From the NCBI GenBank assembly GCA_019459285.1, contig JAIBEL010000058.1, forward strand, positions 1-64,000: DNA of 64,000 nucleotides, read 5' to 3'. Position numbers and translations under genes: made by a program. Shown here one piece after another: positions 1-64,000 of this stretch. Under the pieces are notes generated by a model, which was not told the DNA's origin, ran no database searches, and was given only the letters and a program-made list of their open reading frames with translations. Positions within the stretch are counted from its first letter, which is position 1, and every line of letters starts with the position of its first letter. The DNA is from Rhizobium sp. (GTDB lineage: Bacteria; Pseudomonadota; Gammaproteobacteria; Burkholderiales; Thiobacillaceae).

Positions 1-46
1 CCCCCCAAAAAACCCGGGGGCCCCGCCCGCGGGTTTTTTTGGGGGG
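1..46. terminator. Long inverted repeat, probable terminator of the response regulator
   Basis: A run of C6-A6-C3-G at 1-16 is mirrored by C-G3-T7-G6 at 30-46, giving a very long stem with a GC-rich centre and A/T tracts. It lies 10 bases beyond the stop codon of the minus-strand response regulator at 57, and could terminate transcription from either side. Confidence 0.65.
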
Positions 47-56
47 CGGTTTCTGC

Positions 57-689
57 CTAGTGACGCTTGCGGTCTTCTTTCAATGCCAGGGTGGCGACCT
101 GGACGCGATTGCGCAGGCCGAGCTTTTCCATGATGTTGCGCAGGTGGTTGCGCACGGTGTTTTCCGACAGGGTCATCTTGTAGGCGATGGCCTTGTTGGA
201 AAGTCCTTCTTTCACATGGTCGACGATTTCCATTTCCCGCGCGGTCAGCGCCGACAGGGCATTGTTGTTGAGTTCGCCGCGCGCCATCTTCTGCATGATG
301 TTGAGCGGAAAACTGCTCTGGCCGTCGCACACGCTGCGGATGGCGGCCAGGACCTGGTCGGGATCGCTGGATTTGACGACGTAGCCGTCGACACCGGAAG
401 AAATGGCTTCGGAGATTTCCTCGTCGGAGTCGGCAATGGTCAGCATGATGACCTTGATGCCCAGATCGCGCAGATCGGAGACCAGGTCGAGGCCGTCGGC
501 ATCGGGGAGCGACCGGTCGAGCAGCGCCGCGTCGGCCCGGTTGCCGGCTTCGATCCAGGCACGCAATTCGGCGGCGTTGGCCAGTTGCGCGGTGAGGCGC
601 AGGTCCGGCTCCTGCTCGATATAGCCCGCCACACCCATACGCAGGAGCGGATGATCGTCGATGAGGATGAGGTTCAGGGGGGCAGGCAT
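57..689 (-). CDS. NarL/FixJ-type response regulator (REC + LuxR HTH)
   Basis: A 210-residue two-domain response regulator that would bind DNA after phosphorylation by a partner kinase (not in the window). The receiver domain shows the acidic pair DD at residues 11-12, the likely phosphoacceptor Asp58 in ALLDRSLP, and a conserved Lys in VVKSSDP. The C-terminal LuxR helix-turn-helix runs from LTAREMEIV through ENTVRNHLRNIMEKLG. I place the start at 689 because a GGAG ribosome-binding site sits upstream and the homologous region begins there; the reading frame stays open to 773, but those 28 residues do not look like part of the family. Target genes are unknown. Confidence 0.9.
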   Translation of the reverse strand: MPAPLNLILIDDHPLLRMGVAGYIEQEPDLRLTAQLANAAELRAWIEAGNRADAALLDRSLPDADGLDLVSDLRDLGIKVIMLTIADSDEEISEAISSGVDGYVVKSSDPDQVLAAIRSVCDGQSSFPLNIMQKMARGELNNNALSALTAREMEIVDHVKEGLSNKAIAYKMTLSENTVRNHLRNIMEKLGLRNRVQVATLALKEDRKRH

Positions 690-720
690 TGCTTCTCCGA
701 TACGTTGTATGCGATGCGCA

Positions 721-1527
721 TTATGTTGGCAGATTGCGCGGTTTGCGTGGCGCTTTTTCGAAAACTGCATCATAGACCGGAATGGGGAGCCATTTCAGCA
801 TCCGCGCCACCCAGGCCATCTGCCAGGGGATCACCGTGAAACGGCGGCGGCGGGCGATGCAGCGGACCACTTTGTCGGCAGCGGCTGGCGCCGTCATCCT
901 GAAAGGCATGGCATAGGGATTGACCTGCGTCATGGGCGTATCGATATAGCCTGGTGCCACCGTGACCACGGCAATGCCACGCGCTTTCAATTCGAGCCGC
1001 AGGGCTTCCAGGTAGACCGTGGCGGCTGCCTTGGAGGCCGAGTAGGCGCCACCACCCGGCAAGCCGCGTATTCCGGCCACGCTGGAAATGCCGCACAGCA
1101 CGCCGCCGGGCGGCATGGTGTCGATGAAAGGCTGAAAAGTGTGCACCAGCCCCAGCACGTTGACGTCCATCACTGCGCGGAATGTGGGGGCGTCTTCGGC
1201 GAATTCGGTGAGTGTGCCGACGCTGATCCCGGCCGCTGCGATGACGATGTCGGGTGCACCGACTTCGTTCAAAAACGTCGTGGCAGCCTGCTGCATGGCT
1301 GCTGCGTCGCGCACGTCGGCTTGATAGAGGTGCGCATCCAGCCCGGTGGCGGTGTCCTGCAAGCCGTCCGGGCGGCGCCCGACCAGCCCCAGTTGCGCGC
1401 CTGCTGCGCCATAGTGTCGCGCCAACGCAGCCCCGAGGCCGGAACTGGCCCCGGTGATGAAAACCCTGAGGGGTTCATTCAAAACCCGCAAGGGCCTATT
1501 CGCTACCTTGAACGGGGTGGGCGGCAA
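721..1527 (-). CDS. Short-chain dehydrogenase/reductase (SDR family)
   Basis: A Rossmann-fold oxidoreductase of about 250 residues. It has the NAD(P)-binding TGASSGLG motif near the N-terminus, the structural segment ending NVLG, a catalytic Ser region (CGISSVAG), and the YSASK catalytic Tyr-Lys pair. The C-terminus is extended by a basic, weakly hydrophobic tail typical of membrane-associated SDRs. The first codon drawn is TTG; the true start may be a later TTG, because the family normally begins a few residues before VFITGASS. It lies 5 bases after the dsbA stop, so it is probably co-transcribed with it. Substrate cannot be predicted. Confidence 0.85.
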   Translation of the reverse strand: MPPTPFKVANRPLRVLNEPLRVFITGASSGLGAALARHYGAAGAQLGLVGRRPDGLQDTATGLDAHLYQADVRDAAAMQQAATTFLNEVGAPDIVIAAAGISVGTLTEFAEDAPTFRAVMDVNVLGLVHTFQPFIDTMPPGGVLCGISSVAGIRGLPGGGAYSASKAAATVYLEALRLELKARGIAVVTVAPGYIDTPMTQVNPYAMPFRMTAPAAADKVVRCIARRRRFTVIPWQMAWVARMLKWLPIPVYDAVFEKAPRKPRNLPT

Positions 1528-1532
1528 CAGGC

Positions 1533-2186
1533 TTACTTCGCGGGTTTCTTGCCGCCGCGCTCATCGCGTGCCTTGGCGATCAGCTGGTCGAGAACCTCGA
1601 ACAGGCGGGGTTCGCTGCCGGTCATCGACTCCGAGGTGGTGTACTTGCCGTCGATGATGAAGGCCGGCACGCCCATGATGCCGTAGGTGGAGGCAAGCCG
1701 TGCGCCTTGCATGGCCTTGGACTGGATGGAGAAGGAGTTGTAGATGCTCTCGAATTTCTTGCGGTCCACGCCCTGCTTAGCGATCCAGCTGCCCAGCACG
1801 GCCGGGTCGTTGAGGTTGAGATTGTCCACGTGGTAGGCGTCGAATACCTTTTGATGCAGGCGGCTCAGTTGACCCATCTGCTCAAGCGTGTAATAGATTT
1901 TTGCACCGGGCATCCAGTCGTCGCGGAATACGGCCGGCACACGGCGAACCTGGGCATCCTTGGGCAGCTTCTTCAGCCACGCATCGAGACCGGGTTCAAG
2001 CGCGTTGCAATGTGGACAGCGATACCAGAAGAACTCCAGCACCTCGATCTTCTTGCCGGTCGCAACCGGTTGCGGCACGCTGACGCGTGTGTAGTCACGC
2101 CCTTCGAACACTTCCTCGGGCGCGGCAATGGCAGACAAGGACAAAATAGCGGCGGCAAAAAAAGCCAAAGTGCGGGCAAACATCAA
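1533..2186 (-). CDS. dsbA: Thiol:disulfide interchange protein DsbA
   Basis: Periplasmic oxidase that introduces disulfide bonds into exported proteins. A signal peptide of about 21 residues (hydrophobic core, AIA before APEEV) is followed by a thioredoxin fold with the CPHC active site at residues 57-60, a helical insert, and the cis-proline loop GVPAFII. Length (217 aa) is normal for the DsbA/DsbL type of betaproteobacteria. Its ATG overlaps the stop of the upstream SPOR gene (ATGA), so the two are translationally coupled. Confidence 0.93.
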   Translation of the reverse strand: MMFARTLAFFAAAILSLSAIAAPEEVFEGRDYTRVSVPQPVATGKKIEVLEFFWYRCPHCNALEPGLDAWLKKLPKDAQVRRVPAVFRDDWMPGAKIYYTLEQMGQLSRLHQKVFDAYHVDNLNLNDPAVLGSWIAKQGVDRKKFESIYNSFSIQSKAMQGARLASTYGIMGVPAFIIDGKYTTSESMTGSEPRLFEVLDQLIAKARDERGGKKPAK

Positions 2187-2722
2187 GGCGTCTCCTGTTG
2201 AGTGGGAACTTCTTTGACCAGCGTGACCGGGATATTGTTCTGCGCGAGCAGGCTGCGGGTACGGTTTGCCTCGTCTGCGGTGTGGAATGGACCGATGCGT
2301 ACTCGGTGCAGCACGCCTTTGTTGGGGACCTCGCTGGTCTGTATGACCGCCTCGACACCCAGCAAGGCCAGTTGGGCCTTCAGGTTGTCGGCTTCGTCGG
2401 CCCGCTGGAACGCGCCGGCCTGCAGATAGAGCCGGGGCGCGGTGGTGGCGGGAGCCGCGGTGGGGGGCAGCGCGCTCGACGTATTGTCCGGCAGCACCTT
2501 GTAGAAATCGAAGCTGGGGGCGGTATCAGGTGTGGGGGATGCAGGCGCGACGGGCTTGGTGGGCGCGTTTGCGTGTTTGCCGAGTTTGAACGGGTTGACG
2601 CCGGTCGCCCACAGCGCCACGCCCACGGCGAGGATCGCGCCGATGGTGAGACCGATCAGCACGCCGGTGAAAATGGAGCGGCCGCCTGAGCGGCCGGATT
2701 TGCGGGAAGCGGGTTTTGCCAT
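2183..2722 (-). CDS. SPOR-domain membrane protein (FtsN-like)
   Basis: A 179-residue bitopic inner-membrane protein: short basic cytoplasmic N-terminus (KPASRKSGRSGG), one membrane helix at about residues 18-42, a Pro/Ala/Thr-rich periplasmic linker, and a C-terminal SPOR domain (LQAGAFQRADEADNLKAQL...) that binds denuded septal peptidoglycan. This architecture is that of FtsN or related cell-division proteins. It directly follows argS (2 bases between), an arrangement common in betaproteobacteria, and overlaps dsbA by 4 bases. Confidence 0.85.
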   Translation of the reverse strand: MAKPASRKSGRSGGRSIFTGVLIGLTIGAILAVGVALWATGVNPFKLGKHANAPTKPVAPASPTPDTAPSFDFYKVLPDNTSSALPPTAAPATTAPRLYLQAGAFQRADEADNLKAQLALLGVEAVIQTSEVPNKGVLHRVRIGPFHTADEANRTRSLLAQNNIPVTLVKEVPTQQETP

Positions 2723-2724
2723 GA

Positions 2725-4398
2725 CTACATTTTCTCCGGGGCGGATACGCCGAGCAAGGCCAGGCCGTTGACGATTGCAATGCGCGTGGCGTCAGCCAGA
2801 GACAGTCGGGCAAGTTTCGTCGATGTGTCGTCGACCAGGAATTTTTCGGCGTTGTACCAGGAATGGAAATCGCCCGCCAGCATCTGCAGGTAATGCACCA
2901 GCAGGTGCGGCGCCAGTTCGCGTGCGGCGGTGGCGACCGTTTCCGGATATTCGGCCAGGCGCTGCAAAAGGGCCAGTTCATGCTGGGCGGTCAACAGTGC
3001 AAGGTCGGCGCTGTCGAGCGCATCGGACATGCCGCCCCATTCCTCGAACACCCGGCAGATGCGTGCGTGGGCATACTGCACGTAATACACCGGGTTATCG
3101 TTGTTGCGGGCGAGCGCGAGATCGACGTCGAAGATGTATTCGGTGTCGGCCTTGCGGCTCAGCAGGAAGAAGCGCACCGCATCCTTGCTGGTCCATTCGA
3201 CGAGATCGCGCAGGGTGACGTAGCTGCCGGCCCGCTTGGAAATCTTCACCTCCTCGCCGCCGCGCATTACGCGCACCATGGTGTGCAGCAGGTAATCCGG
3301 ATACCCCTTGGCGATACCCACGCCCGCCGCCTGCAGGCCTGCGCGCACCCGCGCGATGGTGCCGTGGTGGTCGGTGCCCTGGATGTTGATCGCGCGCTCG
3401 TAGCCGCGCTCCCATTTGGCGATGTGGTAGGCGACGTCCGGCACGAAGTAGGTGTAGGTGCCGTCGGATTTCTTCATCACGCGGTCCTTGTCGTCGCCGT
3501 AATCCGTCGTGCGGAGCCACAGCGCGCCGTCCTGCTCGTACGTCTTGTCGGCCTCGACGAGCTTCTGCACCGTCGCCTCGACGCGCCCGCTGGTATACAG
3601 GCTCGACTCCAGGTAGTAGTTGTCGAAGCGCACCGCGAACGCCTGCAGATCGAGATCCTGCTCATGGCGCAGGTAGGCGACGGCGAACTGGCGGATCGAA
3701 TCGAGGTCGGTCACGTCGCCCGACGCGGTGAATTCGCGGTCGTCCGACTTCACGGTTTGCCTGGCCAGGAAATCGGCCGCGATGTCGGCGATGTAGTCGC
3801 CGTTGTAGGCGGCTTCCGGCCACGCGGCGTCGCCTGGTTTCAGGCCTTTGGCGCGCGACTGTACGCTATTCGCCAGCGTGGCGATCTGCACCCCGGCGTC
3901 GTTGTAGTAGAACTCGCGACACACCTCCCAGCCCTGCGCGGCATACAGGTTGCAGATCGCGTCGCCCAATGCCGCCTGGCGGCCATGGCCGACGTGGAGC
4001 GGGCCGGTCGGATTGGCGGAGACGAACTCGACCAGCATCTTGTGACCGCGGCCTGCATCACCCTGGCCGAATTGCGCCCCGGCCGAGCGAATCTGCGGCA
4101 CGATGCCATGCCAGGCGGCCGAGGTGAGATGGAAGTTGATGAAGCCGGCGCCAGCGATCTCGGCCTTGGCGATCAGCGGGGATTGCGGCAGTTCGGTGAG
4201 GATACGTTGTGCCAGTTCACGTGGATTCTTCTTCAGCGGACGCGCAAGCTGCATCGCGGCATTGCTGGAAAAGTCGCCATGGGCAGGATTCTTCGGGCGT
4301 TCGATCTCGAGGCTGACCGGCGTGTCGGGTGCCACCGTTTCGAGGGCTTCGCCGATCAGCAGGGCGATCTGGTCTTTAAGCGGATGGGTGTTGGACAT
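2725..4398 (-). CDS. argS: Arginyl-tRNA synthetase
   Basis: Class I aminoacyl-tRNA synthetase charging tRNA-Arg. The 557-residue protein has the ArgS N-terminal additional domain, the HIGH signature as HVGH at residues 135-138 in the context [14 protein letters not shown], the KMSKS-equivalent region around KISKRAG, and the C-terminal DALR anticodon-binding domain ending the protein. Full length. First gene of an apparent argS-SPOR-dsbA-SDR operon on the minus strand. Confidence 0.96.
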
Positions 4399-4514
4399 GG
4401 TTACATTGAAGATGGGGTCAGGCAGGCATCTTCAGTGTTCAAAATGGGTAGCACGCGATTATATGCGCCACGCGCGAGGCGGCCAAACGCCCGACGGCGA
4501 TTGAACCGGGGGGG

Positions 4515-5801
4515 TCAGTCTGCCTGCAGAAGCGTCTGCGCGCGCGTGACCCAGTATTCCACGGCGGCGCGTCCGGCGCTGTCATCCTGAAGCGCCGCCC
4601 AGCGGCGACGGACCTCTTTCAGGATGTCGCAGGCCTGCCGGCGCGACTCGCTGGTCATGAGTTGGATTTCGGCCAGCGCGGAGGTGTCGTTTTCGATTCC
4701 AGTCGTGAAGGCAGCCAGCTCGTCAGGCTGGAAACCTGTCTCCAGCAAGGTGCGTTCCAGATCGGTCAGGCGCTGGTTGACGAATGCCACCAGGGGTTCC
4801 TCGGTCACCTCGGGCGGACAGGTGTGGTGTGCGTGGTGCCACAAGCGGAACACTTCGGCCAGTTGATTGAGCTGAGCCGCCACCGACTCGGACAAGACGT
4901 TGCCCGCTCCGCCTGGTCCGGCCCGCTCGCCGCTGTTGAGCAGCCTGACGAGATGATTGATCAGTTCGGGGTCGAATTTGCGCCGGTTCATTTTCAGCAT
5001 CACCGCCAGGCGAGCGGCGCCGTGGCTGTGCCAGCTCTTTTCGAACAGGCCGTTGACGGCCTCGGCCAGCATCACAATCTGGCCTATGCGTCCGATTTCC
5101 TCGCCCTTGAGGCCGCGCGGGTAGCCGCTGCCATCCATCCGCTCGTGGTGTTCGAATACGGCTGTGCTGATTTCCGGATGGAACGCGGGATAGGTTTGCA
5201 GGATGAGATAGGCCGTCATCGGATGGGCGTAGACATGGCGCATCGCGTCCGGATCGAGCGGATGGCCGGGTCGCAGCAGGGCGGGATCGATATGCAGTTC
5301 GCCGATATCGTGAAGCATGCCCGCGGCGGCGACGCTTGCGAGGTCGCGTTCGGGCAGACGGCTTTTGATGGCGAGGATGAGCGCGATCAGCGTCATCTGC
5401 ACACTGTGCTCGAAAATCTCCGGGCGCCGCTCGCGCGCCACCGTGAGTTTGAACGCGAGCGGCGCGTTGAGCGGCATGGCATAGAAGGCGTTGACCAATC
5501 GCGCGGTTCCGGGCAGGCCGGGGCCGAAAAACTGGAAACGGGGCTCGTTATCCAGGATCTCGCGGGCGCGGTCGCGCAGGCTGGCGTTGGTGACGCCGTC
5601 GGCGACAGAGAGGCATTCGTCGATGACCGGGATCAGCTTGTGTCGCACCAGCTTTTCGCGCATGGCCGAGTTGATGCGCGCTCCACGGTCGATCAGTTTG
5701 ATGCCGTTGCGGGTGAATATCGCCTGGGTGGTGACGACTTCGTGGGTATCGCCCAGCGCGGTCACGCTATTGATGTAGTGCTCGTCGTAATGCTCGCTCA
5801 T
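4515..5801 (-). CDS. HD-GYP domain protein, probable c-di-GMP phosphodiesterase
   Basis: A 428-residue cytoplasmic protein with a central HD-GYP domain: the HD pair in GMLHDIGELHIDPALL, followed by HHERMDGSGYPRGLKG, which contains the GYP motif. Such enzymes hydrolyse cyclic di-GMP. The roughly 140-residue N-terminal part and the helical C-terminal extension carry no domain that I recognise, so the signal that controls it is unknown. It stands alone between argS and priA. Confidence 0.85.
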   Translation of the reverse strand: MSEHYDEHYINSVTALGDTHEVVTTQAIFTRNGIKLIDRGARINSAMREKLVRHKLIPVIDECLSVADGVTNASLRDRAREILDNEPRFQFFGPGLPGTARLVNAFYAMPLNAPLAFKLTVARERRPEIFEHSVQMTLIALILAIKSRLPERDLASVAAAGMLHDIGELHIDPALLRPGHPLDPDAMRHVYAHPMTAYLILQTYPAFHPEISTAVFEHHERMDGSGYPRGLKGEEIGRIGQIVMLAEAVNGLFEKSWHSHGAARLAVMLKMNRRKFDPELINHLVRLLNSGERAGPGGAGNVLSESVAAQLNQLAEVFRLWHHAHHTCPPEVTEEPLVAFVNQRLTDLERTLLETGFQPDELAAFTTGIENDTSALAEIQLMTSESRRQACDILKEVRRRWAALQDDSAGRAAVEYWVTRAQTLLQAD

Positions 5802-5909
5802 CGGTGTTCTGCCATCGTGTGGGCTTCGATGCTGTGTCGAATCCGTGCCCCGAGATACGTTATCGAACGGAAACCGGCCTAATTGAGGACTTTCGACATA
5901 GAAGGGCCC

Positions 5910-8069
5910 CTAGAACACCAGTGGATCGACGTCGAGCGACCAGCGCGCGATACGCGGCTTGATGCGCTCGAGTTGCGGCCGCCAATCGCGCACGAAAGCC
6001 TGCAGGGCCTGGCGCTGCGCCGACTGGATCAGGAGTTGTGCGCGTTCGAGATTGGCGACACGTGCCATCGGTGCCGGCGTGGCGCCGAATACGCTGACGC
6101 CGGCTGTGTCCGGCGCCAGCGCCGCAGCGTGTTGCAGGAAGGCGAGCGCCGCATCCATCGTCGTTGCTTCGGCGCGCAGCAACACCTGGCGGGTGAACGG
6201 CGGCAGATCGAGCTGCTTGCGCTCGGCCAGTAGCGCGCGCGCATAGCCGGCGTAATCGTGGCGCTGCAGATAGCGGAACAACGGGTGGTCGGGGAAGGCG
6301 GTCTGGATCAGTACGCGGCCGGGCTTGTCGGCGCGCCCGGCGCGCCCGGCCACCTGCATCAGCTGGGCGAACAGACGCTCGGTGGCGCGGAAGTCCGGGC
6401 TATAGAGGGCGCCGTCGGTGTCGAGGATCAGTGCCAGCGTCATGTTGGGAAAATCGTGGCCCTTGGCCAGCATCTGCGTGCCGACCAGGATGTCGACTTC
6501 GCCCCCATGCACCGCTTCGCCGAGCTCGGCCCAGGCGCGCGGCCGCATGGTGTCGCGGTCGATGCGGCGGATGCGTGCGGCGGGCAGGGAAGCGGCCAGC
6601 GTTTCCTCCAGCCGCTGGGTGCCCTGGCCAAGCGCCTTGAGATCGGGGTTGCCGCAACTCGGGCACTCGGGCGGGATGCGCGTCTCGAATCCGCAGTGGT
6701 GGCACTTCAATCGGTGCGAGGTGCGGTGCAGCACCAGCCGTGCCGAGCAGCGCGGGCAGGGGGACACCCAGGCGCAACTCGGACAGTACAGTGCCGGTGC
6801 ATAGCCGCGACGGTTGAGGAAGACCAGACTTTGCTCGCCGCGCGCCAGGGTGTCGGTCAGCGCTTGCAACGCGGGCCGTGTCAGGCCGTTGTCGACCGGG
6901 ATGTGTTTCAGGTCGACCAGTTCAATGTCCGGTAGTTGCGCCTGGCTGATCGCGCGCTGTTTCAGTTCGATCAGCTGGTAGCGCCCATTCAGGGCCTGCG
7001 CATAACTTTCCAGCGAGGGGGTGGCCGAGCCGAGTACCACGGGAATATCGGCCTGCTTGCCGCGGGCGATGGCGACGTCGCGTGCCGAATAGCGCAGGCC
7101 GTCCTGCTGCTTGAACGAGGCATCGTGTTCTTCGTCGACAACGATCAATCCCAGCCGAGGAAGCGGCGCGAACACGGATAGTCGGGTGCCAAGCAGGACG
7201 TCGCAGTCGGGTGCGGCGAGCCAGTTTTCCGCGCGCGCGGTTTCGCTCAAGCCGCTGTGCAGGGTGGCGATGCGGCGCCCGGGAAAACGGCGGCGGAAAT
7301 GCTGTTCCAGTTGCGGAGTGAGGGCGATTTCGGGGATCAGCACCAGCACCTGCCGGCCTGTTGCCAACACCGCGTCGATCAGGCGCAGATACAGCTCGGT
7401 CTTGCCGCTGCCGGTGACGCCGTGTATGAGGTGGACGCCGAATGGCCCCAGCGCGGGCAGCAGGCGGTCGAGTGCGGCCTGTTGCTCGACGGTCGCTGCG
7501 GGGGCCGCCTGGGTCGGTGGCGCATGGCCGGCAGCGGGCGGCAACCGCGACCATTCCGCCCAGCCGGCCGCCACCAGTGCGGCGGCGTGGCGGCCCTGTT
7601 TCTGTTCGCGCAATGTCTCGCGCGCCTGCGGCGCAGCGCGCAGGGTGTCGAGCAGGGCGCGCTGTGCGCGGGCGCGGGGGGGCGGTTCGGTCGTCCGCCC
7701 TGCCTCGGTCACGACCAGCCAGGGCGTGTCCGCGGCAAATGGCGCGGCATTGCGCAGGCGCGGCGGTAGCGTGGCGAGCAGGATCGCGCCCAGCGGATAG
7801 TGGTAATAGTCGGCGCAAAACTGTGCCAGGCGGAGGATGTCGGGCGACAGCGGGGGGCGATCGTCCAGCATGCGGATGACGTCGCGCAGCTTGTCCGCCA
7901 CGATGGCGCTGTCGCTCTGCCGTTCCAGGGCGACGCCGATTTGTAGCGTTCGGCCGAACGGGACTTCGACCAGGCAGCCCGGCTGCACCGGACCAATCTG
8001 CGCCGGCAGGCGATAGTCGAACAGCCGGTGCAACGGAGTATCGAGCGCGACCTGGAGGATGAACGGCAT
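5910..8069 (-). CDS. priA: Primosomal protein N' (replication restart helicase PriA)
   Basis: 3'-to-5' SF2 helicase that reloads the replisome at stalled forks. The 719-residue protein shows the N-terminal DNA-binding domain, Walker A GVTGSGKTELY, Walker B DEEH, the four CxxC zinc-binding pairs in the middle (CPSC, CPRC, CHHC, CPSC) and the later helicase motifs (GTQMLAKGHDFP, QVAGRAGR). Full length. The 342-base upstream region contains DnaA-box-like sequences, described separately. Confidence 0.96.
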   Translation of the reverse strand: MPFILQVALDTPLHRLFDYRLPAQIGPVQPGCLVEVPFGRTLQIGVALERQSDSAIVADKLRDVIRMLDDRPPLSPDILRLAQFCADYYHYPLGAILLATLPPRLRNAAPFAADTPWLVVTEAGRTTEPPPRARAQRALLDTLRAAPQARETLREQKQGRHAAALVAAGWAEWSRLPPAAGHAPPTQAAPAATVEQQAALDRLLPALGPFGVHLIHGVTGSGKTELYLRLIDAVLATGRQVLVLIPEIALTPQLEQHFRRRFPGRRIATLHSGLSETARAENWLAAPDCDVLLGTRLSVFAPLPRLGLIVVDEEHDASFKQQDGLRYSARDVAIARGKQADIPVVLGSATPSLESYAQALNGRYQLIELKQRAISQAQLPDIELVDLKHIPVDNGLTRPALQALTDTLARGEQSLVFLNRRGYAPALYCPSCAWVSPCPRCSARLVLHRTSHRLKCHHCGFETRIPPECPSCGNPDLKALGQGTQRLEETLAASLPAARIRRIDRDTMRPRAWAELGEAVHGGEVDILVGTQMLAKGHDFPNMTLALILDTDGALYSPDFRATERLFAQLMQVAGRAGRADKPGRVLIQTAFPDHPLFRYLQRHDYAGYARALLAERKQLDLPPFTRQVLLRAEATTMDAALAFLQHAAALAPDTAGVSVFGATPAPMARVANLERAQLLIQSAQRQALQAFVRDWRPQLERIKPRIARWSLDVDPLVF

Positions 8070-8411
8070 GTTAGCGGCGAATCTTGGTCAGGTATCGGGA
8101 AAGTTTCACTAACTGATTGTTAACCAAGGGTAATTTGGCGTTGTCCACGCAGGCTGTGGATAATTGTGTGGGTGATTTGTGTCGATTGCTCCCCAATGCC
8201 CGTATTCAGGCGGTTCAGCCTTAAAGGCTAAAAAGCAGGCAGGCCGACAAATCCATATTATTCATATACTTACAAACAAGCTCCGACTGTCAAGGTCTTG
8301 ACACAAAAAAAGTTCCCGTGCGTCAAAACTGTGCATAAGTTGATGCTTCTATTGCCGCAATTACGGGTCTTGTGCACGTTTTTCGTGCACAAGACCTTGT
8401 TTTGTCTGGAT
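8070..8411. promoter_or_regulatory. priA upstream region with DnaA-box matches
   Basis: This 342-base gap is AT-richer than its neighbours. It contains two perfect matches to the DnaA-box consensus TTATNCACA, both on the minus strand: TGTGGATAA at 8155-8163 and TGTGCATAA at 8330-8338. A degenerate box TTGTCCACG lies at 8141-8149. There is also a small palindrome GTCAAGGTCTTGAC at 8289-8302. It must hold the priA promoter; DnaA control or an origin-like role is inference. Confidence 0.45.
8366..8396. terminator. 13-bp-stem hairpin downstream of the Tim44-like gene
   Basis: GGTCTTGTGCACG at 8366-8378 and its exact complement at 8384-8396 are separated by five Ts. It lies 16 bases past the stop of the minus-strand gene at 8412. 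There is no U-run after the stem on that strand, so it may be a terminator, an mRNA-stabilising hairpin, or a protein-binding palindrome. Confidence 0.5.
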
Positions 8412-9254
8412 TTATGCTTGCTGAATCCCGGCGATTACCCAGCCGCCCTGGCCCTGGGCGGGTTTGCTGAGGTGCCAGACCTCATCGAGCGGGGTGGCGC
8501 CGAGGTCGTCGGCCGTTTCGCGAACCATCCCGGTGAAACGGACGCTGACCACATGGCGGCCATCCTCGTCGGTGGCTTCGAGCACCTCGGCGTCGAGCGT
8601 CATCACGTCCGTGGTTTGCGCAGCATCGCCGCGTTCGGCCAGCTGCATGCGGATTTCGGCGAAGACTTCAGGCGTGGTAAAGACACGCAGGTCGTCCAGG
8701 TTGCCGGCGTCGAAGGCCGCCTGCAGGCGGATGAAGTTGAGCTTGGCTTCGCGCACGAAAGCCTCGGCGTCAAATCCGGGGGGGAAGGGGTGGGCAGGGC
8801 CGCCGAATGCCGCGGCTGGCGTCTGCTCAAACCCGGAGGATGCAGGGTTCATTGCGGAAGCCGGCATGCCGGCATATTGCATGGCCGGCGTTGGGGGCGC
8901 AGAGCGGCGCATCAGGAAGCGGAACAACATGAACGCAGCCATGGCCAGCAGTGCCAGCATCAGGAAATTGGCCATTCCTTCGCCGAAGCCGAAGTGCGAA
9001 GCCAGGGCGGCAAGCCCGAGACCGGCGGCCAGTCCTGCAATCGGCCCCATCCAACTGCGCTTCTGCGGAGTGGCCGGGGCCGGCGTGCTGGCCGCCTGCG
9101 GGCGTTGCGGCGCAGGGGTGGCCTCCTGTTTGGCGGGCGCGCTACGCTGCATGCCGAAGGACTTGCCGCTGCCGAGGCGCCTGGCCTCGGCGTCATGGGT
9201 GGCGAACGCGAAGGTGAGAAACACGGCGAACAGGCTGATCAGGAAAGGTTTCAC
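8412..9254 (-). CDS. Tim44-like domain membrane protein
   Basis: A 280-residue protein with a signal peptide or first membrane segment (MKPFLISLFAVFLTFAFA), a low-complexity Pro/Ala/Gln linker, one or two membrane helices (about residues 70-112, ending FLMRRS), and a C-terminal Tim44-like domain of the bacterial import-motor-related family (FVREAKLNFIRLQAAFDAG ... LDEVWHLSKP). Bacterial members are membrane-bound and their role is poorly defined. It stands between hemE and priA. Confidence 0.8.
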   Translation of the reverse strand: MKPFLISLFAVFLTFAFATHDAEARRLGSGKSFGMQRSAPAKQEATPAPQRPQAASTPAPATPQKRSWMGPIAGLAAGLGLAALASHFGFGEGMANFLMLALLAMAAFMLFRFLMRRSAPPTPAMQYAGMPASAMNPASSGFEQTPAAAFGGPAHPFPPGFDAEAFVREAKLNFIRLQAAFDAGNLDDLRVFTTPEVFAEIRMQLAERGDAAQTTDVMTLDAEVLEATDEDGRHVVSVRFTGMVRETADDLGATPLDEVWHLSKPAQGQGGWVIAGIQQA

Positions 9255-9369
9255 GATGAGGCTCCGGAATGTCGACGAGAGCGGGTATGGTGACGTAAAC
9301 CTAACCGTGCTGAAAAGTCGATTTTTATACGTGAATTATTCGAAATTTTCGATTCTTTCATCTGGAAAA

Positions 9370-10446
9370 TCAGTTTTCACCGGCGGCACGTATGGCCCGG
9401 CTACGGCTGTGCACGGCCTCGACCAGGATGCTGACGTTGTCCGGGTTGGTGAATTGCGAAATGCCGTGGCCGAGGTTGAACACATGGCCGGGATGGTTGC
9501 CGTAGCCGTCGATGATGCGTGCGGCTTCGCTGCGGATGATGTCGGGCGTGCCGTGCAGGGCGCTGGGATCGAGATTGCCTTGCAACGCCACCCGGTTGCC
9601 CACGCGGCGGCGTGCTTCGCCGATGTCGGTGCTCCAGTCGAGGCCGACCGCATCTGCGCCGCAGGCGGCGATGGCTTCCAGCCAGTTGCCCCCCCCTTTG
9701 GTGAAGACGATGCTCGGTACCCGCCGGCCGTCGCGTTCCTTGATCAAGCCGTCGACGATGCGTGTCATGTAGGTGAGCGAGAATTCCTGATAGGCATGCG
9801 GCGTCAGGCTGCCGCCCCAGGAGTCGAAAATCATCACGGCCTGGGCGCCGGCTTCGATCTGCGCATTGAGGTAGTCGGTCACGGCCCGGGTGTTCACTTC
9901 GAGGATGCGATGCAGCAGGTCGGGGCGGCTGTACAGCATGGTCTTGATGTGGCGGTAGTCGTCCGAACCGCCGCCTTCGATCATGTAGCAGGCCAGCGTG
10001 TAGGGACTGCCGGAGAAACCGATCAACGGCACCGATCCGTCGAGCGCGCGACGGATCGAACGCACCGCATCCATCACGTAGCCGAGTTTGTCGGTCGGAT
10101 CGGGGGCGGAAAGGTCGCGGATTTCCCATTCGTCGCGCAGCGGGCGCTCGAAGCGCGGACCTTCGCCGGCCGAGAAGTACAGGCCCAGTCCCATCGCATC
10201 GGGCACGGTGAGGATGTCGGAAAACAGGATCGCGGCATCGAGCGGGTAGCGCGCCAGCGGCTGCAGTGTCACTTCGGTCGCCAGATCGGGGGTCTTGCAC
10301 AGGGTCAGAAAATCCCCTGCACGTGCGCGCGTGGCGTTGTATTCCGGCAGGTAGCGCCCGGCCTGGCGCATCAGCCACAACGGCGTGTAATCAGTAGGCT
10401 GGCGCAGCAGCGCGCGCAGGAAAGTATCGTTCTTGAGGGCAGACAT
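9370..10446 (-). CDS. hemE: Uroporphyrinogen decarboxylase
   Basis: Cytoplasmic haem-pathway enzyme converting uroporphyrinogen III to coproporphyrinogen III. The 358-residue protein shows the invariant [10 protein letters not shown] active-site segment near residues 26-35, the [12 protein letters not shown] region with the catalytic Asp, [17 protein letters not shown], and the C-terminal NLGHGI motif. Full length. The gene stands 115 bases from the Tim44-like gene. Confidence 0.97.
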
Positions 10447-10512
10447 GAAGCGGGCCAGGACGCAAAGCCGGCATTTTAGCAGGCTTGGCGTCGCTGACCC
10501 GGCGAGGGCCGG

Positions 10513-10744
10513 TCAGGCGCGGCGGAAAGACCATGCGCCGCGGCCGGCCGGGATGCCGTAGTCGTGCACATAGACGGTTCCGCTTTTGCCTTGGTAATGT
10601 CCGGCATGGCAGTTCTGTCGATGGCCGCGGTCATCATCGTGGTGCTCTTTGTAATAGGCGTGCGCCGGTGCGTGCTCGGGTGGATCGGCCCACCGTGCTG
10701 CTGCCCGCGAGCGCCGCCAAGGCCAGTGTGACGGGCACGTTCAT
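10513..10744 (-). pseudogene. Small secreted protein gene broken by a one-base frameshift
   Basis: From an ATG at 10744 with an AGGAG ribosome-binding site the frame codes a signal-peptide start (MNVPVTLALAALAGS) but then runs into an early stop. In the frame shifted by one base, sense sequence continues (ADPPEHAPAHAYYKEHH, later GHYQGKSGTVYVHDYGIP) to a stop at 10513. The joined product would be a His-rich exported protein of about 76 residues. The total length (232) is one base over a codon multiple, consistent with one inserted base near 10690-10700. It is either a recent pseudogene or a sequencing error. Most of the gap between hemE and the next gene is this gene. Confidence 0.55.
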
Positions 10745-10803
10745 GACTTGCTCCTTATTTACCTTCGATTGGGCGTTCGATCCGCAGCCGGTGGCGACCG
10801 GGT

Positions 10804-11214
10804 TCAACGGGGCCGGGTATTGTAGGCATAGCGTGCCTGGCGGTCATGCCGTTCCGCCCGGATGTTGCGGTCGGCCTGATTGAGCGCATGGTCGAGGCGC
10901 TGGAACTCGCGGGCGTCGATGATGCCGTCGGCGCGGAAATGACGCTCCATGGCCTGGATCTCGTGCTGCTCACGCATCAGGTCGCGGACTTCGTGGCGGG
11001 TCAGACTACCGTTATGGTTGCCGGCCTCAATGCGATCCATCTGCCGTGCCTGGCGCGTATTGATCTGCTGGCTGTATGCCTGGCTTTGCTGGTAGGCGTG
11101 CCTGACCTGAGGGTGACCGTTACGATTCCAGTCGGCTTGCGCGGCGGTCGCCATGAGGCTCAGACCCCCCAGCATCAGCATGCCGAGACGGGTTTTAATC
11201 AGTGTGGTTTTCAT
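10804..11214 (-). CDS. Small exported protein of unknown function
   Basis: A 136-residue protein with a clear signal peptide (MKTTLIKTRLGMLMLGGLSL ... AQA) and a charged, Gln/Arg-rich helical mature part containing an EF-hand-like stretch (NHNGSLTRHEVRDL and DGIIDAREFQRLD). I chose the ATG at 11214 because an AGGAG site precedes it and it begins the signal peptide; the frame is open upstream to 11280. Function unknown; it probably forms a small periplasmic-protein cluster with the broken gene next to it. Confidence 0.7.
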   Translation of the reverse strand: MKTTLIKTRLGMLMLGGLSLMATAAQADWNRNGHPQVRHAYQQSQAYSQQINTRQARQMDRIEAGNHNGSLTRHEVRDLMREQHEIQAMERHFRADGIIDAREFQRLDHALNQADRNIRAERHDRQARYAYNTRPR

Positions 11215-11531
11215 GAGGTGGCTCCTGTACGGTTGATCAATGTCCCCGTCGAAATCTTTTGCGTCGGCGGACAATTGCACTCTAGGCGCGCCGTGTAAGC
11301 GGCATGTTCGGGGCAGGTAACCACATGTAACGCAATGTAACGTCCGGGCGGGCTAATGTTTTTCCGAGTCGGGCCGATTCATGATCGACAATGGACGATT
11401 CCCGCGTAACGCGGCTAATCCCGATTCTTTGATTTTTGAGCCTGGCCCGCCCATTCGGCCGCGTACATAAATAGGTTAGAATTTTCGACTTTTCTAAAAA
11501 TCCATAACCCGTCCCTCTAGGAGAACTTCCG
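11215..11531. promoter_or_regulatory. Divergent intergenic region upstream of the FadL-type porin
   Basis: The 317 bases between two divergent genes contain no further reading frame that I can support. An AT-rich stretch at about 11465-11505 with TAGAAT at 11477-11482 is a plausible -10 element for the porin gene, and AGGAGAA before 11532 is its ribosome-binding site. A direct repeat of the type ATGTAACG occurs at about 11324-11342. Confidence 0.35.
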
Positions 11532-12686
11532 ATGCAACTGAATAAACTCGCGGCCACGCTTGCCGCGGCGGGCCTTGCTGTGCCCGGTTTGGCCCTGGCT
11601 ACCAACGGCATGCTCATGGAGGGCTACGGTCCCATCGCCGCGGGTATGGGCGGCGCGTCCATGGCCTATGACAACGGCACGGCCGCCATGGCGAACAACC
11701 CGGCCACGCTGGGCCTGATGGCGGACGGCAGCCGGGTCGACGTGATGCTCGGTTTCGTGGGTCCGGACGTCAAGACGTCCATGGGGATCGGCAAATCCAA
11801 AGCGGACGCCTTCTACATGCCGGCATTCGGCTACGCGAAAAAGCAGGGCAAGCTGACCTACGGCGCCGGCATCTACGGCCAGGGCGGCATGGGCACCGAG
11901 TACGCCAGCGGCGACATGGCGCAGGTGAGCGTCGGGCGCGTGATTTTCCCGCTGGCCTACGCGGTCAACGACCGCTTCAACGTGGGTGGCAGCGTCGACC
12001 TCGTCTGGGCCGGGATGGACATGGTGGTGACCGGATACGGCATCAATTTCAAGGACGGCAGCGATTTCACCGGCGCCGCCAAGGGCTACAGCCTGGCAGC
12101 CAAGCTGGGTTTCACCTACAAGCTGGCCGACGCGCTCACCGTCGGCGGTGTCTATCAATCCGCCGGCAATCTACCCGACCTCAAGGACGGCATCTACAAG
12201 GTGAAGGGCTTCGACATGCCGGCCACCCTGGGCCTGGGTCTGGCCTGGCAGGCGAACGACCGGCTCATGGTCGCGGCCGACGTCAAGGACGTGCTGTGGG
12301 GCAGCAGCATGAATACCGTGACCATTTACAAGAATGGCGCCGTCGTTGCCCCCTTCCAGCAGGACTGGAACGACCAGATCGTGCTGTCGCTGGGTCTCGC
12401 CTACAAATTCAACGACGCCCTGACCGGCCGCATCGGCTACAACCATGGCAAGAATCCGATCCCGGATCAGTTCGTCAACTACCTGTGGCCGGCGATCGTC
12501 GAGAACCACTACACGGCGGGCTTCGGCTATGCCTTCAGCAAGCAGTCCACCGTGAATTTCGCATTGAGCTATTCGCCCAGGATTTCGGTGACCGGTACGG
12601 GCCCCAATCCGCCCGCCGGCAACGGCGGCATGGTCATCGATCATAGCCAGCTGAACTGGCAGTTGATGTACAGCTACGCATTCTGA
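11532..12686 (+). CDS. OmpP1/FadL-family outer-membrane transport protein
   Basis: Outer-membrane beta-barrel of the FadL/TodX family, which carries hydrophobic compounds across the outer membrane. The 384-residue product begins with a signal peptide ending ALA, followed by the family's N-terminal plug motif (TNGMLMEGYGPIAAGMGG ... NNPATL). The rest is alternating amphipathic strands, and it ends with the aromatic barrel signature YSYAF. Substrate not predictable. It is the only plus-strand gene in its neighbourhood. Confidence 0.88.
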   Translation: MQLNKLAATLAAAGLAVPGLALATNGMLMEGYGPIAAGMGGASMAYDNGTAAMANNPATLGLMADGSRVDVMLGFVGPDVKTSMGIGKSKADAFYMPAFGYAKKQGKLTYGAGIYGQGGMGTEYASGDMAQVSVGRVIFPLAYAVNDRFNVGGSVDLVWAGMDMVVTGYGINFKDGSDFTGAAKGYSLAAKLGFTYKLADALTVGGVYQSAGNLPDLKDGIYKVKGFDMPATLGLGLAWQANDRLMVAADVKDVLWGSSMNTVTIYKNGAVVAPFQQDWNDQIVLSLGLAYKFNDALTGRIGYNHGKNPIPDQFVNYLWPAIVENHYTAGFGYAFSKQSTVNFALSYSPRISVTGTGPNPPAGNGGMVIDHSQLNWQLMYSYAF

Positions 12687-12709
12687 TTGCCGTTTCGATC
12701 CACACCCAG

Positions 12710-12741
12710 CCGGTGGCGCGTACGTGCCACCGGCTTTTTTG
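12710..12741 (+). terminator. Rho-independent terminator after the FadL-type gene
   Basis: GCCGGTGGC is repeated inverted as GCCACCGGC around a short loop, followed directly by six Ts (12736-12741), 23 bases past the stop codon. Confidence 0.88.
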
Positions 12742-12775
12742 TGTGTGTGGTTTCCCACCTCCTACCGGCATGGCC

Positions 12776-13138
12776 CTACTGTTTCGGCATGTCGGAGCCA
12801 GACTGCGTGCCGTCCGAGAGGGCTTCGTGGGCGGGTGCAGCCGCCTCCGGGCTGGCGGACGGTGTGTTCATCTGCGGGGAACGCGCATCTTCCGTCTGCA
12901 TGTCCTTGATGGCCTGGTCGACCTGGTCGCCGGCCTGTTCCACCGGACCCTTGCTGTCACAGCCATTCAGCGCCAGCAGGGACGTCAGCAGCGCCAGTAC
13001 GCCGTATGAGGCATGCCAGGCATGGGCCCGCTTCGATTTTCTCGGGGCGGCGCCCAGCAACCGGATTCCTGCGCCGGCGCCGCTCCATTCGTACAGCCGC
13101 ATATGCTCATCGTTGAGGTGTTGCGTGGTTTGGTACAT
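12776..13138 (-). CDS. Putative membrane-anchored protein or lipoprotein
   Basis: A 120-residue protein of unknown function. From the ATG at 13138 (AGGAG upstream) there is a hydrophilic N-terminal section of about 44 residues, then one hydrophobic segment (GVLALLTSLLALNG) followed at once by Cys60, which looks like a lipobox. The C-terminal part is acidic and Pro/Ala-rich. A lipobox so far from the start is odd: either the long N-terminus is real and the segment is an ordinary membrane anchor, or this is a lipoprotein fused to a short leader. It sits in a set of small stress-type genes. Confidence 0.55.
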   Translation of the reverse strand: MYQTTQHLNDEHMRLYEWSGAGAGIRLLGAAPRKSKRAHAWHASYGVLALLTSLLALNGCDSKGPVEQAGDQVDQAIKDMQTEDARSPQMNTPSASPEAAAPAHEALSDGTQSGSDMPKQ

Positions 13139-13201
13139 ATGAATTCTCCTGATTGTCGGCCGGGCGGCGCCTGCCGCCACCCGGCCTGATCCGTCCAGCG
13201 G

Positions 13202-13681
13202 TCAATTCTTGATCTGCAGGGTGTTCTTGACCTCGGTGACGCCTTTGACACTGCGCGCGATTTTCTCGGCCTCGGCGACCTGTGTAGCGTTGTTGACCCA
13301 GCCGGCCAACTGCACCGTCCCTTTGTGGGTCTCCACGTCCACGCCGAGTCCCTTCATGCCTTCGTTTTTCAGCAACATTGTCTTGACCTTGGTGGTGATC
13401 CAAGCGTCATCGGCATACTTGCCGGCCTTGATGCGGTCGCCGCTGGAATCGGCCTTGACGAGCTCATCCGGGCTCAGGCTGTTGTCATGGTTGGTATCAC
13501 CATCGCGGAAGGCTTGCGCTTGGCCGCCCTGTTCCTGGAATTCCGCCAGGCTGATCTTGCCGTCGCCGTTGCTGTCGTAGGTTTTGAAGCTGGCCGTCGC
13601 AGCCAGGGCCTGACCCGCAACACCCGCGCTGAACATGCTGGCAAGCGCCAGCTTCAAGAGCGTTCGATTAAGATGTTTCAT
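13202..13681 (-). CDS. Periplasmic EF-hand plus BON domain protein
   Basis: A 159-residue exported protein: signal peptide (MKHLNRTLLKLALASMFSAG ... ALA), two EF-hand-type calcium-binding loops (DSNGDGKISLAEF and DTNHDNSLSPDEL), then a BON domain (ITTKVKTMLLKNEG ... VQLAGWVNNATQVAEAEKI) of the OsmY type that associates with membranes. I start at 13681 because GGAG lies 7 bases upstream; two in-frame ATGs lie just before. The EF-hand half is closely similar to the next gene, suggesting duplication with domain gain. Confidence 0.8.
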   Translation of the reverse strand: MKHLNRTLLKLALASMFSAGVAGQALAATASFKTYDSNGDGKISLAEFQEQGGQAQAFRDGDTNHDNSLSPDELVKADSSGDRIKAGKYADDAWITTKVKTMLLKNEGMKGLGVDVETHKGTVQLAGWVNNATQVAEAEKIARSVKGVTEVKNTLQIKN

Positions 13682-13746
13682 GTTCATCTCCATTTACATA
13701 GGGGGATTCCATCCGGGGCGCATGCGCCAACCGGCCGTCCGGATGT

Positions 13747-14061
13747 TCACAGGCGATCGTTGGGGCCCGGCATGCCCGGGGCCGCAGGATTGGCGGGTGC
13801 CGCGGGGGGCGTGGACGCGCTGCCTTTCTTGACGTATTCGTCGTGGCTCAGGCCACCGTCGCCGTTGGCGTCGATCATGCGGAACGTGCCTTCGCTGCCG
13901 CCCTGAGCCTGGTATTCCTGCTGGCTGATCTTGCCGTCGCCGTTGCTGTCATAGGTTTTGAAGTCGGCCGCCGTCGACGCGGCCAGAACGGATGTGGACG
14001 CGGCAGCCCCCAGCACGCTGGCCAGCGTCAAGGTCGTCAAGCGGTAGTGAATGAATTTCAT
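13747..14061 (-). CDS. Small periplasmic EF-hand protein
   Basis: A 104-residue exported protein with a signal peptide (MKFIHYRLTTLTLASVLGAA ... LAA) and two EF-hand loops (DSNGDGKISQQEY and DANGDGGLSHDEY), ending in a Pro/Ala-rich tail. Start at 14061 is supported by AGGAG. It shares the segment FKTYDSNGDGKIS with the downstream EF-hand/BON protein and is its likely paralogue. Calcium binding is inferred from the loops. Confidence 0.8.
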   Translation of the reverse strand: MKFIHYRLTTLTLASVLGAAASTSVLAASTAADFKTYDSNGDGKISQQEYQAQGGSEGTFRMIDANGDGGLSHDEYVKKGSASTPPAAPANPAAPGMPGPNDRL

Positions 14062-14301
14062 GGCTATCTCCTGTAATGGGTTGAGTCGAATGCACATGCA
14101 CTCAAGCGGACTACAGCGACGACCGTGCCAGTTATTTTTTCATCTTTTGAATCAAAACCTTGAGATGGGGCGGCGGCAATTTTTCCAGGATCATGGGGCC
14201 TCGGCTGCGCAGATATGTCGTCGACTGGCGACACATGGGTGTGCTGTTTTATAAGATCATGTTTTTTCTTGTTATTTTTGTATGGCGACGGCGACAGGCC
14301 A

Positions 14302-14328
14302 TAAAAAAGGGAGCCTGGGCTCCCCTTT
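14302..14328 (-). terminator. Rho-independent terminator of the DUF1328 gene
   Basis: A GGGAGC/GCTCCC stem flanked by an A-tract on one side and T-tract on the other; read on the minus strand it ends in TTTTTT, 19 bases after the stop of the gene at 14347. Confidence 0.8.
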
Positions 14329-14346
14329 TCATGCGGCATGACGGAT

Positions 14347-14514
14347 TTACATGGTCGGCGGGCGGCGGCCCGTGGCCAGCATGACAAGAAACACGACCAG
14401 GCCCACGACAAACAGGATTTTTGCGATCCAGGCTGCGGTGCCGGCTACGCCGGCAAAGCCGAAAATTCCGGCGATGATGGCAAGGATCAGGAACGTGATG
14501 GCCCATCCAAACAT
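14347..14514 (-). CDS. DUF1328 small membrane protein
   Basis: A 55-residue protein with two membrane helices ([20 protein letters not shown] and [20 protein letters not shown]) joined by a Gly/Ala turn and a short basic tail. This is the length and pattern of the DUF1328/YtjA family, which often lies with osmotic-stress and BON-domain genes, as here. Start at 14514 has an AGAGGAG site. Molecular function unknown. The bases 14062-14346 before it hold only its terminator. Confidence 0.82.
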
Positions 14515-14673
14515 GATGTTCTCCTCTGAGAGTTGATAAATGCCCCGAAGGCGGTATCCCCTCAATGCAGAGTGTGTGCCAGACGAAAATTTCTTTTTGA
14601 ATCAAGGGACCGCAAGGCCGCCGTGCAAGCCAGCGGCGGCCTGGGTGGTGTGGACGTCGCCCCTGCCCGACAT

Positions 14674-16026
14674 TCAGTCGGCTTCGTCGCGATCCTTGAA
14701 CAGCGCGGGGGTGAGGTCGTGGCGCTGCAACAGCCGGTAAACCTCGGTGCGATTGCGGCCGGCCAGGCGGGCCACTTCACTGACCTGGCCGCGCGTCAGC
14801 TTCAGCAGGGTGATGAGGTAATCGCGCTCGAAGGCCGCGCGCGCCTCGGCCAGCGGCTGGATGTCGGCGGGTTTGTCGCGCAATGCCCGCCCGACGAGCG
14901 TGGCCGGGATGGTTGTGGTGGTGCACAGGGCGACGCATTGTTCCAGGACGTTGTGCAGCTGCCGGATATTGCCCGGCCAGTCGGCCGCCACCAGCATGTC
15001 GAGCGCATCGGGCGCAAAGCTGTGGATGCGGCGGCGGTATTTTTCCGTCAGCAGACTCAGGAAATGCTGCGCCAGCAACGGGATGTCCTCGCGCCGTTCG
15101 CGCAACGGCGGCAGCGTCAGGTTGACCACGTTCAGCCGGTAATACAGATCTTCGCGAAACTCGCCGCTGACGATGGCCTCCTCCAGGTTGCGATGGGTGG
15201 CCGAGAGAATGCGCACGTCGACGGCGCGCGTCTCGGTCGCGCCGACCGGACGCACTTCGCTCTCCTGCAGTACGCGCAGCAGCTTGACCTGCAAGGGCGG
15301 GGGCATGTCGCCGATCTCGTCGAGAAACACGGTGCCGCCTTGCGCGCTGAGGAACAGGCCGGGATGGTCGCGCCCCGCGCCGGTGAAGGCGCCCTTGACA
15401 TGGCCGAACAGTTCCGATTCGAGCAGTTCGGCGGGGATCGCGCCGCAGTTGATCGCGACGAAGGGCTTGGCGTGGCGCGGGCTGGCGCGATGGATCGCGC
15501 GCGCCAGCAATTCCTTGCCGGTACCCGATTCGCCCTGGATCATCAGCGCGGCATCAATCTGGGCGGCCAGCCGGGCTTCGGCCAGCAGCGTGTCCATCGC
15601 CGGGCTGGCTGTGACAATGTCGCTGCGCCAACCGTCGTCGTGTGTCTCGGGACTGCTGCCGGCCAGCCGGGTGGCGCGCTTCAGCAGGTCGACCAGCGTG
15701 GGCGCGTCGTAGGGCTTGGTCAGGTAGCCGAACAGCCCTTGCTGGGTGGCGGCCACCGCGTCCGGGATGGTGCCGTGCGCGGTCAGCACGATCACCGGCA
15801 GCGACGGGTCGCGGGCATGGATGGCCCGAAACAAGGCCATGCCGTCGATGCCGCCCATCTGCATGTCGGTCAGCACGGCGTCGGGCCGCGCCAGCGCCAG
15901 CTGTGCCAGGGCGGCCTCGCCGCTGTCGACCGCCTCGATCTTGAACCCGTTGGCTTCCAGCCGCAGGGTAATCAGTTCGCGCAGGGCCGCGTCGTCGTCC
16001 ACGACCAGGATGGCAGGTTTCTTCAT
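14674..16026 (-). CDS. Sigma-54-dependent response regulator (QseF/GlrR-like)
   Basis: A 450-residue NtrC-type activator: receiver domain (VVDDDAALRE, phosphoacceptor Asp in VLTDMQMGG), AAA+ domain with Walker A GESGTGKELLARAIH, the sigma-54 contact loop GAFTGA, Walker B FLDEIGDM, and a C-terminal Fis-type helix-turn-helix (GQVSEVARLAGRNRTEVYRLL). It overlaps by 4 bases the lipoprotein gene upstream, which overlaps the kinase gene in the same way. The kinase-lipoprotein-regulator order matches qseE-qseG-qseF (glrK-yfhG-glrR) of other proteobacteria. Targets are unknown. Confidence 0.9.
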   Translation of the reverse strand: MKKPAILVVDDDAALRELITLRLEANGFKIEAVDSGEAALAQLALARPDAVLTDMQMGGIDGMALFRAIHARDPSLPVIVLTAHGTIPDAVAATQQGLFGYLTKPYDAPTLVDLLKRATRLAGSSPETHDDGWRSDIVTASPAMDTLLAEARLAAQIDAALMIQGESGTGKELLARAIHRASPRHAKPFVAINCGAIPAELLESELFGHVKGAFTGAGRDHPGLFLSAQGGTVFLDEIGDMPPPLQVKLLRVLQESEVRPVGATETRAVDVRILSATHRNLEEAIVSGEFREDLYYRLNVVNLTLPPLRERREDIPLLAQHFLSLLTEKYRRRIHSFAPDALDMLVAADWPGNIRQLHNVLEQCVALCTTTTIPATLVGRALRDKPADIQPLAEARAAFERDYLITLLKLTRGQVSEVARLAGRNRTEVYRLLQRHDLTPALFKDRDEAD

Positions 16027-16502
16027 GGCGATTTGGGGAGCGTGTTGCGCTGCTGCAGGGTTTTTTCCAGCGCCTTGATCTGATCGAGCTTGTCCTGCAG
16101 CTCCTGCGCACGCGCGGTCTGCTGCCGGAGTTCGATACGGGCCGTGAGGGATTTTTTCATCAGATCGAGCAGCGTATGCGCGCGGGGATCGACGTCGTCG
16201 ATCATGGCCAGGCTCTTGAGGCTGCGCTCGAACGCATCCACGCTGTCCTCGCGTTCCAGCAGGGCGGCTTGCTGGAAACGCTTGGCGTCGTCGAGGCGGC
16301 GCTCATTGTCCAGTGCAGCCAGTTCGCGCCGGCGCTGTTCGGGAGACAGGGCCGCCACCCGTGACAGCTCGTTCAAGAGCGTCGACGCGCTCAACCCGGA
16401 TAGCCGGCTGGCGGGGATCGCCGGCTGGCCGGGCAGGGGCGGGACGACGCAGGCGCTCAGTGTCAGCATAAGACTGGCAAGCAGGATGGATTTGAAGCTC
16501 AT
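16023..16502 (-). CDS. QseG-like lipoprotein
   Basis: A 159-residue lipoprotein: signal sequence with lipobox LSAC (Cys18), then an extended helical, charged region rich in Glu/Arg/Leu with coiled-coil character, ending in KALEKTLQQRN. It sits between sensor kinase and response regulator with ATGA overlaps on both sides, the place held by QseG/YfhG, which affects the kinase in enterobacteria. The role here is inferred from position. Confidence 0.72.
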   Translation of the reverse strand: MSFKSILLASLMLTLSACVVPPLPGQPAIPASRLSGLSASTLLNELSRVAALSPEQRRRELAALDNERRLDDAKRFQQAALLEREDSVDAFERSLKSLAMIDDVDPRAHTLLDLMKKSLTARIELRQQTARAQELQDKLDQIKALEKTLQQRNTLPKSP

Positions 16503-17965
16503 TCGGTACGCGCCAGGTTAAGGGGGCCACGGGGATCGGGCCACGATAATCGGAAACAGGTCGACCAGGGCGGGTGATCGACCACTTCGGCGTTGCCGCC
16601 GACAGCCAGCAGCGACTCGCGCACGATCGACAGGCCGAGTCCGCTACCGCGGACCACGCTGGCGGGTTGGCGCGCGCCCTGGAAAAACGGCTCGAAAATG
16701 CGGGTGCGTTCGGCTTCCGGGATGCCGCCGCCCTGATCGCATACCCAAACCTCGATCGCGCCGTCGACAGGTGCACTCTTCACCAGGATGTGTCCGCCCT
16801 CGGGGCTGAATTTGACCGCATTGGACAACAGATTGTCGAGTACGGTTTCCAGCTGGCCGCGTTCGGCATGGAGCACCGGCGCGTCGAACTGCGTATCGAC
16901 CTCGATGTGACGCGTATCGAGCGCCAACCTTTGCCGCGTCAGGACGGCATCGAGCGCGTCGCCCAGCGCTTGCGGCGTGGCGGGCGAGGGCGTGGCGTCG
17001 TGCATCATGCTGCTGTAACGGATCAGGTCTTCGATGCGCTTCTGCAGGTCGCGGCTGCCGCTGTCCATGATGCCGACGATGCTGCGCTGGCGCGGGTTGA
17101 GACTGCCCGCCAGTTCGTCGCCCAGCAGCGCCACGCCTTCGCGCAGCGATGCGAGCGGCGTCTTCAGTTCATGCGAGACGTGGCGCAGGAAGCGCAGCTT
17201 CTGTTCTTCCAGCGCCTGCAGACGCTGGCGCAGCCAGTCGATTTCCCGCCCCAGCTCGACGATGTCCTGCGGCCCGCTGATGGCCGGCAAGGGGCGCAGG
17301 TCGGCCTGGCCGAGTTGCTGGATTGAGGTCTTGAGCTGCTTGATCGGGCGGTTGATCATCCAGGAAAACACAGCCGCGAGCAGCAGCGTCAGGGGAATCA
17401 GGGCCAGCGCCAGCACGATCAACCGCCGGCGGGTCGCCTGCACCGTGCCTTCCAGCGCCTGCAATTCGCGTTGCACCGCGGCATCCGCCTGAACAAGCAG
17501 GGTGCGCGCGACATCATGCAAGTCATCGAACGTCGGGTCGAGTGCGTGGAACTGGTCGCTGGCCAGGAATTCACCCGGCCGCACCTGGCGATACAGGGTC
17601 TGGCTGCGCGCCTGCAACGTGGCCAGCGTTGCACGCGAACGGGAGTCGGTGAGCTGCGTATCGAGTTGCGACAACTGGGTGCGCAGTTCGTCGAAGCTTT
17701 GTCGCAGCGCCGGGCCGAATTCGGCGTCCTGCAACAGGTGGTATTGTCCGGCGGCGCGTTGCAACTGGCTGACCGACTCGACGATCTGCCGCACGTCGCG
17801 CGTGACGGCAAGGCTGGTGTGGGTGAACTGGCGCTGGGTTTCGACCACGCCTTGCAGCACGTGCACCGCATTGATCAGGCCGCTGGCCAGCGGCACGATC
17901 AATACGCCCATGGCAACGATGACCAGGATGGTGAACGAACGTGGGTAGTAAGGGCCTGAAAGCAT
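16499..17965 (-). CDS. Sensor histidine kinase (QseE/GlrK-like)
   Basis: A 488-residue membrane kinase. N-terminal membrane helix (SFTILVIVAMGVLIVPLASG), a helical periplasmic domain of about 140 residues, a second membrane helix (LIVLALALIPLTLLLAAVF), a HAMP domain, the HisKA box FLRHVSHELKTPLASLREG with the phosphoacceptor His, and the ATPase domain (NLLSNAVKFSP, VCDQGGGIP, GSGLGLSIV). The frame is open much further upstream through gltD, but that part is a shadow; the ATG at 17965 opens the membrane helix. First gene of the three-gene signalling operon. Confidence 0.88.
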   Translation of the reverse strand: MLSGPYYPRSFTILVIVAMGVLIVPLASGLINAVHVLQGVVETQRQFTHTSLAVTRDVRQIVESVSQLQRAAGQYHLLQDAEFGPALRQSFDELRTQLSQLDTQLTDSRSRATLATLQARSQTLYRQVRPGEFLASDQFHALDPTFDDLHDVARTLLVQADAAVQRELQALEGTVQATRRRLIVLALALIPLTLLLAAVFSWMINRPIKQLKTSIQQLGQADLRPLPAISGPQDIVELGREIDWLRQRLQALEEQKLRFLRHVSHELKTPLASLREGVALLGDELAGSLNPRQRSIVGIMDSGSRDLQKRIEDLIRYSSMMHDATPSPATPQALGDALDAVLTRQRLALDTRHIEVDTQFDAPVLHAERGQLETVLDNLLSNAVKFSPEGGHILVKSAPVDGAIEVWVCDQGGGIPEAERTRIFEPFFQGARQPASVVRGSGLGLSIVRESLLAVGGNAEVVDHPPWSTCFRLSWPDPRGPLNLARTE

Positions 17966-18010
17966 CCGGTAAGGGCGGTCGATGGCAATGCCGCAGCATA
18001 CCCCGATGGG

Positions 18011-18040
18011 TGCACGGGTGCGGCTGGCCGCACCCGTGCA
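18011..18040. terminator. Strong hairpin between gltD and the kinase gene
   Basis: TGCACGGGTGCGG and its exact complement form a 13-bp stem with a CTGG loop, 9 bases past the gltD stop. It has no U-run, so it may be a processing or attenuation hairpin that separates gltBD from the signalling operon rather than a classic terminator. Confidence 0.5.
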
Positions 18041-18048
18041 GGCGGCGG

Positions 18049-23984
<5,936 letters not shown>

Positions 23985-24308
23985 GGTTACGTATGCTCAG
24001 GCAACAGCGGCCTGCCCACAGGGCAAGCCGCAAAATTAAAGCGAAAAGTGCGGCATTTTAATCCCTCAAGCCGCGTGCGGCAATGATTGCCTCCGCCAAG
24101 GCCTTGCCGCGGCAAGGGTTTACGGCCGGACGGCGCCTTAATTGGGAGTGCAGCCGCCCCGGAAAATTCCTTGCCCGGACAGACACGCAGTCCCGCCGCG
24201 CCAACCCCATCCCCTTGTGCAGGCAATCCCTTGCCGACGGGCGGATCCTGCCTGTCAATGTTCCATCCAAATAAGACCATTCGCTATGCTGACGGCAAGA
24301 GGTGCGGC
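23985..24308. promoter_or_regulatory. Divergent region between gltB and the endonuclease-family gene
   Basis: The 324 bases contain an AT-rich block at about 24025-24062 bounded by GCCGCA and TGCGGC (a likely gltB promoter area with dyad symmetry). A 16-base perfect palindrome CCTTGCCGCGGCAAGG lies at 24102-24117. A plus-strand reading frame is open from 24087, but it has no good ribosome-binding site and no family resemblance before 24309. Confidence 0.4.
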
Positions 24309-25157
24309 ATGAAATTACTGAGTTGGAACATCCAATGGGGGCGCGGCATGGACGGCCGCGTCGATCTCGCGCGCATCCTGCGGACGATCCGTCAGCTGGG
24401 CGATTTCGACGTCATCTGCCTGCAGGAAGTCGCGATCGATTTTCCTGGCCTGCCCGGCAGCCGCGGCGAGGACCAGGTCGCCGAATTGTCCGCCGGTCTG
24501 CCCGGCTATGCGGCGGTTTACGGCGCAGCGACCGATGTACCGGGCAGCCACGGCGGCCGCAGCCAGTTCGGCAACGCCATCTTTTCGCGCCTGCCGGTCG
24601 GCCAGGTGTGGCGGCATCTGCTGCCGTGGCCGGTCGAGACGGCGGTGCCCAGCATGCAGCGCGTGCTGGTGGAAGCCGTGGTGACAAGCGATGTCGGGCC
24701 GCTACGCGTGCTGACCACCCACCTCGAGTACTACTCGCAACGCCAGCGCCAGGCCCAGATCGACGCCATCCGCCACCTGCATGCGGAAGCCTGCGCCCTA
24801 TCCGGGCGCGCGCCGATGCCGGCGGAGGCGGGCGGGTCCTTCGAGGTATTCCCCCGGCCTGCGCAGGCGCTGCTGTGCGGCGACATGAATTTTCCCGCCA
24901 CCGCACCCGAGCGTGCACACATTCTCGCCCCGTTTGCCGAGGGGACGCCGGGATTTCACGATGCCTGGTCCGTATTGCATCCTGGCGAAACGCACGTACC
25001 CACGGTCGACATCCACCCGGTGGATTTCGTCAAGCAGCCCGAATGCTTCGATTTCGTCTTCCTCACCGAAGGACTGGCGGCCCGGCTCAAGGCGCACGGC
25101 ATCGATGCCGCGACCGAGGCATCAGACCATCAGCCGGTGTGGGTGGAGTTGGGCTGA
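24309..25157 (+). CDS. Endonuclease/exonuclease/phosphatase family protein
   Basis: A 282-residue member of the EEP (DNase I-like) superfamily. It shows the N-terminal LLSWNIQWGRG with the metal-ligand Asn, ICLQEV with the catalytic Glu, the central LTTHLEYYS His region, GDMNFP, and the C-terminal SDHQPVWVEL motif with the catalytic Asp-His. The start at 24309 follows an AGAGG site. Substrate (nucleic acid or phosphoester) is not clear. It ends 21 bases from the convergent gene. Confidence 0.85.
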   Translation: MKLLSWNIQWGRGMDGRVDLARILRTIRQLGDFDVICLQEVAIDFPGLPGSRGEDQVAELSAGLPGYAAVYGAATDVPGSHGGRSQFGNAIFSRLPVGQVWRHLLPWPVETAVPSMQRVLVEAVVTSDVGPLRVLTTHLEYYSQRQRQAQIDAIRHLHAEACALSGRAPMPAEAGGSFEVFPRPAQALLCGDMNFPATAPERAHILAPFAEGTPGFHDAWSVLHPGETHVPTVDIHPVDFVKQPECFDFVFLTEGLAARLKAHGIDAATEASDHQPVWVELG

Positions 25158-25178
25158 CGACACCCTGAGGCGCCGGGA

Positions 25179-25748
25179 TTATTTCTTCGCGTCGGCCGCG
25201 CCTTCATTGGTTTCGAACGCTTTCTCGGCTGCCGCCTTGGTGGCTTCCATGGCATGGCGCGCCGCATCCCGGGTGTCTTCGGCGGCTTTCCGTGCGGCTG
25301 CCGCGCCGGATTGGGCCGCCTGCCTGGCGGACACTTCGGCTTTCTTCAAGGCTTCCTCGCTCGCAAGGGCGGCTTTTTTCGCGGAGTCTTCCACTTTCTG
25401 AGCGGCTTCGCGCGTTGCCGCCGTGGCTTTCCGGGTGGCCTCGGCGGCTTTGTGCGCAGCGAATTTAGCGGCCTTCTCGGCATCTTTAGCCGCCTGTCTG
25501 GCTACCTCGGCGGCTTTCTGCGACGTGTTGCCGACAGCCAGTTCCGCCTTGTCCATGGCCACTTTCGCGGCGTCCGCGGCTTTCTGCGCCGCCTCCTTGG
25601 CGTCCGCGGCCGTCTTCTTCGCGCTTTCTTCCGCTTTGTGCATGGAGGGTGACGCGCCTTCAGCGGGCTTGGCAGCGGGCGTGTCGGCGGCCCACGCATT
25701 CGTCCCGGCCACCAATGCAGACAAAATCAACCAGTTTTTCAGTTTCAT
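25179..25748 (-). CDS. Exported Ala/Lys-rich coiled-coil protein
   Basis: A 189-residue protein with a signal peptide (MKLKNWLILSALVAGTNAWA) followed by an almost continuous amphipathic helix of Ala, Lys and Glu repeats such as KAAEATRKA, with a period near 11 residues. This resembles LEA-like or apolipophorin-like helical proteins. No catalytic features. I start at 25748, where AAGGAG precedes. Low complexity means that similarity searches will be misleading; function unknown, perhaps envelope stress. Confidence 0.7.
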   Translation of the reverse strand: MKLKNWLILSALVAGTNAWAADTPAAKPAEGASPSMHKAEESAKKTAADAKEAAQKAADAAKVAMDKAELAVGNTSQKAAEVARQAAKDAEKAAKFAAHKAAEATRKATAATREAAQKVEDSAKKAALASEEALKKAEVSARQAAQSGAAAARKAAEDTRDAARHAMEATKAAAEKAFETNEGAADAKK

Positions 25749-25877
25749 GAACACTTCTCCTTGGATGTGGAGCCAGCTCCACGGGTTAGCCGGGATGCAC
25801 GTGTGATCGGACCTGTTGCCCGATACCACACAGACTTCGGCGGCGGCATAACGTTTCAAAACGGGAAGCCCGCTGCG

Positions 25878-26486
25878 TCACGGATACGGTGCCGGCGTTG
25901 CGCCTGGGGGGCGATCCATCAGGTCGGCCGCTTGATCCACGTCCCGCACGATCCCGGGGTCGTCCACGTCGCAGCGCACGATCGCGTCGGGAAAGGCCGT
26001 GACGATCCGCCGTGCCCCTTCGTCGCCGGCCAGGACCGAGAGCGGTTCACCCCATTGCCTGGCGAAGCCCATCGGATGTCCCCGGCGCCCCTGGTACTCG
26101 GGGACCACGATGCTGCCGCCGGCACGCAGGGCCGCCGCCACGCGGCCATAGCTGGCGGGTGCGATGAAAGGCATGTCCGCCAGGGCGATGAGCCAGCCGC
26201 CGGCATCCGGCGCGGCGCGGACGCCCGCCGCCAGGCTGTGGCCCATGCCCTGAAAGGACGCTGCGCTGACGATCAGTTCGAACCCTGCTGCGGCCAGCTG
26301 CTCCGCCAAGACCGCGCTGCCCGGACGCACCACGGCGAGGACGCGATCGCAGGCCGGGCGCAGCCGGCGGGCGGCGACCAGCCCCATGGGCGTTCCGTCG
26401 GCCAGGGGATGCAGCAATTTGTCGCTGCCGAAGCGGCTGCCGCTGCCGGCAGCCAGGAGAATGCCGATGATGGGGCCTGGCGTCAT
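25878..26486 (-). CDS. MobA/MocA-like nucleotidyltransferase for molybdenum cofactor
   Basis: A 202-residue GT-A-fold nucleotidyltransferase (LLAAGSGSRFGSDKLL signature; LIALADMPFI with the metal-binding Asp; VPEYQGRRGHPMGF). The family adds CMP or GMP to molybdopterin for molybdenum hydroxylases. The gene follows xdhC by 5 bases within the hydroxylase operon, which favours MocA (CMP) activity. The frame is open far upstream, but that is a shadow of xdhC. Confidence 0.82.
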   Translation of the reverse strand: MTPGPIIGILLAAGSGSRFGSDKLLHPLADGTPMGLVAARRLRPACDRVLAVVRPGSAVLAEQLAAAGFELIVSAASFQGMGHSLAAGVRAAPDAGGWLIALADMPFIAPASYGRVAAALRAGGSIVVPEYQGRRGHPMGFARQWGEPLSVLAGDEGARRIVTAFPDAIVRCDVDDPGIVRDVDQAADLMDRPPGATPAPYP

Positions 26487-26491
26487 GCGGG

Positions 26492-27496
26492 TTAATCGAT
26501 GCGGCAGCCGGAACGGTCCGCTGCGGGTAACCGTTCCGTTGCCGCGAAGGGCGGGAGGCCGTTCTTGATCGCCGTGATCTCGGCGAGGATGGAGACGGCG
26601 ATTTCCGGTGGCGTGCGGCTGCCGATGGGCAGGCCGACCGGGCCATGAAGCCGCGCTATCTCGGCCTCGGACAGATCGAAATGTTGCAGCAACCGTTCCC
26701 GGCGTCGGGCGTTGTTGGCGCGCGAGCCGAGCGCGCCGACGTAGAAGGCCGGCGACTTGAGCGCTTCCAGCAGCGCCATGTCGTCCAGTTTGGGGTCGTG
26801 GGTCAGGGCGACCACCGCGCTGCGGGGATCGAGTCCCAGTTCGACCACCGCATTGTCCGGCATGCCCGCTAGCAGGGCGGCGCCCGGAACGTCCCAGCCG
26901 GCGCTGTATTCGACCCGTGGATCGCAGATCAGCACCTGGTAGTCCAGGGCCTGGGCCATCGAGGCGAGGTAGCGCGAAATCTGACCGGCGCCGATGATCA
27001 GCAGGCGCCAGGCGGGGCCGTGCAGGGTGGTCAGGTTTCGCCCATCCCAACTGAGCTGGTCGCTGCGGCAGCCGTCGCGGACCGTTGCCGCGCCGCTGTC
27101 GAGGTCGATGCTGCGCAACGCCAGTTGGCCGGCGGCGATGCGCCGGGCGAGATCGCCCAGCGCGGCCGCATCGGGTGCCGGTTCGATCACCAGTTCCACG
27201 ACGCCGCCGCAGGGCAGGCCGAAGCGGCGCGCCTCGTCCGGGGTGACGCCGTAGCGCTGGACGAAAGGCTGTGTGCCGTGGAATTCGCCGGCGGCCATGC
27301 GGGCGATCAGGTCGTCCTCGATGCAGCCGCCGGATACCGAGCCCTGTACCCGGCCGTCATCGCGCAAGGCCATCCACGCCCCGGGTGGACGCGGCGCCGA
27401 GCCCCAGGTGCGGGCCACGGTGACGAGGGCGAAGCGGTGGCCTTGATCCGCCCAGCGACGGACCGCCGACAGCACTTCGCTGTCCTGGCTGTCCAT
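26492..27496 (-). CDS. XdhC/CoxI-family molybdenum hydroxylase maturation protein
   Basis: A 334-residue protein of the XdhC family, which binds and sulfurates molybdenum cofactor for delivery to hydroxylases. The XdhC/CoxI N-terminal domain ([32 protein letters not shown] with the conserved Cys) is followed by the Rossmann C-terminal domain ([46 protein letters not shown]). Lies 2 bases from the large hydroxylase subunit gene. Confidence 0.87.
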
Positions 27497-27498
27497 GC

Positions 27499-29700
27499 TC
27501 AGGCGACCAGTTCCGCGGGGTTGAACGGCATGCGCGTGAGATGCTTGCCGGTGGCGGCGGCGATGGCGTTGGCCACGGCCGGCGCCGCGGGCGGCACGCC
27601 GGGCTCACCGATGCCGGTGGGCGCAGCGCTCGAGGGCACGATATGCACCTCCACCACCGGCATTTCGTGGATGCGCAACGGCGGATAGCCGTCGAAGTTG
27701 CCCTGCTCCACACGGCCTTCCTTGAGCGTGATCTCGCCGTGCAGGGCGGCGGACAAGGCAAAGCCGATGGCGCCCTGCACCTGCGCGCGGACGTTGTCCG
27801 GGTTGATGGCGATGCCGCAATCCACCGCGCAGACGATGCGGTCGACCTTGATGCTGCCGTCCTTGGCAACCGTCACCTCGGCCACCTGGGCGACGTAGGA
27901 ATTGAACGATTCATGCACCGCCACGCCGCGGCCGCGGCGCTCGCCCGGCTTGCCGGCCTTGAGCGGGCTGCCCCAGCCGGCTTTCTCGGCCGCGAGCTTG
28001 AGCACGCCGGCATGGCGCGGGTGCGTGGCGAGGAGTTCCAGCCGCAACGCCACCGGGTCCTTGCCCATGGCCCCGGCCACCTGGTCGAGGAAGGTTTCGG
28101 TGGAGTAGGCGGTGTGGGAGGAGCCCACCGAACGCCACCACAGCACCGGAACCGGGATGTCCTGCGGCGTGTGCAAATCCACCTTCAGGTTGGGAATGGC
28201 GTAGGGCAGGTTGGCGGCGCCTTCCACCGACACCAGGTCGATGCCGTCCTTGATCATGCCGCCCGCGAAGGGCGAACCGGCCATGATCGACTGGCCCACC
28301 AGCCGATGTCGCCAGCCGGTCAGCCTGCCGTCGCCGTCCAGGGCGGCTTCCAGTGCATGATGGAACAGGGGCCGGTAGTAGCCCGCGCGCATGTCGTCCT
28401 CGCGCAGCCACACGAGCTTCACCGGCGCGCGGCCGTTTATCGCCTTGGCGATGTGGGCGGCCTCCAGCACGTAGTCGGACGTCGAGCTGGCGCGCCGGCC
28501 GAAGCTGCCGCCGGCGTACAGCATGTGGATCGTGACCTGTTCCGGCTTGAGGCCGAACAGGGCGGCCAGCGCGTGCTGGTCGCCTGTCTGCATCTGCTCG
28601 CCGTTCCAAACCTCGCAGCCGCCGTCGCCGAGCCGGATCACGCAGTTCATCGGTTCCATGGCGGCGTGTGCCAGATAGGGGAAGTCGTAGCTCGCGCGGA
28701 TGATCTTCGCGGCCTTGCCGAAGGCCCGGTCCGCGTCGCCGCTCTGGTGCGCGACGAGCCCCGGGGTCTTGGCCAGCTCCCTGTAGCGGGCGAAAATTTC
28801 TTCGCTGCCGAGCATGAAGGCCTTGCTTTCGTCCCAGTTCACCGAGAGGGCATCACGCCCCTTCTTCGCGCTCCAGGTATCGGTCGCCAGCACCGCCACC
28901 CCCTGGGGGATCTGCACCACGTCCACCACGCCTTTCACCGCCTTGGCGCGGCGGGCGTCGAAGGATTTGACCGTGGCGCCGAAGCGGGGCGGGTGGGCCA
29001 CCACCGCGACCAGCATGCCCGGCAACTGCACGTCCTGGGTGAAGCGGGCCTGGCCGTTGGTCTTGTCGGCGCTGTCCTTGCGTTTTGCCTGCTTGCCGAT
29101 CAGGCGGAAATCCTTCGGGTCCTTCAGCTTCAGGTCGGTGGGCACGGGCAGCGTTGCCGCGTCCACGGCCAGCTCGCCGAAGCTGGCGCGGCGCTTCGAC
29201 TGCGCATGGCTGACCACGCCGTCGCGCACCATGATCTCGGCGGCAGGCACGTTCCATTTGATTGCCGCCGCGCTGACCAGCATGGCGCGCCCGGCCGCGC
29301 CTGCGCGGCGCATCTGCTCCCAGGAATTGGCCATCGCGGTGCTGCCGCCGGTGCCCTGCGCCGGGCCCCAGAACAGGTTGTTGTAGCGCTTGGCGTCAGC
29401 TGGCGCCCCTTCGACGCGCACGGTGTTCCAGTCCGCGTCCAGTTCATCCGCGAGGAGGGTGGCGAGCCCGGTGTAGGTGCCCTGGCCCATTTCCAGATGC
29501 TTGGACAACACCGTGACAGTGTTGTCGGTGCCGATGCGGAGGAAGGCATTGGGCTCGAAATGGATCGGCCCGACCGCCCCGTCCCCCGCCATGCCGGGGC
29601 CGGCTACCGGAGCGGCGAGGGCGGGCAGGCAGAAGCCGAGCGTGAGGCCGGCGCTGCCCTGCAGGAAACGGCGGCGGCTGAGGTTTTCGATCATGTTCAT
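27499..29700 (-). CDS. Molybdopterin-binding aldehyde/isoquinoline oxidoreductase large subunit
   Basis: A 733-residue member of the xanthine dehydrogenase family of the single-chain IorB type. A twin-arginine signal ([15 protein letters not shown]) indicates periplasmic export. The molybdopterin-binding body shows [43 protein letters not shown], and a C-terminal GIGEPGVPP motif with the catalytic Glu. It would work with the small 2Fe-2S subunit just upstream and pass electrons to a cytochrome; substrate (aldehyde or N-heterocycle) is unknown. Start at 29700 is supported by AGGAG. Confidence 0.88.
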
Positions 29701-29711
29701 CGCGGGGTCTC

Positions 29712-30170
29712 CTAGGCGAGGGCCTTGGCGGCTTCGTGGATGGCCGCCCGGATGCGGACGTAGGTCGCACAGCGGCACAGGTTGCCGGACATGGCGTTGT
29801 CGATGTCGTCGTCGCTGGGCCTGCGGTTCTGGCGCAGCAGCGACACCGCGCTCATGATCTGCCCGGACTGGCAGTAGCCGCACTGGACCACGTCGAGCTT
29901 GCGCCACGCGTCCTGCACCGCCTTGCCGACGCGGTCCCTGTCCACCGCCTCGATGGTGGTGATCCTGCGGCCGGCCACTGCCGACACCGGGGTCACGCAG
30001 GACCGCATCGGCGCGCCATCCACCTGCACCGTGCAGGCGCCGCAGAGCGCCTGGCCGCAGCCGTATTTGGTGCCGGTCAGGTGCAGCGTGTCGCGCAGCG
30101 CCCACAGCAGCGGGGTGTCGGGCGCCACATCGAGCTGATGCTGTTTGCCATTCACGTCGAGTTTGATCAT
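29712..30170 (-). CDS. 2Fe-2S subunit of molybdenum hydroxylase (IorA type)
   Basis: A 152-residue small subunit with two [2Fe-2S] clusters: a plant-ferredoxin-type domain ([15 protein letters not shown] ... SC) and the alpha-helical domain (CGYCQSGQ and [16 protein letters not shown]). It carries electrons from the molybdenum centre of the next gene. A GAGGAG site precedes the ATG. First gene of the operon. Confidence 0.92.
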
Positions 30171-30434
30171 GGACAGGACTCCTCAGGGGATGGATGAAGC
30201 CGGGCCGGGCGCCCCAGGTGATGGAACGACAGGCCGTATGCGGAAGCGATACCCATCGATTCTAGATCATGAAAAGCCGGTCGGACTCGCCGTAACCGAG
30301 GTGGACATGGGCGGCCCGGCGTGGCGCGGTATCGGCTGGCCGATACCCGAAAAATGACGGCGGATGAGCGGCCATCGCGTTTTCGGCCTAAACACTTGGC
30401 CATGCCTGCCGCTATAGCCTTACTCGGCAAAATA

Positions 30435-32744
30435 ATGAATTCCGTATCGAGGATGCCCTCACGTTCCCCTTTTTCCCGTCTCTTGCGGCGTGCTTTCTAC
30501 GCTTTCGTGGCTTCAGGGCTGCTTGGCTTCGTGGCGCTCGGCATCATCAGCTGGGACCGGGAGCAGGCGGACGAACGGAATAATCTGTCCGTTCTTTCCG
30601 GATTCCTGGCGTCTGCGACCCAGGCCTTTTTCGACGATCTGGGCCATGGCCTTGATCCCCTCGGCCAGCTGCTGCAGCGGATCGATGTCGTCAACCACCC
30701 CGAGGCGGCCCGCGCCGCCCTGGAAAAATTCCAGACGCGCTATCCCCAGGTCGGCGCCATGGCGGTCCTCGATCCGGGCGGCCGGATGCTGATCAATACG
30801 GCCTTGCCGCCGGGCGCCCCGCTGCCGGATTACCGGCACACGACGGATTACATGGCCCCCTTCCTGGCGGCACTGGACGCCCCCGGGCTGTATACGATCG
30901 GCCGCCCCGAATACGGCCAGGTCATCGGTGAGTGGCGCTTCCCGTTCCGCTACACCATGCGGGACGAGCAGGGGCGCGCACTGTTCATGATCCAGGCGGC
31001 CATCCCCCTGGGAACGGGCATGCATTTCCTGCGCAACCTGTCGCTGCCGTCGAACAGCCTGGTCGGCATCCTGCGCGAGGACGGGTTCCAGCAGGCCCGC
31101 TGGCCTGTGGACAACCCCGACAAAGTCTACGGCCGACCCCTGAACGGCCCGCTCATCAAGACGATCCACGCGCAGCCAGGCCTGCGTCATGGCTATTTCA
31201 CCGGCTTTTCGCCCTGGATGTACACGGAACAGCAACGGCTGGGCGCCTATAGCCACCTCGCCACGCTGCCCATGTACGCCTATGTGTCGATTCCCTACAG
31301 ACATGTCTGGAACAAATGGTGGGAACACAACAGCCCGGTACTCGGGGTGTTCCTGGTCTTCGTGGCCATCTTCGGTGCCATTTCCTACTGGGTCAGGATT
31401 CATGAGCGGCAACACAGCGACGAACTGCTGAGCCAGGCGCGGCGCGATTCGCTGACCGGGCTCACCAACCGCGCAGGCGCGGAAGAGCTTCTGGAACACC
31501 AGATCCGAGCCGCCAAGGAGAGCGGCCGCCCCTTCTCGATCATGTTTTTCGATCTCGATCGCTTCAAGGACATCAACGACACGCTCGGGCACGGCATCGG
31601 CGACCAACTCCTGGCCGAAGTCGGCAAACGGACGTCCGCCACGCTGCGTCATCACGACATGCTGGCGCGCCTGGGCGGCGACGAGTTCCTGATCATTCTT
31701 CCCGATTGCCCGCCCGTTGCCGCCGCACGGACGGCGCAACGCCTGATCGTGGTGTTCGAGGCGCCGTTCCAGGTGGCCCAGCACCGATTGAAAATGTCCT
31801 GCAGCATCGGCCTGGCCTTCTTCCCCGACCACGGCACCGACCGCGAGACATTGCTCAAGCACGCCGACACGGCCATGTACGAGGCGAAGCGCCTGGGCCG
31901 CAGCGGCTTTGCCTGCTTCGAAGTGGGCCTCGGCGAACGGCTGCAGCAGCGGTTGACGCTCGAAGCGAAAATGCGCGACGCGCTGGTCAAACAGCAGTTC
32001 AGGCTCCACTACCAGCCGATCGTCGACCTGGAATCGGGCCGGATCCTCTGCGCCGAAGCGCTGCTGCGCTGGCGCGACACCGACGGCGTCGAACACCATC
32101 CCGCCCAGTTCATTCCGGTCGCCGAGGAGTCGGGGCTCATCCTGCCGCTGGGGGAATGGGTATTGAAAACCGCCTGCGCGCAGGCCAAGGCATGGCTCGA
32201 CCAGGGATTCGATCTGAGCATGGCGGTCAATCTCTCCACACGCCAGTTCCAGGATCCGGACCTGCTGGGCAAGGTCACCTCCGTCATCGGCGGCTGCCAC
32301 CTGCCGCCGTCGCGCCTGGAGCTGGAAATCACCGAAGGCGCCGCGATGCTCGATGCGGAATCCAGCGTGGAAGTGCTCGGCGCCTTGAAGCGCATCGGCG
32401 TGCGTATCGCCATCGACGATTTCGGAACCGGCTACTCGTCGCTGAGCTATCTGAAACGGCTGCCTGCCGACACGATCAAGATCGACAAGAACTTCGTCGA
32501 CGGCGTGGCCGACGAATCGGAAGACCGGGCCATCGTCCGCTCCATCATCGCCCTGGCCCACGCCCTCGACAAAGACACGATCGCCGAAGGCATCGAGACG
32601 GAAGAACAGAAGCAGGCGCTGGAAAAGGCCGGCTGCCACATGGGGCAGGGCTATCTTTTCAGCCGTCCGTTGCCTGCAGAAGAATTCCAGGCGCTGCTGG
32701 CGAATGCGAACGAATCACGCCAGACAATCACGTATACCAACTGA
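30435..32744 (+). CDS. Membrane GGDEF-EAL protein (cyclic di-GMP turnover)
   Basis: About 769 residues: an N-terminal membrane helix, a periplasmic sensor region of about 270 residues, a second membrane helix (VLGVFLVFVAIFGAISYWV), a GGDEF domain with intact RLGGDEFLI, and an EAL domain with intact AEALLRW, DDFGTGYSSL and the catalytic Glu regions. Both synthesis and breakdown of c-di-GMP are therefore possible. The start is uncertain: ATGs at 30321, 30402, 30435 and 30453 are all in frame. I prefer 30435, close to the first membrane helix. Last backbone gene before the island. Confidence 0.86.
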   Translation: MNSVSRMPSRSPFSRLLRRAFYAFVASGLLGFVALGIISWDREQADERNNLSVLSGFLASATQAFFDDLGHGLDPLGQLLQRIDVVNHPEAARAALEKFQTRYPQVGAMAVLDPGGRMLINTALPPGAPLPDYRHTTDYMAPFLAALDAPGLYTIGRPEYGQVIGEWRFPFRYTMRDEQGRALFMIQAAIPLGTGMHFLRNLSLPSNSLVGILREDGFQQARWPVDNPDKVYGRPLNGPLIKTIHAQPGLRHGYFTGFSPWMYTEQQRLGAYSHLATLPMYAYVSIPYRHVWNKWWEHNSPVLGVFLVFVAIFGAISYWVRIHERQHSDELLSQARRDSLTGLTNRAGAEELLEHQIRAAKESGRPFSIMFFDLDRFKDINDTLGHGIGDQLLAEVGKRTSATLRHHDMLARLGGDEFLIILPDCPPVAAARTAQRLIVVFEAPFQVAQHRLKMSCSIGLAFFPDHGTDRETLLKHADTAMYEAKRLGRSGFACFEVGLGERLQQRLTLEAKMRDALVKQQFRLHYQPIVDLESGRILCAEALLRWRDTDGVEHHPAQFIPVAEESGLILPLGEWVLKTACAQAKAWLDQGFDLSMAVNLSTRQFQDPDLLGKVTSVIGGCHLPPSRLELEITEGAAMLDAESSVEVLGALKRIGVRIAIDDFGTGYSSLSYLKRLPADTIKIDKNFVDGVADESEDRAIVRSIIALAHALDKDTIAEGIETEEQKQALEKAGCHMGQGYLFSRPLPAEEFQALLANANESRQTITYTN

Positions 32745-32843
32745 GGTGCGGCGGCCTGGCCGCGCGGGTATCCGTCTCTCCTAGAGACATCTCTCAGCCG
32801 GGATTTATTTATTGGTACAGGTGTTTTTGAAAATCATTCTGTC

Positions 32844-33971
32844 CTATGTGGTAGGTGCTACCGCCGTTGAGCCCCCAGTTTGCGCCTTGTAAACCAATGA
32901 CAATATTTCACGAAGCAACGGCTCCGCGATTTCTGAAACAAATCCTTCATCAGCAGATGAGAAGAGATACTCGCCAATTCTCAGGTGAGCAATGCTTGAA
33001 CGTACCCTGTAAACAAAATACGCAGTGAGTCTTGAAAGGCGTTCGTAGTCCCATTGCAGTTTGTTCGCCGCAAATCCAACTCGAGAGAACCCGCTGCTGA
33101 TAGCTTTCTTAAAACTCTCGGCTTGTTCTTTATATGGGTTTGCATCCTTCGAGTACTCGAACAGAAGCTCGAGTAATTGTTGGTGGTGTGAGGCGTCATT
33201 GAAGACAGCTCCCAGCACCCGCTCGAAGAAATGCATGTCCGTACAGTGTTTCCTGATGACCTTGGTCAGTCGATCGATTTCTTTATCACCGCTATATGAG
33301 TTCAGTAGTTTGCCAATCCCTTTGAGGTCAGAGCCAAGCCGCTTGATTTCTTCGACGAGCATCAAGTCAAAATTCAACTCGAGCAAGTGATAGAGTTTGA
33401 GAAACCTTTCAAGCGGTGAGGCCTGGGCTATCGTTCGCCAAACTGCATCTCTCTGCGCGTCGGTGTCAATCCTGATATCTGGTCGCGCGGCTATTGAGGA
33501 CGCTCTAGTCGTGTATGGCGCCAGCCTACTGTGTTGATCGTCTGGGTGGGTAAAGCTCCCCCAAATCCCGCTGCCGGCCCTGTAAGTCGATATATACTCG
33601 TCGTAGTCAAGATGTGACAAAACGAGATAGTCACTTAGAAACTTAAAGTCTCGTCGTGCATTCCCTTGAGCATCGAGAATGTCTGTAGGGCTCGCGTCGC
33701 TGAGATATGCAACAACCAGTTCCGCACTCGCCGCACCATATGTGAACTCTTGGCCTTTGCACGTAACGAGAGAAGCAATTGGCAAGTCAGTATCCGGCCG
33801 TGTTATTTCGATAATCGCATCGCGAACGTACATCGGCGAGACGGAGATTAGTGGCAAAGCAATTAAGTCATTTACTACACAGTGTTGGTTATATTCTAGG
33901 ATTGTCATACTGGAATCGAAGCCAAAATCGATCCCGTCTCTACGCATCGAATCAAACACAGCGTACTGCAT
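32844..33971 (-). CDS. Unknown island protein, partner of the DGQHR-like gene
   Basis: A 375-residue soluble protein that I do not recognise. It is rich in aromatic and charged residues, with a helical C-terminal half (about residues 190-360) containing RSSIAHLR, a HEPN- or Apea-like arrangement of Arg and His that could be a ribonuclease or scaffold site. This is a weak guess. The start at 33971 has GGAG upstream and lies 4 bases after the preceding gene's stop, so the two are one operon. Its base composition is lower in GC than the backbone to the left. Confidence 0.6.
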   Translation of the reverse strand: MQYAVFDSMRRDGIDFGFDSSMTILEYNQHCVVNDLIALPLISVSPMYVRDAIIEITRPDTDLPIASLVTCKGQEFTYGAASAELVVAYLSDASPTDILDAQGNARRDFKFLSDYLVLSHLDYDEYISTYRAGSGIWGSFTHPDDQHSRLAPYTTRASSIAARPDIRIDTDAQRDAVWRTIAQASPLERFLKLYHLLELNFDLMLVEEIKRLGSDLKGIGKLLNSYSGDKEIDRLTKVIRKHCTDMHFFERVLGAVFNDASHHQQLLELLFEYSKDANPYKEQAESFKKAISSGFSRVGFAANKLQWDYERLSRLTAYFVYRVRSSIAHLRIGEYLFSSADEGFVSEIAEPLLREILSLVYKAQTGGSTAVAPTT

Positions 33972-33975
33972 GAGG

Positions 33976-35169
33976 TTACTCCGCTTCCCGCTCCCAAAGC
34001 TCGGCAATAGGGCTTTCACCCTCGTCTCTGAAGAACTCTTTGAAACCGACGTTCAGCAATTTGCGAGTGGCAAAGCCAACGTTAACCTTACGGACGGGTA
34101 GCCCCTCTACAATCTTTTGAAAGATCTCAAGTCCTAAAGGGTCATCTCCTGGTGATGCATCCGAGAGCTTTTTCCGCAACAAGTCGATGGCCTTATCGAT
34201 GCGATTCCGTCGTTCATCGCTTGAGCCAAAATCTGAAACTGCGGCAAAAAAGGCATTCATGACATTGTCACTGCCAAACCAGCTCGTACCGGTTGGAGCT
34301 AAAGTGTTTGTTCCATCGTAGACACGGCATATTTCGTCGTCGAGGCAAACAAATTCCTCGAGGTAGTGACGAAACAACATGAAATCTGCTCCAAGGGTAT
34401 CTTCGTCCTGTGCGAGGACTGATTCCTCAGAGATCTTCTGGGCTACGATGTTTTGTTTCTCCACCTCTGGACTCTTTAGAAGAAATGCGTGGTAAGCGGT
34501 GGCGATCCTATCCAAAGCGTATTTTCTCGGGCGGGTTCGTCTTGAACCGTCGGTTTCAACAAAGAGTTCTAGCCCGCTAATTTCCTTCTCCAGCGTACCC
34601 TTAAAAGCCGAGAACAAGACTTCAATCTGATGCCGCATTGACATCGGTTTTTGTCCGGCGTTGAGAACAATGATCCGATAGATGAGGTTGTTAAGGCTCT
34701 CTTCCAGACGAATCTCAAGATGTACCGTTTGATTAGCCATGAAATCATGGCCTTCGCTGGCAAGATCGTTCAGGATGTAGGTTCGCTGCAGTCCGTCGAG
34801 GATGTTGACTCCACCGGGGGTTGCCAGCCTTTGGGCAAGAGTCTTTAAATCATTGCTGCTGCAAAGCAGCTTTAGCTGACCTGCCACAAGAGGTGAAACG
34901 GCAAGCGTGATGGTAGGCAAAAGCGCGCCACGTCTGATGTCTTCTTTCATGCGTCCATAGTCGAGTGCTTGGAAACTCAGGTTACCTGCTTCATCAAAAA
35001 CACAGGAAATTATTCGAGAAAAACATATGTTGGCCGACCGTTGAAAAATAAGGCATAACGTGGCCAAAAGATTTTTCTTAAAAATCGCCGCAATTGAGAG
35101 GGAATTTTTGGCGGGAAAATACGAAAAGCCCCAGACAAACCTTTTGCTGGTCGATGCGCCCCTACCCAA
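33976..35169 (-). CDS. DGQHR/DndB-like domain protein
   Basis: The centre resembles the DGQHR fold (ParB/DndB-related) found in defence islands: LLPTITLAV, then NILDGLQRTYIL in place of DGQHR, then RIIVLNAGQKPMSMRHQ. The start is a problem. The frame is open from 35169, but the first 50 residues look non-coding. The first ATG inside the conserved part (34950) would cut off a section that looks genuine (CVFDEAGNLSF). The 5' end may be frameshifted or use a rare start. Followed 4 bases later by the unknown partner gene. Confidence 0.55.
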   Translation of the reverse strand: MGRGASTSKRFVWGFSYFPAKNSLSIAAIFKKNLLATLCLIFQRSANICFSRIISCVFDEAGNLSFQALDYGRMKEDIRRGALLPTITLAVSPLVAGQLKLLCSSNDLKTLAQRLATPGGVNILDGLQRTYILNDLASEGHDFMANQTVHLEIRLEESLNNLIYRIIVLNAGQKPMSMRHQIEVLFSAFKGTLEKEISGLELFVETDGSRRTRPRKYALDRIATAYHAFLLKSPEVEKQNIVAQKISEESVLAQDEDTLGADFMLFRHYLEEFVCLDDEICRVYDGTNTLAPTGTSWFGSDNVMNAFFAAVSDFGSSDERRNRIDKAIDLLRKKLSDASPGDDPLGLEIFQKIVEGLPVRKVNVGFATRKLLNVGFKEFFRDEGESPIAELWEREAE

Positions 35170-35252
35170 GCGCTCACCGTCATTCGAGTCTTAATAATGG
35201 CTGGAAGTCTGCTGCCCTCCGAACTGACACGTTGTATGCGTGACCAGCGTTG

Positions 35253-35804
35253 CTATCTCGCATAGCTTGCGATGCAGTCCCCACACATCCATTCTCCTTC
35301 GTCGTAGATGCCTCCAGCCATGTCCTTCCTCTGATGGCACCAGCCACATTCGGCAAGAAGTCGACCGTCGTCGTAATCGGAATTCTTTGGCGCGCTATAG
35401 CCAGGTTTTTTAGATGGCAGTTGGGTTGGGTCTGCAGGCCGAGTGAAACAACCGCAGTTAGAGCACCAGCGTCCGCCGAGGTGTTCAATGGTGCTTTGTT
35501 TCCCACATCGTCCACATTCGGGGGCTGACGTCTGAGCCAACTGCTGGAGAGTTAGCTTGTCGAGACTAGTTATACGACTGCATTTCAACCCGTTTTTGTT
35601 TAGGTGAGAAAGCAGGGGGTCGAAGCCTGTATCCCTTGAGAGGACAAAGCATTCGGTTTCTGGAGCGGTCTCGATAGTTCTGCCAAGCTGAAATGCAATG
35701 TGGAAATCCAACGCGTTCTTGCCTGAGCCCTCAATCTTATGGAAATCAACGCGACTAAACCGGTGGGCAGTGGCTTTGTTCTTGGATGGGGTTGAAAATA
35801 TTAG
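35253..35804 (-). pseudogene. 5'-truncated PIN-like domain protein with zinc-ribbon tail
   Basis: The readable part contains the conserved PIN-like core RVDFHKIEGSGKNALDFHIA, then FVLSRDTGFDPLLSHL, followed by two Cys4 zinc-ribbon-like sections (CGRCGKQ ... CSNCG and CGWCHQ ... CGDC). The frame continues upstream of the first possible start (TTG at 35711) to about 35804 with sense sequence but no ATG or GTG and then a stop, so the normal N-terminal strand with the first catalytic Asp is missing. The upstream side is directly joined to rnlA on the other strand. Probably a remnant. Confidence 0.6.
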
Positions 35805-36771
35805 CTATAAGCCAGCAAACGCTTCAGGAAGCGAGAAGCACTTGCGCGGAAAGTACCAAGGCAAAGATGTATTGGTGAGAATATTCGAGAATAAGAACGG
35901 GTCGACCACCATTGGGCATGCGGCAGGGTATGACAAAGAGCTGTTCGAAATATTGGCAAGTGAGCTGGCAAGTCGTTGTTGCTATTCAGCGGACAAGAAC
36001 TTCAATTTAAGTATCCCGAAATTTGAGAAAACAGACTTCGATGGGATGGAAAGCTACCTTGAGTCAGTTGGGGCGGTGAAAGAATACGTGAACGAGTTGA
36101 CCTACGGTTCCCAAACAAGGTGGAAAGGCGCTTCTGGGGACTCTCTGAGCATTACTCGCTTCCATAACAATACCGTACAGTTTCAAGGGAGGCATGCGGA
36201 ACTCGCCTCATATGCATGGGACTACTTGATAAATGTGCTGTCCTTAGAGTCCGCAGTCACCAAGCAAATAGACACATTCAAAGTAGATACCACGGTCGAA
36301 ATAATTAGAAGTGAGCTGGAAGGAAAAATCCCCGCGGCACATCAATACTTAGATGATGTCGTTACAAAGCAATTGTCCTCGGCTTTGGTTTTATACAAAG
36401 TCGACATTCCCATGGAGGATTATGGTGCTGTTGCTTTTCCGGCCCTCAGAGGGCTGGAGGGCTTCATAAAGCAGGTTTTTCAGAAAGTGGGCTTCAAGCT
36501 AACTGACAAGGATTCCGTTGGGCTCTACTTTGACCAGGCGGTCGCTGGACGTTATGCATTGCGTCACGACTATGCGGCCCATGCAGGGCAGCCCTACGCA
36601 GATGTGTTGGCAGATAGCTATACTTTATATGCTAATCAACGACATGGCTTATTCCATATGGATGTAAACGTCGAGACGTCTCGGGTGTTGGGTTCTGCTC
36701 AAGATGCTCGACGTGTTGTCGATGAAGTATTTGTAAACATTGAGCAGGCATGCCGCAAGCTCCCAATATGA
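35698..36771 (+). CDS. rnlA: RnlA-type RNase LS toxin
   Basis: Toxin of a type II toxin-antitoxin pair; E. coli RnlA is an mRNA endoribonuclease active against T4 when the antitoxin decays. Recalled similarity is clearest at the C-terminus (GLYFDQAVAGRY, then LYANQRHGLFHMDVNVETSR; E. coli has GTYFD and ERHSLFHME) and at NKNGSTTI. The length from the only in-frame ATG (357 aa) equals E. coli RnlA, but the first 24 codons are antisense to conserved PIN-like coding sequence and lack a ribosome-binding site. A GTG at 35770 is the alternative start. The toxin may thus have a replaced N-terminus. rnlB follows with an ATGA overlap. Confidence 0.75.
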   Translation: MWKSNAFLPEPSILWKSTRLNRWAVALFLDGVENISYKPANASGSEKHLRGKYQGKDVLVRIFENKNGSTTIGHAAGYDKELFEILASELASRCCYSADKNFNLSIPKFEKTDFDGMESYLESVGAVKEYVNELTYGSQTRWKGASGDSLSITRFHNNTVQFQGRHAELASYAWDYLINVLSLESAVTKQIDTFKVDTTVEIIRSELEGKIPAAHQYLDDVVTKQLSSALVLYKVDIPMEDYGAVAFPALRGLEGFIKQVFQKVGFKLTDKDSVGLYFDQAVAGRYALRHDYAAHAGQPYADVLADSYTLYANQRHGLFHMDVNVETSRVLGSAQDARRVVDEVFVNIEQACRKLPI

Positions 36772-37133
36772 AACGGACATACCTTCTTCGCACCGAGCCC
36801 TCAGGGGACCTGTCTGCCGCGGTCTTTGCCGTTGGCGTGGCTAGTCCCCTGGAGTCTCTTGGGCAACTCGAGAAGGAACTTAAACGCAAGCACGTGCGAG
36901 GCAAAGTGTTGTTCGACCTTTTGTTGGCGCATGGCTCCAAGTCAAACCGATACTTCATCGGAGACTTCGATGGTGAACACTTTCGGAGTGCCAAATTTAG
37001 CAATGTTGATAGCCGATATAAGGACTTCTCGGTCATCTCGGCGCAGGTCTTGCAGAAGAATGTGAAACAGGTGGATAGCAGCCTTCTAAGCCAAGCAATG
37101 AGATTTGCCCTAGAAAAGGGCATTCCGTTTTGA
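36768..37133 (+). CDS. rnlB: RnlB-type antitoxin
   Basis: A 121-residue protein (E. coli RnlB is 123) overlapping the toxin stop by 4 bases. Shared features recalled from RnlB are SPLESLGQLEKEL and GKVLFDLLLAHGSKSNRYF (E. coli: PLSSVNEIETKL and GEILFDLLCANGPEWNRF). It would bind and silence RnlA. I chose the ATG at 36768 over the one at 36750 because it gives the ATGA coupling and the usual length. Confidence 0.75.
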   Translation: MKRTYLLRTEPSGDLSAAVFAVGVASPLESLGQLEKELKRKHVRGKVLFDLLLAHGSKSNRYFIGDFDGEHFRSAKFSNVDSRYKDFSVISAQVLQKNVKQVDSSLLSQAMRFALEKGIPF

Positions 37134-37570
37134 CTTATTGCTTTGGGCTGTCACTTTGCATCATCTGATGCCCATATAAACAACCCACTGAAGCTGTCTC
37201 ACCGGAACGAACTATCCCGCTTGAGTAACCCCCGCCGTTTAGCTTGGCGTCGCTTCCGGCATGCCAGACTTATACAAAATTATCACTCGGCTGTATAATT
37301 ATTGGATTCCTGATAACTCTATGTATTCAATTGGTTATCTCGGGTGCGGCCGTGTAACCAATTCCACCATCACTGACTGGCCGAATGGTAGGGACGCCGG
37401 TTCGATTCCTCCACAACATCCCAATAGGAATAGAAACCTCTTGTCGTACTTGGCTTAGTTGTTACGACGAACCCGTACAGCGTCCGAAACGTACCGTTGG
37501 CCAGCGGCTCATCGTAAACCTCAAAGGTTTCGCAAGCGATGAGCAGCTTCTTGAGTGTGCCGAACCCCGC
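37134..37570. other. Non-coding island gap with hairpin and tRNA-like remnant
   Basis: No reading frame in these 437 bases is convincing. AATTGGTTA at 37329-37337 pairs exactly with TAACCAATT at 37355-37363. Just after it, 37376-37415 reads like a D-arm (GGCCGAATGGTAGG) joined to a T-arm (GGTTCGATTCC) without an anticodon arm, as if a tRNA gene or an attachment site derived from one had decayed. This may mark an old insertion border. Confidence 0.3.
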
Positions 37571-38026
37571 CTACGCGAACCGAGCCATTATGGATTCTGC
37601 AACGGCGCGGTGCGCCGACGTCGATGGATGGAAATGAATTTCTGTCTGATGTAGCGGCCACTGCCCAGCGCACCGGATTAGAAACACGACTTCAGCCTCA
37701 ACGGTTTCAATGTCTAAGGCAGGCTTTTCTAGAGGCGCATCTTCGTGACACCAGATGTCGAGGTTTGCCTCAATGAGATGGTGCCGCCACGCATAGCCGT
37801 AATAGCCGCTTTCGCCAGCGGCGTTCCAGCCAAAGCGTAGCCGGTTGCGGATAGACTGCTTTGTTACGCCTACGTAGATGGGTTTGTTGTCCACGCTCAC
37901 GATATACAACTTAGGCTTCTTAGAAGTGGCAATGCCAGAGAACTTAGGGGTTCCTTTCTGGCACTGGACTGCAAAGGCGCCCGAATCGAAACTTAGTTTG
38001 TATCTTTCAGGACCAGAGATGCGCAT
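37571..38026 (-). CDS. GIY-YIG-like nuclease domain protein
   Basis: A 151-residue protein with a GIY-YIG-type core: LYIVSVDNKPIYVGVTKQSIRNRL carries the paired Tyr-Ile-Val and Tyr-Val-Gly strands and the conserved Arg. The later segment ETVEAEVVFLIR supplies a candidate catalytic Glu and is followed by WPLHQTEIHFH, a common C-terminal feature of this family. The start (ATG at 38026) lies inside the end of the Cys-rich gene (34-base overlap), so it belongs to the same operon as the RES-Xre toxin pair. Confidence 0.65.
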   Translation of the reverse strand: MRISGPERYKLSFDSGAFAVQCQKGTPKFSGIATSKKPKLYIVSVDNKPIYVGVTKQSIRNRLRFGWNAAGESGYYGYAWRHHLIEANLDIWCHEDAPLEKPALDIETVEAEVVFLIRCAGQWPLHQTEIHFHPSTSAHRAVAESIMARFA

Positions 38027-38208
38027 GGTTTTGGGTCCAACATGGAGTTAATAGGTTGCGCGCATTTTCGCAGTTCCGCTTTGGAGCGCGGAGACATGCC
38101 GCAAACGCATACCAGTCCTGCTCCTGACATGTTGGTCATGCAACACAGCCCACACATAGGTTGACCGTGGCAAGCCGCTTGTCCATCGCAACCATGGGTA
38201 AGATTCAC
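37993..38208 (-). CDS. Small Cys-rich protein in the RES-Xre operon
   Basis: A 71-residue protein starting with GTG at 38208, with GGAGGG 7 bases upstream. The GTG overlaps the TGA stop of the RES toxin gene (GTGA), a coupled arrangement. It has nine cysteines, including CGLCC and CVCGM, suggesting metal binding or disulfides. I recognise no family. Its end overlaps the start of the GIY-YIG gene. An in-frame ATG at 38346 would extend it into the RES gene and is less likely. A real gene is likely from spacing and start signals, but unproven. Confidence 0.5.
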   Translation of the reverse strand: MNLTHGCDGQAACHGQPMCGLCCMTNMSGAGLVCVCGMSPRSKAELRKCAQPINSMLDPKPCASLVLKDTN

Positions 38209-38927
38209 GATAGCACCCTCCACGTTTGGCCGGCTTCCCGTTCCACTACTACGCCCTCGCTGGTCAGCCGATAAGTCAGTGAACAGCAGGGATGGGGCGA
38301 AGAGAGCACATTTCTGTTCAAGACCCCATAATTCTCTCCATCGCACCGAGCTGACGGGGTCACAAATCCTGGGTGGCTTTCACGGTGCAGCCTAGCCCCA
38401 ATCTGCTGCGTAAAGTGATAGCTGGTTGGGTGCACCAGGTCGGGATAGTCCTCTGCTCTCGCTCTCAGGTCCAATAGCGCGGCATCACAGCGCACCCAGT
38501 ACACCTTACGTTCACCCGTAATGCTTTCGCGCGCGCCTTTACTCACAAGGTCGTCATAGCCTGCATCGGACAGAAATCCATAACGCCAATGGTGTACGGT
38601 TTCGTGAACCGTCGTTTCCACCAAATCCGAGCCATACCATATGCCAAAGCTGCCATCGCAAAAGCGGCTGGCCGCCCACTTCCGAAAAGGAAATTCAATA
38701 GCATTGAGCCAGTCGGCCTCCTCGAAGGGTCGGCCGATAATGGTGGTGGGCGACTCATAGGTGTGCGGCTTGGTGGCAAGCTCGTGCTGCTGAGCTATTT
38801 CCCATTCTGCCGGGTCATCCGAGAGGTCGTCGAACAGGTTTTGGGAAACCCGGATGGACTTGATATTGCGCGCCAAATCCTGATGCACATCAGCAAGCGG
38901 CAGCCCCGCGAAGAACGCATCCATCAA
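38205..38927 (-). CDS. RES-domain toxin
   Basis: A 240-residue protein with a RES domain (conserved Arg, Glu, Ser): [22 protein letters not shown] matches the core with the Glu-His segment, and a Ser follows downstream. RES toxins attack NAD+ or ADP-ribosylate targets. It overlaps the upstream Xre/MbcA-type antitoxin gene by 4 bases (ATGA), the standard order of Res-Xre pairs. Slightly longer than typical RES toxins (150-200 aa), with an N-terminal helical extension. Confidence 0.82.
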
Positions 38928-39319
38928 TTACCACGAACCCGGTCAAGATAGGACCGGACCATAAGCATCCCAGCAAAGCCCCATTCCTTTATTACATCTA
39001 CAGGAGTCAGCCCTTCGAAGGCTTTGTTACGCTGGGTCATCCAAGCGTAGGCCAGGTCTCGGTCCTGTGGAAAGATTAGGCGAAGATTCTTGTGAATCGC
39101 CAATACGTGACCAGCACGCTCCAACAAGTCCCGGTTTGCGGCCAAGGGCTCTCCTCGACGGTAGCGGCTCAATGCCGTTCTGTTATTTGTGGCGAGGCCG
39201 AGCATGGCAAGCTGCTCCTCGGTTCCAAGCTTCCAATGCTCAAAGGCACGAGTCACCATCTTGGCTAAGGCGCCACGGTTCTGGTCGCCCTGATTGAAGG
39301 CTACGGCTGCTTGGTTCAT
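38924..39319 (-). CDS. Xre/MbcA/ParS-type antitoxin (DUF2384)
   Basis: A 131-residue antitoxin: N-terminal Xre-like helix-turn-helix ([16 protein letters not shown] ... [11 protein letters not shown]) and C-terminal toxin-binding domain ([22 protein letters not shown] ... [10 protein letters not shown]). It would neutralise the RES protein and repress its own promoter, for which a matching inverted repeat lies upstream. First gene of a four-gene overlapping operon. Confidence 0.82.
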
Positions 39320-39344
39320 GATGTACCCCCGGCTAATTAGTGTT

Positions 39345-39384
39345 AGTTGCTCCTAATATAGTAGCAACTGCTACAGAAAGTCAA
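39345..39384 (-). promoter_or_regulatory. Promoter and operator of the RES-Xre operon
   Basis: On the minus strand, TTGACT (39384-39379) and TATATT (39360-39355) are 18 bases apart. An inverted repeat AGTTGCT (39345-39351) / AGCAACT (39363-39369) overlaps the -10 region, a fitting site for autorepression by the Xre antitoxin. Confidence 0.6.
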
Positions 39385-39445
39385 AGGTGCCAGCTAGCCG
39401 GCAGGGAAGAAATGACGGTATCCGCAAAAAGCAGAAACTTTCCAA

Positions 39446-39474
39446 TTGCGTAATAGTGCTGCGAGTACTATAGT
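39446..39474 (+). promoter_or_regulatory. Promoter of the RHH-RAMA gene
   Basis: TTGCGT (39446-39451) and TATAGT (39469-39474) are spaced by 17 bases, upstream of the gene at 39526, which has a GGGGGAG ribosome-binding site. Confidence 0.5.
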
Positions 39475-39525
39475 TACTCAAGAACTGGCAGCCGCTTCGT
39501 TCTTCGTTATCCGGGGGAGCACATC

Positions 39526-39921
39526 ATGTACACAATTGAAGTTGACTTCGAGGTTTATAAACAACTGACCGTAAGGCGACCCACTGAAGACGTTACATAC
39601 AACGATGTCATTCGTGAACTATTGGGTCTCGAGCAATCGAAGCCAGGCGTAGTCAATAAGACAGCCGGTCCATCACCGGAAGACTGGGTGGTAAAGGGGG
39701 TTCGCTTCCCGGCTGGTTCAGAATTGCGCGCCACCTACAAGGGGAGAATCCATACTGGCCTTGTCCAAGGCGGTTCATTGGTACTTAACGGAAAGCAATA
39801 CGAGTCACCATCTGCGGCAGCAGTCGCCGTGACTGGCAGCGCGGTTAATGGATGGCGGTTTTGGGAGTGCAAGCTTCCAGGGAAAGCATCATGGCAGCTG
39901 ATTGATAGCCTTCGCAGATGA
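39526..39921 (+). CDS. SeqA-like ribbon-helix-helix protein with RAMA domain
   Basis: A 131-residue protein. The first 35 residues (YTIEVDFEVYKQLTVRR ... YNDVIRELLGLE) resemble the N-terminal ribbon-helix-helix oligomerisation segment of SeqA. The C-terminal 75 residues form a RAMA-type domain (PAGSELRATYKGRIHTGLV, then SPSAAAVAVTG ending NGWRFW), found on restriction enzymes and adenine methylases and thought to read modified DNA. It has its own promoter and no enzyme domain. A role as regulator or reader of methylated DNA is inference. Confidence 0.65.
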   Translation: MYTIEVDFEVYKQLTVRRPTEDVTYNDVIRELLGLEQSKPGVVNKTAGPSPEDWVVKGVRFPAGSELRATYKGRIHTGLVQGGSLVLNGKQYESPSAAAVAVTGSAVNGWRFWECKLPGKASWQLIDSLRR

Positions 39922-39951
39922 AGGCTAGTCGTTCAATCGGCAGAGTGAACA

Positions 39952-40263
39952 ATGTCAAAAAAGGCCTGCATGGCTTGTGGCATGCTGTTTGTGCCGAGGC
40001 CGCAAATCCACAATCAGCTGTTCTGTTCCAACCCTCGGTGTCAGCACGAGCGCCGCAGGCGGCGCCAGGCGGAGAAGCGCGCAAGCAATCCCGACCGTCG
40101 CGCCAATGATGCCTTGTACTACAAGGACTGGTTGACCAAGCACCCGGACTACTGGAAGAACTACCGGGCAAGCCACCCCGAATACGCGGAGCGCAATCGG
40201 GTTCAACAACGTCAACGCAATAAAGACCGAAAAAATGTGGAGATTGCAAAGGACGCTGTGTAG
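39952..40263 (+). CDS. Small Zn-finger, basic protein upstream of the recombinase
   Basis: A 103-residue very basic protein. An N-terminal zinc-binding site is formed by CMACG and FCSNPRC, followed by a long Arg/Lys/Gln helical region including RASHPEYAERNR. This looks nucleic-acid binding. It lies about 300 bases upstream of the serine recombinase on the same strand and may be an accessory factor. No exact family recognised. Confidence 0.55.
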   Translation: MSKKACMACGMLFVPRPQIHNQLFCSNPRCQHERRRRRQAEKRASNPDRRANDALYYKDWLTKHPDYWKNYRASHPEYAERNRVQQRQRNKDRKNVEIAKDAV

Positions 40264-40319
40264 CCGGCGCCGCCCTTTATCGGCGGGCTTTACCGACTGT
40301 CACCCGTCACACGACGGAT

Positions 40320-40408
40320 GATTGCAAATGAAGACGTGTGGATTGTCGAAATCAGCGTCCTGTCTGGCCCCCCAGCCATTTTGGGCGCTGATTGCAAAGT
40401 GAAGACGT
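40320..40408 (+). repeat. Direct repeats upstream of the serine recombinase
   Basis: GATTGCAAATGAAGACGT (40320-40337) and GATTGCAAAGTGAAGACGT (40390-40408) are direct repeats differing by one base insertion, 70 bases apart. The core GATTGCAAA also occurs at 40242-40250 at the end of the preceding gene, and GATTGCAAG near 44064 beyond the second ParB-like gene. Possible recombinase or ParB-like binding sites. The rest of 40264-40559 holds nothing else that I can support. Confidence 0.5.
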
Positions 40409-40559
40409 AATGTTGTTAAGCCCAAATTGTTGCTAATGTCCTTCGCCCTCGGGCTCGGTTTAGCCAGGTGCACGTCATACCCAATCCAGGTTCCGGAATC
40501 GGTCCTGATAGACGAATACCTCTTGCCGGGCGTGTGTGACTTTCGAAAGGACGTCCGCC

Positions 40560-42122
40560 ATGGAACAGGAAGAGCAAAACACAGGGTCATCGCAGGCCTC
40601 CGAGCTTTGCGCGGCCGAGTATGTCCGCATGTCCACGGAACACCAGCAATACTCAACTCAGAACCAGGCCGACAAAATCCGTGAGTACGCCGCCCGGCGC
40701 GGCATCCGAATAGTTCGAACGTACACCGACGAAGGCAAGAGCGGCTTGAATATCGGAGGTCGTAGCGGCCTGCAGAAGCTTATTCGAGACGTTGAATCCG
40801 GGCAGACGGATTTCAAAATCATCCTCGTCTACGACGTCAGCCGCTGGGGGCGATTCCAGAACGCGGACGAGAGTGCGTATTACGAGTACCTCTGCCACCG
40901 CGCTGGCATTCAGGTGACCTACTGTGCTGAGCAGTTCGAGAACGACGGCTCACCGGTCTCAACAATCGTCAAAGGTGTGAAGCGCGCGATGGCCGGCGAG
41001 TATAGCCGCGAGCTCTCCGCAAAAGTTTTTGCCGGCCAGTGCCGCCTTATCGAGTTGGGATATCGCCAGGGCGGGCCGGCGGGCTACGGCTTGCGGCGCG
41101 TGCTCATCGACCAAGCCGGTTCAGTGAAAGCCGAATTGGCGCGTGGGGAGCATAAGAGCCTGCAAACCGACCGGGTCATCCTGATGCCCGGTCCGAACGA
41201 GGAAGTCGCCGCCGTAAAGCAGATGTACCGCTGGTTCGTCGAAGACGCTTTGACCGAATCGGAAATTGCGGCACGCCTCAATCTCCAGCAGATACGCACC
41301 GACCTTGGCCGTGAGTGGACACGTGCCACTGTAAATGAGGTGCTCACCAACGAAAAATATATTGGCAACAACGTATATAACCGGATTTCGTTCAAGCTCA
41401 AGAAAGCCCGCGTGGCTAACCCCCCGGATATGTGGATTAAGAAGGAACAGGCGTTTGAGGCCATTGTCTCGCCGGAGATTTACTACACCGCACAGGGGAT
41501 TTTTCGGGCGCGTTCGCGGCGGTACTCTGACGACGAATTACTCGACCGTCTGCGCCATCTCTACAAGACGCACGGGTACCTGTCTGGCCTCGTGATTAAC
41601 GAAACCGACGGCATGCCGTGCGCAAGCGTGTATGCCCTCCGGTTCGGGGGGCTCGTTCGGGCCTACGGGATGGTCGGGTTTACCCCCGACAGAGATTACC
41701 GCTATCTCGAAGTGAATCAGGTCTTGCGTCGCCTCCATCCGACCGTCATCGCTGAGACCGAGGCCAAGATTGCAGAGATTGGCGGGGAGGTGGTGCGCGA
41801 CCCCGCCACCGACCTTTTGGAGGTCAACGGCGAATTCAACGTTTCGCTGGTCTTGGCGCGCTGCCACGCCACCCCGGCCGGGAGTCATCGCTGGAAAGTG
41901 CGCTTCGATACCAGCCTGTGCCCAGATATCACCGTCGCAATTCGCCTCGACTACGATAACCAAACCGCCCTGGACTACTACCTGTTGCCGCGCCTGGACT
42001 TCGGACAGCCACGTATCTGCTTGGCCGACAACAACGCCTTCGAGTTTGAAACCTACCGCTTCGACACCCTGGATTACCTGTACGGGATGGCCGAGCGCTT
42101 TCGCATCCGGCGGGCCGCATGA
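40560..42122 (+). CDS. Large serine recombinase
   Basis: A 520-residue site-specific recombinase. The N-terminal resolvase domain has the catalytic Ser25 in YVRMSTEHQ, conserved Arg residues and VYDVSRWGRF. The central recombinase domain (GYRQGGPAGYGLRR ... TNEKYIGN) and a C-terminal region follow. I start at 40560, where AAAGGA lies upstream. The next gene overlaps its stop by 4 bases. Members of this group are integrases or transposases of mobile elements; the exact target is unknown. Confidence 0.88.
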   Translation: MEQEEQNTGSSQASELCAAEYVRMSTEHQQYSTQNQADKIREYAARRGIRIVRTYTDEGKSGLNIGGRSGLQKLIRDVESGQTDFKIILVYDVSRWGRFQNADESAYYEYLCHRAGIQVTYCAEQFENDGSPVSTIVKGVKRAMAGEYSRELSAKVFAGQCRLIELGYRQGGPAGYGLRRVLIDQAGSVKAELARGEHKSLQTDRVILMPGPNEEVAAVKQMYRWFVEDALTESEIAARLNLQQIRTDLGREWTRATVNEVLTNEKYIGNNVYNRISFKLKKARVANPPDMWIKKEQAFEAIVSPEIYYTAQGIFRARSRRYSDDELLDRLRHLYKTHGYLSGLVINETDGMPCASVYALRFGGLVRAYGMVGFTPDRDYRYLEVNQVLRRLHPTVIAETEAKIAEIGGEVVRDPATDLLEVNGEFNVSLVLARCHATPAGSHRWKVRFDTSLCPDITVAIRLDYDNQTALDYYLLPRLDFGQPRICLADNNAFEFETYRFDTLDYLYGMAERFRIRRAA

Positions 42123-43018
42123 CTCCTGAGCATCGCAGTCGGGCGTTCGGGATGGTGCCGCTGGCCAGCGTGCGGGTGCTCAACCCGCGTGAGCGTAACC
42201 AGCGGATATTCGACGGCATCGTCGAGAACATCAGGTCGGTTGGACTCAAGAAGCCGGTCATCGTGACTCCACGCACCGACCAGGCCGGTCAGGACTATTT
42301 CCTGCTGGTGTGCGGGGAAGGCCGCTTGAACGCGATGCGGTCTCTCGGCGAAGAAACCATACCGGCGCTGGTCGTGGAGGTCAGCGACGAAGAGGCCTTC
42401 GTGATGAGCCTGGTGGAGAACATCGCACGCCGCCAGTACCGTCCCCTGGAAATCCTCTCCAGCATCCGGCAACTGTTCGAGAAGGGTTACAGCCCGTCCG
42501 CAATCAGCACCAAGACTGGACTCACGCCGACTTATGTATCGGGAATCCTGACTCTGCTGAAGCAGGGGGAAGAGCGCCTGCTTGTCGCCGTCGAGAAGGG
42601 TATGGTTCCGCTGAATACCGCGCTGGATATTGTCGCGGCCGGCGACGACGACCGCGAGCTGCAATCCGCGATGCAGGACGCTTACGAGGCCGGAACCCTG
42701 CGCGGCAAGAAGCTGCAGCTGACGCGTCGCCTGATTGAGCGGCGGCGCACGCTCGGTGCGTCCATCGCCCGGCGAGCACGCCGCAAGTCCGTCGACATCT
42801 CCAAGTCCAGCCTGGTCCGCGTGTACGAGAAAGAGGTCGAGCGGAAGCGGATGACCCTCAAGAAGTCCGACCTGACGCAGAAACGCCTGCTGTTTGTCAC
42901 CAGCGCGCTGCGCCAGCTCATGGGGAACGAGCACTTTGTCACCCTGCTGAGGGCGGAACAGTTGGACGTCATGCCCAAGTACCTCGCCGACCGGGTCTGG
43001 GATAAGGTGGCGCGATGA
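42119..43018 (+). CDS. ParB/RepB-like protein 1
   Basis: A 299-residue protein with a ParB N-terminal nuclease-like domain (IVENIRSVGLKKPVIVTPR; VCGEGRLNAMRSLG; LVENIARRQYRPLE), a helix-turn-helix (YSPSAISTKTGLTPTYVSGIL), and a RepB-type helical C-terminus. It overlaps both the recombinase and the next gene by 4 bases. No ParA partner is present, so it is not a standard partition system; a role in recombinase targeting or regulation is likely. Confidence 0.78.
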   Translation: MTPEHRSRAFGMVPLASVRVLNPRERNQRIFDGIVENIRSVGLKKPVIVTPRTDQAGQDYFLLVCGEGRLNAMRSLGEETIPALVVEVSDEEAFVMSLVENIARRQYRPLEILSSIRQLFEKGYSPSAISTKTGLTPTYVSGILTLLKQGEERLLVAVEKGMVPLNTALDIVAAGDDDRELQSAMQDAYEAGTLRGKKLQLTRRLIERRRTLGASIARRARRKSVDISKSSLVRVYEKEVERKRMTLKKSDLTQKRLLFVTSALRQLMGNEHFVTLLRAEQLDVMPKYLADRVWDKVAR

Positions 43019-43899
43019 GCCAGGTCAACTTGGCGTTTACGCCGCAGGTTCTGCAGGTGCCACTGGCGAACATCCTGCCGTCGCGCATGCTTCCTGCGTC
43101 GGTCCCGGGCTCGGTTAAGTACGTGCAAATCCGCTGCTCCATCCAGGACGTGGGTGTCATCGAGCCCCTGTCTGTGACGCTCTCGGATGCCAACGCAGGC
43201 CAATACCTGGTGCTGGACGGGCATGTGCGACTGATGGCGATGCGTGAATTGGGATTTGAGGAAGCGCCCTGTCTGTTGGCCAATGATGACGAGTCTTACA
43301 CCTACAACAGCAAAATCAACCGGCTCTCGACCCTGCAGGAGACGCGCATGCTCCAAGAGGCCGTAAACAAGGGAGTTTCCACGGAACATCTAGCTCGTGC
43401 GCTGAACGTTGATGTCAGCCATGTCTTGAAGAAGCTGAGCCTCCTGGAAGGCATATGCCCAGAAGCCGTCGCGCTCCTCAAAGACCGTCAGTTCTCGGTG
43501 GAGATTGCGCGCGTGCTTCGGAGAATGAAACCAACTCGGCAAGTCGAGTGCATCGAACTTATGCTCTCAGCGAACAGCCTGACGATGAACTACGCTGAAG
43601 CCCTGTTAGCCGCGACGCCTGTTGAGATGCTGGTGGATGGGACCAAGCCTGCCACCATGAAAGGCGTGACGCCCGAGCAGATGGCGCGCATGGAGCGCGA
43701 GATGGCTAATCTTCAAGGGCAGTACAAGGTCATCGAGGAGAGCTATGCCGAGGATGTGTTGAATCTGGTCCTGGCGCAGGGATACCTGGCGAAGCTGTTG
43801 GAAAACAACGCGGTGAAGCGCTATATCACGCAGCAAAGCCCGGAGATTTATGAGCAGCTGAAGCTGATTGTCGAGCTGAACTCACTCGACCAGCCGTGA
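43015..43899 (+). CDS. ParB/RepB-like protein 2
   Basis: A 294-residue relative of the preceding protein, with a ParB N-terminal domain (IQDVGVIEPLSVTL; YLVLDGHVRLMAMRELG), helix-turn-helix (VSTEHLARALNVDVSHVLKKL) and a RepB-type C-terminal domain. ATGA overlap with the first. The pair is divergent in sequence, so they may form a heteromer with separate DNA-binding tasks. Confidence 0.75.
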   Translation: MSQVNLAFTPQVLQVPLANILPSRMLPASVPGSVKYVQIRCSIQDVGVIEPLSVTLSDANAGQYLVLDGHVRLMAMRELGFEEAPCLLANDDESYTYNSKINRLSTLQETRMLQEAVNKGVSTEHLARALNVDVSHVLKKLSLLEGICPEAVALLKDRQFSVEIARVLRRMKPTRQVECIELMLSANSLTMNYAEALLAATPVEMLVDGTKPATMKGVTPEQMARMEREMANLQGQYKVIEESYAEDVLNLVLAQGYLAKLLENNAVKRYITQQSPEIYEQLKLIVELNSLDQP

Positions 43900-44277
43900 G
43901 AGGTGTTCTTTAACAATTCGGATGATTAGTCAGGAGGGCTGCCCGGGGGTAGTAGCCGTAAGGAGGCTATGGGCGGCTCTCCAGACACTTGTCGGCGGCA
44001 ATTTCCCTTTCAGCACGCCTTGGAAGGCTCCCGCATGCAAAAAATTGAGTCATGAGCTTTTGATTGCAAGGCAATTATTGCGCCACTCTGCTCTGACAAC
44101 TTTTGACAAATGGCCCAGACCTTAAAGCCAGAAGCCAACCCCATACAGGTAGGAGGTAGGGCCAATACTCTCTTTACCAATCAGCCCAGCCATTTATCGC
44201 GAGCCCTACCGGTGATGCCACCGTTGTGTGTTGACTGATTAGACGCTCCAGCTCCACGCTGCTCGTTCATTGGACGC
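43900..44277. other. Leader-like gap with boxA-like sequence
   Basis: In 378 bases I see no supported gene. TGTTCTTTAACAATT at 43904-43918 resembles the boxA antitermination element (TGCTCTTTA followed by ACAATT) known from rRNA leaders and from long operons of mobile elements. GATTGCAAGG at about 44064 repeats part of the repeats upstream of the recombinase. The rest is unremarkable. Confidence 0.35.
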
Positions 44278-44733
44278 ATGGAGGCTGACGTGACTGACGA
44301 AACAATCGAGCAACAACTCAAACGACTCCTGCCCTCCGGGCTGGATGACATCATCCGCGAACATCGGGACGAACTCCGATTAGCGCTCGCGACCGAAGCT
44401 GAGCTGAAAGCCCTGGAAACAGCCATCGCAGATGCGCCGGCAAGGCACCGATTGGTTAAATGGAATGTCCTGGTATTGCACGCGACGGCAGCAAATGGCC
44501 AGGTGTCATCCCCACGTCTAGTCGGGAGATTAGTCGATACGAGCGAATCTTGGATTACGTCGCATGTGGTCGGTATTGATTTCGAGCAAGGGCTGGTTCA
44601 GACAAAGAGTTCCCTATACAGAATCAGCGGGCCGCGGGCCGAGGAAAACGACATTGACCTGTTGCACATCTGTGCCTCCCTCCATGATTGGGGTCTCGGA
44701 GCGCGCTTTGGAGTGCCGCATTTTGTCTACTAG
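44278..44733 (+). CDS. Unknown small island protein
   Basis: A 151-residue acidic protein with a helical N-terminus (about residues 1-60) and a beta-rich C-terminal half (WNVLVLHATAANGQ; SSPRLVGRLVDTSESWITSHV). I recognise no family. A GTG at 44290, preceded by GGAGG, may be the true start rather than the ATG at 44278. Followed by another small gene; both converge on the helicase gene. Confidence 0.5.
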   Translation: MEADVTDETIEQQLKRLLPSGLDDIIREHRDELRLALATEAELKALETAIADAPARHRLVKWNVLVLHATAANGQVSSPRLVGRLVDTSESWITSHVVGIDFEQGLVQTKSSLYRISGPRAEENDIDLLHICASLHDWGLGARFGVPHFVY

Positions 44734-44802
44734 CTCCCTTGGGCTGATACATGTTTGATATGACGACAGGCACTTTCAGTACCCAGGGTGAGGAGCTGAG
44801 CG

Positions 44803-45240
44803 ATGACAACCGACGATAATGACAATCCCGCTGCAGAACTGAACGACCAGGAGTTACTGGCGCTTTTCAGACAGAATGCACACTTGTCGAGGCTGAGGCT
44901 AGTCGCGACTAAGGCTGTAATTACGGCGGAAGAGCTCGCAGGAGAGTTGGGAAACGTTTCCCTTCTCGACCTAGACAAAGCTGTTCAGGCTGGCAGGCTA
45001 TTCCGGGTAGACGTGGACGGAAACGCGTATTTCCCGGCTTTTTACGCCGCTCAAGATATAGATAGGACGAGGCTTGAACGTGTTATCAAAGTGCTGTCTG
45101 GGCTGGGCGGCTGGTCACAATGGCAGTTTTTCACAACTCCGAAAAACTCTCTGGGAAATATCACGCCGTTGCAGGCATTGCAGCGAAAGAGAATGTTTGC
45201 TGCTGTGCTCAGGTCCGCTGCTGGTTTCGCCGAACGTTAG
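44803..45240 (+). CDS. Small protein with MbcA/ParS-like C-terminus
   Basis: A 145-residue protein with AGGAG before its ATG. The N-terminal part is acidic and helical with a possible helix-turn-helix (ITAEELAGELGNVSLLDLDKAV). The C-terminal part (RVIKVLSGLGGWSQWQFF ... GNITPLQALQ) resembles the toxin-binding domain of Xre/MbcA/ParS antitoxins. No RES toxin lies next to it, so it could be an orphan antitoxin or a regulator. Confidence 0.5.
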   Translation: MTTDDNDNPAAELNDQELLALFRQNAHLSRLRLVATKAVITAEELAGELGNVSLLDLDKAVQAGRLFRVDVDGNAYFPAFYAAQDIDRTRLERVIKVLSGLGGWSQWQFFTTPKNSLGNITPLQALQRKRMFAAVLRSAAGFAER

Positions 45241-45295
45241 GAAAATGTGGACGGAGCACGAGTCAATCAGGGCCCAAAGTAAGCGGGATGGGTCC

Positions 45296-48200
45296 TTAGA
45301 GGCTATCTTCAACAAGCAACAGGGCGTTTAGCAGGTTGAGCTCATTTGACGCCATGAAGTACCTGTCATCAAAAACCACATCGAACTTCAAAGGGTTCGT
45401 CTGGCCAACTCCTGCAACCCAGGGCATTCCATCGTAACGAGGTATGGCCGGCATGACGGCATTGGATGCCGACAGAGCCCGCCCTAATGCCTCTCGCCAC
45501 ATTTCAGGCTCCTTCAATCCCTTGGGTTTGTCATCATGCACACGCACTGGACGAACAAACTGGGCGTAGGCGGTCGGCAGGGCTATCCAGGTGTTGGGCG
45601 ATTTCAGCAACTTCAATGTGCTGAACTCATTAGCAGCACCCGGTTTATCGCGGGCCAGCAGTCGTTGCAGGTTTGCGGCAGGAATTCTCAGGCTGCTTGG
45701 CAGCGCTGTGTTTTGGTCGATGTCCTTGAGCTGCATAAACAACTTGCTCGACATTTCGTCCACGCTGGTTCGATGCCCCTCAAACGAGAACACCTCCTGC
45801 TTGTCGAAGTCTGCCCAGCTCTCCAAGACCATCGGCCCGGCGAAGTAGATGTTGGAAGGCATTGACGGCCGGCCTTCCTTTTCGGACAGAAGGGGCACCA
45901 GGGCACTGGCGGCGCGGTCGAAAAACTCCCGAGCCTCTTCGGGTTTCACGAAGGTTGAGCCGTCTGAGCCTTTTTTGGATAAACCTTGCAGCCGAAATCG
46001 GCTGAACAGCTCATAGCAATTCGTTCTGGCCTTGGAAACGAGGCCGGCCAGGTCAGTGTTGCCATGACCCCTGACGAACGTGTCGGCTTCGGCAAGGAAT
46101 TGGGTAACGTACTGGGACATCAGGCTTAGCAGTTCATCCAAACCGACAGCCCCCACCGGAACCAAGGCCAGGCTCTGCCGAAGCCCCGCGTCCCCTGTTA
46201 TTCGGGTAAAGATGGTTGCCCGCAGCATGACCAGCAGTGTCATCAAGTCGAGGGATTGGCGCAGCCACTGCCGCTTGTCCAAGGCCTCCTCATGAATCAT
46301 AAAATCGTCGACCAGCATGACCAGGTGGCGTGGGACGTTGTCTCCTGAAACTTCCTCGCCGTGTTCATTTCGATACATCCCACGGCCACGGTAAATGAGC
46401 TGGGCGATTTCCATCAGCGCCGATTCAATGTTGAATCGAGGGACGGACGCGATAATCCAGTCCGTTTTCGGGAAGGACACCCCACGCGCCCCTGACGAAG
46501 TCATCAGGAACACCTTGATTGAGTCGCGCGTCTCTTCCTCAATCAGCTTTTTCCGCCTGGAGCCCGGAACAGACGAGTCCAGTATTTGGACGTTATTGGG
46601 GTTCAAGCCAAGGCCCGACTCACCTTTTAGTATTTCCCGAAGGTCCCGCAGAAAGAGCTTGTCCTGGGCGAAGTAAATGACCTGATTGGCGCCTGCAGCC
46701 ACAGCCTTGCGGATTTCCGCTGCTGCGTTGTTCAGCAGGGTTTCGTCGGCTACGCGTCGCACGGCCTGGCGAGCTGTTTCCATCAGGCCCGGCTGCTTCT
46801 CGGTGACGCGCACGGACGACAGGTTCACCCGATAGCGTATGTTCAGCGCGCTGGCCGGATAGCTGTTGGTCATAACATGAAGCACTTTTGGCTTGCCGCC
46901 GCCCAGCGGAACGCGTGTCACCGCCAGGGAGAAAGGCTTGGACCCATGCGACTTCGATACCAGCACCTTGTCAGGTGTGTTGTTTCCCGCATTGAGGTAA
47001 CGATTCAGCACCACCTCGTTGCCGAGCGAGGCATCGGACACCACCAGGATTACGGTGAAGGGCGAGTCGTCGTCCCCGAATGGCTCGATGAACTCTTTTT
47101 TCAGCCACTGTGCGACGGCGTGGACGAAGGGTGCGCCGGCGCCATCGCCGGCGAGCTCGTCCACCATGACGACAACCGTTGGCATCCGTTCAGAAAACTG
47201 CCGGCGCTCTTCCGTCTTGGCGCGGCCATCGCGGGTTTCCCGAAACAGCTGGGACAGCGATTCGATGGTATTCCGTCCATTACCTTTTTCACGGAATCCC
47301 TGGAGCGCGGCGGTTAATACAGCCCGATTAACCCCGGGGTTCAAAGTCAGGAGTTCACGCGTCGTCGAAGACATGGCGGACAGGACGCCCAGGAGGGACC
47401 GCTCCTCGACCATGTCCTCATTTTCAGAAAGCGTCGTCTTGGCTAGGCGGGAGCCGGCATGTCGTTTCTCAATTTCGTGCTCGTCCTCAGGCGACAGGAC
47501 CAATACGCTGCTGCGCTGCGGACGCACCAGGTCTTGAACCCCGTCGGCGATAACGGCGCCATCGATATGCCGTTTCTCGGCCTTGCCTTCCTCCACTAGC
47601 GCACGGTGGTATCGCTCGGCAGCCGAGATGATTTGTGCGTTGGTGGTGACCGTCAGGATGCCGGACGGCTCGCCGTTCTTACGGGCTAGTTTCTCCGTAA
47701 CGTCGCGATTGATGACGACCCGAGGACTGACATAGAGGAACAAGTAACCGGACTGCTGCTTCGCCAGATAGCGCGTCACAGCAGTGGTTTTGCCGATGCC
47801 GGGATTGCCTTCTAGGGCAAGGACGTTGAGCTTTCCAGGAGTGGCGGCATTCATGCCGGCCACAATGGCTGCGGCGTGGAGGTCTCGCAGTGCCACTTCA
47901 GCGTTCCCGGGGCGTAACTCATCCAGTGCCCGACCAATCGCCTCCTTGGCGGGGCTTCCCAGATATTCGTCCAGCTCTGGGGCATCCTCGACAAGCGCAA
48001 CTGCCTGGTCCATGGAGTATTGCTGCATGGGGTTGGCAAACCCGGGTACGCTTTCCTCAAACTCCAGGTGATAGTCCTCGCCGGGCTTGGGCATCTCGCG
48101 TAATCCCTTCAGGCCGGCGCGCAGGGCCTTGGGAAGCCTCGTCAGGATTTGCTGGAAGACCTCCTCAACCTTGTTGGCCAATTCCGGCTCATCCCCATCG

Positions 48201-49150
48201 GACACCTTTACGGCCCGCCGATAGGCGGTTCCCATTTGCTGCATCAAGGCGAAGCGCGGGTCCTTCGTGGCACCGGGCACGTAGCGGGCAGCGAGGCTTT
48301 CAAGGCCGTTGGGTGTGATGGCCAGAGCCCTCACCACACACGGCTTCGTCAGCAAGCGATGGCTTTCGAGGAGCCGAACGGTCGATTCCGCATACCCGGA
48401 AGCCTGGCAGAGCTTATAAAAAGGCTTGTTGTCAGAGGTCAGTGCGCCGAGATGGGACTTGATGTCTTCCGAAAGCTCAAACGTCTCTTCCTGGATTTCG
48501 GCAGACACACGGGCAAATACGCTGCGCGAATCCACCAAACGGCGGTGTCGCATCAACTCGTCGAGATGGGCGTCTTCCTCGCGGAAATCCCCCACGCTGG
48601 AAGGCATGTCGTAGGAATATTCCTGGACCAGCAGGTGGTCTTCCTTGTGGTTGCCCGACAACCACAACAGGAAATCCGCTCGCGCCGGCATGCCCTTGTC
48701 GGCGAGCGCCGGGTCGACCTTTCCGCCGAGGCCCAACAGATTGTGGAGTTCGGAGCAGGCCTTGTCGCGCTCAGCTTCATAATCAGCGGGGCCCGGAAGG
48801 GTCAAAGGACACCAGAGCGCGCGAACGGATAGCGCCTTGTTTTCCAAAGGCTGGGTCAAGCGCTTCAAGTACTCGCGCATTGCCGTGTAGCCGAGCCCGT
48901 AGGCGACCGCCGACAGATGCTGCAGGGCGGAGTGGGTCAGTTCCTTGACCGTTTCGTCGATGATGTCGAGTTCGCGAACGACGGCACGTTGAACATGGCT
49001 GACCTTGGTGTCGCGCCATGGCCGGAGATGAGGGTCGTCCAGCTGGATGAGCTCGTAATCGGCAAGACACCCAAGTACGCCGCGCTTCACAAAGATTTCG
49101 TAGGCCTGTCCCCAAATCACGGCCTGCTGCTGGAATGTCAGCTCGTCCAT
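45296..49150 (-). CDS. Large SF2-type helicase/ATPase of the island
   Basis: A 1284-residue protein. Walker A GNPGIGKTT lies at about residues 447-455, Walker B-like VVVMVDELAG at about 657-666, then SSGARGVSFPK (about 886) and motif VI QLIYRGRG (about 917), an SF2 helicase set reminiscent of the DinG/Rad3 style. The N-terminal 400 residues are helical with no recognised domain; the C-terminal 350 are also unassigned. Its ATG overlaps the TGA of the 1032-residue gene by one base (TGATG), so both are translated together. Likely a DNA- or RNA-dependent motor of an anti-phage system; not assigned to a named one. Confidence 0.75.
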   Translation of the reverse strand: MDELTFQQQAVIWGQAYEIFVKRGVLGCLADYELIQLDDPHLRPWRDTKVSHVQRAVVRELDIIDETVKELTHSALQHLSAVAYGLGYTAMREYLKRLTQPLENKALSVRALWCPLTLPGPADYEAERDKACSELHNLLGLGGKVDPALADKGMPARADFLLWLSGNHKEDHLLVQEYSYDMPSSVGDFREEDAHLDELMRHRRLVDSRSVFARVSAEIQEETFELSEDIKSHLGALTSDNKPFYKLCQASGYAESTVRLLESHRLLTKPCVVRALAITPNGLESLAARYVPGATKDPRFALMQQMGTAYRRAVKVSDGDEPELANKVEEVFQQILTRLPKALRAGLKGLREMPKPGEDYHLEFEESVPGFANPMQQYSMDQAVALVEDAPELDEYLGSPAKEAIGRALDELRPGNAEVALRDLHAAAIVAGMNAATPGKLNVLALEGNPGIGKTTAVTRYLAKQQSGYLFLYVSPRVVINRDVTEKLARKNGEPSGILTVTTNAQIISAAERYHRALVEEGKAEKRHIDGAVIADGVQDLVRPQRSSVLVLSPEDEHEIEKRHAGSRLAKTTLSENEDMVEERSLLGVLSAMSSTTRELLTLNPGVNRAVLTAALQGFREKGNGRNTIESLSQLFRETRDGRAKTEERRQFSERMPTVVVMVDELAGDGAGAPFVHAVAQWLKKEFIEPFGDDDSPFTVILVVSDASLGNEVVLNRYLNAGNNTPDKVLVSKSHGSKPFSLAVTRVPLGGGKPKVLHVMTNSYPASALNIRYRVNLSSVRVTEKQPGLMETARQAVRRVADETLLNNAAAEIRKAVAAGANQVIYFAQDKLFLRDLREILKGESGLGLNPNNVQILDSSVPGSRRKKLIEEETRDSIKVFLMTSSGARGVSFPKTDWIIASVPRFNIESALMEIAQLIYRGRGMYRNEHGEEVSGDNVPRHLVMLVDDFMIHEEALDKRQWLRQSLDLMTLLVMLRATIFTRITGDAGLRQSLALVPVGAVGLDELLSLMSQYVTQFLAEADTFVRGHGNTDLAGLVSKARTNCYELFSRFRLQGLSKKGSDGSTFVKPEEAREFFDRAASALVPLLSEKEGRPSMPSNIYFAGPMVLESWADFDKQEVFSFEGHRTSVDEMSSKLFMQLKDIDQNTALPSSLRIPAANLQRLLARDKPGAANEFSTLKLLKSPNTWIALPTAYAQFVRPVRVHDDKPKGLKEPEMWREALGRALSASNAVMPAIPRYDGMPWVAGVGQTNPLKFDVVFDDRYFMASNELNLLNALLLVEDSL

Positions 49151-52100
49151 CAGGCTTCCTTGTTCTTATGCAGGACCTTGGTCACGTGAGCCAGCAGAGC
49201 GGGGAAAGACAGAAGCACCGAACCCTTGCCCCGACGCTGCATCACTTCCAATTCACCCGCGGCTGCGGCAGTACCGGGCATGGCCCACCCAAACGGGTCG
49301 AGCACCGGCAGCACTTGGGATTTAGAGGCGGCGCGCTCGCTTTCCAGGTAGTGAATGCCACGCAGTACGCCCAGGATGGATTCCCGGACAGCCTTGCCCT
49401 GTGGGGTCGTACCGAGCATGTTTTGGCGGACGATTTCGCTCCATTCAAGGTCGGACAGCCGCTGCTCGATGTCGAAGAAATAGGTGCAGAAGCCAGACTG
49501 CGGCCGGCCATCTTCGGTAATGACGGCCAAGGTGGCAAAGGTGTATATCGGCTGAAGCCCTCGTATCAGCTCGCGTTCGGCCTGTTCATACATCCGCTGG
49601 TGGTCGGAAAACGTCACGACCTCAAACGCACTCTCTGACGCACTCCGGGTATGCAGGCGTGTTGCGGGGAATACATCCCGGCGCAGCGGGTACAAATAAA
49701 CATCCGGAAACTTGGTGGAGGCTGCCTCAAGGAATTCATGCGTGCCGTGTGGGGAATGCCTTTCGGCCGCGCGGCCAATGTGCCTGTTGCCGTAGTGGTG
49801 AGACAGTAGGACGATGTGCTGGTAACCCAAAGACCGGAGGCGGGCTATCTCTTCTAGAATGAGCTCCGGCTCACGGAAGGACTTTCTGTTGTCGACTAAC
49901 CGCGATTGCATGTGCTCCGCGCGGAGCGTCATCGAATCTCCAACACGGTCTGCACAGAAGGTCCGCGAGATAAACAGGAATCCATCAGCATCCGGGTGTT
50001 GCGGATGCACGTCGCAGGGACGTGTGACGTAGGACAGCACGGCCACCTTGTCGAGACTGCCCCCAATCGTAGTGACCATCGGGAAGCTGCCTTGCATCGC
50101 CAGCAGCGAATTACGTTTGCGGAACTGGACCGTACTGCTATTGCCTTGGGTGTGGAAGCCCTGCATTTTGACGAGCAGCTCCCGGCCTAGCGCACGCTCA
50201 ATCGCCTGACACGCTGCATAAACCGCCGCATTGCCGTTGGTCGGCTCGGACTCCTTGCCTCCAGGCTGTAGCCGTATCAAATACATCGCCAGATTTTCCA
50301 TTCCGGCAATGGCGCGGCTGCGGCGTATGAGGGCCCAAAGGGACAGATAGGTGAGCAGCGCAAATGCGGCGCAGCCGGCAGTACGAAGCTGCTCGAAGGT
50401 GGCTTTCTCGTCACCCGATGCGCGTTTGAGCGTAAGTGAGCGGACGTCGTATTCGATGTCGACGCCACGGCCCGCGTCAAATTTCACAGCCAGGGTGTCT
50501 GCAGGCTGCCAGGGTTCGCCTTTGGGCTGAATCAGGGGCACGAAGCGCACGGGCAGCACGGGCTGCTCCAGGTTGCGCACCATCCGTACTTCATGGCGCT
50601 CACCTGTAGGGGTGAGGGAACGTTCCATCAGGTGCGTTTCCACCTTATAGGAGGCCAGCGCGCGCACTTCGCTCGGTGTGTCGGTAATGGTCAGATGCTG
50701 GAACCAGGTGATGTTGTCGTTGCCGGAGTCGTTCTTGACCAATATCTCCGTGCTCTTCGACGACATCGCCCGCAGGGCGGCCCAGTCAATGGCCCCTTGG
50801 TGAACCGCCACAAAAAACTTGTCGGCTACCCGGTTCGCCGCATCCACGAGTTTTGTGGACTTGCTCTGAAGGACACGAATCAGGGCTTGTGAGAGGCCGG
50901 TCATGACAGACTCCCGCGCCCTCAGCTCGTCAATGAGTTTGCGTATCGCGGCAACTGGGTCGTCCTTTAGCTCGGTGGCAATTTGCTTGGCTAAGGTGTC
51001 GATAGGCTCGACGGTCGGCGTCTCCATCGAATCGGGAATGACCAGCCGCAAGAAAACCAATCTGGCAATCGATGGGCCGGCAGCGACATCGGGCCCGGGG
51101 TTTTCCAGAAGCCACTCCTCAATTCGGTCCAGGCGAGTGGCGAATGCGGACTTTCCGGTCTCGGGGTTATTCCCGTTTACCCGGAACCGATATGACACCT
51201 CTCGCTTTGTCGCGAATCCGTTTTCGGGGTCGACGCGCGCTTCAAACAGTTGAACCGACCACTCGGCCCATACAGGCAGGCAAGTAAAGAAGGTTGCTTT
51301 GCGTATCTGGTCTGCGAGGTCGATATTGCTGCGTTGGCCATAGATAGTGCTGACTTCCAGGGGCATCGCCTTGCCGGACGAGCTGGCGTAGGTCTTGAAT
51401 GCTTCAAGCACGTGGCTGACGTAGGCATCTAGTCCGGGCTTATTGGAGTGCTGGGCGACGGCTTCCATCAGCTTGAATGTCACCTGGAGCCGCACGCGCG
51501 ACAATGCTTCGTCGTCGAGGAAGTCGAGAAAGCGGCGAATCTGACTGCCAGGTTGCTCCCGCTGGGCGCGGAGGCTGCTGATGATGGGTTCAATCTCATC
51601 ATCGTCGAAGTCGTCCTTCCTGAGCCGGTTTTTGATGCCGTCCGTCAGCCGGTCGAGCCAGTCGCGGCCTTCAACGGTTTCAACCGCCGACAATACGCGT
51701 GCGACGTCATGCTCATGCTCGGCCGCCGTACGGTCTGCAGCTGCGAAGCCGATGGGGACCATCGACGCCGTCGCGGGCGCCTGGGGAAGCTTCACTTGAA
51801 GTCGGTCGGCGAGGGTTTGTAGTGCCAGCTCCGCAGAAGCAGTCAACAAATTGGGAAGCTCAGATTCAGGCAAGGCGGCATCAAGCTCACGTGCAATTAT
51901 CTCCTGGAGCTTGACGAGGGCTGCTGTGGTTTTAGCCTCGGTTCCAGGAAGGAGCCGGCCGCCTACCTTTGCCGATGTGCCGCGAGGTGGCAGCTCTAGG
52001 TCGCGAAAGAACCCCACTTCCGAGCCGGCTGCCAAGTCACTCCTGAATTCAGGCAGCTTGTACAAGCGGCGCAGGGTGTCGATAAGGTTGAGGTGTAACC

Positions 52101-52248
52101 GCCCGTCCTGATACCGGACTAACCCGCCAGGCTCGGTTCCTTCGGGTTTGAGTGCCTGGGTGAGTAATTCACAAAGGCGAGACAGATTGACAGAAGGGGT
52201 GCGTGCGCGCGCAGAGATACTGGCGCCACCCAAATTGGATGTGCTCAT
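49150..52248 (-). CDS. 1032-residue protein of unknown family, partner of the helicase
   Basis: A large soluble protein with no motif that I can name. The N-terminal third is helical; the middle is beta-rich (NITWFQHLTITDTP ... FVPLIQPKGEPW). The C-terminal 300 residues alternate strands and helices, with VAVLSYVTRPCD, ILEEIARLRSLGYQHIVLLS followed by HHYGNRHIG, and RRDVFPATRLHTR. This alternation could be an RNase H-like/PIWI-like or nuclease fold, but this is a guess. AAAGGAG precedes the ATG. It is first in the two-gene operon, upstream of the helicase, and follows mcrC on the same strand. Confidence 0.65.
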   Translation of the reverse strand: MSTSNLGGASISARARTPSVNLSRLCELLTQALKPEGTEPGGLVRYQDGRLHLNLIDTLRRLYKLPEFRSDLAAGSEVGFFRDLELPPRGTSAKVGGRLLPGTEAKTTAALVKLQEIIARELDAALPESELPNLLTASAELALQTLADRLQVKLPQAPATASMVPIGFAAADRTAAEHEHDVARVLSAVETVEGRDWLDRLTDGIKNRLRKDDFDDDEIEPIISSLRAQREQPGSQIRRFLDFLDDEALSRVRLQVTFKLMEAVAQHSNKPGLDAYVSHVLEAFKTYASSSGKAMPLEVSTIYGQRSNIDLADQIRKATFFTCLPVWAEWSVQLFEARVDPENGFATKREVSYRFRVNGNNPETGKSAFATRLDRIEEWLLENPGPDVAAGPSIARLVFLRLVIPDSMETPTVEPIDTLAKQIATELKDDPVAAIRKLIDELRARESVMTGLSQALIRVLQSKSTKLVDAANRVADKFFVAVHQGAIDWAALRAMSSKSTEILVKNDSGNDNITWFQHLTITDTPSEVRALASYKVETHLMERSLTPTGERHEVRMVRNLEQPVLPVRFVPLIQPKGEPWQPADTLAVKFDAGRGVDIEYDVRSLTLKRASGDEKATFEQLRTAGCAAFALLTYLSLWALIRRSRAIAGMENLAMYLIRLQPGGKESEPTNGNAAVYAACQAIERALGRELLVKMQGFHTQGNSSTVQFRKRNSLLAMQGSFPMVTTIGGSLDKVAVLSYVTRPCDVHPQHPDADGFLFISRTFCADRVGDSMTLRAEHMQSRLVDNRKSFREPELILEEIARLRSLGYQHIVLLSHHYGNRHIGRAAERHSPHGTHEFLEAASTKFPDVYLYPLRRDVFPATRLHTRSASESAFEVVTFSDHQRMYEQAERELIRGLQPIYTFATLAVITEDGRPQSGFCTYFFDIEQRLSDLEWSEIVRQNMLGTTPQGKAVRESILGVLRGIHYLESERAASKSQVLPVLDPFGWAMPGTAAAAGELEVMQRRGKGSVLLSFPALLAHVTKVLHKNKEA

Positions 52249-52476
52249 CGGTCAAAGCTCCTTTCTTGGCAGCTACGCCACTTCACCCACGGGACGACCA
52301 TGCCGCGTGAGCGGGTTTTAAAAACTCTGAAGTAAGTATAACCACACCCGAGTCAGGTTATCCACAGGCTGAGAAAAGGTGAGCTCTTATCTGGGGAACG
52401 GCATCTATCTATCGCTAGCGGCATATAGCGAGCGCTTGGGATGCAACGTCGACGCGTTGCCCGAGTGTTCTATGTA
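52249..52476. promoter_or_regulatory. Upstream region of the large two-gene operon
   Basis: 228 bases between mcrC and the 1032-residue gene hold an AT-rich stretch at about 52315-52345 suited to a promoter, and one exact DnaA-box match TTATCCACA at 52358-52366. An inverted repeat CGCT/AGCG lies near 52414-52432. No gene seen. Confidence 0.35.
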
Positions 52477-53766
52477 CTAGGCGACGGTTGCCGCAGACGA
52501 TTCAAATTGCAGAATCGAGCTCAATTGCCCTGGGACCGACTTGAGGTCGCTCAAGTCCAGGGTCGCTACGCGAATGCGAGCCGCACCGCCTCCCGTCCAG
52601 GATTTCAGTTGATAGCTAGCCCGGATGCCAGCCGTGGGACCCATCCCAGCGTGATGCGGGTAAACGAGCACCACATCATTGCAGGCGTAGCAATTGGCGT
52701 AGGCATACATCTGGTAGAGGTCGGATTGGGACACGCCTTCCTTGGCTTCCTCGAGAGAAAGCTCCTTCCATTTGGTGTCCATAATCCACTGAGGCATGCG
52801 GTCCTTTAGGCCGACCACATCAGGTTTCATTGCGAAAACGTCTCGCTTGCTGGACTCGTCGAACGCTAAATATCTAATAGGCCCTTGGAGTGCCACTTGG
52901 TAGCCTTCCGGACGGAATACCCGCCGAGCAATGCGGCCGACGTATTCTTCAAATAGGCTGTTCATTTCGAAGAACAGGGAAAAGCCCTGGACGCCCCCGC
53001 CACTGACATCCGGCGGTGTGTTGGTCAGGAAGAGCTGAGCCAGTTTATATGCGGGTCGGTAGCGGTCATTCAGCCGGTCGAATGAGATGCGATGCCAGGG
53101 AAGGGCGTGGCGCGGCACGTCCGAGACCCCCTCGAAAATCAGCATCAACTCGGCAAGTTGGCGCTGGTTGGTCAGTTCCCGCGACGCCTTCAGCAATAGA
53201 CGGACTGCCGCTTTGAGAATCTGATTGAGCGGGTTGTCTTCCTGGAATTCGTCGAAGCGACAATAAAGCCGTTCTGGGTTGGCGGCATTCAGGCGAACTT
53301 GTTCCTTCACGCCTAGCTTGCCGCGTAATAGGGGAAGGTTTTCTTCACGGCCTTCGTAGCGCCTGACCAGGCCGCGATGTACCTGGGCAAATAGCTTGTC
53401 GCAGAAAAGACGTATAAGGACTTCCAGTATTCCGTGGGTCTGGGTCGCAACCTTGGCGACGTCCCCCTCGCTGATTTCTAGGTCTAAAGCGACAGATAGC
53501 ATCGCGACCAGGTTGCGGCGAATGGTTGTGTCGGCGATGCCTTCAATCTTGGGCAGCACCTCTACCGTGAGTCCGCCCGCCTGGGTGGCGCCCACGTATT
53601 GCTGGGCTGACAGGGTGGTCTCATTGACGAACTTGAAGATATCAAAGCCGTGCACCCGCTTCAGGCTGCGTAGAAGGACGGCTTGATTGGCGGTTATCGA
53701 AGGACGTGCGGGGTCCAGCTCACCGATATGGAGCTTGCCGAATTCCCGTACGGATATAAGGGGCAC
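52477..53766 (-). CDS. mcrC: McrC-type restriction endonuclease subunit
   Basis: The nuclease subunit of a type IV McrBC system that cuts modified DNA. The 429-residue protein has the McrC N-terminal region (ISVREFGKLHIGEL), the conserved LRGKLGVKEQ region, and the PD-(D/E)xK site in KPDVVGLKDRMPQWIMDTKWK (about residues 313-335: Asp, then Asp-Thr-Lys). Its start is GTG with AAGG upstream, 5 bases after mcrB. Confidence 0.9.
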   Translation of the reverse strand: MPLISVREFGKLHIGELDPARPSITANQAVLLRSLKRVHGFDIFKFVNETTLSAQQYVGATQAGGLTVEVLPKIEGIADTTIRRNLVAMLSVALDLEISEGDVAKVATQTHGILEVLIRLFCDKLFAQVHRGLVRRYEGREENLPLLRGKLGVKEQVRLNAANPERLYCRFDEFQEDNPLNQILKAAVRLLLKASRELTNQRQLAELMLIFEGVSDVPRHALPWHRISFDRLNDRYRPAYKLAQLFLTNTPPDVSGGGVQGFSLFFEMNSLFEEYVGRIARRVFRPEGYQVALQGPIRYLAFDESSKRDVFAMKPDVVGLKDRMPQWIMDTKWKELSLEEAKEGVSQSDLYQMYAYANCYACNDVVLVYPHHAGMGPTAGIRASYQLKSWTGGGAARIRVATLDLSDLKSVPGQLSSILQFESSAATVA

Positions 53767-53771
53767 AGGCC

Positions 53772-56255
53772 TTACCGGTAGATGTTGAGGTAGGCATCCA
53801 GGCTAAACGGGCCTTTTCGGACCCGGTAGCGCGGCCGCGCTTCATAGCCATCGGCGGTATTTTCGAGGCCCTTGGGTATGCCTTCGATTGTCTCAATGAA
53901 CTGGCCGGACTGGTCATTGAGCGCCAAGCGGACCTTTGACCAATCCTCATAGAAATACTCCTGCAAGAGCGGGATGACCTTGCGGCGGAAAGTGGCTTCA
54001 AGGTCTTCCAGCGTTCTGACATTGATGAAGTAGGCGTGGCCAATTGTGTGGTCTCGGTCATACAGATACTCAACGCGCTCGTTCAGCGCCTGAAGCATCG
54101 CAGTCAGGCCGACTCCATCAATGCTGACCCCTTGAAGGGTTTCAGGGCTGGGCTGCAGTTCCTCAAACTCAAACCGGCGACGCAGCGCGGTATCGAGCAG
54201 GGCAATTGAGCGGTCAGCGGTATTCATGGTGCCGACCACGTAAAGATTCGAAGGAACGCTGAACTCGTCCCCGGAGTATGGGAGCTTCACCGTCAATGCA
54301 TTTTCCTCACCTTCGCGCTTATCTGGCTCCAACAAGGTGATGAGCTCACCAAAAACCTTGGAGATATTGGCGCGGTTGATTTCGTCGATGATGAGGACAA
54401 ACGCCTGGTCGCCATTCTCTTGCCGGTCGCTGATGAGGTCTTCGAGCGTATCGAATTTGATGGCGTCGTTGTCGAGCCGATACAGGGTCGATTGCTGGAA
54501 GTTTTTCTCATAGATGTCGTCGACCGGACGATTGCCCTCGAAAACCGCCAGCCAGCGAACTGGACGCATCTGATGATAGGTGCCGGCAGCTCCAGCCTCC
54601 AGGTATTCGTAATCACCGATGACTTCGCCAATGGCGCGGAACGCCTTGTTACCTTGCGAGGCAACGATGAGGTCGCCATTCTTGACCTCATTTTTGAAGG
54701 TGCTGACGAAACGAACCTGGGAGTCGAGCTTTTCAACGTCATTGTGCTCGTCCTCGAGCTTCTTCCTGATTTCAGCAACAGTCGCGCATTCAGAGAAATC
54801 AACGTCGTCACCCCAGCCCAGCAGCGCGTAGCCGTTCGCAATGCATTCCTGGAAGACGCGGTTGCCTTCGGTGGTGCCGGCAATGCCAAATGACATCTTG
54901 TAGACGGTTCTGTCCTGCAGTGGTTTGCCCTGCAAGCCCGGTTTGACCAGCGTGCTGCGTCGGGCGGCGTCGCATACCTCCCGGAAAATGCCCGGGCGGA
55001 CACGGTAGGTGACCTGGCCATCCTTGGACTCGGGACGCAGTCCTTCCACAAAGTCCTCGTAACCATAGCTCTGGTGGAAGGTCACAAAGCTGATTCGACC
55101 TTCCTTTCTGAGCGCCTCGTATCGCTTCATAAGCTCCTGACGGGGCTGGCCTGAGTGACCATCACAGATTTCGACGGCGCGCTCAGCCGTTTTATAGGTC
55201 TTGCCGGTGCCGGGAGGGCCGTACAGGATGATGTTCATGCTTTGCGGGGGCTCATCAGTCAAAGTGGGTTGGGCCGCTGGTCGGACAGCCTCATCGTTGT
55301 GTTCAACGGTTGAGGGCGTCCCCTCGTAGGCATCACACAATGCCGTGAGTGCCTCCATGGTGGGGACATACAAGTTGTCAGCAGGGAAGCCCACATACAG
55401 CTTAGGCGCATGAGCATCCAGGCTATGAATCCGGGGTTCATCCTTGCCATATCGCCTATTCAGCGAGATTCCAGGGGCGAGTGATGGCCAATCACCTGGC
55501 TCAACAAAAACCGTTACCTTGCTTCCGGTACGTACCAGACCGATTTGCCGTCCCGTGTCCGTGCTAAACGCCGCCATATATTTGACGGGTTCCCTTAGAA
55601 GCTGAAAACGGTTCTGCAGGTAGGTCAGGGCGTCGTCCTGAGTAAGTTTCTGCGGCAATGTACTTTCCCATTGGGACCAGAGCTCGGAAGCGTATGCGAA
55701 GGGTGACGTGTCGCCACGCGATTGCATGAGCTGGGTGTAGAGCTCGGTATAGCTGGGGCGCGGGTTTGTTGTGTGGGCTAATGCCCTGAGGACTTCCAGT
55801 TTGTAGATGGGGAGAATGGCAAGGGCGGCGCGGTCCTGGTAGAGGAACGCTATCTTCCACTTTACCGCTTGCCCCAAATCAGCGTTCTCGATGGCCTGGA
55901 AATCACCGACTCTGGCAGCCTTCGCGACTTTGACTACCTCGGCCAGGACTGCTTTGAAGGCTTCCTCTGGCGTCTTGCCGTACTTCGCATACCAAGCGTA
56001 AATGTCTCCATACATCAATCCGCCTTCGCTTTTCTTGGCCTGGTCATCCGCGCGGTGATAGATGCCGAACTTGAAAGCGGAGCCACCCCAGATGGAACCC
56101 AGGTCCTCGGTTCTGCCTTCCAACCAGTTAGTGAAGGTGTTGCTGTCGCCGACTTTCGTGTACTGCTCAATGCGGAGTGAATCCAAAGTCTCCGGGGGCC
56201 ACTTTTTCAGGAACTCGTCCCACAGTTTTTCAGCGTTTTCTGGGTTTATTTTCAT
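53772..56255 (-). CDS. mcrB: McrB-type AAA+ GTPase with inserted EVE-like domain
   Basis: The motor subunit of McrBC. An N-terminal region of about 330 residues (two unassigned modules likely to read modified DNA) is followed by an McrB AAA+ core with Walker A GPPGTGKTYKT (about 343), Walker B VLIIDEINRANISKVFGE (about 620) and sensor GTMNTADRSI. Between Walker A and B an EVE-like module is inserted (about 468-565: GWGDDVDFSEC ... NGDLIVASQGNKAFRAIGEV), a base-flipping reader fold. I start at the ATG at 56255; a TTG two codons earlier is also possible. The 120 bases upstream are empty. Confidence 0.88.
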   Translation of the reverse strand: MKINPENAEKLWDEFLKKWPPETLDSLRIEQYTKVGDSNTFTNWLEGRTEDLGSIWGGSAFKFGIYHRADDQAKKSEGGLMYGDIYAWYAKYGKTPEEAFKAVLAEVVKVAKAARVGDFQAIENADLGQAVKWKIAFLYQDRAALAILPIYKLEVLRALAHTTNPRPSYTELYTQLMQSRGDTSPFAYASELWSQWESTLPQKLTQDDALTYLQNRFQLLREPVKYMAAFSTDTGRQIGLVRTGSKVTVFVEPGDWPSLAPGISLNRRYGKDEPRIHSLDAHAPKLYVGFPADNLYVPTMEALTALCDAYEGTPSTVEHNDEAVRPAAQPTLTDEPPQSMNIILYGPPGTGKTYKTAERAVEICDGHSGQPRQELMKRYEALRKEGRISFVTFHQSYGYEDFVEGLRPESKDGQVTYRVRPGIFREVCDAARRSTLVKPGLQGKPLQDRTVYKMSFGIAGTTEGNRVFQECIANGYALLGWGDDVDFSECATVAEIRKKLEDEHNDVEKLDSQVRFVSTFKNEVKNGDLIVASQGNKAFRAIGEVIGDYEYLEAGAAGTYHQMRPVRWLAVFEGNRPVDDIYEKNFQQSTLYRLDNDAIKFDTLEDLISDRQENGDQAFVLIIDEINRANISKVFGELITLLEPDKREGEENALTVKLPYSGDEFSVPSNLYVVGTMNTADRSIALLDTALRRRFEFEELQPSPETLQGVSIDGVGLTAMLQALNERVEYLYDRDHTIGHAYFINVRTLEDLEATFRRKVIPLLQEYFYEDWSKVRLALNDQSGQFIETIEGIPKGLENTADGYEARPRYRVRKGPFSLDAYLNIYR

Positions 56256-56381
56256 ATTCAAATACGGCTAGTTATTGTGGGTGCAGCCCCTTGCATGTCT
56301 GGCATGCCTCGCCCTCCCAAAAAGCTGTGCCTGCAAGACGGGCTGCTATCAGAAAGGCTATTCCAATATTCTGAGTGACTC

Positions 56382-57761
56382 TTACAGAACCGCCTCCAGT
56401 GCGGAAATCGCTTCATCTTCTGCACTAGTAGCAGCTGCGAACAGTTCCCAAGCAGTCTGAGCAGCCTTGCCAATCTCGATTGCCGCAGATGAGGAGCCGT
56501 ATGGGACGATAACTGACGACACGTCCGACTCGCTGAGAGCGTCTACTACCGACCCCGTGGCAAGGGATTTCAATTGGGCTTGTACAGGCCCCGTGGCACA
56601 GGCCAGGTAAACTAGGCCAGGGTGGACTCCGGGCTTTGGAACAACTCGATGAACGTGTCCACTCGCCGCCCAGCCTTGACGGTCATTAGTTACAAGTGCG
56701 CAATCTGCAAGGTTCTCTTCAGCTCTGCCATCCGCGGTAAGAAGTGTCATCCCCGTGTTAAGTCGAAACGCACTTGGATTCTTGAATGCAGTGAGGCTCA
56801 TTAGGCGCAGTGCTATAGGGCGATACTGAGATACATGTCGACCGCCCATCATCTTCACTCCATACCGTTCATCTTCCACGTAACTGGTCTTGTAACGGTT
56901 TGCCGGCCTTTGTACATCAGCAATTTCACTTAAACGGCATCCGCCTGAAGCGAGAATGCGCTCCCGCCATGTAGAGTAGCGAGGGGCTTGGGGTTCGGCA
57001 TCGAATCGGTCAGTTATATGCGAGCGATTTAGGGTAAAACGCCTTGCCTTTTCCTCAGGACGAAATTCGTCCTCCGCATTCTCCAATCCAAAAAGTCGCA
57101 GAAACATTTCTTTGGTTTCTGCGAGCAGCAGACGTGCGCGTTCCCTCTTCTCAAAGCCCTTCCGAAAATTAGTCGCGCAGAAGCTTCGAAGGTCTTCGTC
57201 GACCATTGGATATCGCAGCGCAGCAATTTTGTTCGCATCAGTATGGTCAATCACAGAACCGTTCATGTCTGTGCGAATCGTCGCTTGTCCATGGGCGGTG
57301 CTAAGAAAAGCTGCAAGATAGAAAAGCTCATCGCTTGGTTCAACGGCGATTCGCACCATGTCATGTGACATGGTGAACTGTTCGCAGAAGGTATCTGCAA
57401 TCGTAACTGGCCCGAGATTTCGCCCCGAACACACGATAAAAAGCCAACCACGCTTCATCTCCAGCCGCTCAAATTGCGAAACTTGGCTGCGACTTAGAGT
57501 TTTGTCAGACCAAGGTACATATCGAAACAAGTCATAGGGGACAAGTAAGGGTTTTCCATGCTCAGGGCTTGGTGCATAGACTCGGGAGAAAATATTTCCT
57601 GTCCAAATATTTTCCTTTCCAAAAGCATCACCAATACTTTGCATCGGCCACTTATTTGACCGCAACACCTCAAGAAAAGGATTCTGTCTAGACAGATGAA
57701 ACTTTGAGTCAAATCTCAAGGTCCCGTGCACATCTCGTGCTGTGATGCTCGAAATTCTCAT
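56382..57761 (-). CDS. hsdS: Type I-like specificity subunit HsdS
   Basis: A 459-residue specificity subunit with two target-recognition halves: the first (about residues 5-215) ends in a helical spacer (KGFEKRERARLLLAETKEMFLRLF), the second (about 260-455) ends in another helix (SAEDEAISALEAVL). It begins with RISSITARDVHGTLRFDSKFH, typical of HsdS from M-S pairs with fused nuclease. ATGA overlap with hsdM. The DNA target cannot be read from sequence. Confidence 0.85.
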   Translation of the reverse strand: MRISSITARDVHGTLRFDSKFHLSRQNPFLEVLRSNKWPMQSIGDAFGKENIWTGNIFSRVYAPSPEHGKPLLVPYDLFRYVPWSDKTLSRSQVSQFERLEMKRGWLFIVCSGRNLGPVTIADTFCEQFTMSHDMVRIAVEPSDELFYLAAFLSTAHGQATIRTDMNGSVIDHTDANKIAALRYPMVDEDLRSFCATNFRKGFEKRERARLLLAETKEMFLRLFGLENAEDEFRPEEKARRFTLNRSHITDRFDAEPQAPRYSTWRERILASGGCRLSEIADVQRPANRYKTSYVEDERYGVKMMGGRHVSQYRPIALRLMSLTAFKNPSAFRLNTGMTLLTADGRAEENLADCALVTNDRQGWAASGHVHRVVPKPGVHPGLVYLACATGPVQAQLKSLATGSVVDALSESDVSSVIVPYGSSSAAIEIGKAAQTAWELFAAATSAEDEAISALEAVL

Positions 57762-59779
57762 GCTACGTTTTCTTGTCGCATACGAGCGGGGGTTAGTTGC
57801 TCCGCCAACCAAAGATGATATGCCTCAGCAACAGCATCAAGCTCGTCATCAACGATTGGTTCTTTAACTATTGTCTCGATTTCATCAAATGTTCCATCCA
57901 GCTTTGGAACGCGATGTTTTTTTACTGTTTCCTGCAAAAGTAGGCTTCCATCAGGGGCTCGCTTGTGAATGGTGGCCCCGCGCTTGTTGTGGCCCACAGA
58001 ATCAGCGATTGCCATGAAAACGGGATAATCGCCATGCGTTTTTTCAGTTTCGCCAACACCCCATTTTCTAAGCAATACCATACTAGTCTGCGTGTCATTA
58101 CGTGGCTGAAAGAGGTCCCGATGCATGTCCACGACAGCAAGTAATTGAGCCTGCGCGAGAACGCGGTTGCGGAAATAGGCAAGCCCAGGATTGTTCAACA
58201 ATCCGTTAGGCAACACGATTGCCATGCGCCCTCCAGGTTTGAGAAATTGAAGGCAACGCTCAACAAATAGCACTTCGGGCGATTGACTAGATTGAAGAGC
58301 TGGTTTTCCGTCCTTTCCCACACGCCCGCTGAATCCATTAACGCCGTCGCCATCCCAAACCGCACCAACTTCGAATTGACTCAAAATTCTTGGGTCATCG
58401 ATGGTGATTTCCGTTCCAAAAGGCGGATTGGCAAAAATCACATCGACTGACCCCAGAAGCCAGGCGGGTGGCCCTTCTGCAGGCCAGCGGTGAGGGTGCT
58501 CAAGAGAATTACATTGAAAAAGATTGCCTGAGCCATCATTGTTCATCACCATGTTCATCTTTGCAGCGCGTACCAGGCTTGGGTTCAAATCAAGACCATA
58601 GACTTTCTTTGAAAGATATTCATATCGGTCACGAAACCATTCGGCTTGCTGCTCAGGAGAAGGGCCGCGTTTCGGCCAGCGCTTATGATGCTTGTCGTCA
58701 ATGGTGGCCAAGACATGGTTCATTGCAGTAACAAGAAACCCCCCTGTACCGCATGATGGGTCAAGAACTAGCTCCCCTGGCTGAGGGTTAATCATCTTTA
58801 CAGCCATGCGGCATGCATTGCGGGGAGTGAAGAATTCACCGCGGTCGCCACGAAGATTGCTGCCAACAACTTCCTCATAAGCAACGCCTTTTACATCTAC
58901 CGATGAGTCGAGTAGCGAGTACTGCTGCATTTCGCTTACAACGTAGGCGAGAGTGGCTCCGCTCATCTCAAGGCGTTCGTTGTCCTTGAAAATGGTTGGG
59001 TACTTTTTGAGTACAAGGTCCCGGAAAATCCGGTCTAGCCGCGATTTAACTCGGCCCTGCAAATCCATCGATGTTCGTTCACTCTGTGTGACATAAAACT
59101 CTAGCTTGTCATTCTCGGAGCGCTCATCTTCAATTTTACAAAAAATGAGCTTAAGTAGTTCCCAAAAAGCATCAGGCTTTTGGAGGCCTGAGCTACCCGC
59201 AATGTAATTGTGGCAACGCTTGAACGTAAACAGGAGGTTCTCACCTGTGGCAGCACGAAGGTGCTCACGAGTCGGAGCTTCAGCTTTCTTGGCTCCTTGA
59301 GGTGGGATGTCAATCGCCTCAATAAATGCGTGTTCGCCTTTTTGGTTGGTCTTGAAACAGCAGTCACGGTCGGTGCCGTTTGTCCACATTCCATGTTCGG
59401 CATTCAAACAAGCAGCCATATAACTCTTCAGCTGCTCAACACCGTCCGTCTTGTTCTCGCGCTTTATGCCTTCACGCTTGGTTTCGATAATTATTTGGAC
59501 ATTGTCCTGCGTGTGAGAAACATCGGGCGCAAAGATGGCAAGGTCGACTCGCTTGGTCTGTGACCCCACTTTTACCTTGAATTCGACTTCAATTTGTTCG
59601 CGCGGATAGCCATACTCGAGCACAAGGCTCATTTCTACGTTTTGCCTTACATACTCTTCCGGGGTGTCGTTTAAAAGCCTTCCTGTTATGAAGTCAACGA
59701 CTTTCCCGTCGGGAATTGCTTTCAGTTCGGCAGTGGCTATCCCGACGTTTACCATTTCTGACTTAATAGTTTTTGACAT
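57758..59779 (-). CDS. hsdM: Type I-like N6-adenine methyltransferase with nuclease-like N-terminus
   Basis: A 673-residue protein. The first 170 residues resemble the HsdR N-terminal nuclease domain: Asp79 in KRVDLAIF and Glu99-Thr-Lys101 in IIIETKREG form a PD-(D/E)xK-like site. The rest is an N6-adenine methyltransferase with motif I DPSCGTGGFLV (about 331) and NPPFG (about 446). No hsdR or translocase lies in the window, so methylation and cleavage may be combined in this protein plus HsdS, as in type IIG-like enzymes. Confidence 0.86.
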   Translation of the reverse strand: MSKTIKSEMVNVGIATAELKAIPDGKVVDFITGRLLNDTPEEYVRQNVEMSLVLEYGYPREQIEVEFKVKVGSQTKRVDLAIFAPDVSHTQDNVQIIIETKREGIKRENKTDGVEQLKSYMAACLNAEHGMWTNGTDRDCCFKTNQKGEHAFIEAIDIPPQGAKKAEAPTREHLRAATGENLLFTFKRCHNYIAGSSGLQKPDAFWELLKLIFCKIEDERSENDKLEFYVTQSERTSMDLQGRVKSRLDRIFRDLVLKKYPTIFKDNERLEMSGATLAYVVSEMQQYSLLDSSVDVKGVAYEEVVGSNLRGDRGEFFTPRNACRMAVKMINPQPGELVLDPSCGTGGFLVTAMNHVLATIDDKHHKRWPKRGPSPEQQAEWFRDRYEYLSKKVYGLDLNPSLVRAAKMNMVMNNDGSGNLFQCNSLEHPHRWPAEGPPAWLLGSVDVIFANPPFGTEITIDDPRILSQFEVGAVWDGDGVNGFSGRVGKDGKPALQSSQSPEVLFVERCLQFLKPGGRMAIVLPNGLLNNPGLAYFRNRVLAQAQLLAVVDMHRDLFQPRNDTQTSMVLLRKWGVGETEKTHGDYPVFMAIADSVGHNKRGATIHKRAPDGSLLLQETVKKHRVPKLDGTFDEIETIVKEPIVDDELDAVAEAYHLWLAEQLTPARMRQENVA

Positions 59780-59933
59780 GTTGGTTTTCTAAGTCTTTTA
59801 CAAAAAATGTCGAGTCGCTGAGTTGGGGGAACTGAGTCTTTTGGGGCGTGGTGTTGCAGCACCAAAGCGCGAGCGAGTATCGCATGACCAAGGCGATTCT
59901 TGTTTTGTGGCCAAATGACTTGTTCTCTGTACT

Positions 59934-60845
59934 TCAGCGAGGTTCGGTGGCGTCAGGTAGTAATTGTTGAATTTCAGCGGTGTTCTTCAGGACTATTTGC
60001 TGAACTACGGACGTGGTGTTGTCGTTATTAGAGAGTCCAAGCCGCTTGAGCGCATAGAAGAGAAGAGCTTGCCTGCACTCCAGTTCGACCTCCCCATCAC
60101 TCATGCCGTAGTCCAACTCAATCACTCGTTGATTAGCTTTTGCCAGTAAGGGATTCGGCGCCAATACCAATCTAATAATTCGGTGCCATGATTCGTCTGC
60201 GTCCCCACCGGGCCCCTGTTCTTGCGTGGGTTGAATGCCTAGGATGCGCGCTATTACAAAATCAAGAAACCGTTCGCGTGTCGTGCAGTAGGCACGGACG
60301 TGCCATCTGAAACCATCATAAGCGAGCGCGTGCGGTGCTATTACGCGTTCCTTTGGCTCTGGAGACGACATCGATTGATAAAGTATCTTGACGCTAGTTT
60401 GGCTCCGAATAGCACCAAGCAAGGCAATGAGGACTTCGGCTGATAGCGTCCTGGTGGGATTGGGGGTTGCAGCCACGGGGGGAGCCCATCCAATGAAGCT
60501 CAATTCTGGCTGAAGTACCTCAGTAACACGGGCCAGGAGTTCGGTTAGGTACCGCGCGGGCTCATTTGATGAATAGAGCGGCTTGAAATCTGGTGTGGTC
60601 ACGTAAACCCGCAAGCTGCGGTCATAGGCCACATTACCAGGTGCCAACTCTAGGTACTTGGCAATGTCGAGAGAGGCCTGGGGCACAGATATTCCAAAGA
60701 AGGCAATCAGGTCCCCACGGTTCAGCCTCCCATCCCACCTCAGTCGGAAGTCAATAAACTCAAGGCGTCGCTCGGGGCCCCATCTCGTAGAAGCGGGGGT
60801 GTCACCACGCGTCGGGTCTGAAATCAGGTCGTTAGCGGAATTCAT
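59934..60845 (-). CDS. WYL-domain transcriptional regulator (CapW/BrxR type)
   Basis: A 303-residue repressor-like protein: N-terminal winged helix (ERRLEFIDFRLRWDGRLNRGDLIAFFGISVPQ region), a WYL domain (KERVIAPHALAYDGFRWHVRAYC) that may bind a nucleotide or nucleic acid signal, and a C-terminal WCX domain. Such regulators (CapW, BrxR) control CBASS and BREX operons. It lies divergent to the CBASS genes, with a repeated site between them, and so most likely regulates them; it might also act on hsdMS, which follows on the same strand. Confidence 0.8.
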   Translation of the reverse strand: MNSANDLISDPTRGDTPASTRWGPERRLEFIDFRLRWDGRLNRGDLIAFFGISVPQASLDIAKYLELAPGNVAYDRSLRVYVTTPDFKPLYSSNEPARYLTELLARVTEVLQPELSFIGWAPPVAATPNPTRTLSAEVLIALLGAIRSQTSVKILYQSMSSPEPKERVIAPHALAYDGFRWHVRAYCTTRERFLDFVIARILGIQPTQEQGPGGDADESWHRIIRLVLAPNPLLAKANQRVIELDYGMSDGEVELECRQALLFYALKRLGLSNNDNTTSVVQQIVLKNTAEIQQLLPDATEPR

Positions 60846-60870
60846 GGTGGCATTCTCGCATAAAGATAAA

Positions 60871-60912
60871 AACTATGCGCGTATATTAAATAGCCGTATA
60901 ATAACTATGCGC
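60871..60912. promoter_or_regulatory. Probable operator/promoter between the WYL regulator and CBASS
   Basis: AACTATGCGC occurs at 60871-60880 and again at 60903-60912 as direct repeats, separated by an AT-rich stretch with TATAAT at 60897-60902 pointing towards CBASS. TGCGC/GCGCA also gives dyad symmetry. A fitting site for the WYL regulator. Confidence 0.5.
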
Positions 60913-60951
60913 AAATGAGCGCAACCCTTTGCATTTAATGGAGAAGCAATC

Positions 60952-61092
60952 ATGGCTCAACAACCCAGCAAGAAGACGGTGCGCCGGGATTCCGGGACCG
61001 GTCAATTCGTTACCAAGCGTTACGCCGAGACCCACCCCAAGACGACCGAAACGGAAAAGGTCAGAGTCCCTGTGAATCCCAAGCCTAAGTAG
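60952..61092 (+). CDS. 46-residue basic protein (DSGTG family) before the CD-NTase
   Basis: A tiny protein with GGAG upstream of its ATG: RRDSGTGQFVTKRYAETHPKTT is the core of a widespread small-protein pattern often misnamed a transporter. It lies directly downstream of the promoter and 98 bases before the CD-NTase. A role in the CBASS operon is not known; it might be a regulator or just a passenger. Confidence 0.6.
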   Translation: MAQQPSKKTVRRDSGTGQFVTKRYAETHPKTTETEKVRVPVNPKPK

Positions 61093-61190
61093 TAAAGCAG
61101 TCCGCGGCAGGCTTCGGCCTGCCGTTTATGAATAACTATTTTTCTGCTTACCGTAATAAAACTTGCGTATAGCGCCCCGGAAAGAACGGC

Positions 61191-62414
61191 ATGAATATAA
61201 GAGAGACAACACAAGTCCAATTGGCTGCGGAAGCCGCAGCATTTCTTGAGCGTCTAGCTAGCGAACTTGACGTTTCCCCGCGCCGGTATGAGGAGGCAAA
61301 AAATCGCTACATATCTGTTGGTGATTGGCTCGGTCGAGACGAATCCTCACTAAAAGACCATTCACCTGAAGTGTATGTTCAAGGTTCCTTCCGCCTTGGC
61401 ACTCCAATCCGGCCGCTGAACGACGAGGAGCATTACGACATTGACCTGGTGTGCGAACTGGGCCTTAAGAAGGGCGCGTTAACCCAGCAAGAGCTCAAGT
61501 GCAAACTCGGCCATGAAATGCAACTGTATGCAAAAGCGCATGGCATGAAAAATGGGGTGTCCGAAGGAAGACGATGCTGGACCCTTGAATACGCAGACGA
61601 GGCTCAGTTCCATCTGGATGCCTTGCCAGCAGTTCCGGATGGTGAGGGCATGCGGCTGCAATTAGCTGAACGTCACGTCAGCTCGGACTGGGCAGACACC
61701 GCAATTGCAATTACTGACAACGAACACTCCAATTATGGGGTGGTGTGCCGTGATTGGCCGCACAGTAATCCTAAGGGGTACACCAACTGGTTCCGCAGTC
61801 GGATGAAAGTCAGCTTCGAGTCATTGCGGGCAGCAATGGCGTTGGAAGCGAAAGCCAATGTGGAGGACGTTCCGGCCTACAGGGTGAAAACACCATTGCA
61901 GCAGGCTGTCCAGATATTAAAACGCCATCGTGATGTCATGTTTGCAGATGATGCTGATGACAAGCCGATATCAATCATCATCAGCACACTTGCCGGCTTG
62001 TCATATGGCAATGAGTCAAATGTTGGGCACGCCTTGTTAACCATCCTGGCTAGTATGGATAAACACATCACCGTGCGGAATGGCGTGTACTGGGTTCAGA
62101 ACCCGACTGACCCCTTGGAGAATTTCGCAGACCGCTGGCAAACGCATCTTCAACGTCGTGAGAAATTCCTCCGTTGGCTTGATGCTGCCAGGGCGGATTT
62201 TGCTGAGCTTGCCGTACAAACAAACCGCGCTAGCCTGACTGCCCTCGCGACCACGCTGCTGGGGGGGGCGATTAGCTCAAGGGACTGCGGCAGCACTTGG
62301 CACGCCACGCATGATTGCCGAGTCACTGTTCAGCAAAGCGGCCAATGTTATCCGGGCCCCGCACAAGAAGGTTGCCCCGTGGCCTACCGTCAAGCAAGGA
62401 AACGTCAGAATTGA
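61191..62414 (+). CDS. CBASS CD-NTase (cyclic oligonucleotide synthase), frameshifted near its C-terminus
   Basis: The cyclase of a CBASS system, which makes a cyclic nucleotide messenger upon phage infection. The active site is intact: GSFRLGT (Gly65-Ser66), Asp83 and Asp85 in HYDIDL, and Asp143 in FHLDA. Up to about residue 356 the sequence is sensible; at a run of eight Gs (62261-62268) the frame slips, so the last 50 residues are nonsense in this frame. Removing one G joins the cyclase to the next frame (62311-62745), a C-terminal sensor domain. Either a phase-variable switch, a null allele, or a read error. Confidence 0.85.
   Translation: MNIRETTQVQLAAEAAAFLERLASELDVSPRRYEEAKNRYISVGDWLGRDESSLKDHSPEVYVQGSFRLGTPIRPLNDEEHYDIDLVCELGLKKGALTQQELKCKLGHEMQLYAKAHGMKNGVSEGRRCWTLEYADEAQFHLDALPAVPDGEGMRLQLAERHVSSDWADTAIAITDNEHSNYGVVCRDWPHSNPKGYTNWFRSRMKVSFESLRAAMALEAKANVEDVPAYRVKTPLQQAVQILKRHRDVMFADDADDKPISIIISTLAGLSYGNESNVGHALLTILASMDKHITVRNGVYWVQNPTDPLENFADRWQTHLQRREKFLRWLDAARADFAELAVQTNRASLTALATTLLGGAISSRDCGSTWHATHDCRVTVQQSGQCYPGPAQEGCPVAYRQARKRQN
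62261..62268 (+). repeat. Poly-G tract (8 G) at the CD-NTase frameshift
   Basis: Eight consecutive Gs directly at the boundary between cyclase and sensor reading frames. Seven Gs would give a single open frame through to 62745. Confidence 0.8.
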
Positions 62415-62745
62415 TGAGGCAATCATTTCTCGGAATGGCTATCGACCACAGCGTTTTCAATCTGATTCACAGCCGCTGCCGAAGCGTACATCCCTCACTT
62501 TTAAGGCAAAGACGGACGTTCCCGCTCCCTACGAGGTCTATTGGCAAGTGGTGAACACAGGCCCAGAGGCTGAAGCGGTGGCTGGCGGTTTACGAGGTGG
62601 TTTTGACGCTGGTTCGGTAGATAAGGGAACAGCTATCCGCAAGGAAAGTACGCTGTATGTCGGCACGCACACTATCGAATGCTTCATTGTGAAGAACGGC
62701 TATCTTGTGGCGCGGAGCGGTGCCTTCATCGTGAACATAGTCTGA
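62311..62745 (+). CDS. Detached C-terminal sensor domain of the CD-NTase (AGS-C-like)
   Basis: 144 residues from the first ATG, matching the C-terminal sensor module (adenylyl/guanylyl cyclase and SMODS C-terminal sensor, AGS-C) usually fused to CD-NTases: PHKKVAPWP, LTFKAKTDVPAPYEVYWQVV, LRGGF, THTIECFIVKNGYLVARSGA, and the ending FIVNIV. The same frame is open upstream from about 62260 with sense sequence (RLAQGTAAALGTPR), showing that the ATG is internal. It overlaps the frame above by about 100 bases. Not likely an independent gene. Confidence 0.75.
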   Translation: MIAESLFSKAANVIRAPHKKVAPWPTVKQGNVRIDEAIISRNGYRPQRFQSDSQPLPKRTSLTFKAKTDVPAPYEVYWQVVNTGPEAEAVAGGLRGGFDAGSVDKGTAIRKESTLYVGTHTIECFIVKNGYLVARSGAFIVNIV

Positions 62746-62761
62746 ATTTAGGGGCAAGGAT

Positions 62762-63781
62762 TTGAGAAAAATTCTTTCAATCGACGGTGGGGGCATCAAG
62801 GGTGTGTTCCCTGCTGCTTTCTTGGCAAAACTGGAAGAGGAGCTACCAGAGCCTATCGGACACTATTTCGACCTAATAGCCGGTACATCCACAGGCGGAA
62901 TCATCGCGTTAGCACTTGGTGCTGGTTATACAGCCAGGGAAATATTGGAATTCTATGAAACGTATGGGCCTGAAATCTTCCCGAGAAAAGGTCTGCTGAC
63001 GAAAGCCAAACATTGGTTAGGGGGAAAGCACGCCGCACATTCATTAGCCGCAGCGCTAGAGGCGCAGTTCGGGAACCGAAAATTAGGCGACAGCCTTACC
63101 CGTCTGGTGATTCCGTCACAGAACCTCGAAACGGGTAAGGTTTATATCTTTAAAACAGCTCACCACCCGAGATTTCAAGAAGACAAAAAGCGGAACATGG
63201 TTGATGTTGCGCTGGCAACGTCGGCTGCCCCCACGTATTTTCCCACCCATAAACTACCGGGCGGAACAGCCCTAATTGATGGCGGAATATGGGCGAACGA
63301 CCCTGCGGGGGTGGCTGCTGTAGAAGCGGTCGGTATTCTCAAGTGGGATGCTCAAGATGTGCAGATGTTAAGTCTCAGTTGTACAGCATCGCCAATAAAG
63401 ATGAGCCTCGCTCACAAGTGGTCCCTGGGTAAGCTGTACTGGGCCTCGAAGCTTCTTGAGGTGGTAAGTGCCGGGCAGTCCTCTGGGGCACAGGGCACTG
63501 CAGCCGTTCTGCTTGGCCATGAGCGCATTTCAAGGATTGCACCAAATGTTGCTGCAGGAGCATTCGAGCTTGATGACGTCTCCAGCATTAACAGACTCAA
63601 GGGACTCGGCGAGTCGGAAGCGCGAGAGGCACGTCCAAAATTGGAGCATTTTTTTAGACAACTGGCACCGCGATTCGAGCCTGTTGTTCCCGGTGGCACC
63701 GTAGCATGTGTTCAAGCAGAAAACAAAACGGGGGAGGTGCCCAGGTTTCGGACGCCCCCTCTTGAATACTTTTTCAAATAA
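62762..63781 (+). CDS. capV: Patatin-like phospholipase CapV (CBASS effector)
   Basis: A 339-residue patatin-type lipase that would destroy the membrane when bound to the cyclic messenger. DGGGIKG oxyanion motif (residues 8-14), nucleophile Ser43 in GTSTGG, and the catalytic Asp173 in LIDGG. The start appears to be TTG (62762) with AAGGA upstream. Follows the CD-NTase by 16 bases. Pairing of a CD-NTase with a patatin is the type I CBASS layout. Confidence 0.9.
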   Translation: MRKILSIDGGGIKGVFPAAFLAKLEEELPEPIGHYFDLIAGTSTGGIIALALGAGYTAREILEFYETYGPEIFPRKGLLTKAKHWLGGKHAAHSLAAALEAQFGNRKLGDSLTRLVIPSQNLETGKVYIFKTAHHPRFQEDKKRNMVDVALATSAAPTYFPTHKLPGGTALIDGGIWANDPAGVAAVEAVGILKWDAQDVQMLSLSCTASPIKMSLAHKWSLGKLYWASKLLEVVSAGQSSGAQGTAAVLLGHERISRIAPNVAAGAFELDDVSSINRLKGLGESEAREARPKLEHFFRQLAPRFEPVVPGGTVACVQAENKTGEVPRFRTPPLEYFFK

Positions 63782-64000
63782 TCTAATTTTAACGTTCCCA
63801 TGAAAATTTTCATGGACCTACGATTTCAGTTGTTGATGTAAGCATCCTGCCGCCCCGGCAGCGGGCTCCGTTTTGTGAGAGACCACAAAATGAGGGGGCC
63901 AAGGGATGTGCAGCATCAATAGAGCGGCAACGAAGCAGAGTAATATCCTTCGAACCCTTTGCCGCACAAGCCTTTCCGGGCATAACGTTTCCCATGGGCG
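63782..64000. other. End of window, AT-rich palindromes, no supported gene
   Basis: An 18-base perfect palindrome CCATGAAAATTTTCATGG at 63798-63815 may terminate capV transcription. TTTTGTG (63871-63877) and CACAAAA (63884-63890) form a second small hairpin. A short minus-strand frame at 63810-63995 has no ribosome-binding site and no resemblance to any family. Confidence 0.4.

Follow-up and report, generated by a model that had tools for sequence, protein, structure and literature searches.

Near the right end of the window, by which is meant the whole stretch of 64,000 nucleotides analysed here, lies a CBASS cyclase gene (61191-62745) whose reading frame shifts at a run of eight Gs (62261-62268). 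The features of the locus are as follows, with the evidence for each in parentheses.

59934..60845, minus strand: CapW-like WYL transcription factor, upstream of the CBASS genes (Pfam WYL; phmmer to 7tb6 and 7tb5)
60952..61092, plus strand: unannotated ORF of 46 amino acids, putative member of the operon (80% identical copy before the same CBASS in genome G023)
61191..62414, plus strand: frame 1, CD-NTase core (about residues 8-362) and out-of-frame tail (PADLOC, Pfam, AlphaFold2, Foldseek)
62261..62268, plus strand: eight-G tract, codons 357-360, site of the frame change (sequence; relatives aligned across the tract)
62269..62745, plus strand: frame 2, linker and Ig-like AGS-C domain, predicted to be folded from about 62356 (Pfam AGS_C, AlphaFold2, Foldseek)
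62762..63781, plus strand: intact CapV-type patatin phospholipase, listed start TTG (NCBIfam CBASS_lipase, Pfam Patatin, PDB CapV chains)

Frame 1 is open from the ATG at 61191 to a stop codon ending at 62414, which corresponds to 407 amino acids, and frame 2 is open from 62239 to 62745 (ORF scan). Both frames match one and the same PADLOC cyclase profile of 509 positions, PDLC00770. Frame 1 covers profile positions 6-361 (E 2.4e-150) and the 62269-62745 region of frame 2 covers positions 370-508 (E 3.6e-52). Pfam assigns SMODS and DncV-like domains to frame 1 and AGS_C (PF18134, E 1.2e-28) to frame 2. When compared with the Acidovorax relative, frame 1 can be aligned up to residue 362 and frame 2 from the first residue after the tract, the counterparts of both being parts of a single Acidovorax ORF. 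Thus, the frame changes at the tract or within a few codons of it. Neither the cyclase gene nor the phospholipase gene contains any other homopolymer of eight or more bases. As judged from the sequence, the PADLOC profile and the relatives, the tract stands within the reading frame and its length decides the frame, as is characteristic of phase-variable loci. The first-pass annotation of this DNA had located the loss of frame at these eight Gs and had recognised a C-terminal domain in the next frame; the two frames that meet at the tract while covering one profile, and the AGS_C assignment, bear out both points.

The product of frame 1 is modelled with confidence by AlphaFold2 at residues 8-362, and its tail, residues 363-407, has pLDDT values below 50. 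The eight Gs encode residues 357-360. Profile coverage and model together suggest that the catalytic domain would be whole before the tract, in line with the initial reading. The best Foldseek matches of this core are CdnG cyclases, and its best match by sequence among solved structures is a cGAMP synthase of 396 residues (9woo), at residues 20-344. Q64-G65-S66, D83 and D85 are invariant in 19 alignment rows; we take these residues to be the GS and DxD motifs of the CD-NTase core. With the NCBIfam cGAMP synthase model, the cyclase scores 60.1 against a cut-off of 150, and the intact copy of G023 is also below it, at 50.5. The AGS-C piece is modelled with confidence from about residue 30, residues 1-24 having pLDDT values below 50. 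Since the core is confidently modelled before the tract and AGS-C folds separately after it, the tract would be located in a disordered linker. For the AGS-C piece, Foldseek gives a single match under E 0.001, which is also the best one: the Ig-like AGS-C domain carried by the Pycsar protein EcPycC (9ard_A, E 4.2e-5). The likeness to Pycsar consists of this fold match and of weak PycC profile matches. However, the TM-score is only 0.49-0.57, and the core studied here resembles CdnG oligonucleotide cyclases. A literature search for papers pairing Pycsar with AGS-C found nothing; in one CD-NTase paper, the name AGS-C is applied to the helical lobe of DncV. On the models, the present allele would yield a core comparable in size to the natural short cyclases, followed by an out-of-frame tail.

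The state of the gene in relatives is informative. The AGS-C piece was found in 10 of 20 fetched loci, and in all 10 it is in the same open frame as the core (tblastn with both pieces). These loci belong to G023, which is of the same genus, Acidovorax, two Achromobacter with matching sequences, Mesorhizobium, a Rhodobacter MAG, a Nitrospinae MAG, two Phaeobacter and Jannaschia. The first-pass annotation had regarded one fused protein as the normal layout, to be checked against homologues, and the comparison agrees with it. The other 10 loci gave no AGS-C match in this search; eight of them have ORFs of 386-435 amino acids, one (L037) has a long front extension, and the tenth is that of Comamonas C11, described below. 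Core-only cyclases occur naturally. ThiF and Mov34 genes mark type II CBASS loci. They are annotated beside short and long cyclases alike, so that the tail domain does not track the CBASS type. In the cyclase of the Comamonas C11 plasmid (L073:3950-4370), the AGS-C match stops part-way, near an annotated Tn3-family transposase, and the core is intact. In a tree of 28 cores, the copy of the window is sister to that of G023 (99/96), within a clade of six that also contains Acidovorax, both Achromobacter and Comamonas (100/99). The 16S gene of the host shows at most 90.1% identity to plasmid-borne copies, from Caballeronia and Burkholderia; taken together with the relatives listed here, this suggests a betaproteobacterium.

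Regarding the severed domain, the first-pass annotation had stated that frame 2 has no start codon near its natural beginning. This point has to be corrected, as an ATG is present at 62311, 42 nt past the tract and ahead of the folded part of AGS-C. It might be imagined that the locus encodes two proteins, a core cyclase and an AGS-C protein separately started at this ATG, which precedes the whole folded domain, the existence of natural core-only cyclases being in favour of such a division. However, no good ribosome site is seen by eye, the start lies inside the upstream frame, about 100 nt before its stop, and AGS-C is apart from the core in 0 of 10 relatives. A two-protein organisation is therefore scarcely credible.

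Sequence divergence was used to estimate the age of the break. The core is 68.8% identical to that of G023 and 67.9% to that of Acidovorax, the values for AGS-C being 69.0% and 72.0%, respectively. The pN/pS ratios are 0.230 (G023) and 0.256 (Acidovorax) for the core and 0.253 and 0.271 for AGS-C; in the control pair, G023 and Acidovorax, they are 0.353 and 0.335. Hence, the severed AGS-C has no excess divergence as compared with the core, and the pattern of substitutions indicates that this domain was under purifying selection until recently. The break would then be recent, reversible or artefactual, with no date attached to it because synonymous sites are saturated. The undecayed tail fits a mutation, a switch and a sequencing error equally.

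The presence of the tract was surveyed in 28 relatives, of which 27 were measured, one being left out for want of the anchor motif. Over at most 330 nt after the core motif, none of the 27 has a G run of at least eight near the site, the longest run being seven in one relative and at most five in the other 26. At the site itself (75 nt), the longest G run is at most five in 13 of 13 relatives. A conserved tract is thereby rejected for these relatives. Two candidate parallels were also discarded. The seven Gs in the linker of the Comamonas C11 cyclase (L073:4045-4051) correspond to the approximately one run of at least seven that base composition predicts in 27 linkers, and the eight Gs of an Acidobacteriota locus (L033) sit past the cyclase stop. 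As a separate observation, a short CBASS cyclase of genome G595 is preceded, at about 125 nt from its start and after the upstream ORF, by ten Cs (L103:1339-1348), and promoter-length variation is possible there.

These data bear directly on the idea, put forward in the first-pass annotation, that the tract is an evolved phase switch. In this model, slippage would toggle the population between full-length and core-only cyclase, and the switch would have been selected because an abortive-infection system is costly. Part of the argument stands: relatives are fused, the tail is undecayed and the length of the tract is in the mutable range. PMC4235727 puts G tracts of 6-8 in a mutable class and those over 7 in a hypermutable one, so that eight Gs stand at the border of the two. 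There is also a precedent. In PMC4365076, an eight-G tract in pglX is reported to phase-vary Pgl, a phage-defence system of Streptomyces coelicolor, the Pgl+ wild type having eight Gs and switching at 1e-2 to 1e-4. The two cases share a G8 tract inside a phage-defence gene. However, pglX is in frame with eight Gs, whereas here eight Gs break the frame, in a different gene family. What does not stand is any sign that the tract has been maintained: no measured relative has eight Gs, the single run of seven is elsewhere and of the kind expected from composition, and runs at the site are short in every relative compared. The genome moreover contains 22 other internal runs of exactly eight, its total being within the range of the genus (see below). 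On balance, an evolved switch is an unlikely explanation. Somewhat more doubtful still is its fuller version, a phase-variable CBASS toggling between an AGS-C-bearing form and a core-only form resembling the natural short cyclases, which would provide one population with differently tuned immunity. No phase-variable CBASS was found in the literature searched, a limited collection of papers.

It may also be hypothesized that transcript slippage or ribosomal frameshifting at the tract yields some full-length protein from the present allele. In favour of such recoding are the homopolymer found where the frame changes and the undecayed state of the frame that follows. However, no relative has the split (10 fused loci) or the tract (27 measured), and slippage motifs are, according to PMC3711429, usually runs of A or T. 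Recoding is thus very improbable.

G runs were then counted over the whole genome. Runs of exactly eight number 36: 13 lie no more than 300 nt from a contig end, and the other 23, including the tract of the cyclase, are internal. Among 31 genomes of the genus, there are 8-41 such runs each (median 25), and five genomes exceed the 36 found here. With coding-frame scoring, the best frame is the same before and after the run in 14 of the other 22 internal cases. In the remaining eight, the coding signal is weak or lacking on a side or the two strands tie, and none is a clear two-frame break on one strand. Systematic breakage at G8 runs is thereby rejected, though by a weak test: the scoring relies on training with host genes and failed to flag the cyclase, whose true frame came second on the left and first on the right, so that it argues only faintly for the cyclase being exceptional. 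By a cruder measure, 12 of the 22 runs are spanned by an open frame of at least 300 nt on both sides, a figure limited by the long chance open frames of a GC-rich genome. Runs of nine or more amount to 62, of which 48 are within 300 nt of a contig end, four internal and 10 on contigs for which no length was available. Poly-G at contig ends is up to 39 long (for instance C17:7732-7769, C18:6296-6372 and C7:46188-46274 of this draft, G000) and is probably a two-colour Illumina artefact. An internal run of ten Gs (G000:C5:93273-93282, L069) has a weak coding signal in different same-strand frames on either side.

Because of the long contig-end poly-G, G counts in this assembly merit a check against the reads. 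The first-pass annotation had itself named a sequencing error and a fixed null mutation as alternatives to a switch. A sequencing or assembly error, the true tract being of another length and the gene intact, would be in keeping with a draft of 74 contigs bearing such poly-G and with the pN/pS ratios, by which both halves look functional. However, the tract is far from the ends of its 84,954-base contig, and the other internal G8 runs do not show clear breaks, an argument tempered by the failure of the scoring to flag the cyclase itself. Error is a rather improbable explanation.

A recent mutation remains the preferred reading, and it is favoured by the fact that broken cyclases are not rare. 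A cyclase match occurs in 5 of 299 related genomes, own included, two of the five being in this genus, and an order-wide search gave a match in 17 of 399 genomes, own included. Among the copies found, that of G331 is reduced to a middle fragment of the cyclase and that of G460 to the final 39 residues of AGS-C and a stop, neither being near a contig end; G463 has a weak cyclase match with an internal stop. A literature search on broken cyclases gave no paper mentioning CBASS. In viral contigs, one relative was found, and no contig with the same flanks and any tract length.

The neighbouring genes allow the system to be classified. The adjacent effector, the phospholipase at 62762..63781, scores 271.7 bits on NCBIfam CBASS_lipase (cut-off 200), matches Pfam Patatin and PDB CapV chains, and is intact by length and profile. 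The WYL protein at 59934..60845 matches 7tb5 (phmmer, E 6.6e-78) and 7tb6, 'S. maltophilia CapW' (E 3e-76, residues 18-296), and matches the BrxR structure 7t8k more weakly (1.8e-44). No E1/E2, JAB, HORMA or TRIP13 family was found by Pfam in the neighbours scanned, some small ORFs of the island being outside the scan. CD-NTase core motifs, an adjacent effector and neighbours free of these ancillary families are among the attributes of a type I CBASS. Another is a full-length cyclase able to make its signal; here, the core is complete by prediction and AGS-C is out of frame. The arrangement in which CapW precedes the CBASS genes on the other strand has been described (PMC9122588), and the locus shares with known CBASS that have a CapV phospholipase and a CapW regulator a cyclase, a CapV above cut-off and a CapW homologue so placed. 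It differs from them by a cyclase that is broken at G8 and scores below the cGAMP synthase cut-off. Among the 10 AGS-C cyclase loci searched, within limited flanks, this phospholipase was found only in G023 and a CapW match only in L029; the gene set is thus not conserved with the cyclase.

The 46-amino-acid ORF at 60952-61092 has no Pfam or NCBIfam match. It is present in 2 of 60 genomes, both with the cyclase, the copy of G023 being located at L079:11511-11636 on the minus strand, and it may be a small defence-linked gene or a leader. It also has plasmid matches (L123:6001-6087 and L122:6001-6120): in a Methylobacter plasmid, the match lies between a type I restriction gene and DUF4917, and in a Bradyrhizobium plasmid, before a DUF3892 gene. 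To the left of the CBASS, the minus-strand block 45296-60845 carries a defence-like McrBC component, an AAA protein, a helicase-like protein and an N6 methylase with an HsdR-like N-terminus, together with weak matches to specificity subunits. To the right, Tn7-like transposition genes occupy contig C23 at 64399-69451 (L080:1399-6451), with TniB, TniQ and a 912-amino-acid protein containing a Mu/rve transposase and a sub-threshold TnsA-like part. GC content falls from 32 kb on. The defence island may be cargo of a Tn7-like element; as for transposon ends around it, only inverted matches of 11-12 bases were found.

The computations show directly that the frame changes and where, that relatives have the fused form, that the core is predicted to fold completely and that the tail is undecayed. 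The reading that accounts for these findings with a reasonable, though far from full, degree of confidence is a type I-like CBASS, made of a cyclase and CapV and preceded by a CapW-like regulator, in which slippage at G8 has recently shifted the frame of the cyclase, within the disordered linker that joins the catalytic core to the Ig-like AGS-C domain. The present allele would produce a foldable core deprived of AGS-C. This core is most likely either inactive or unable to sense its trigger, because a cell expressing a permanently active one together with an intact CapV would be expected to die. However, repression by CapW could mask a permanently active core. Since the lesion lies in a G8 tract, it could in principle revert by slippage. 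Against this reading stand the single assembly, with one genome per species, and the long G runs gathered at contig ends (48 of 62), in view of which an assembly error retains some probability. The natural occurrence of core-only cyclases speaks against the presumed inactivity of a core without AGS-C. Altogether, the locus would represent a CBASS of known kind, with selected phase switching possible but unproven.

Abortive-infection systems are costly when they misfire. If true, a switchable CBASS cyclase would let a genome carry one in a genetically reversible manner, in addition to repression by CapW. An allele lacking AGS-C would make the role of this domain directly testable. If the lesion is merely a recent mutation, the locus would represent one more defence gene being lost in place.
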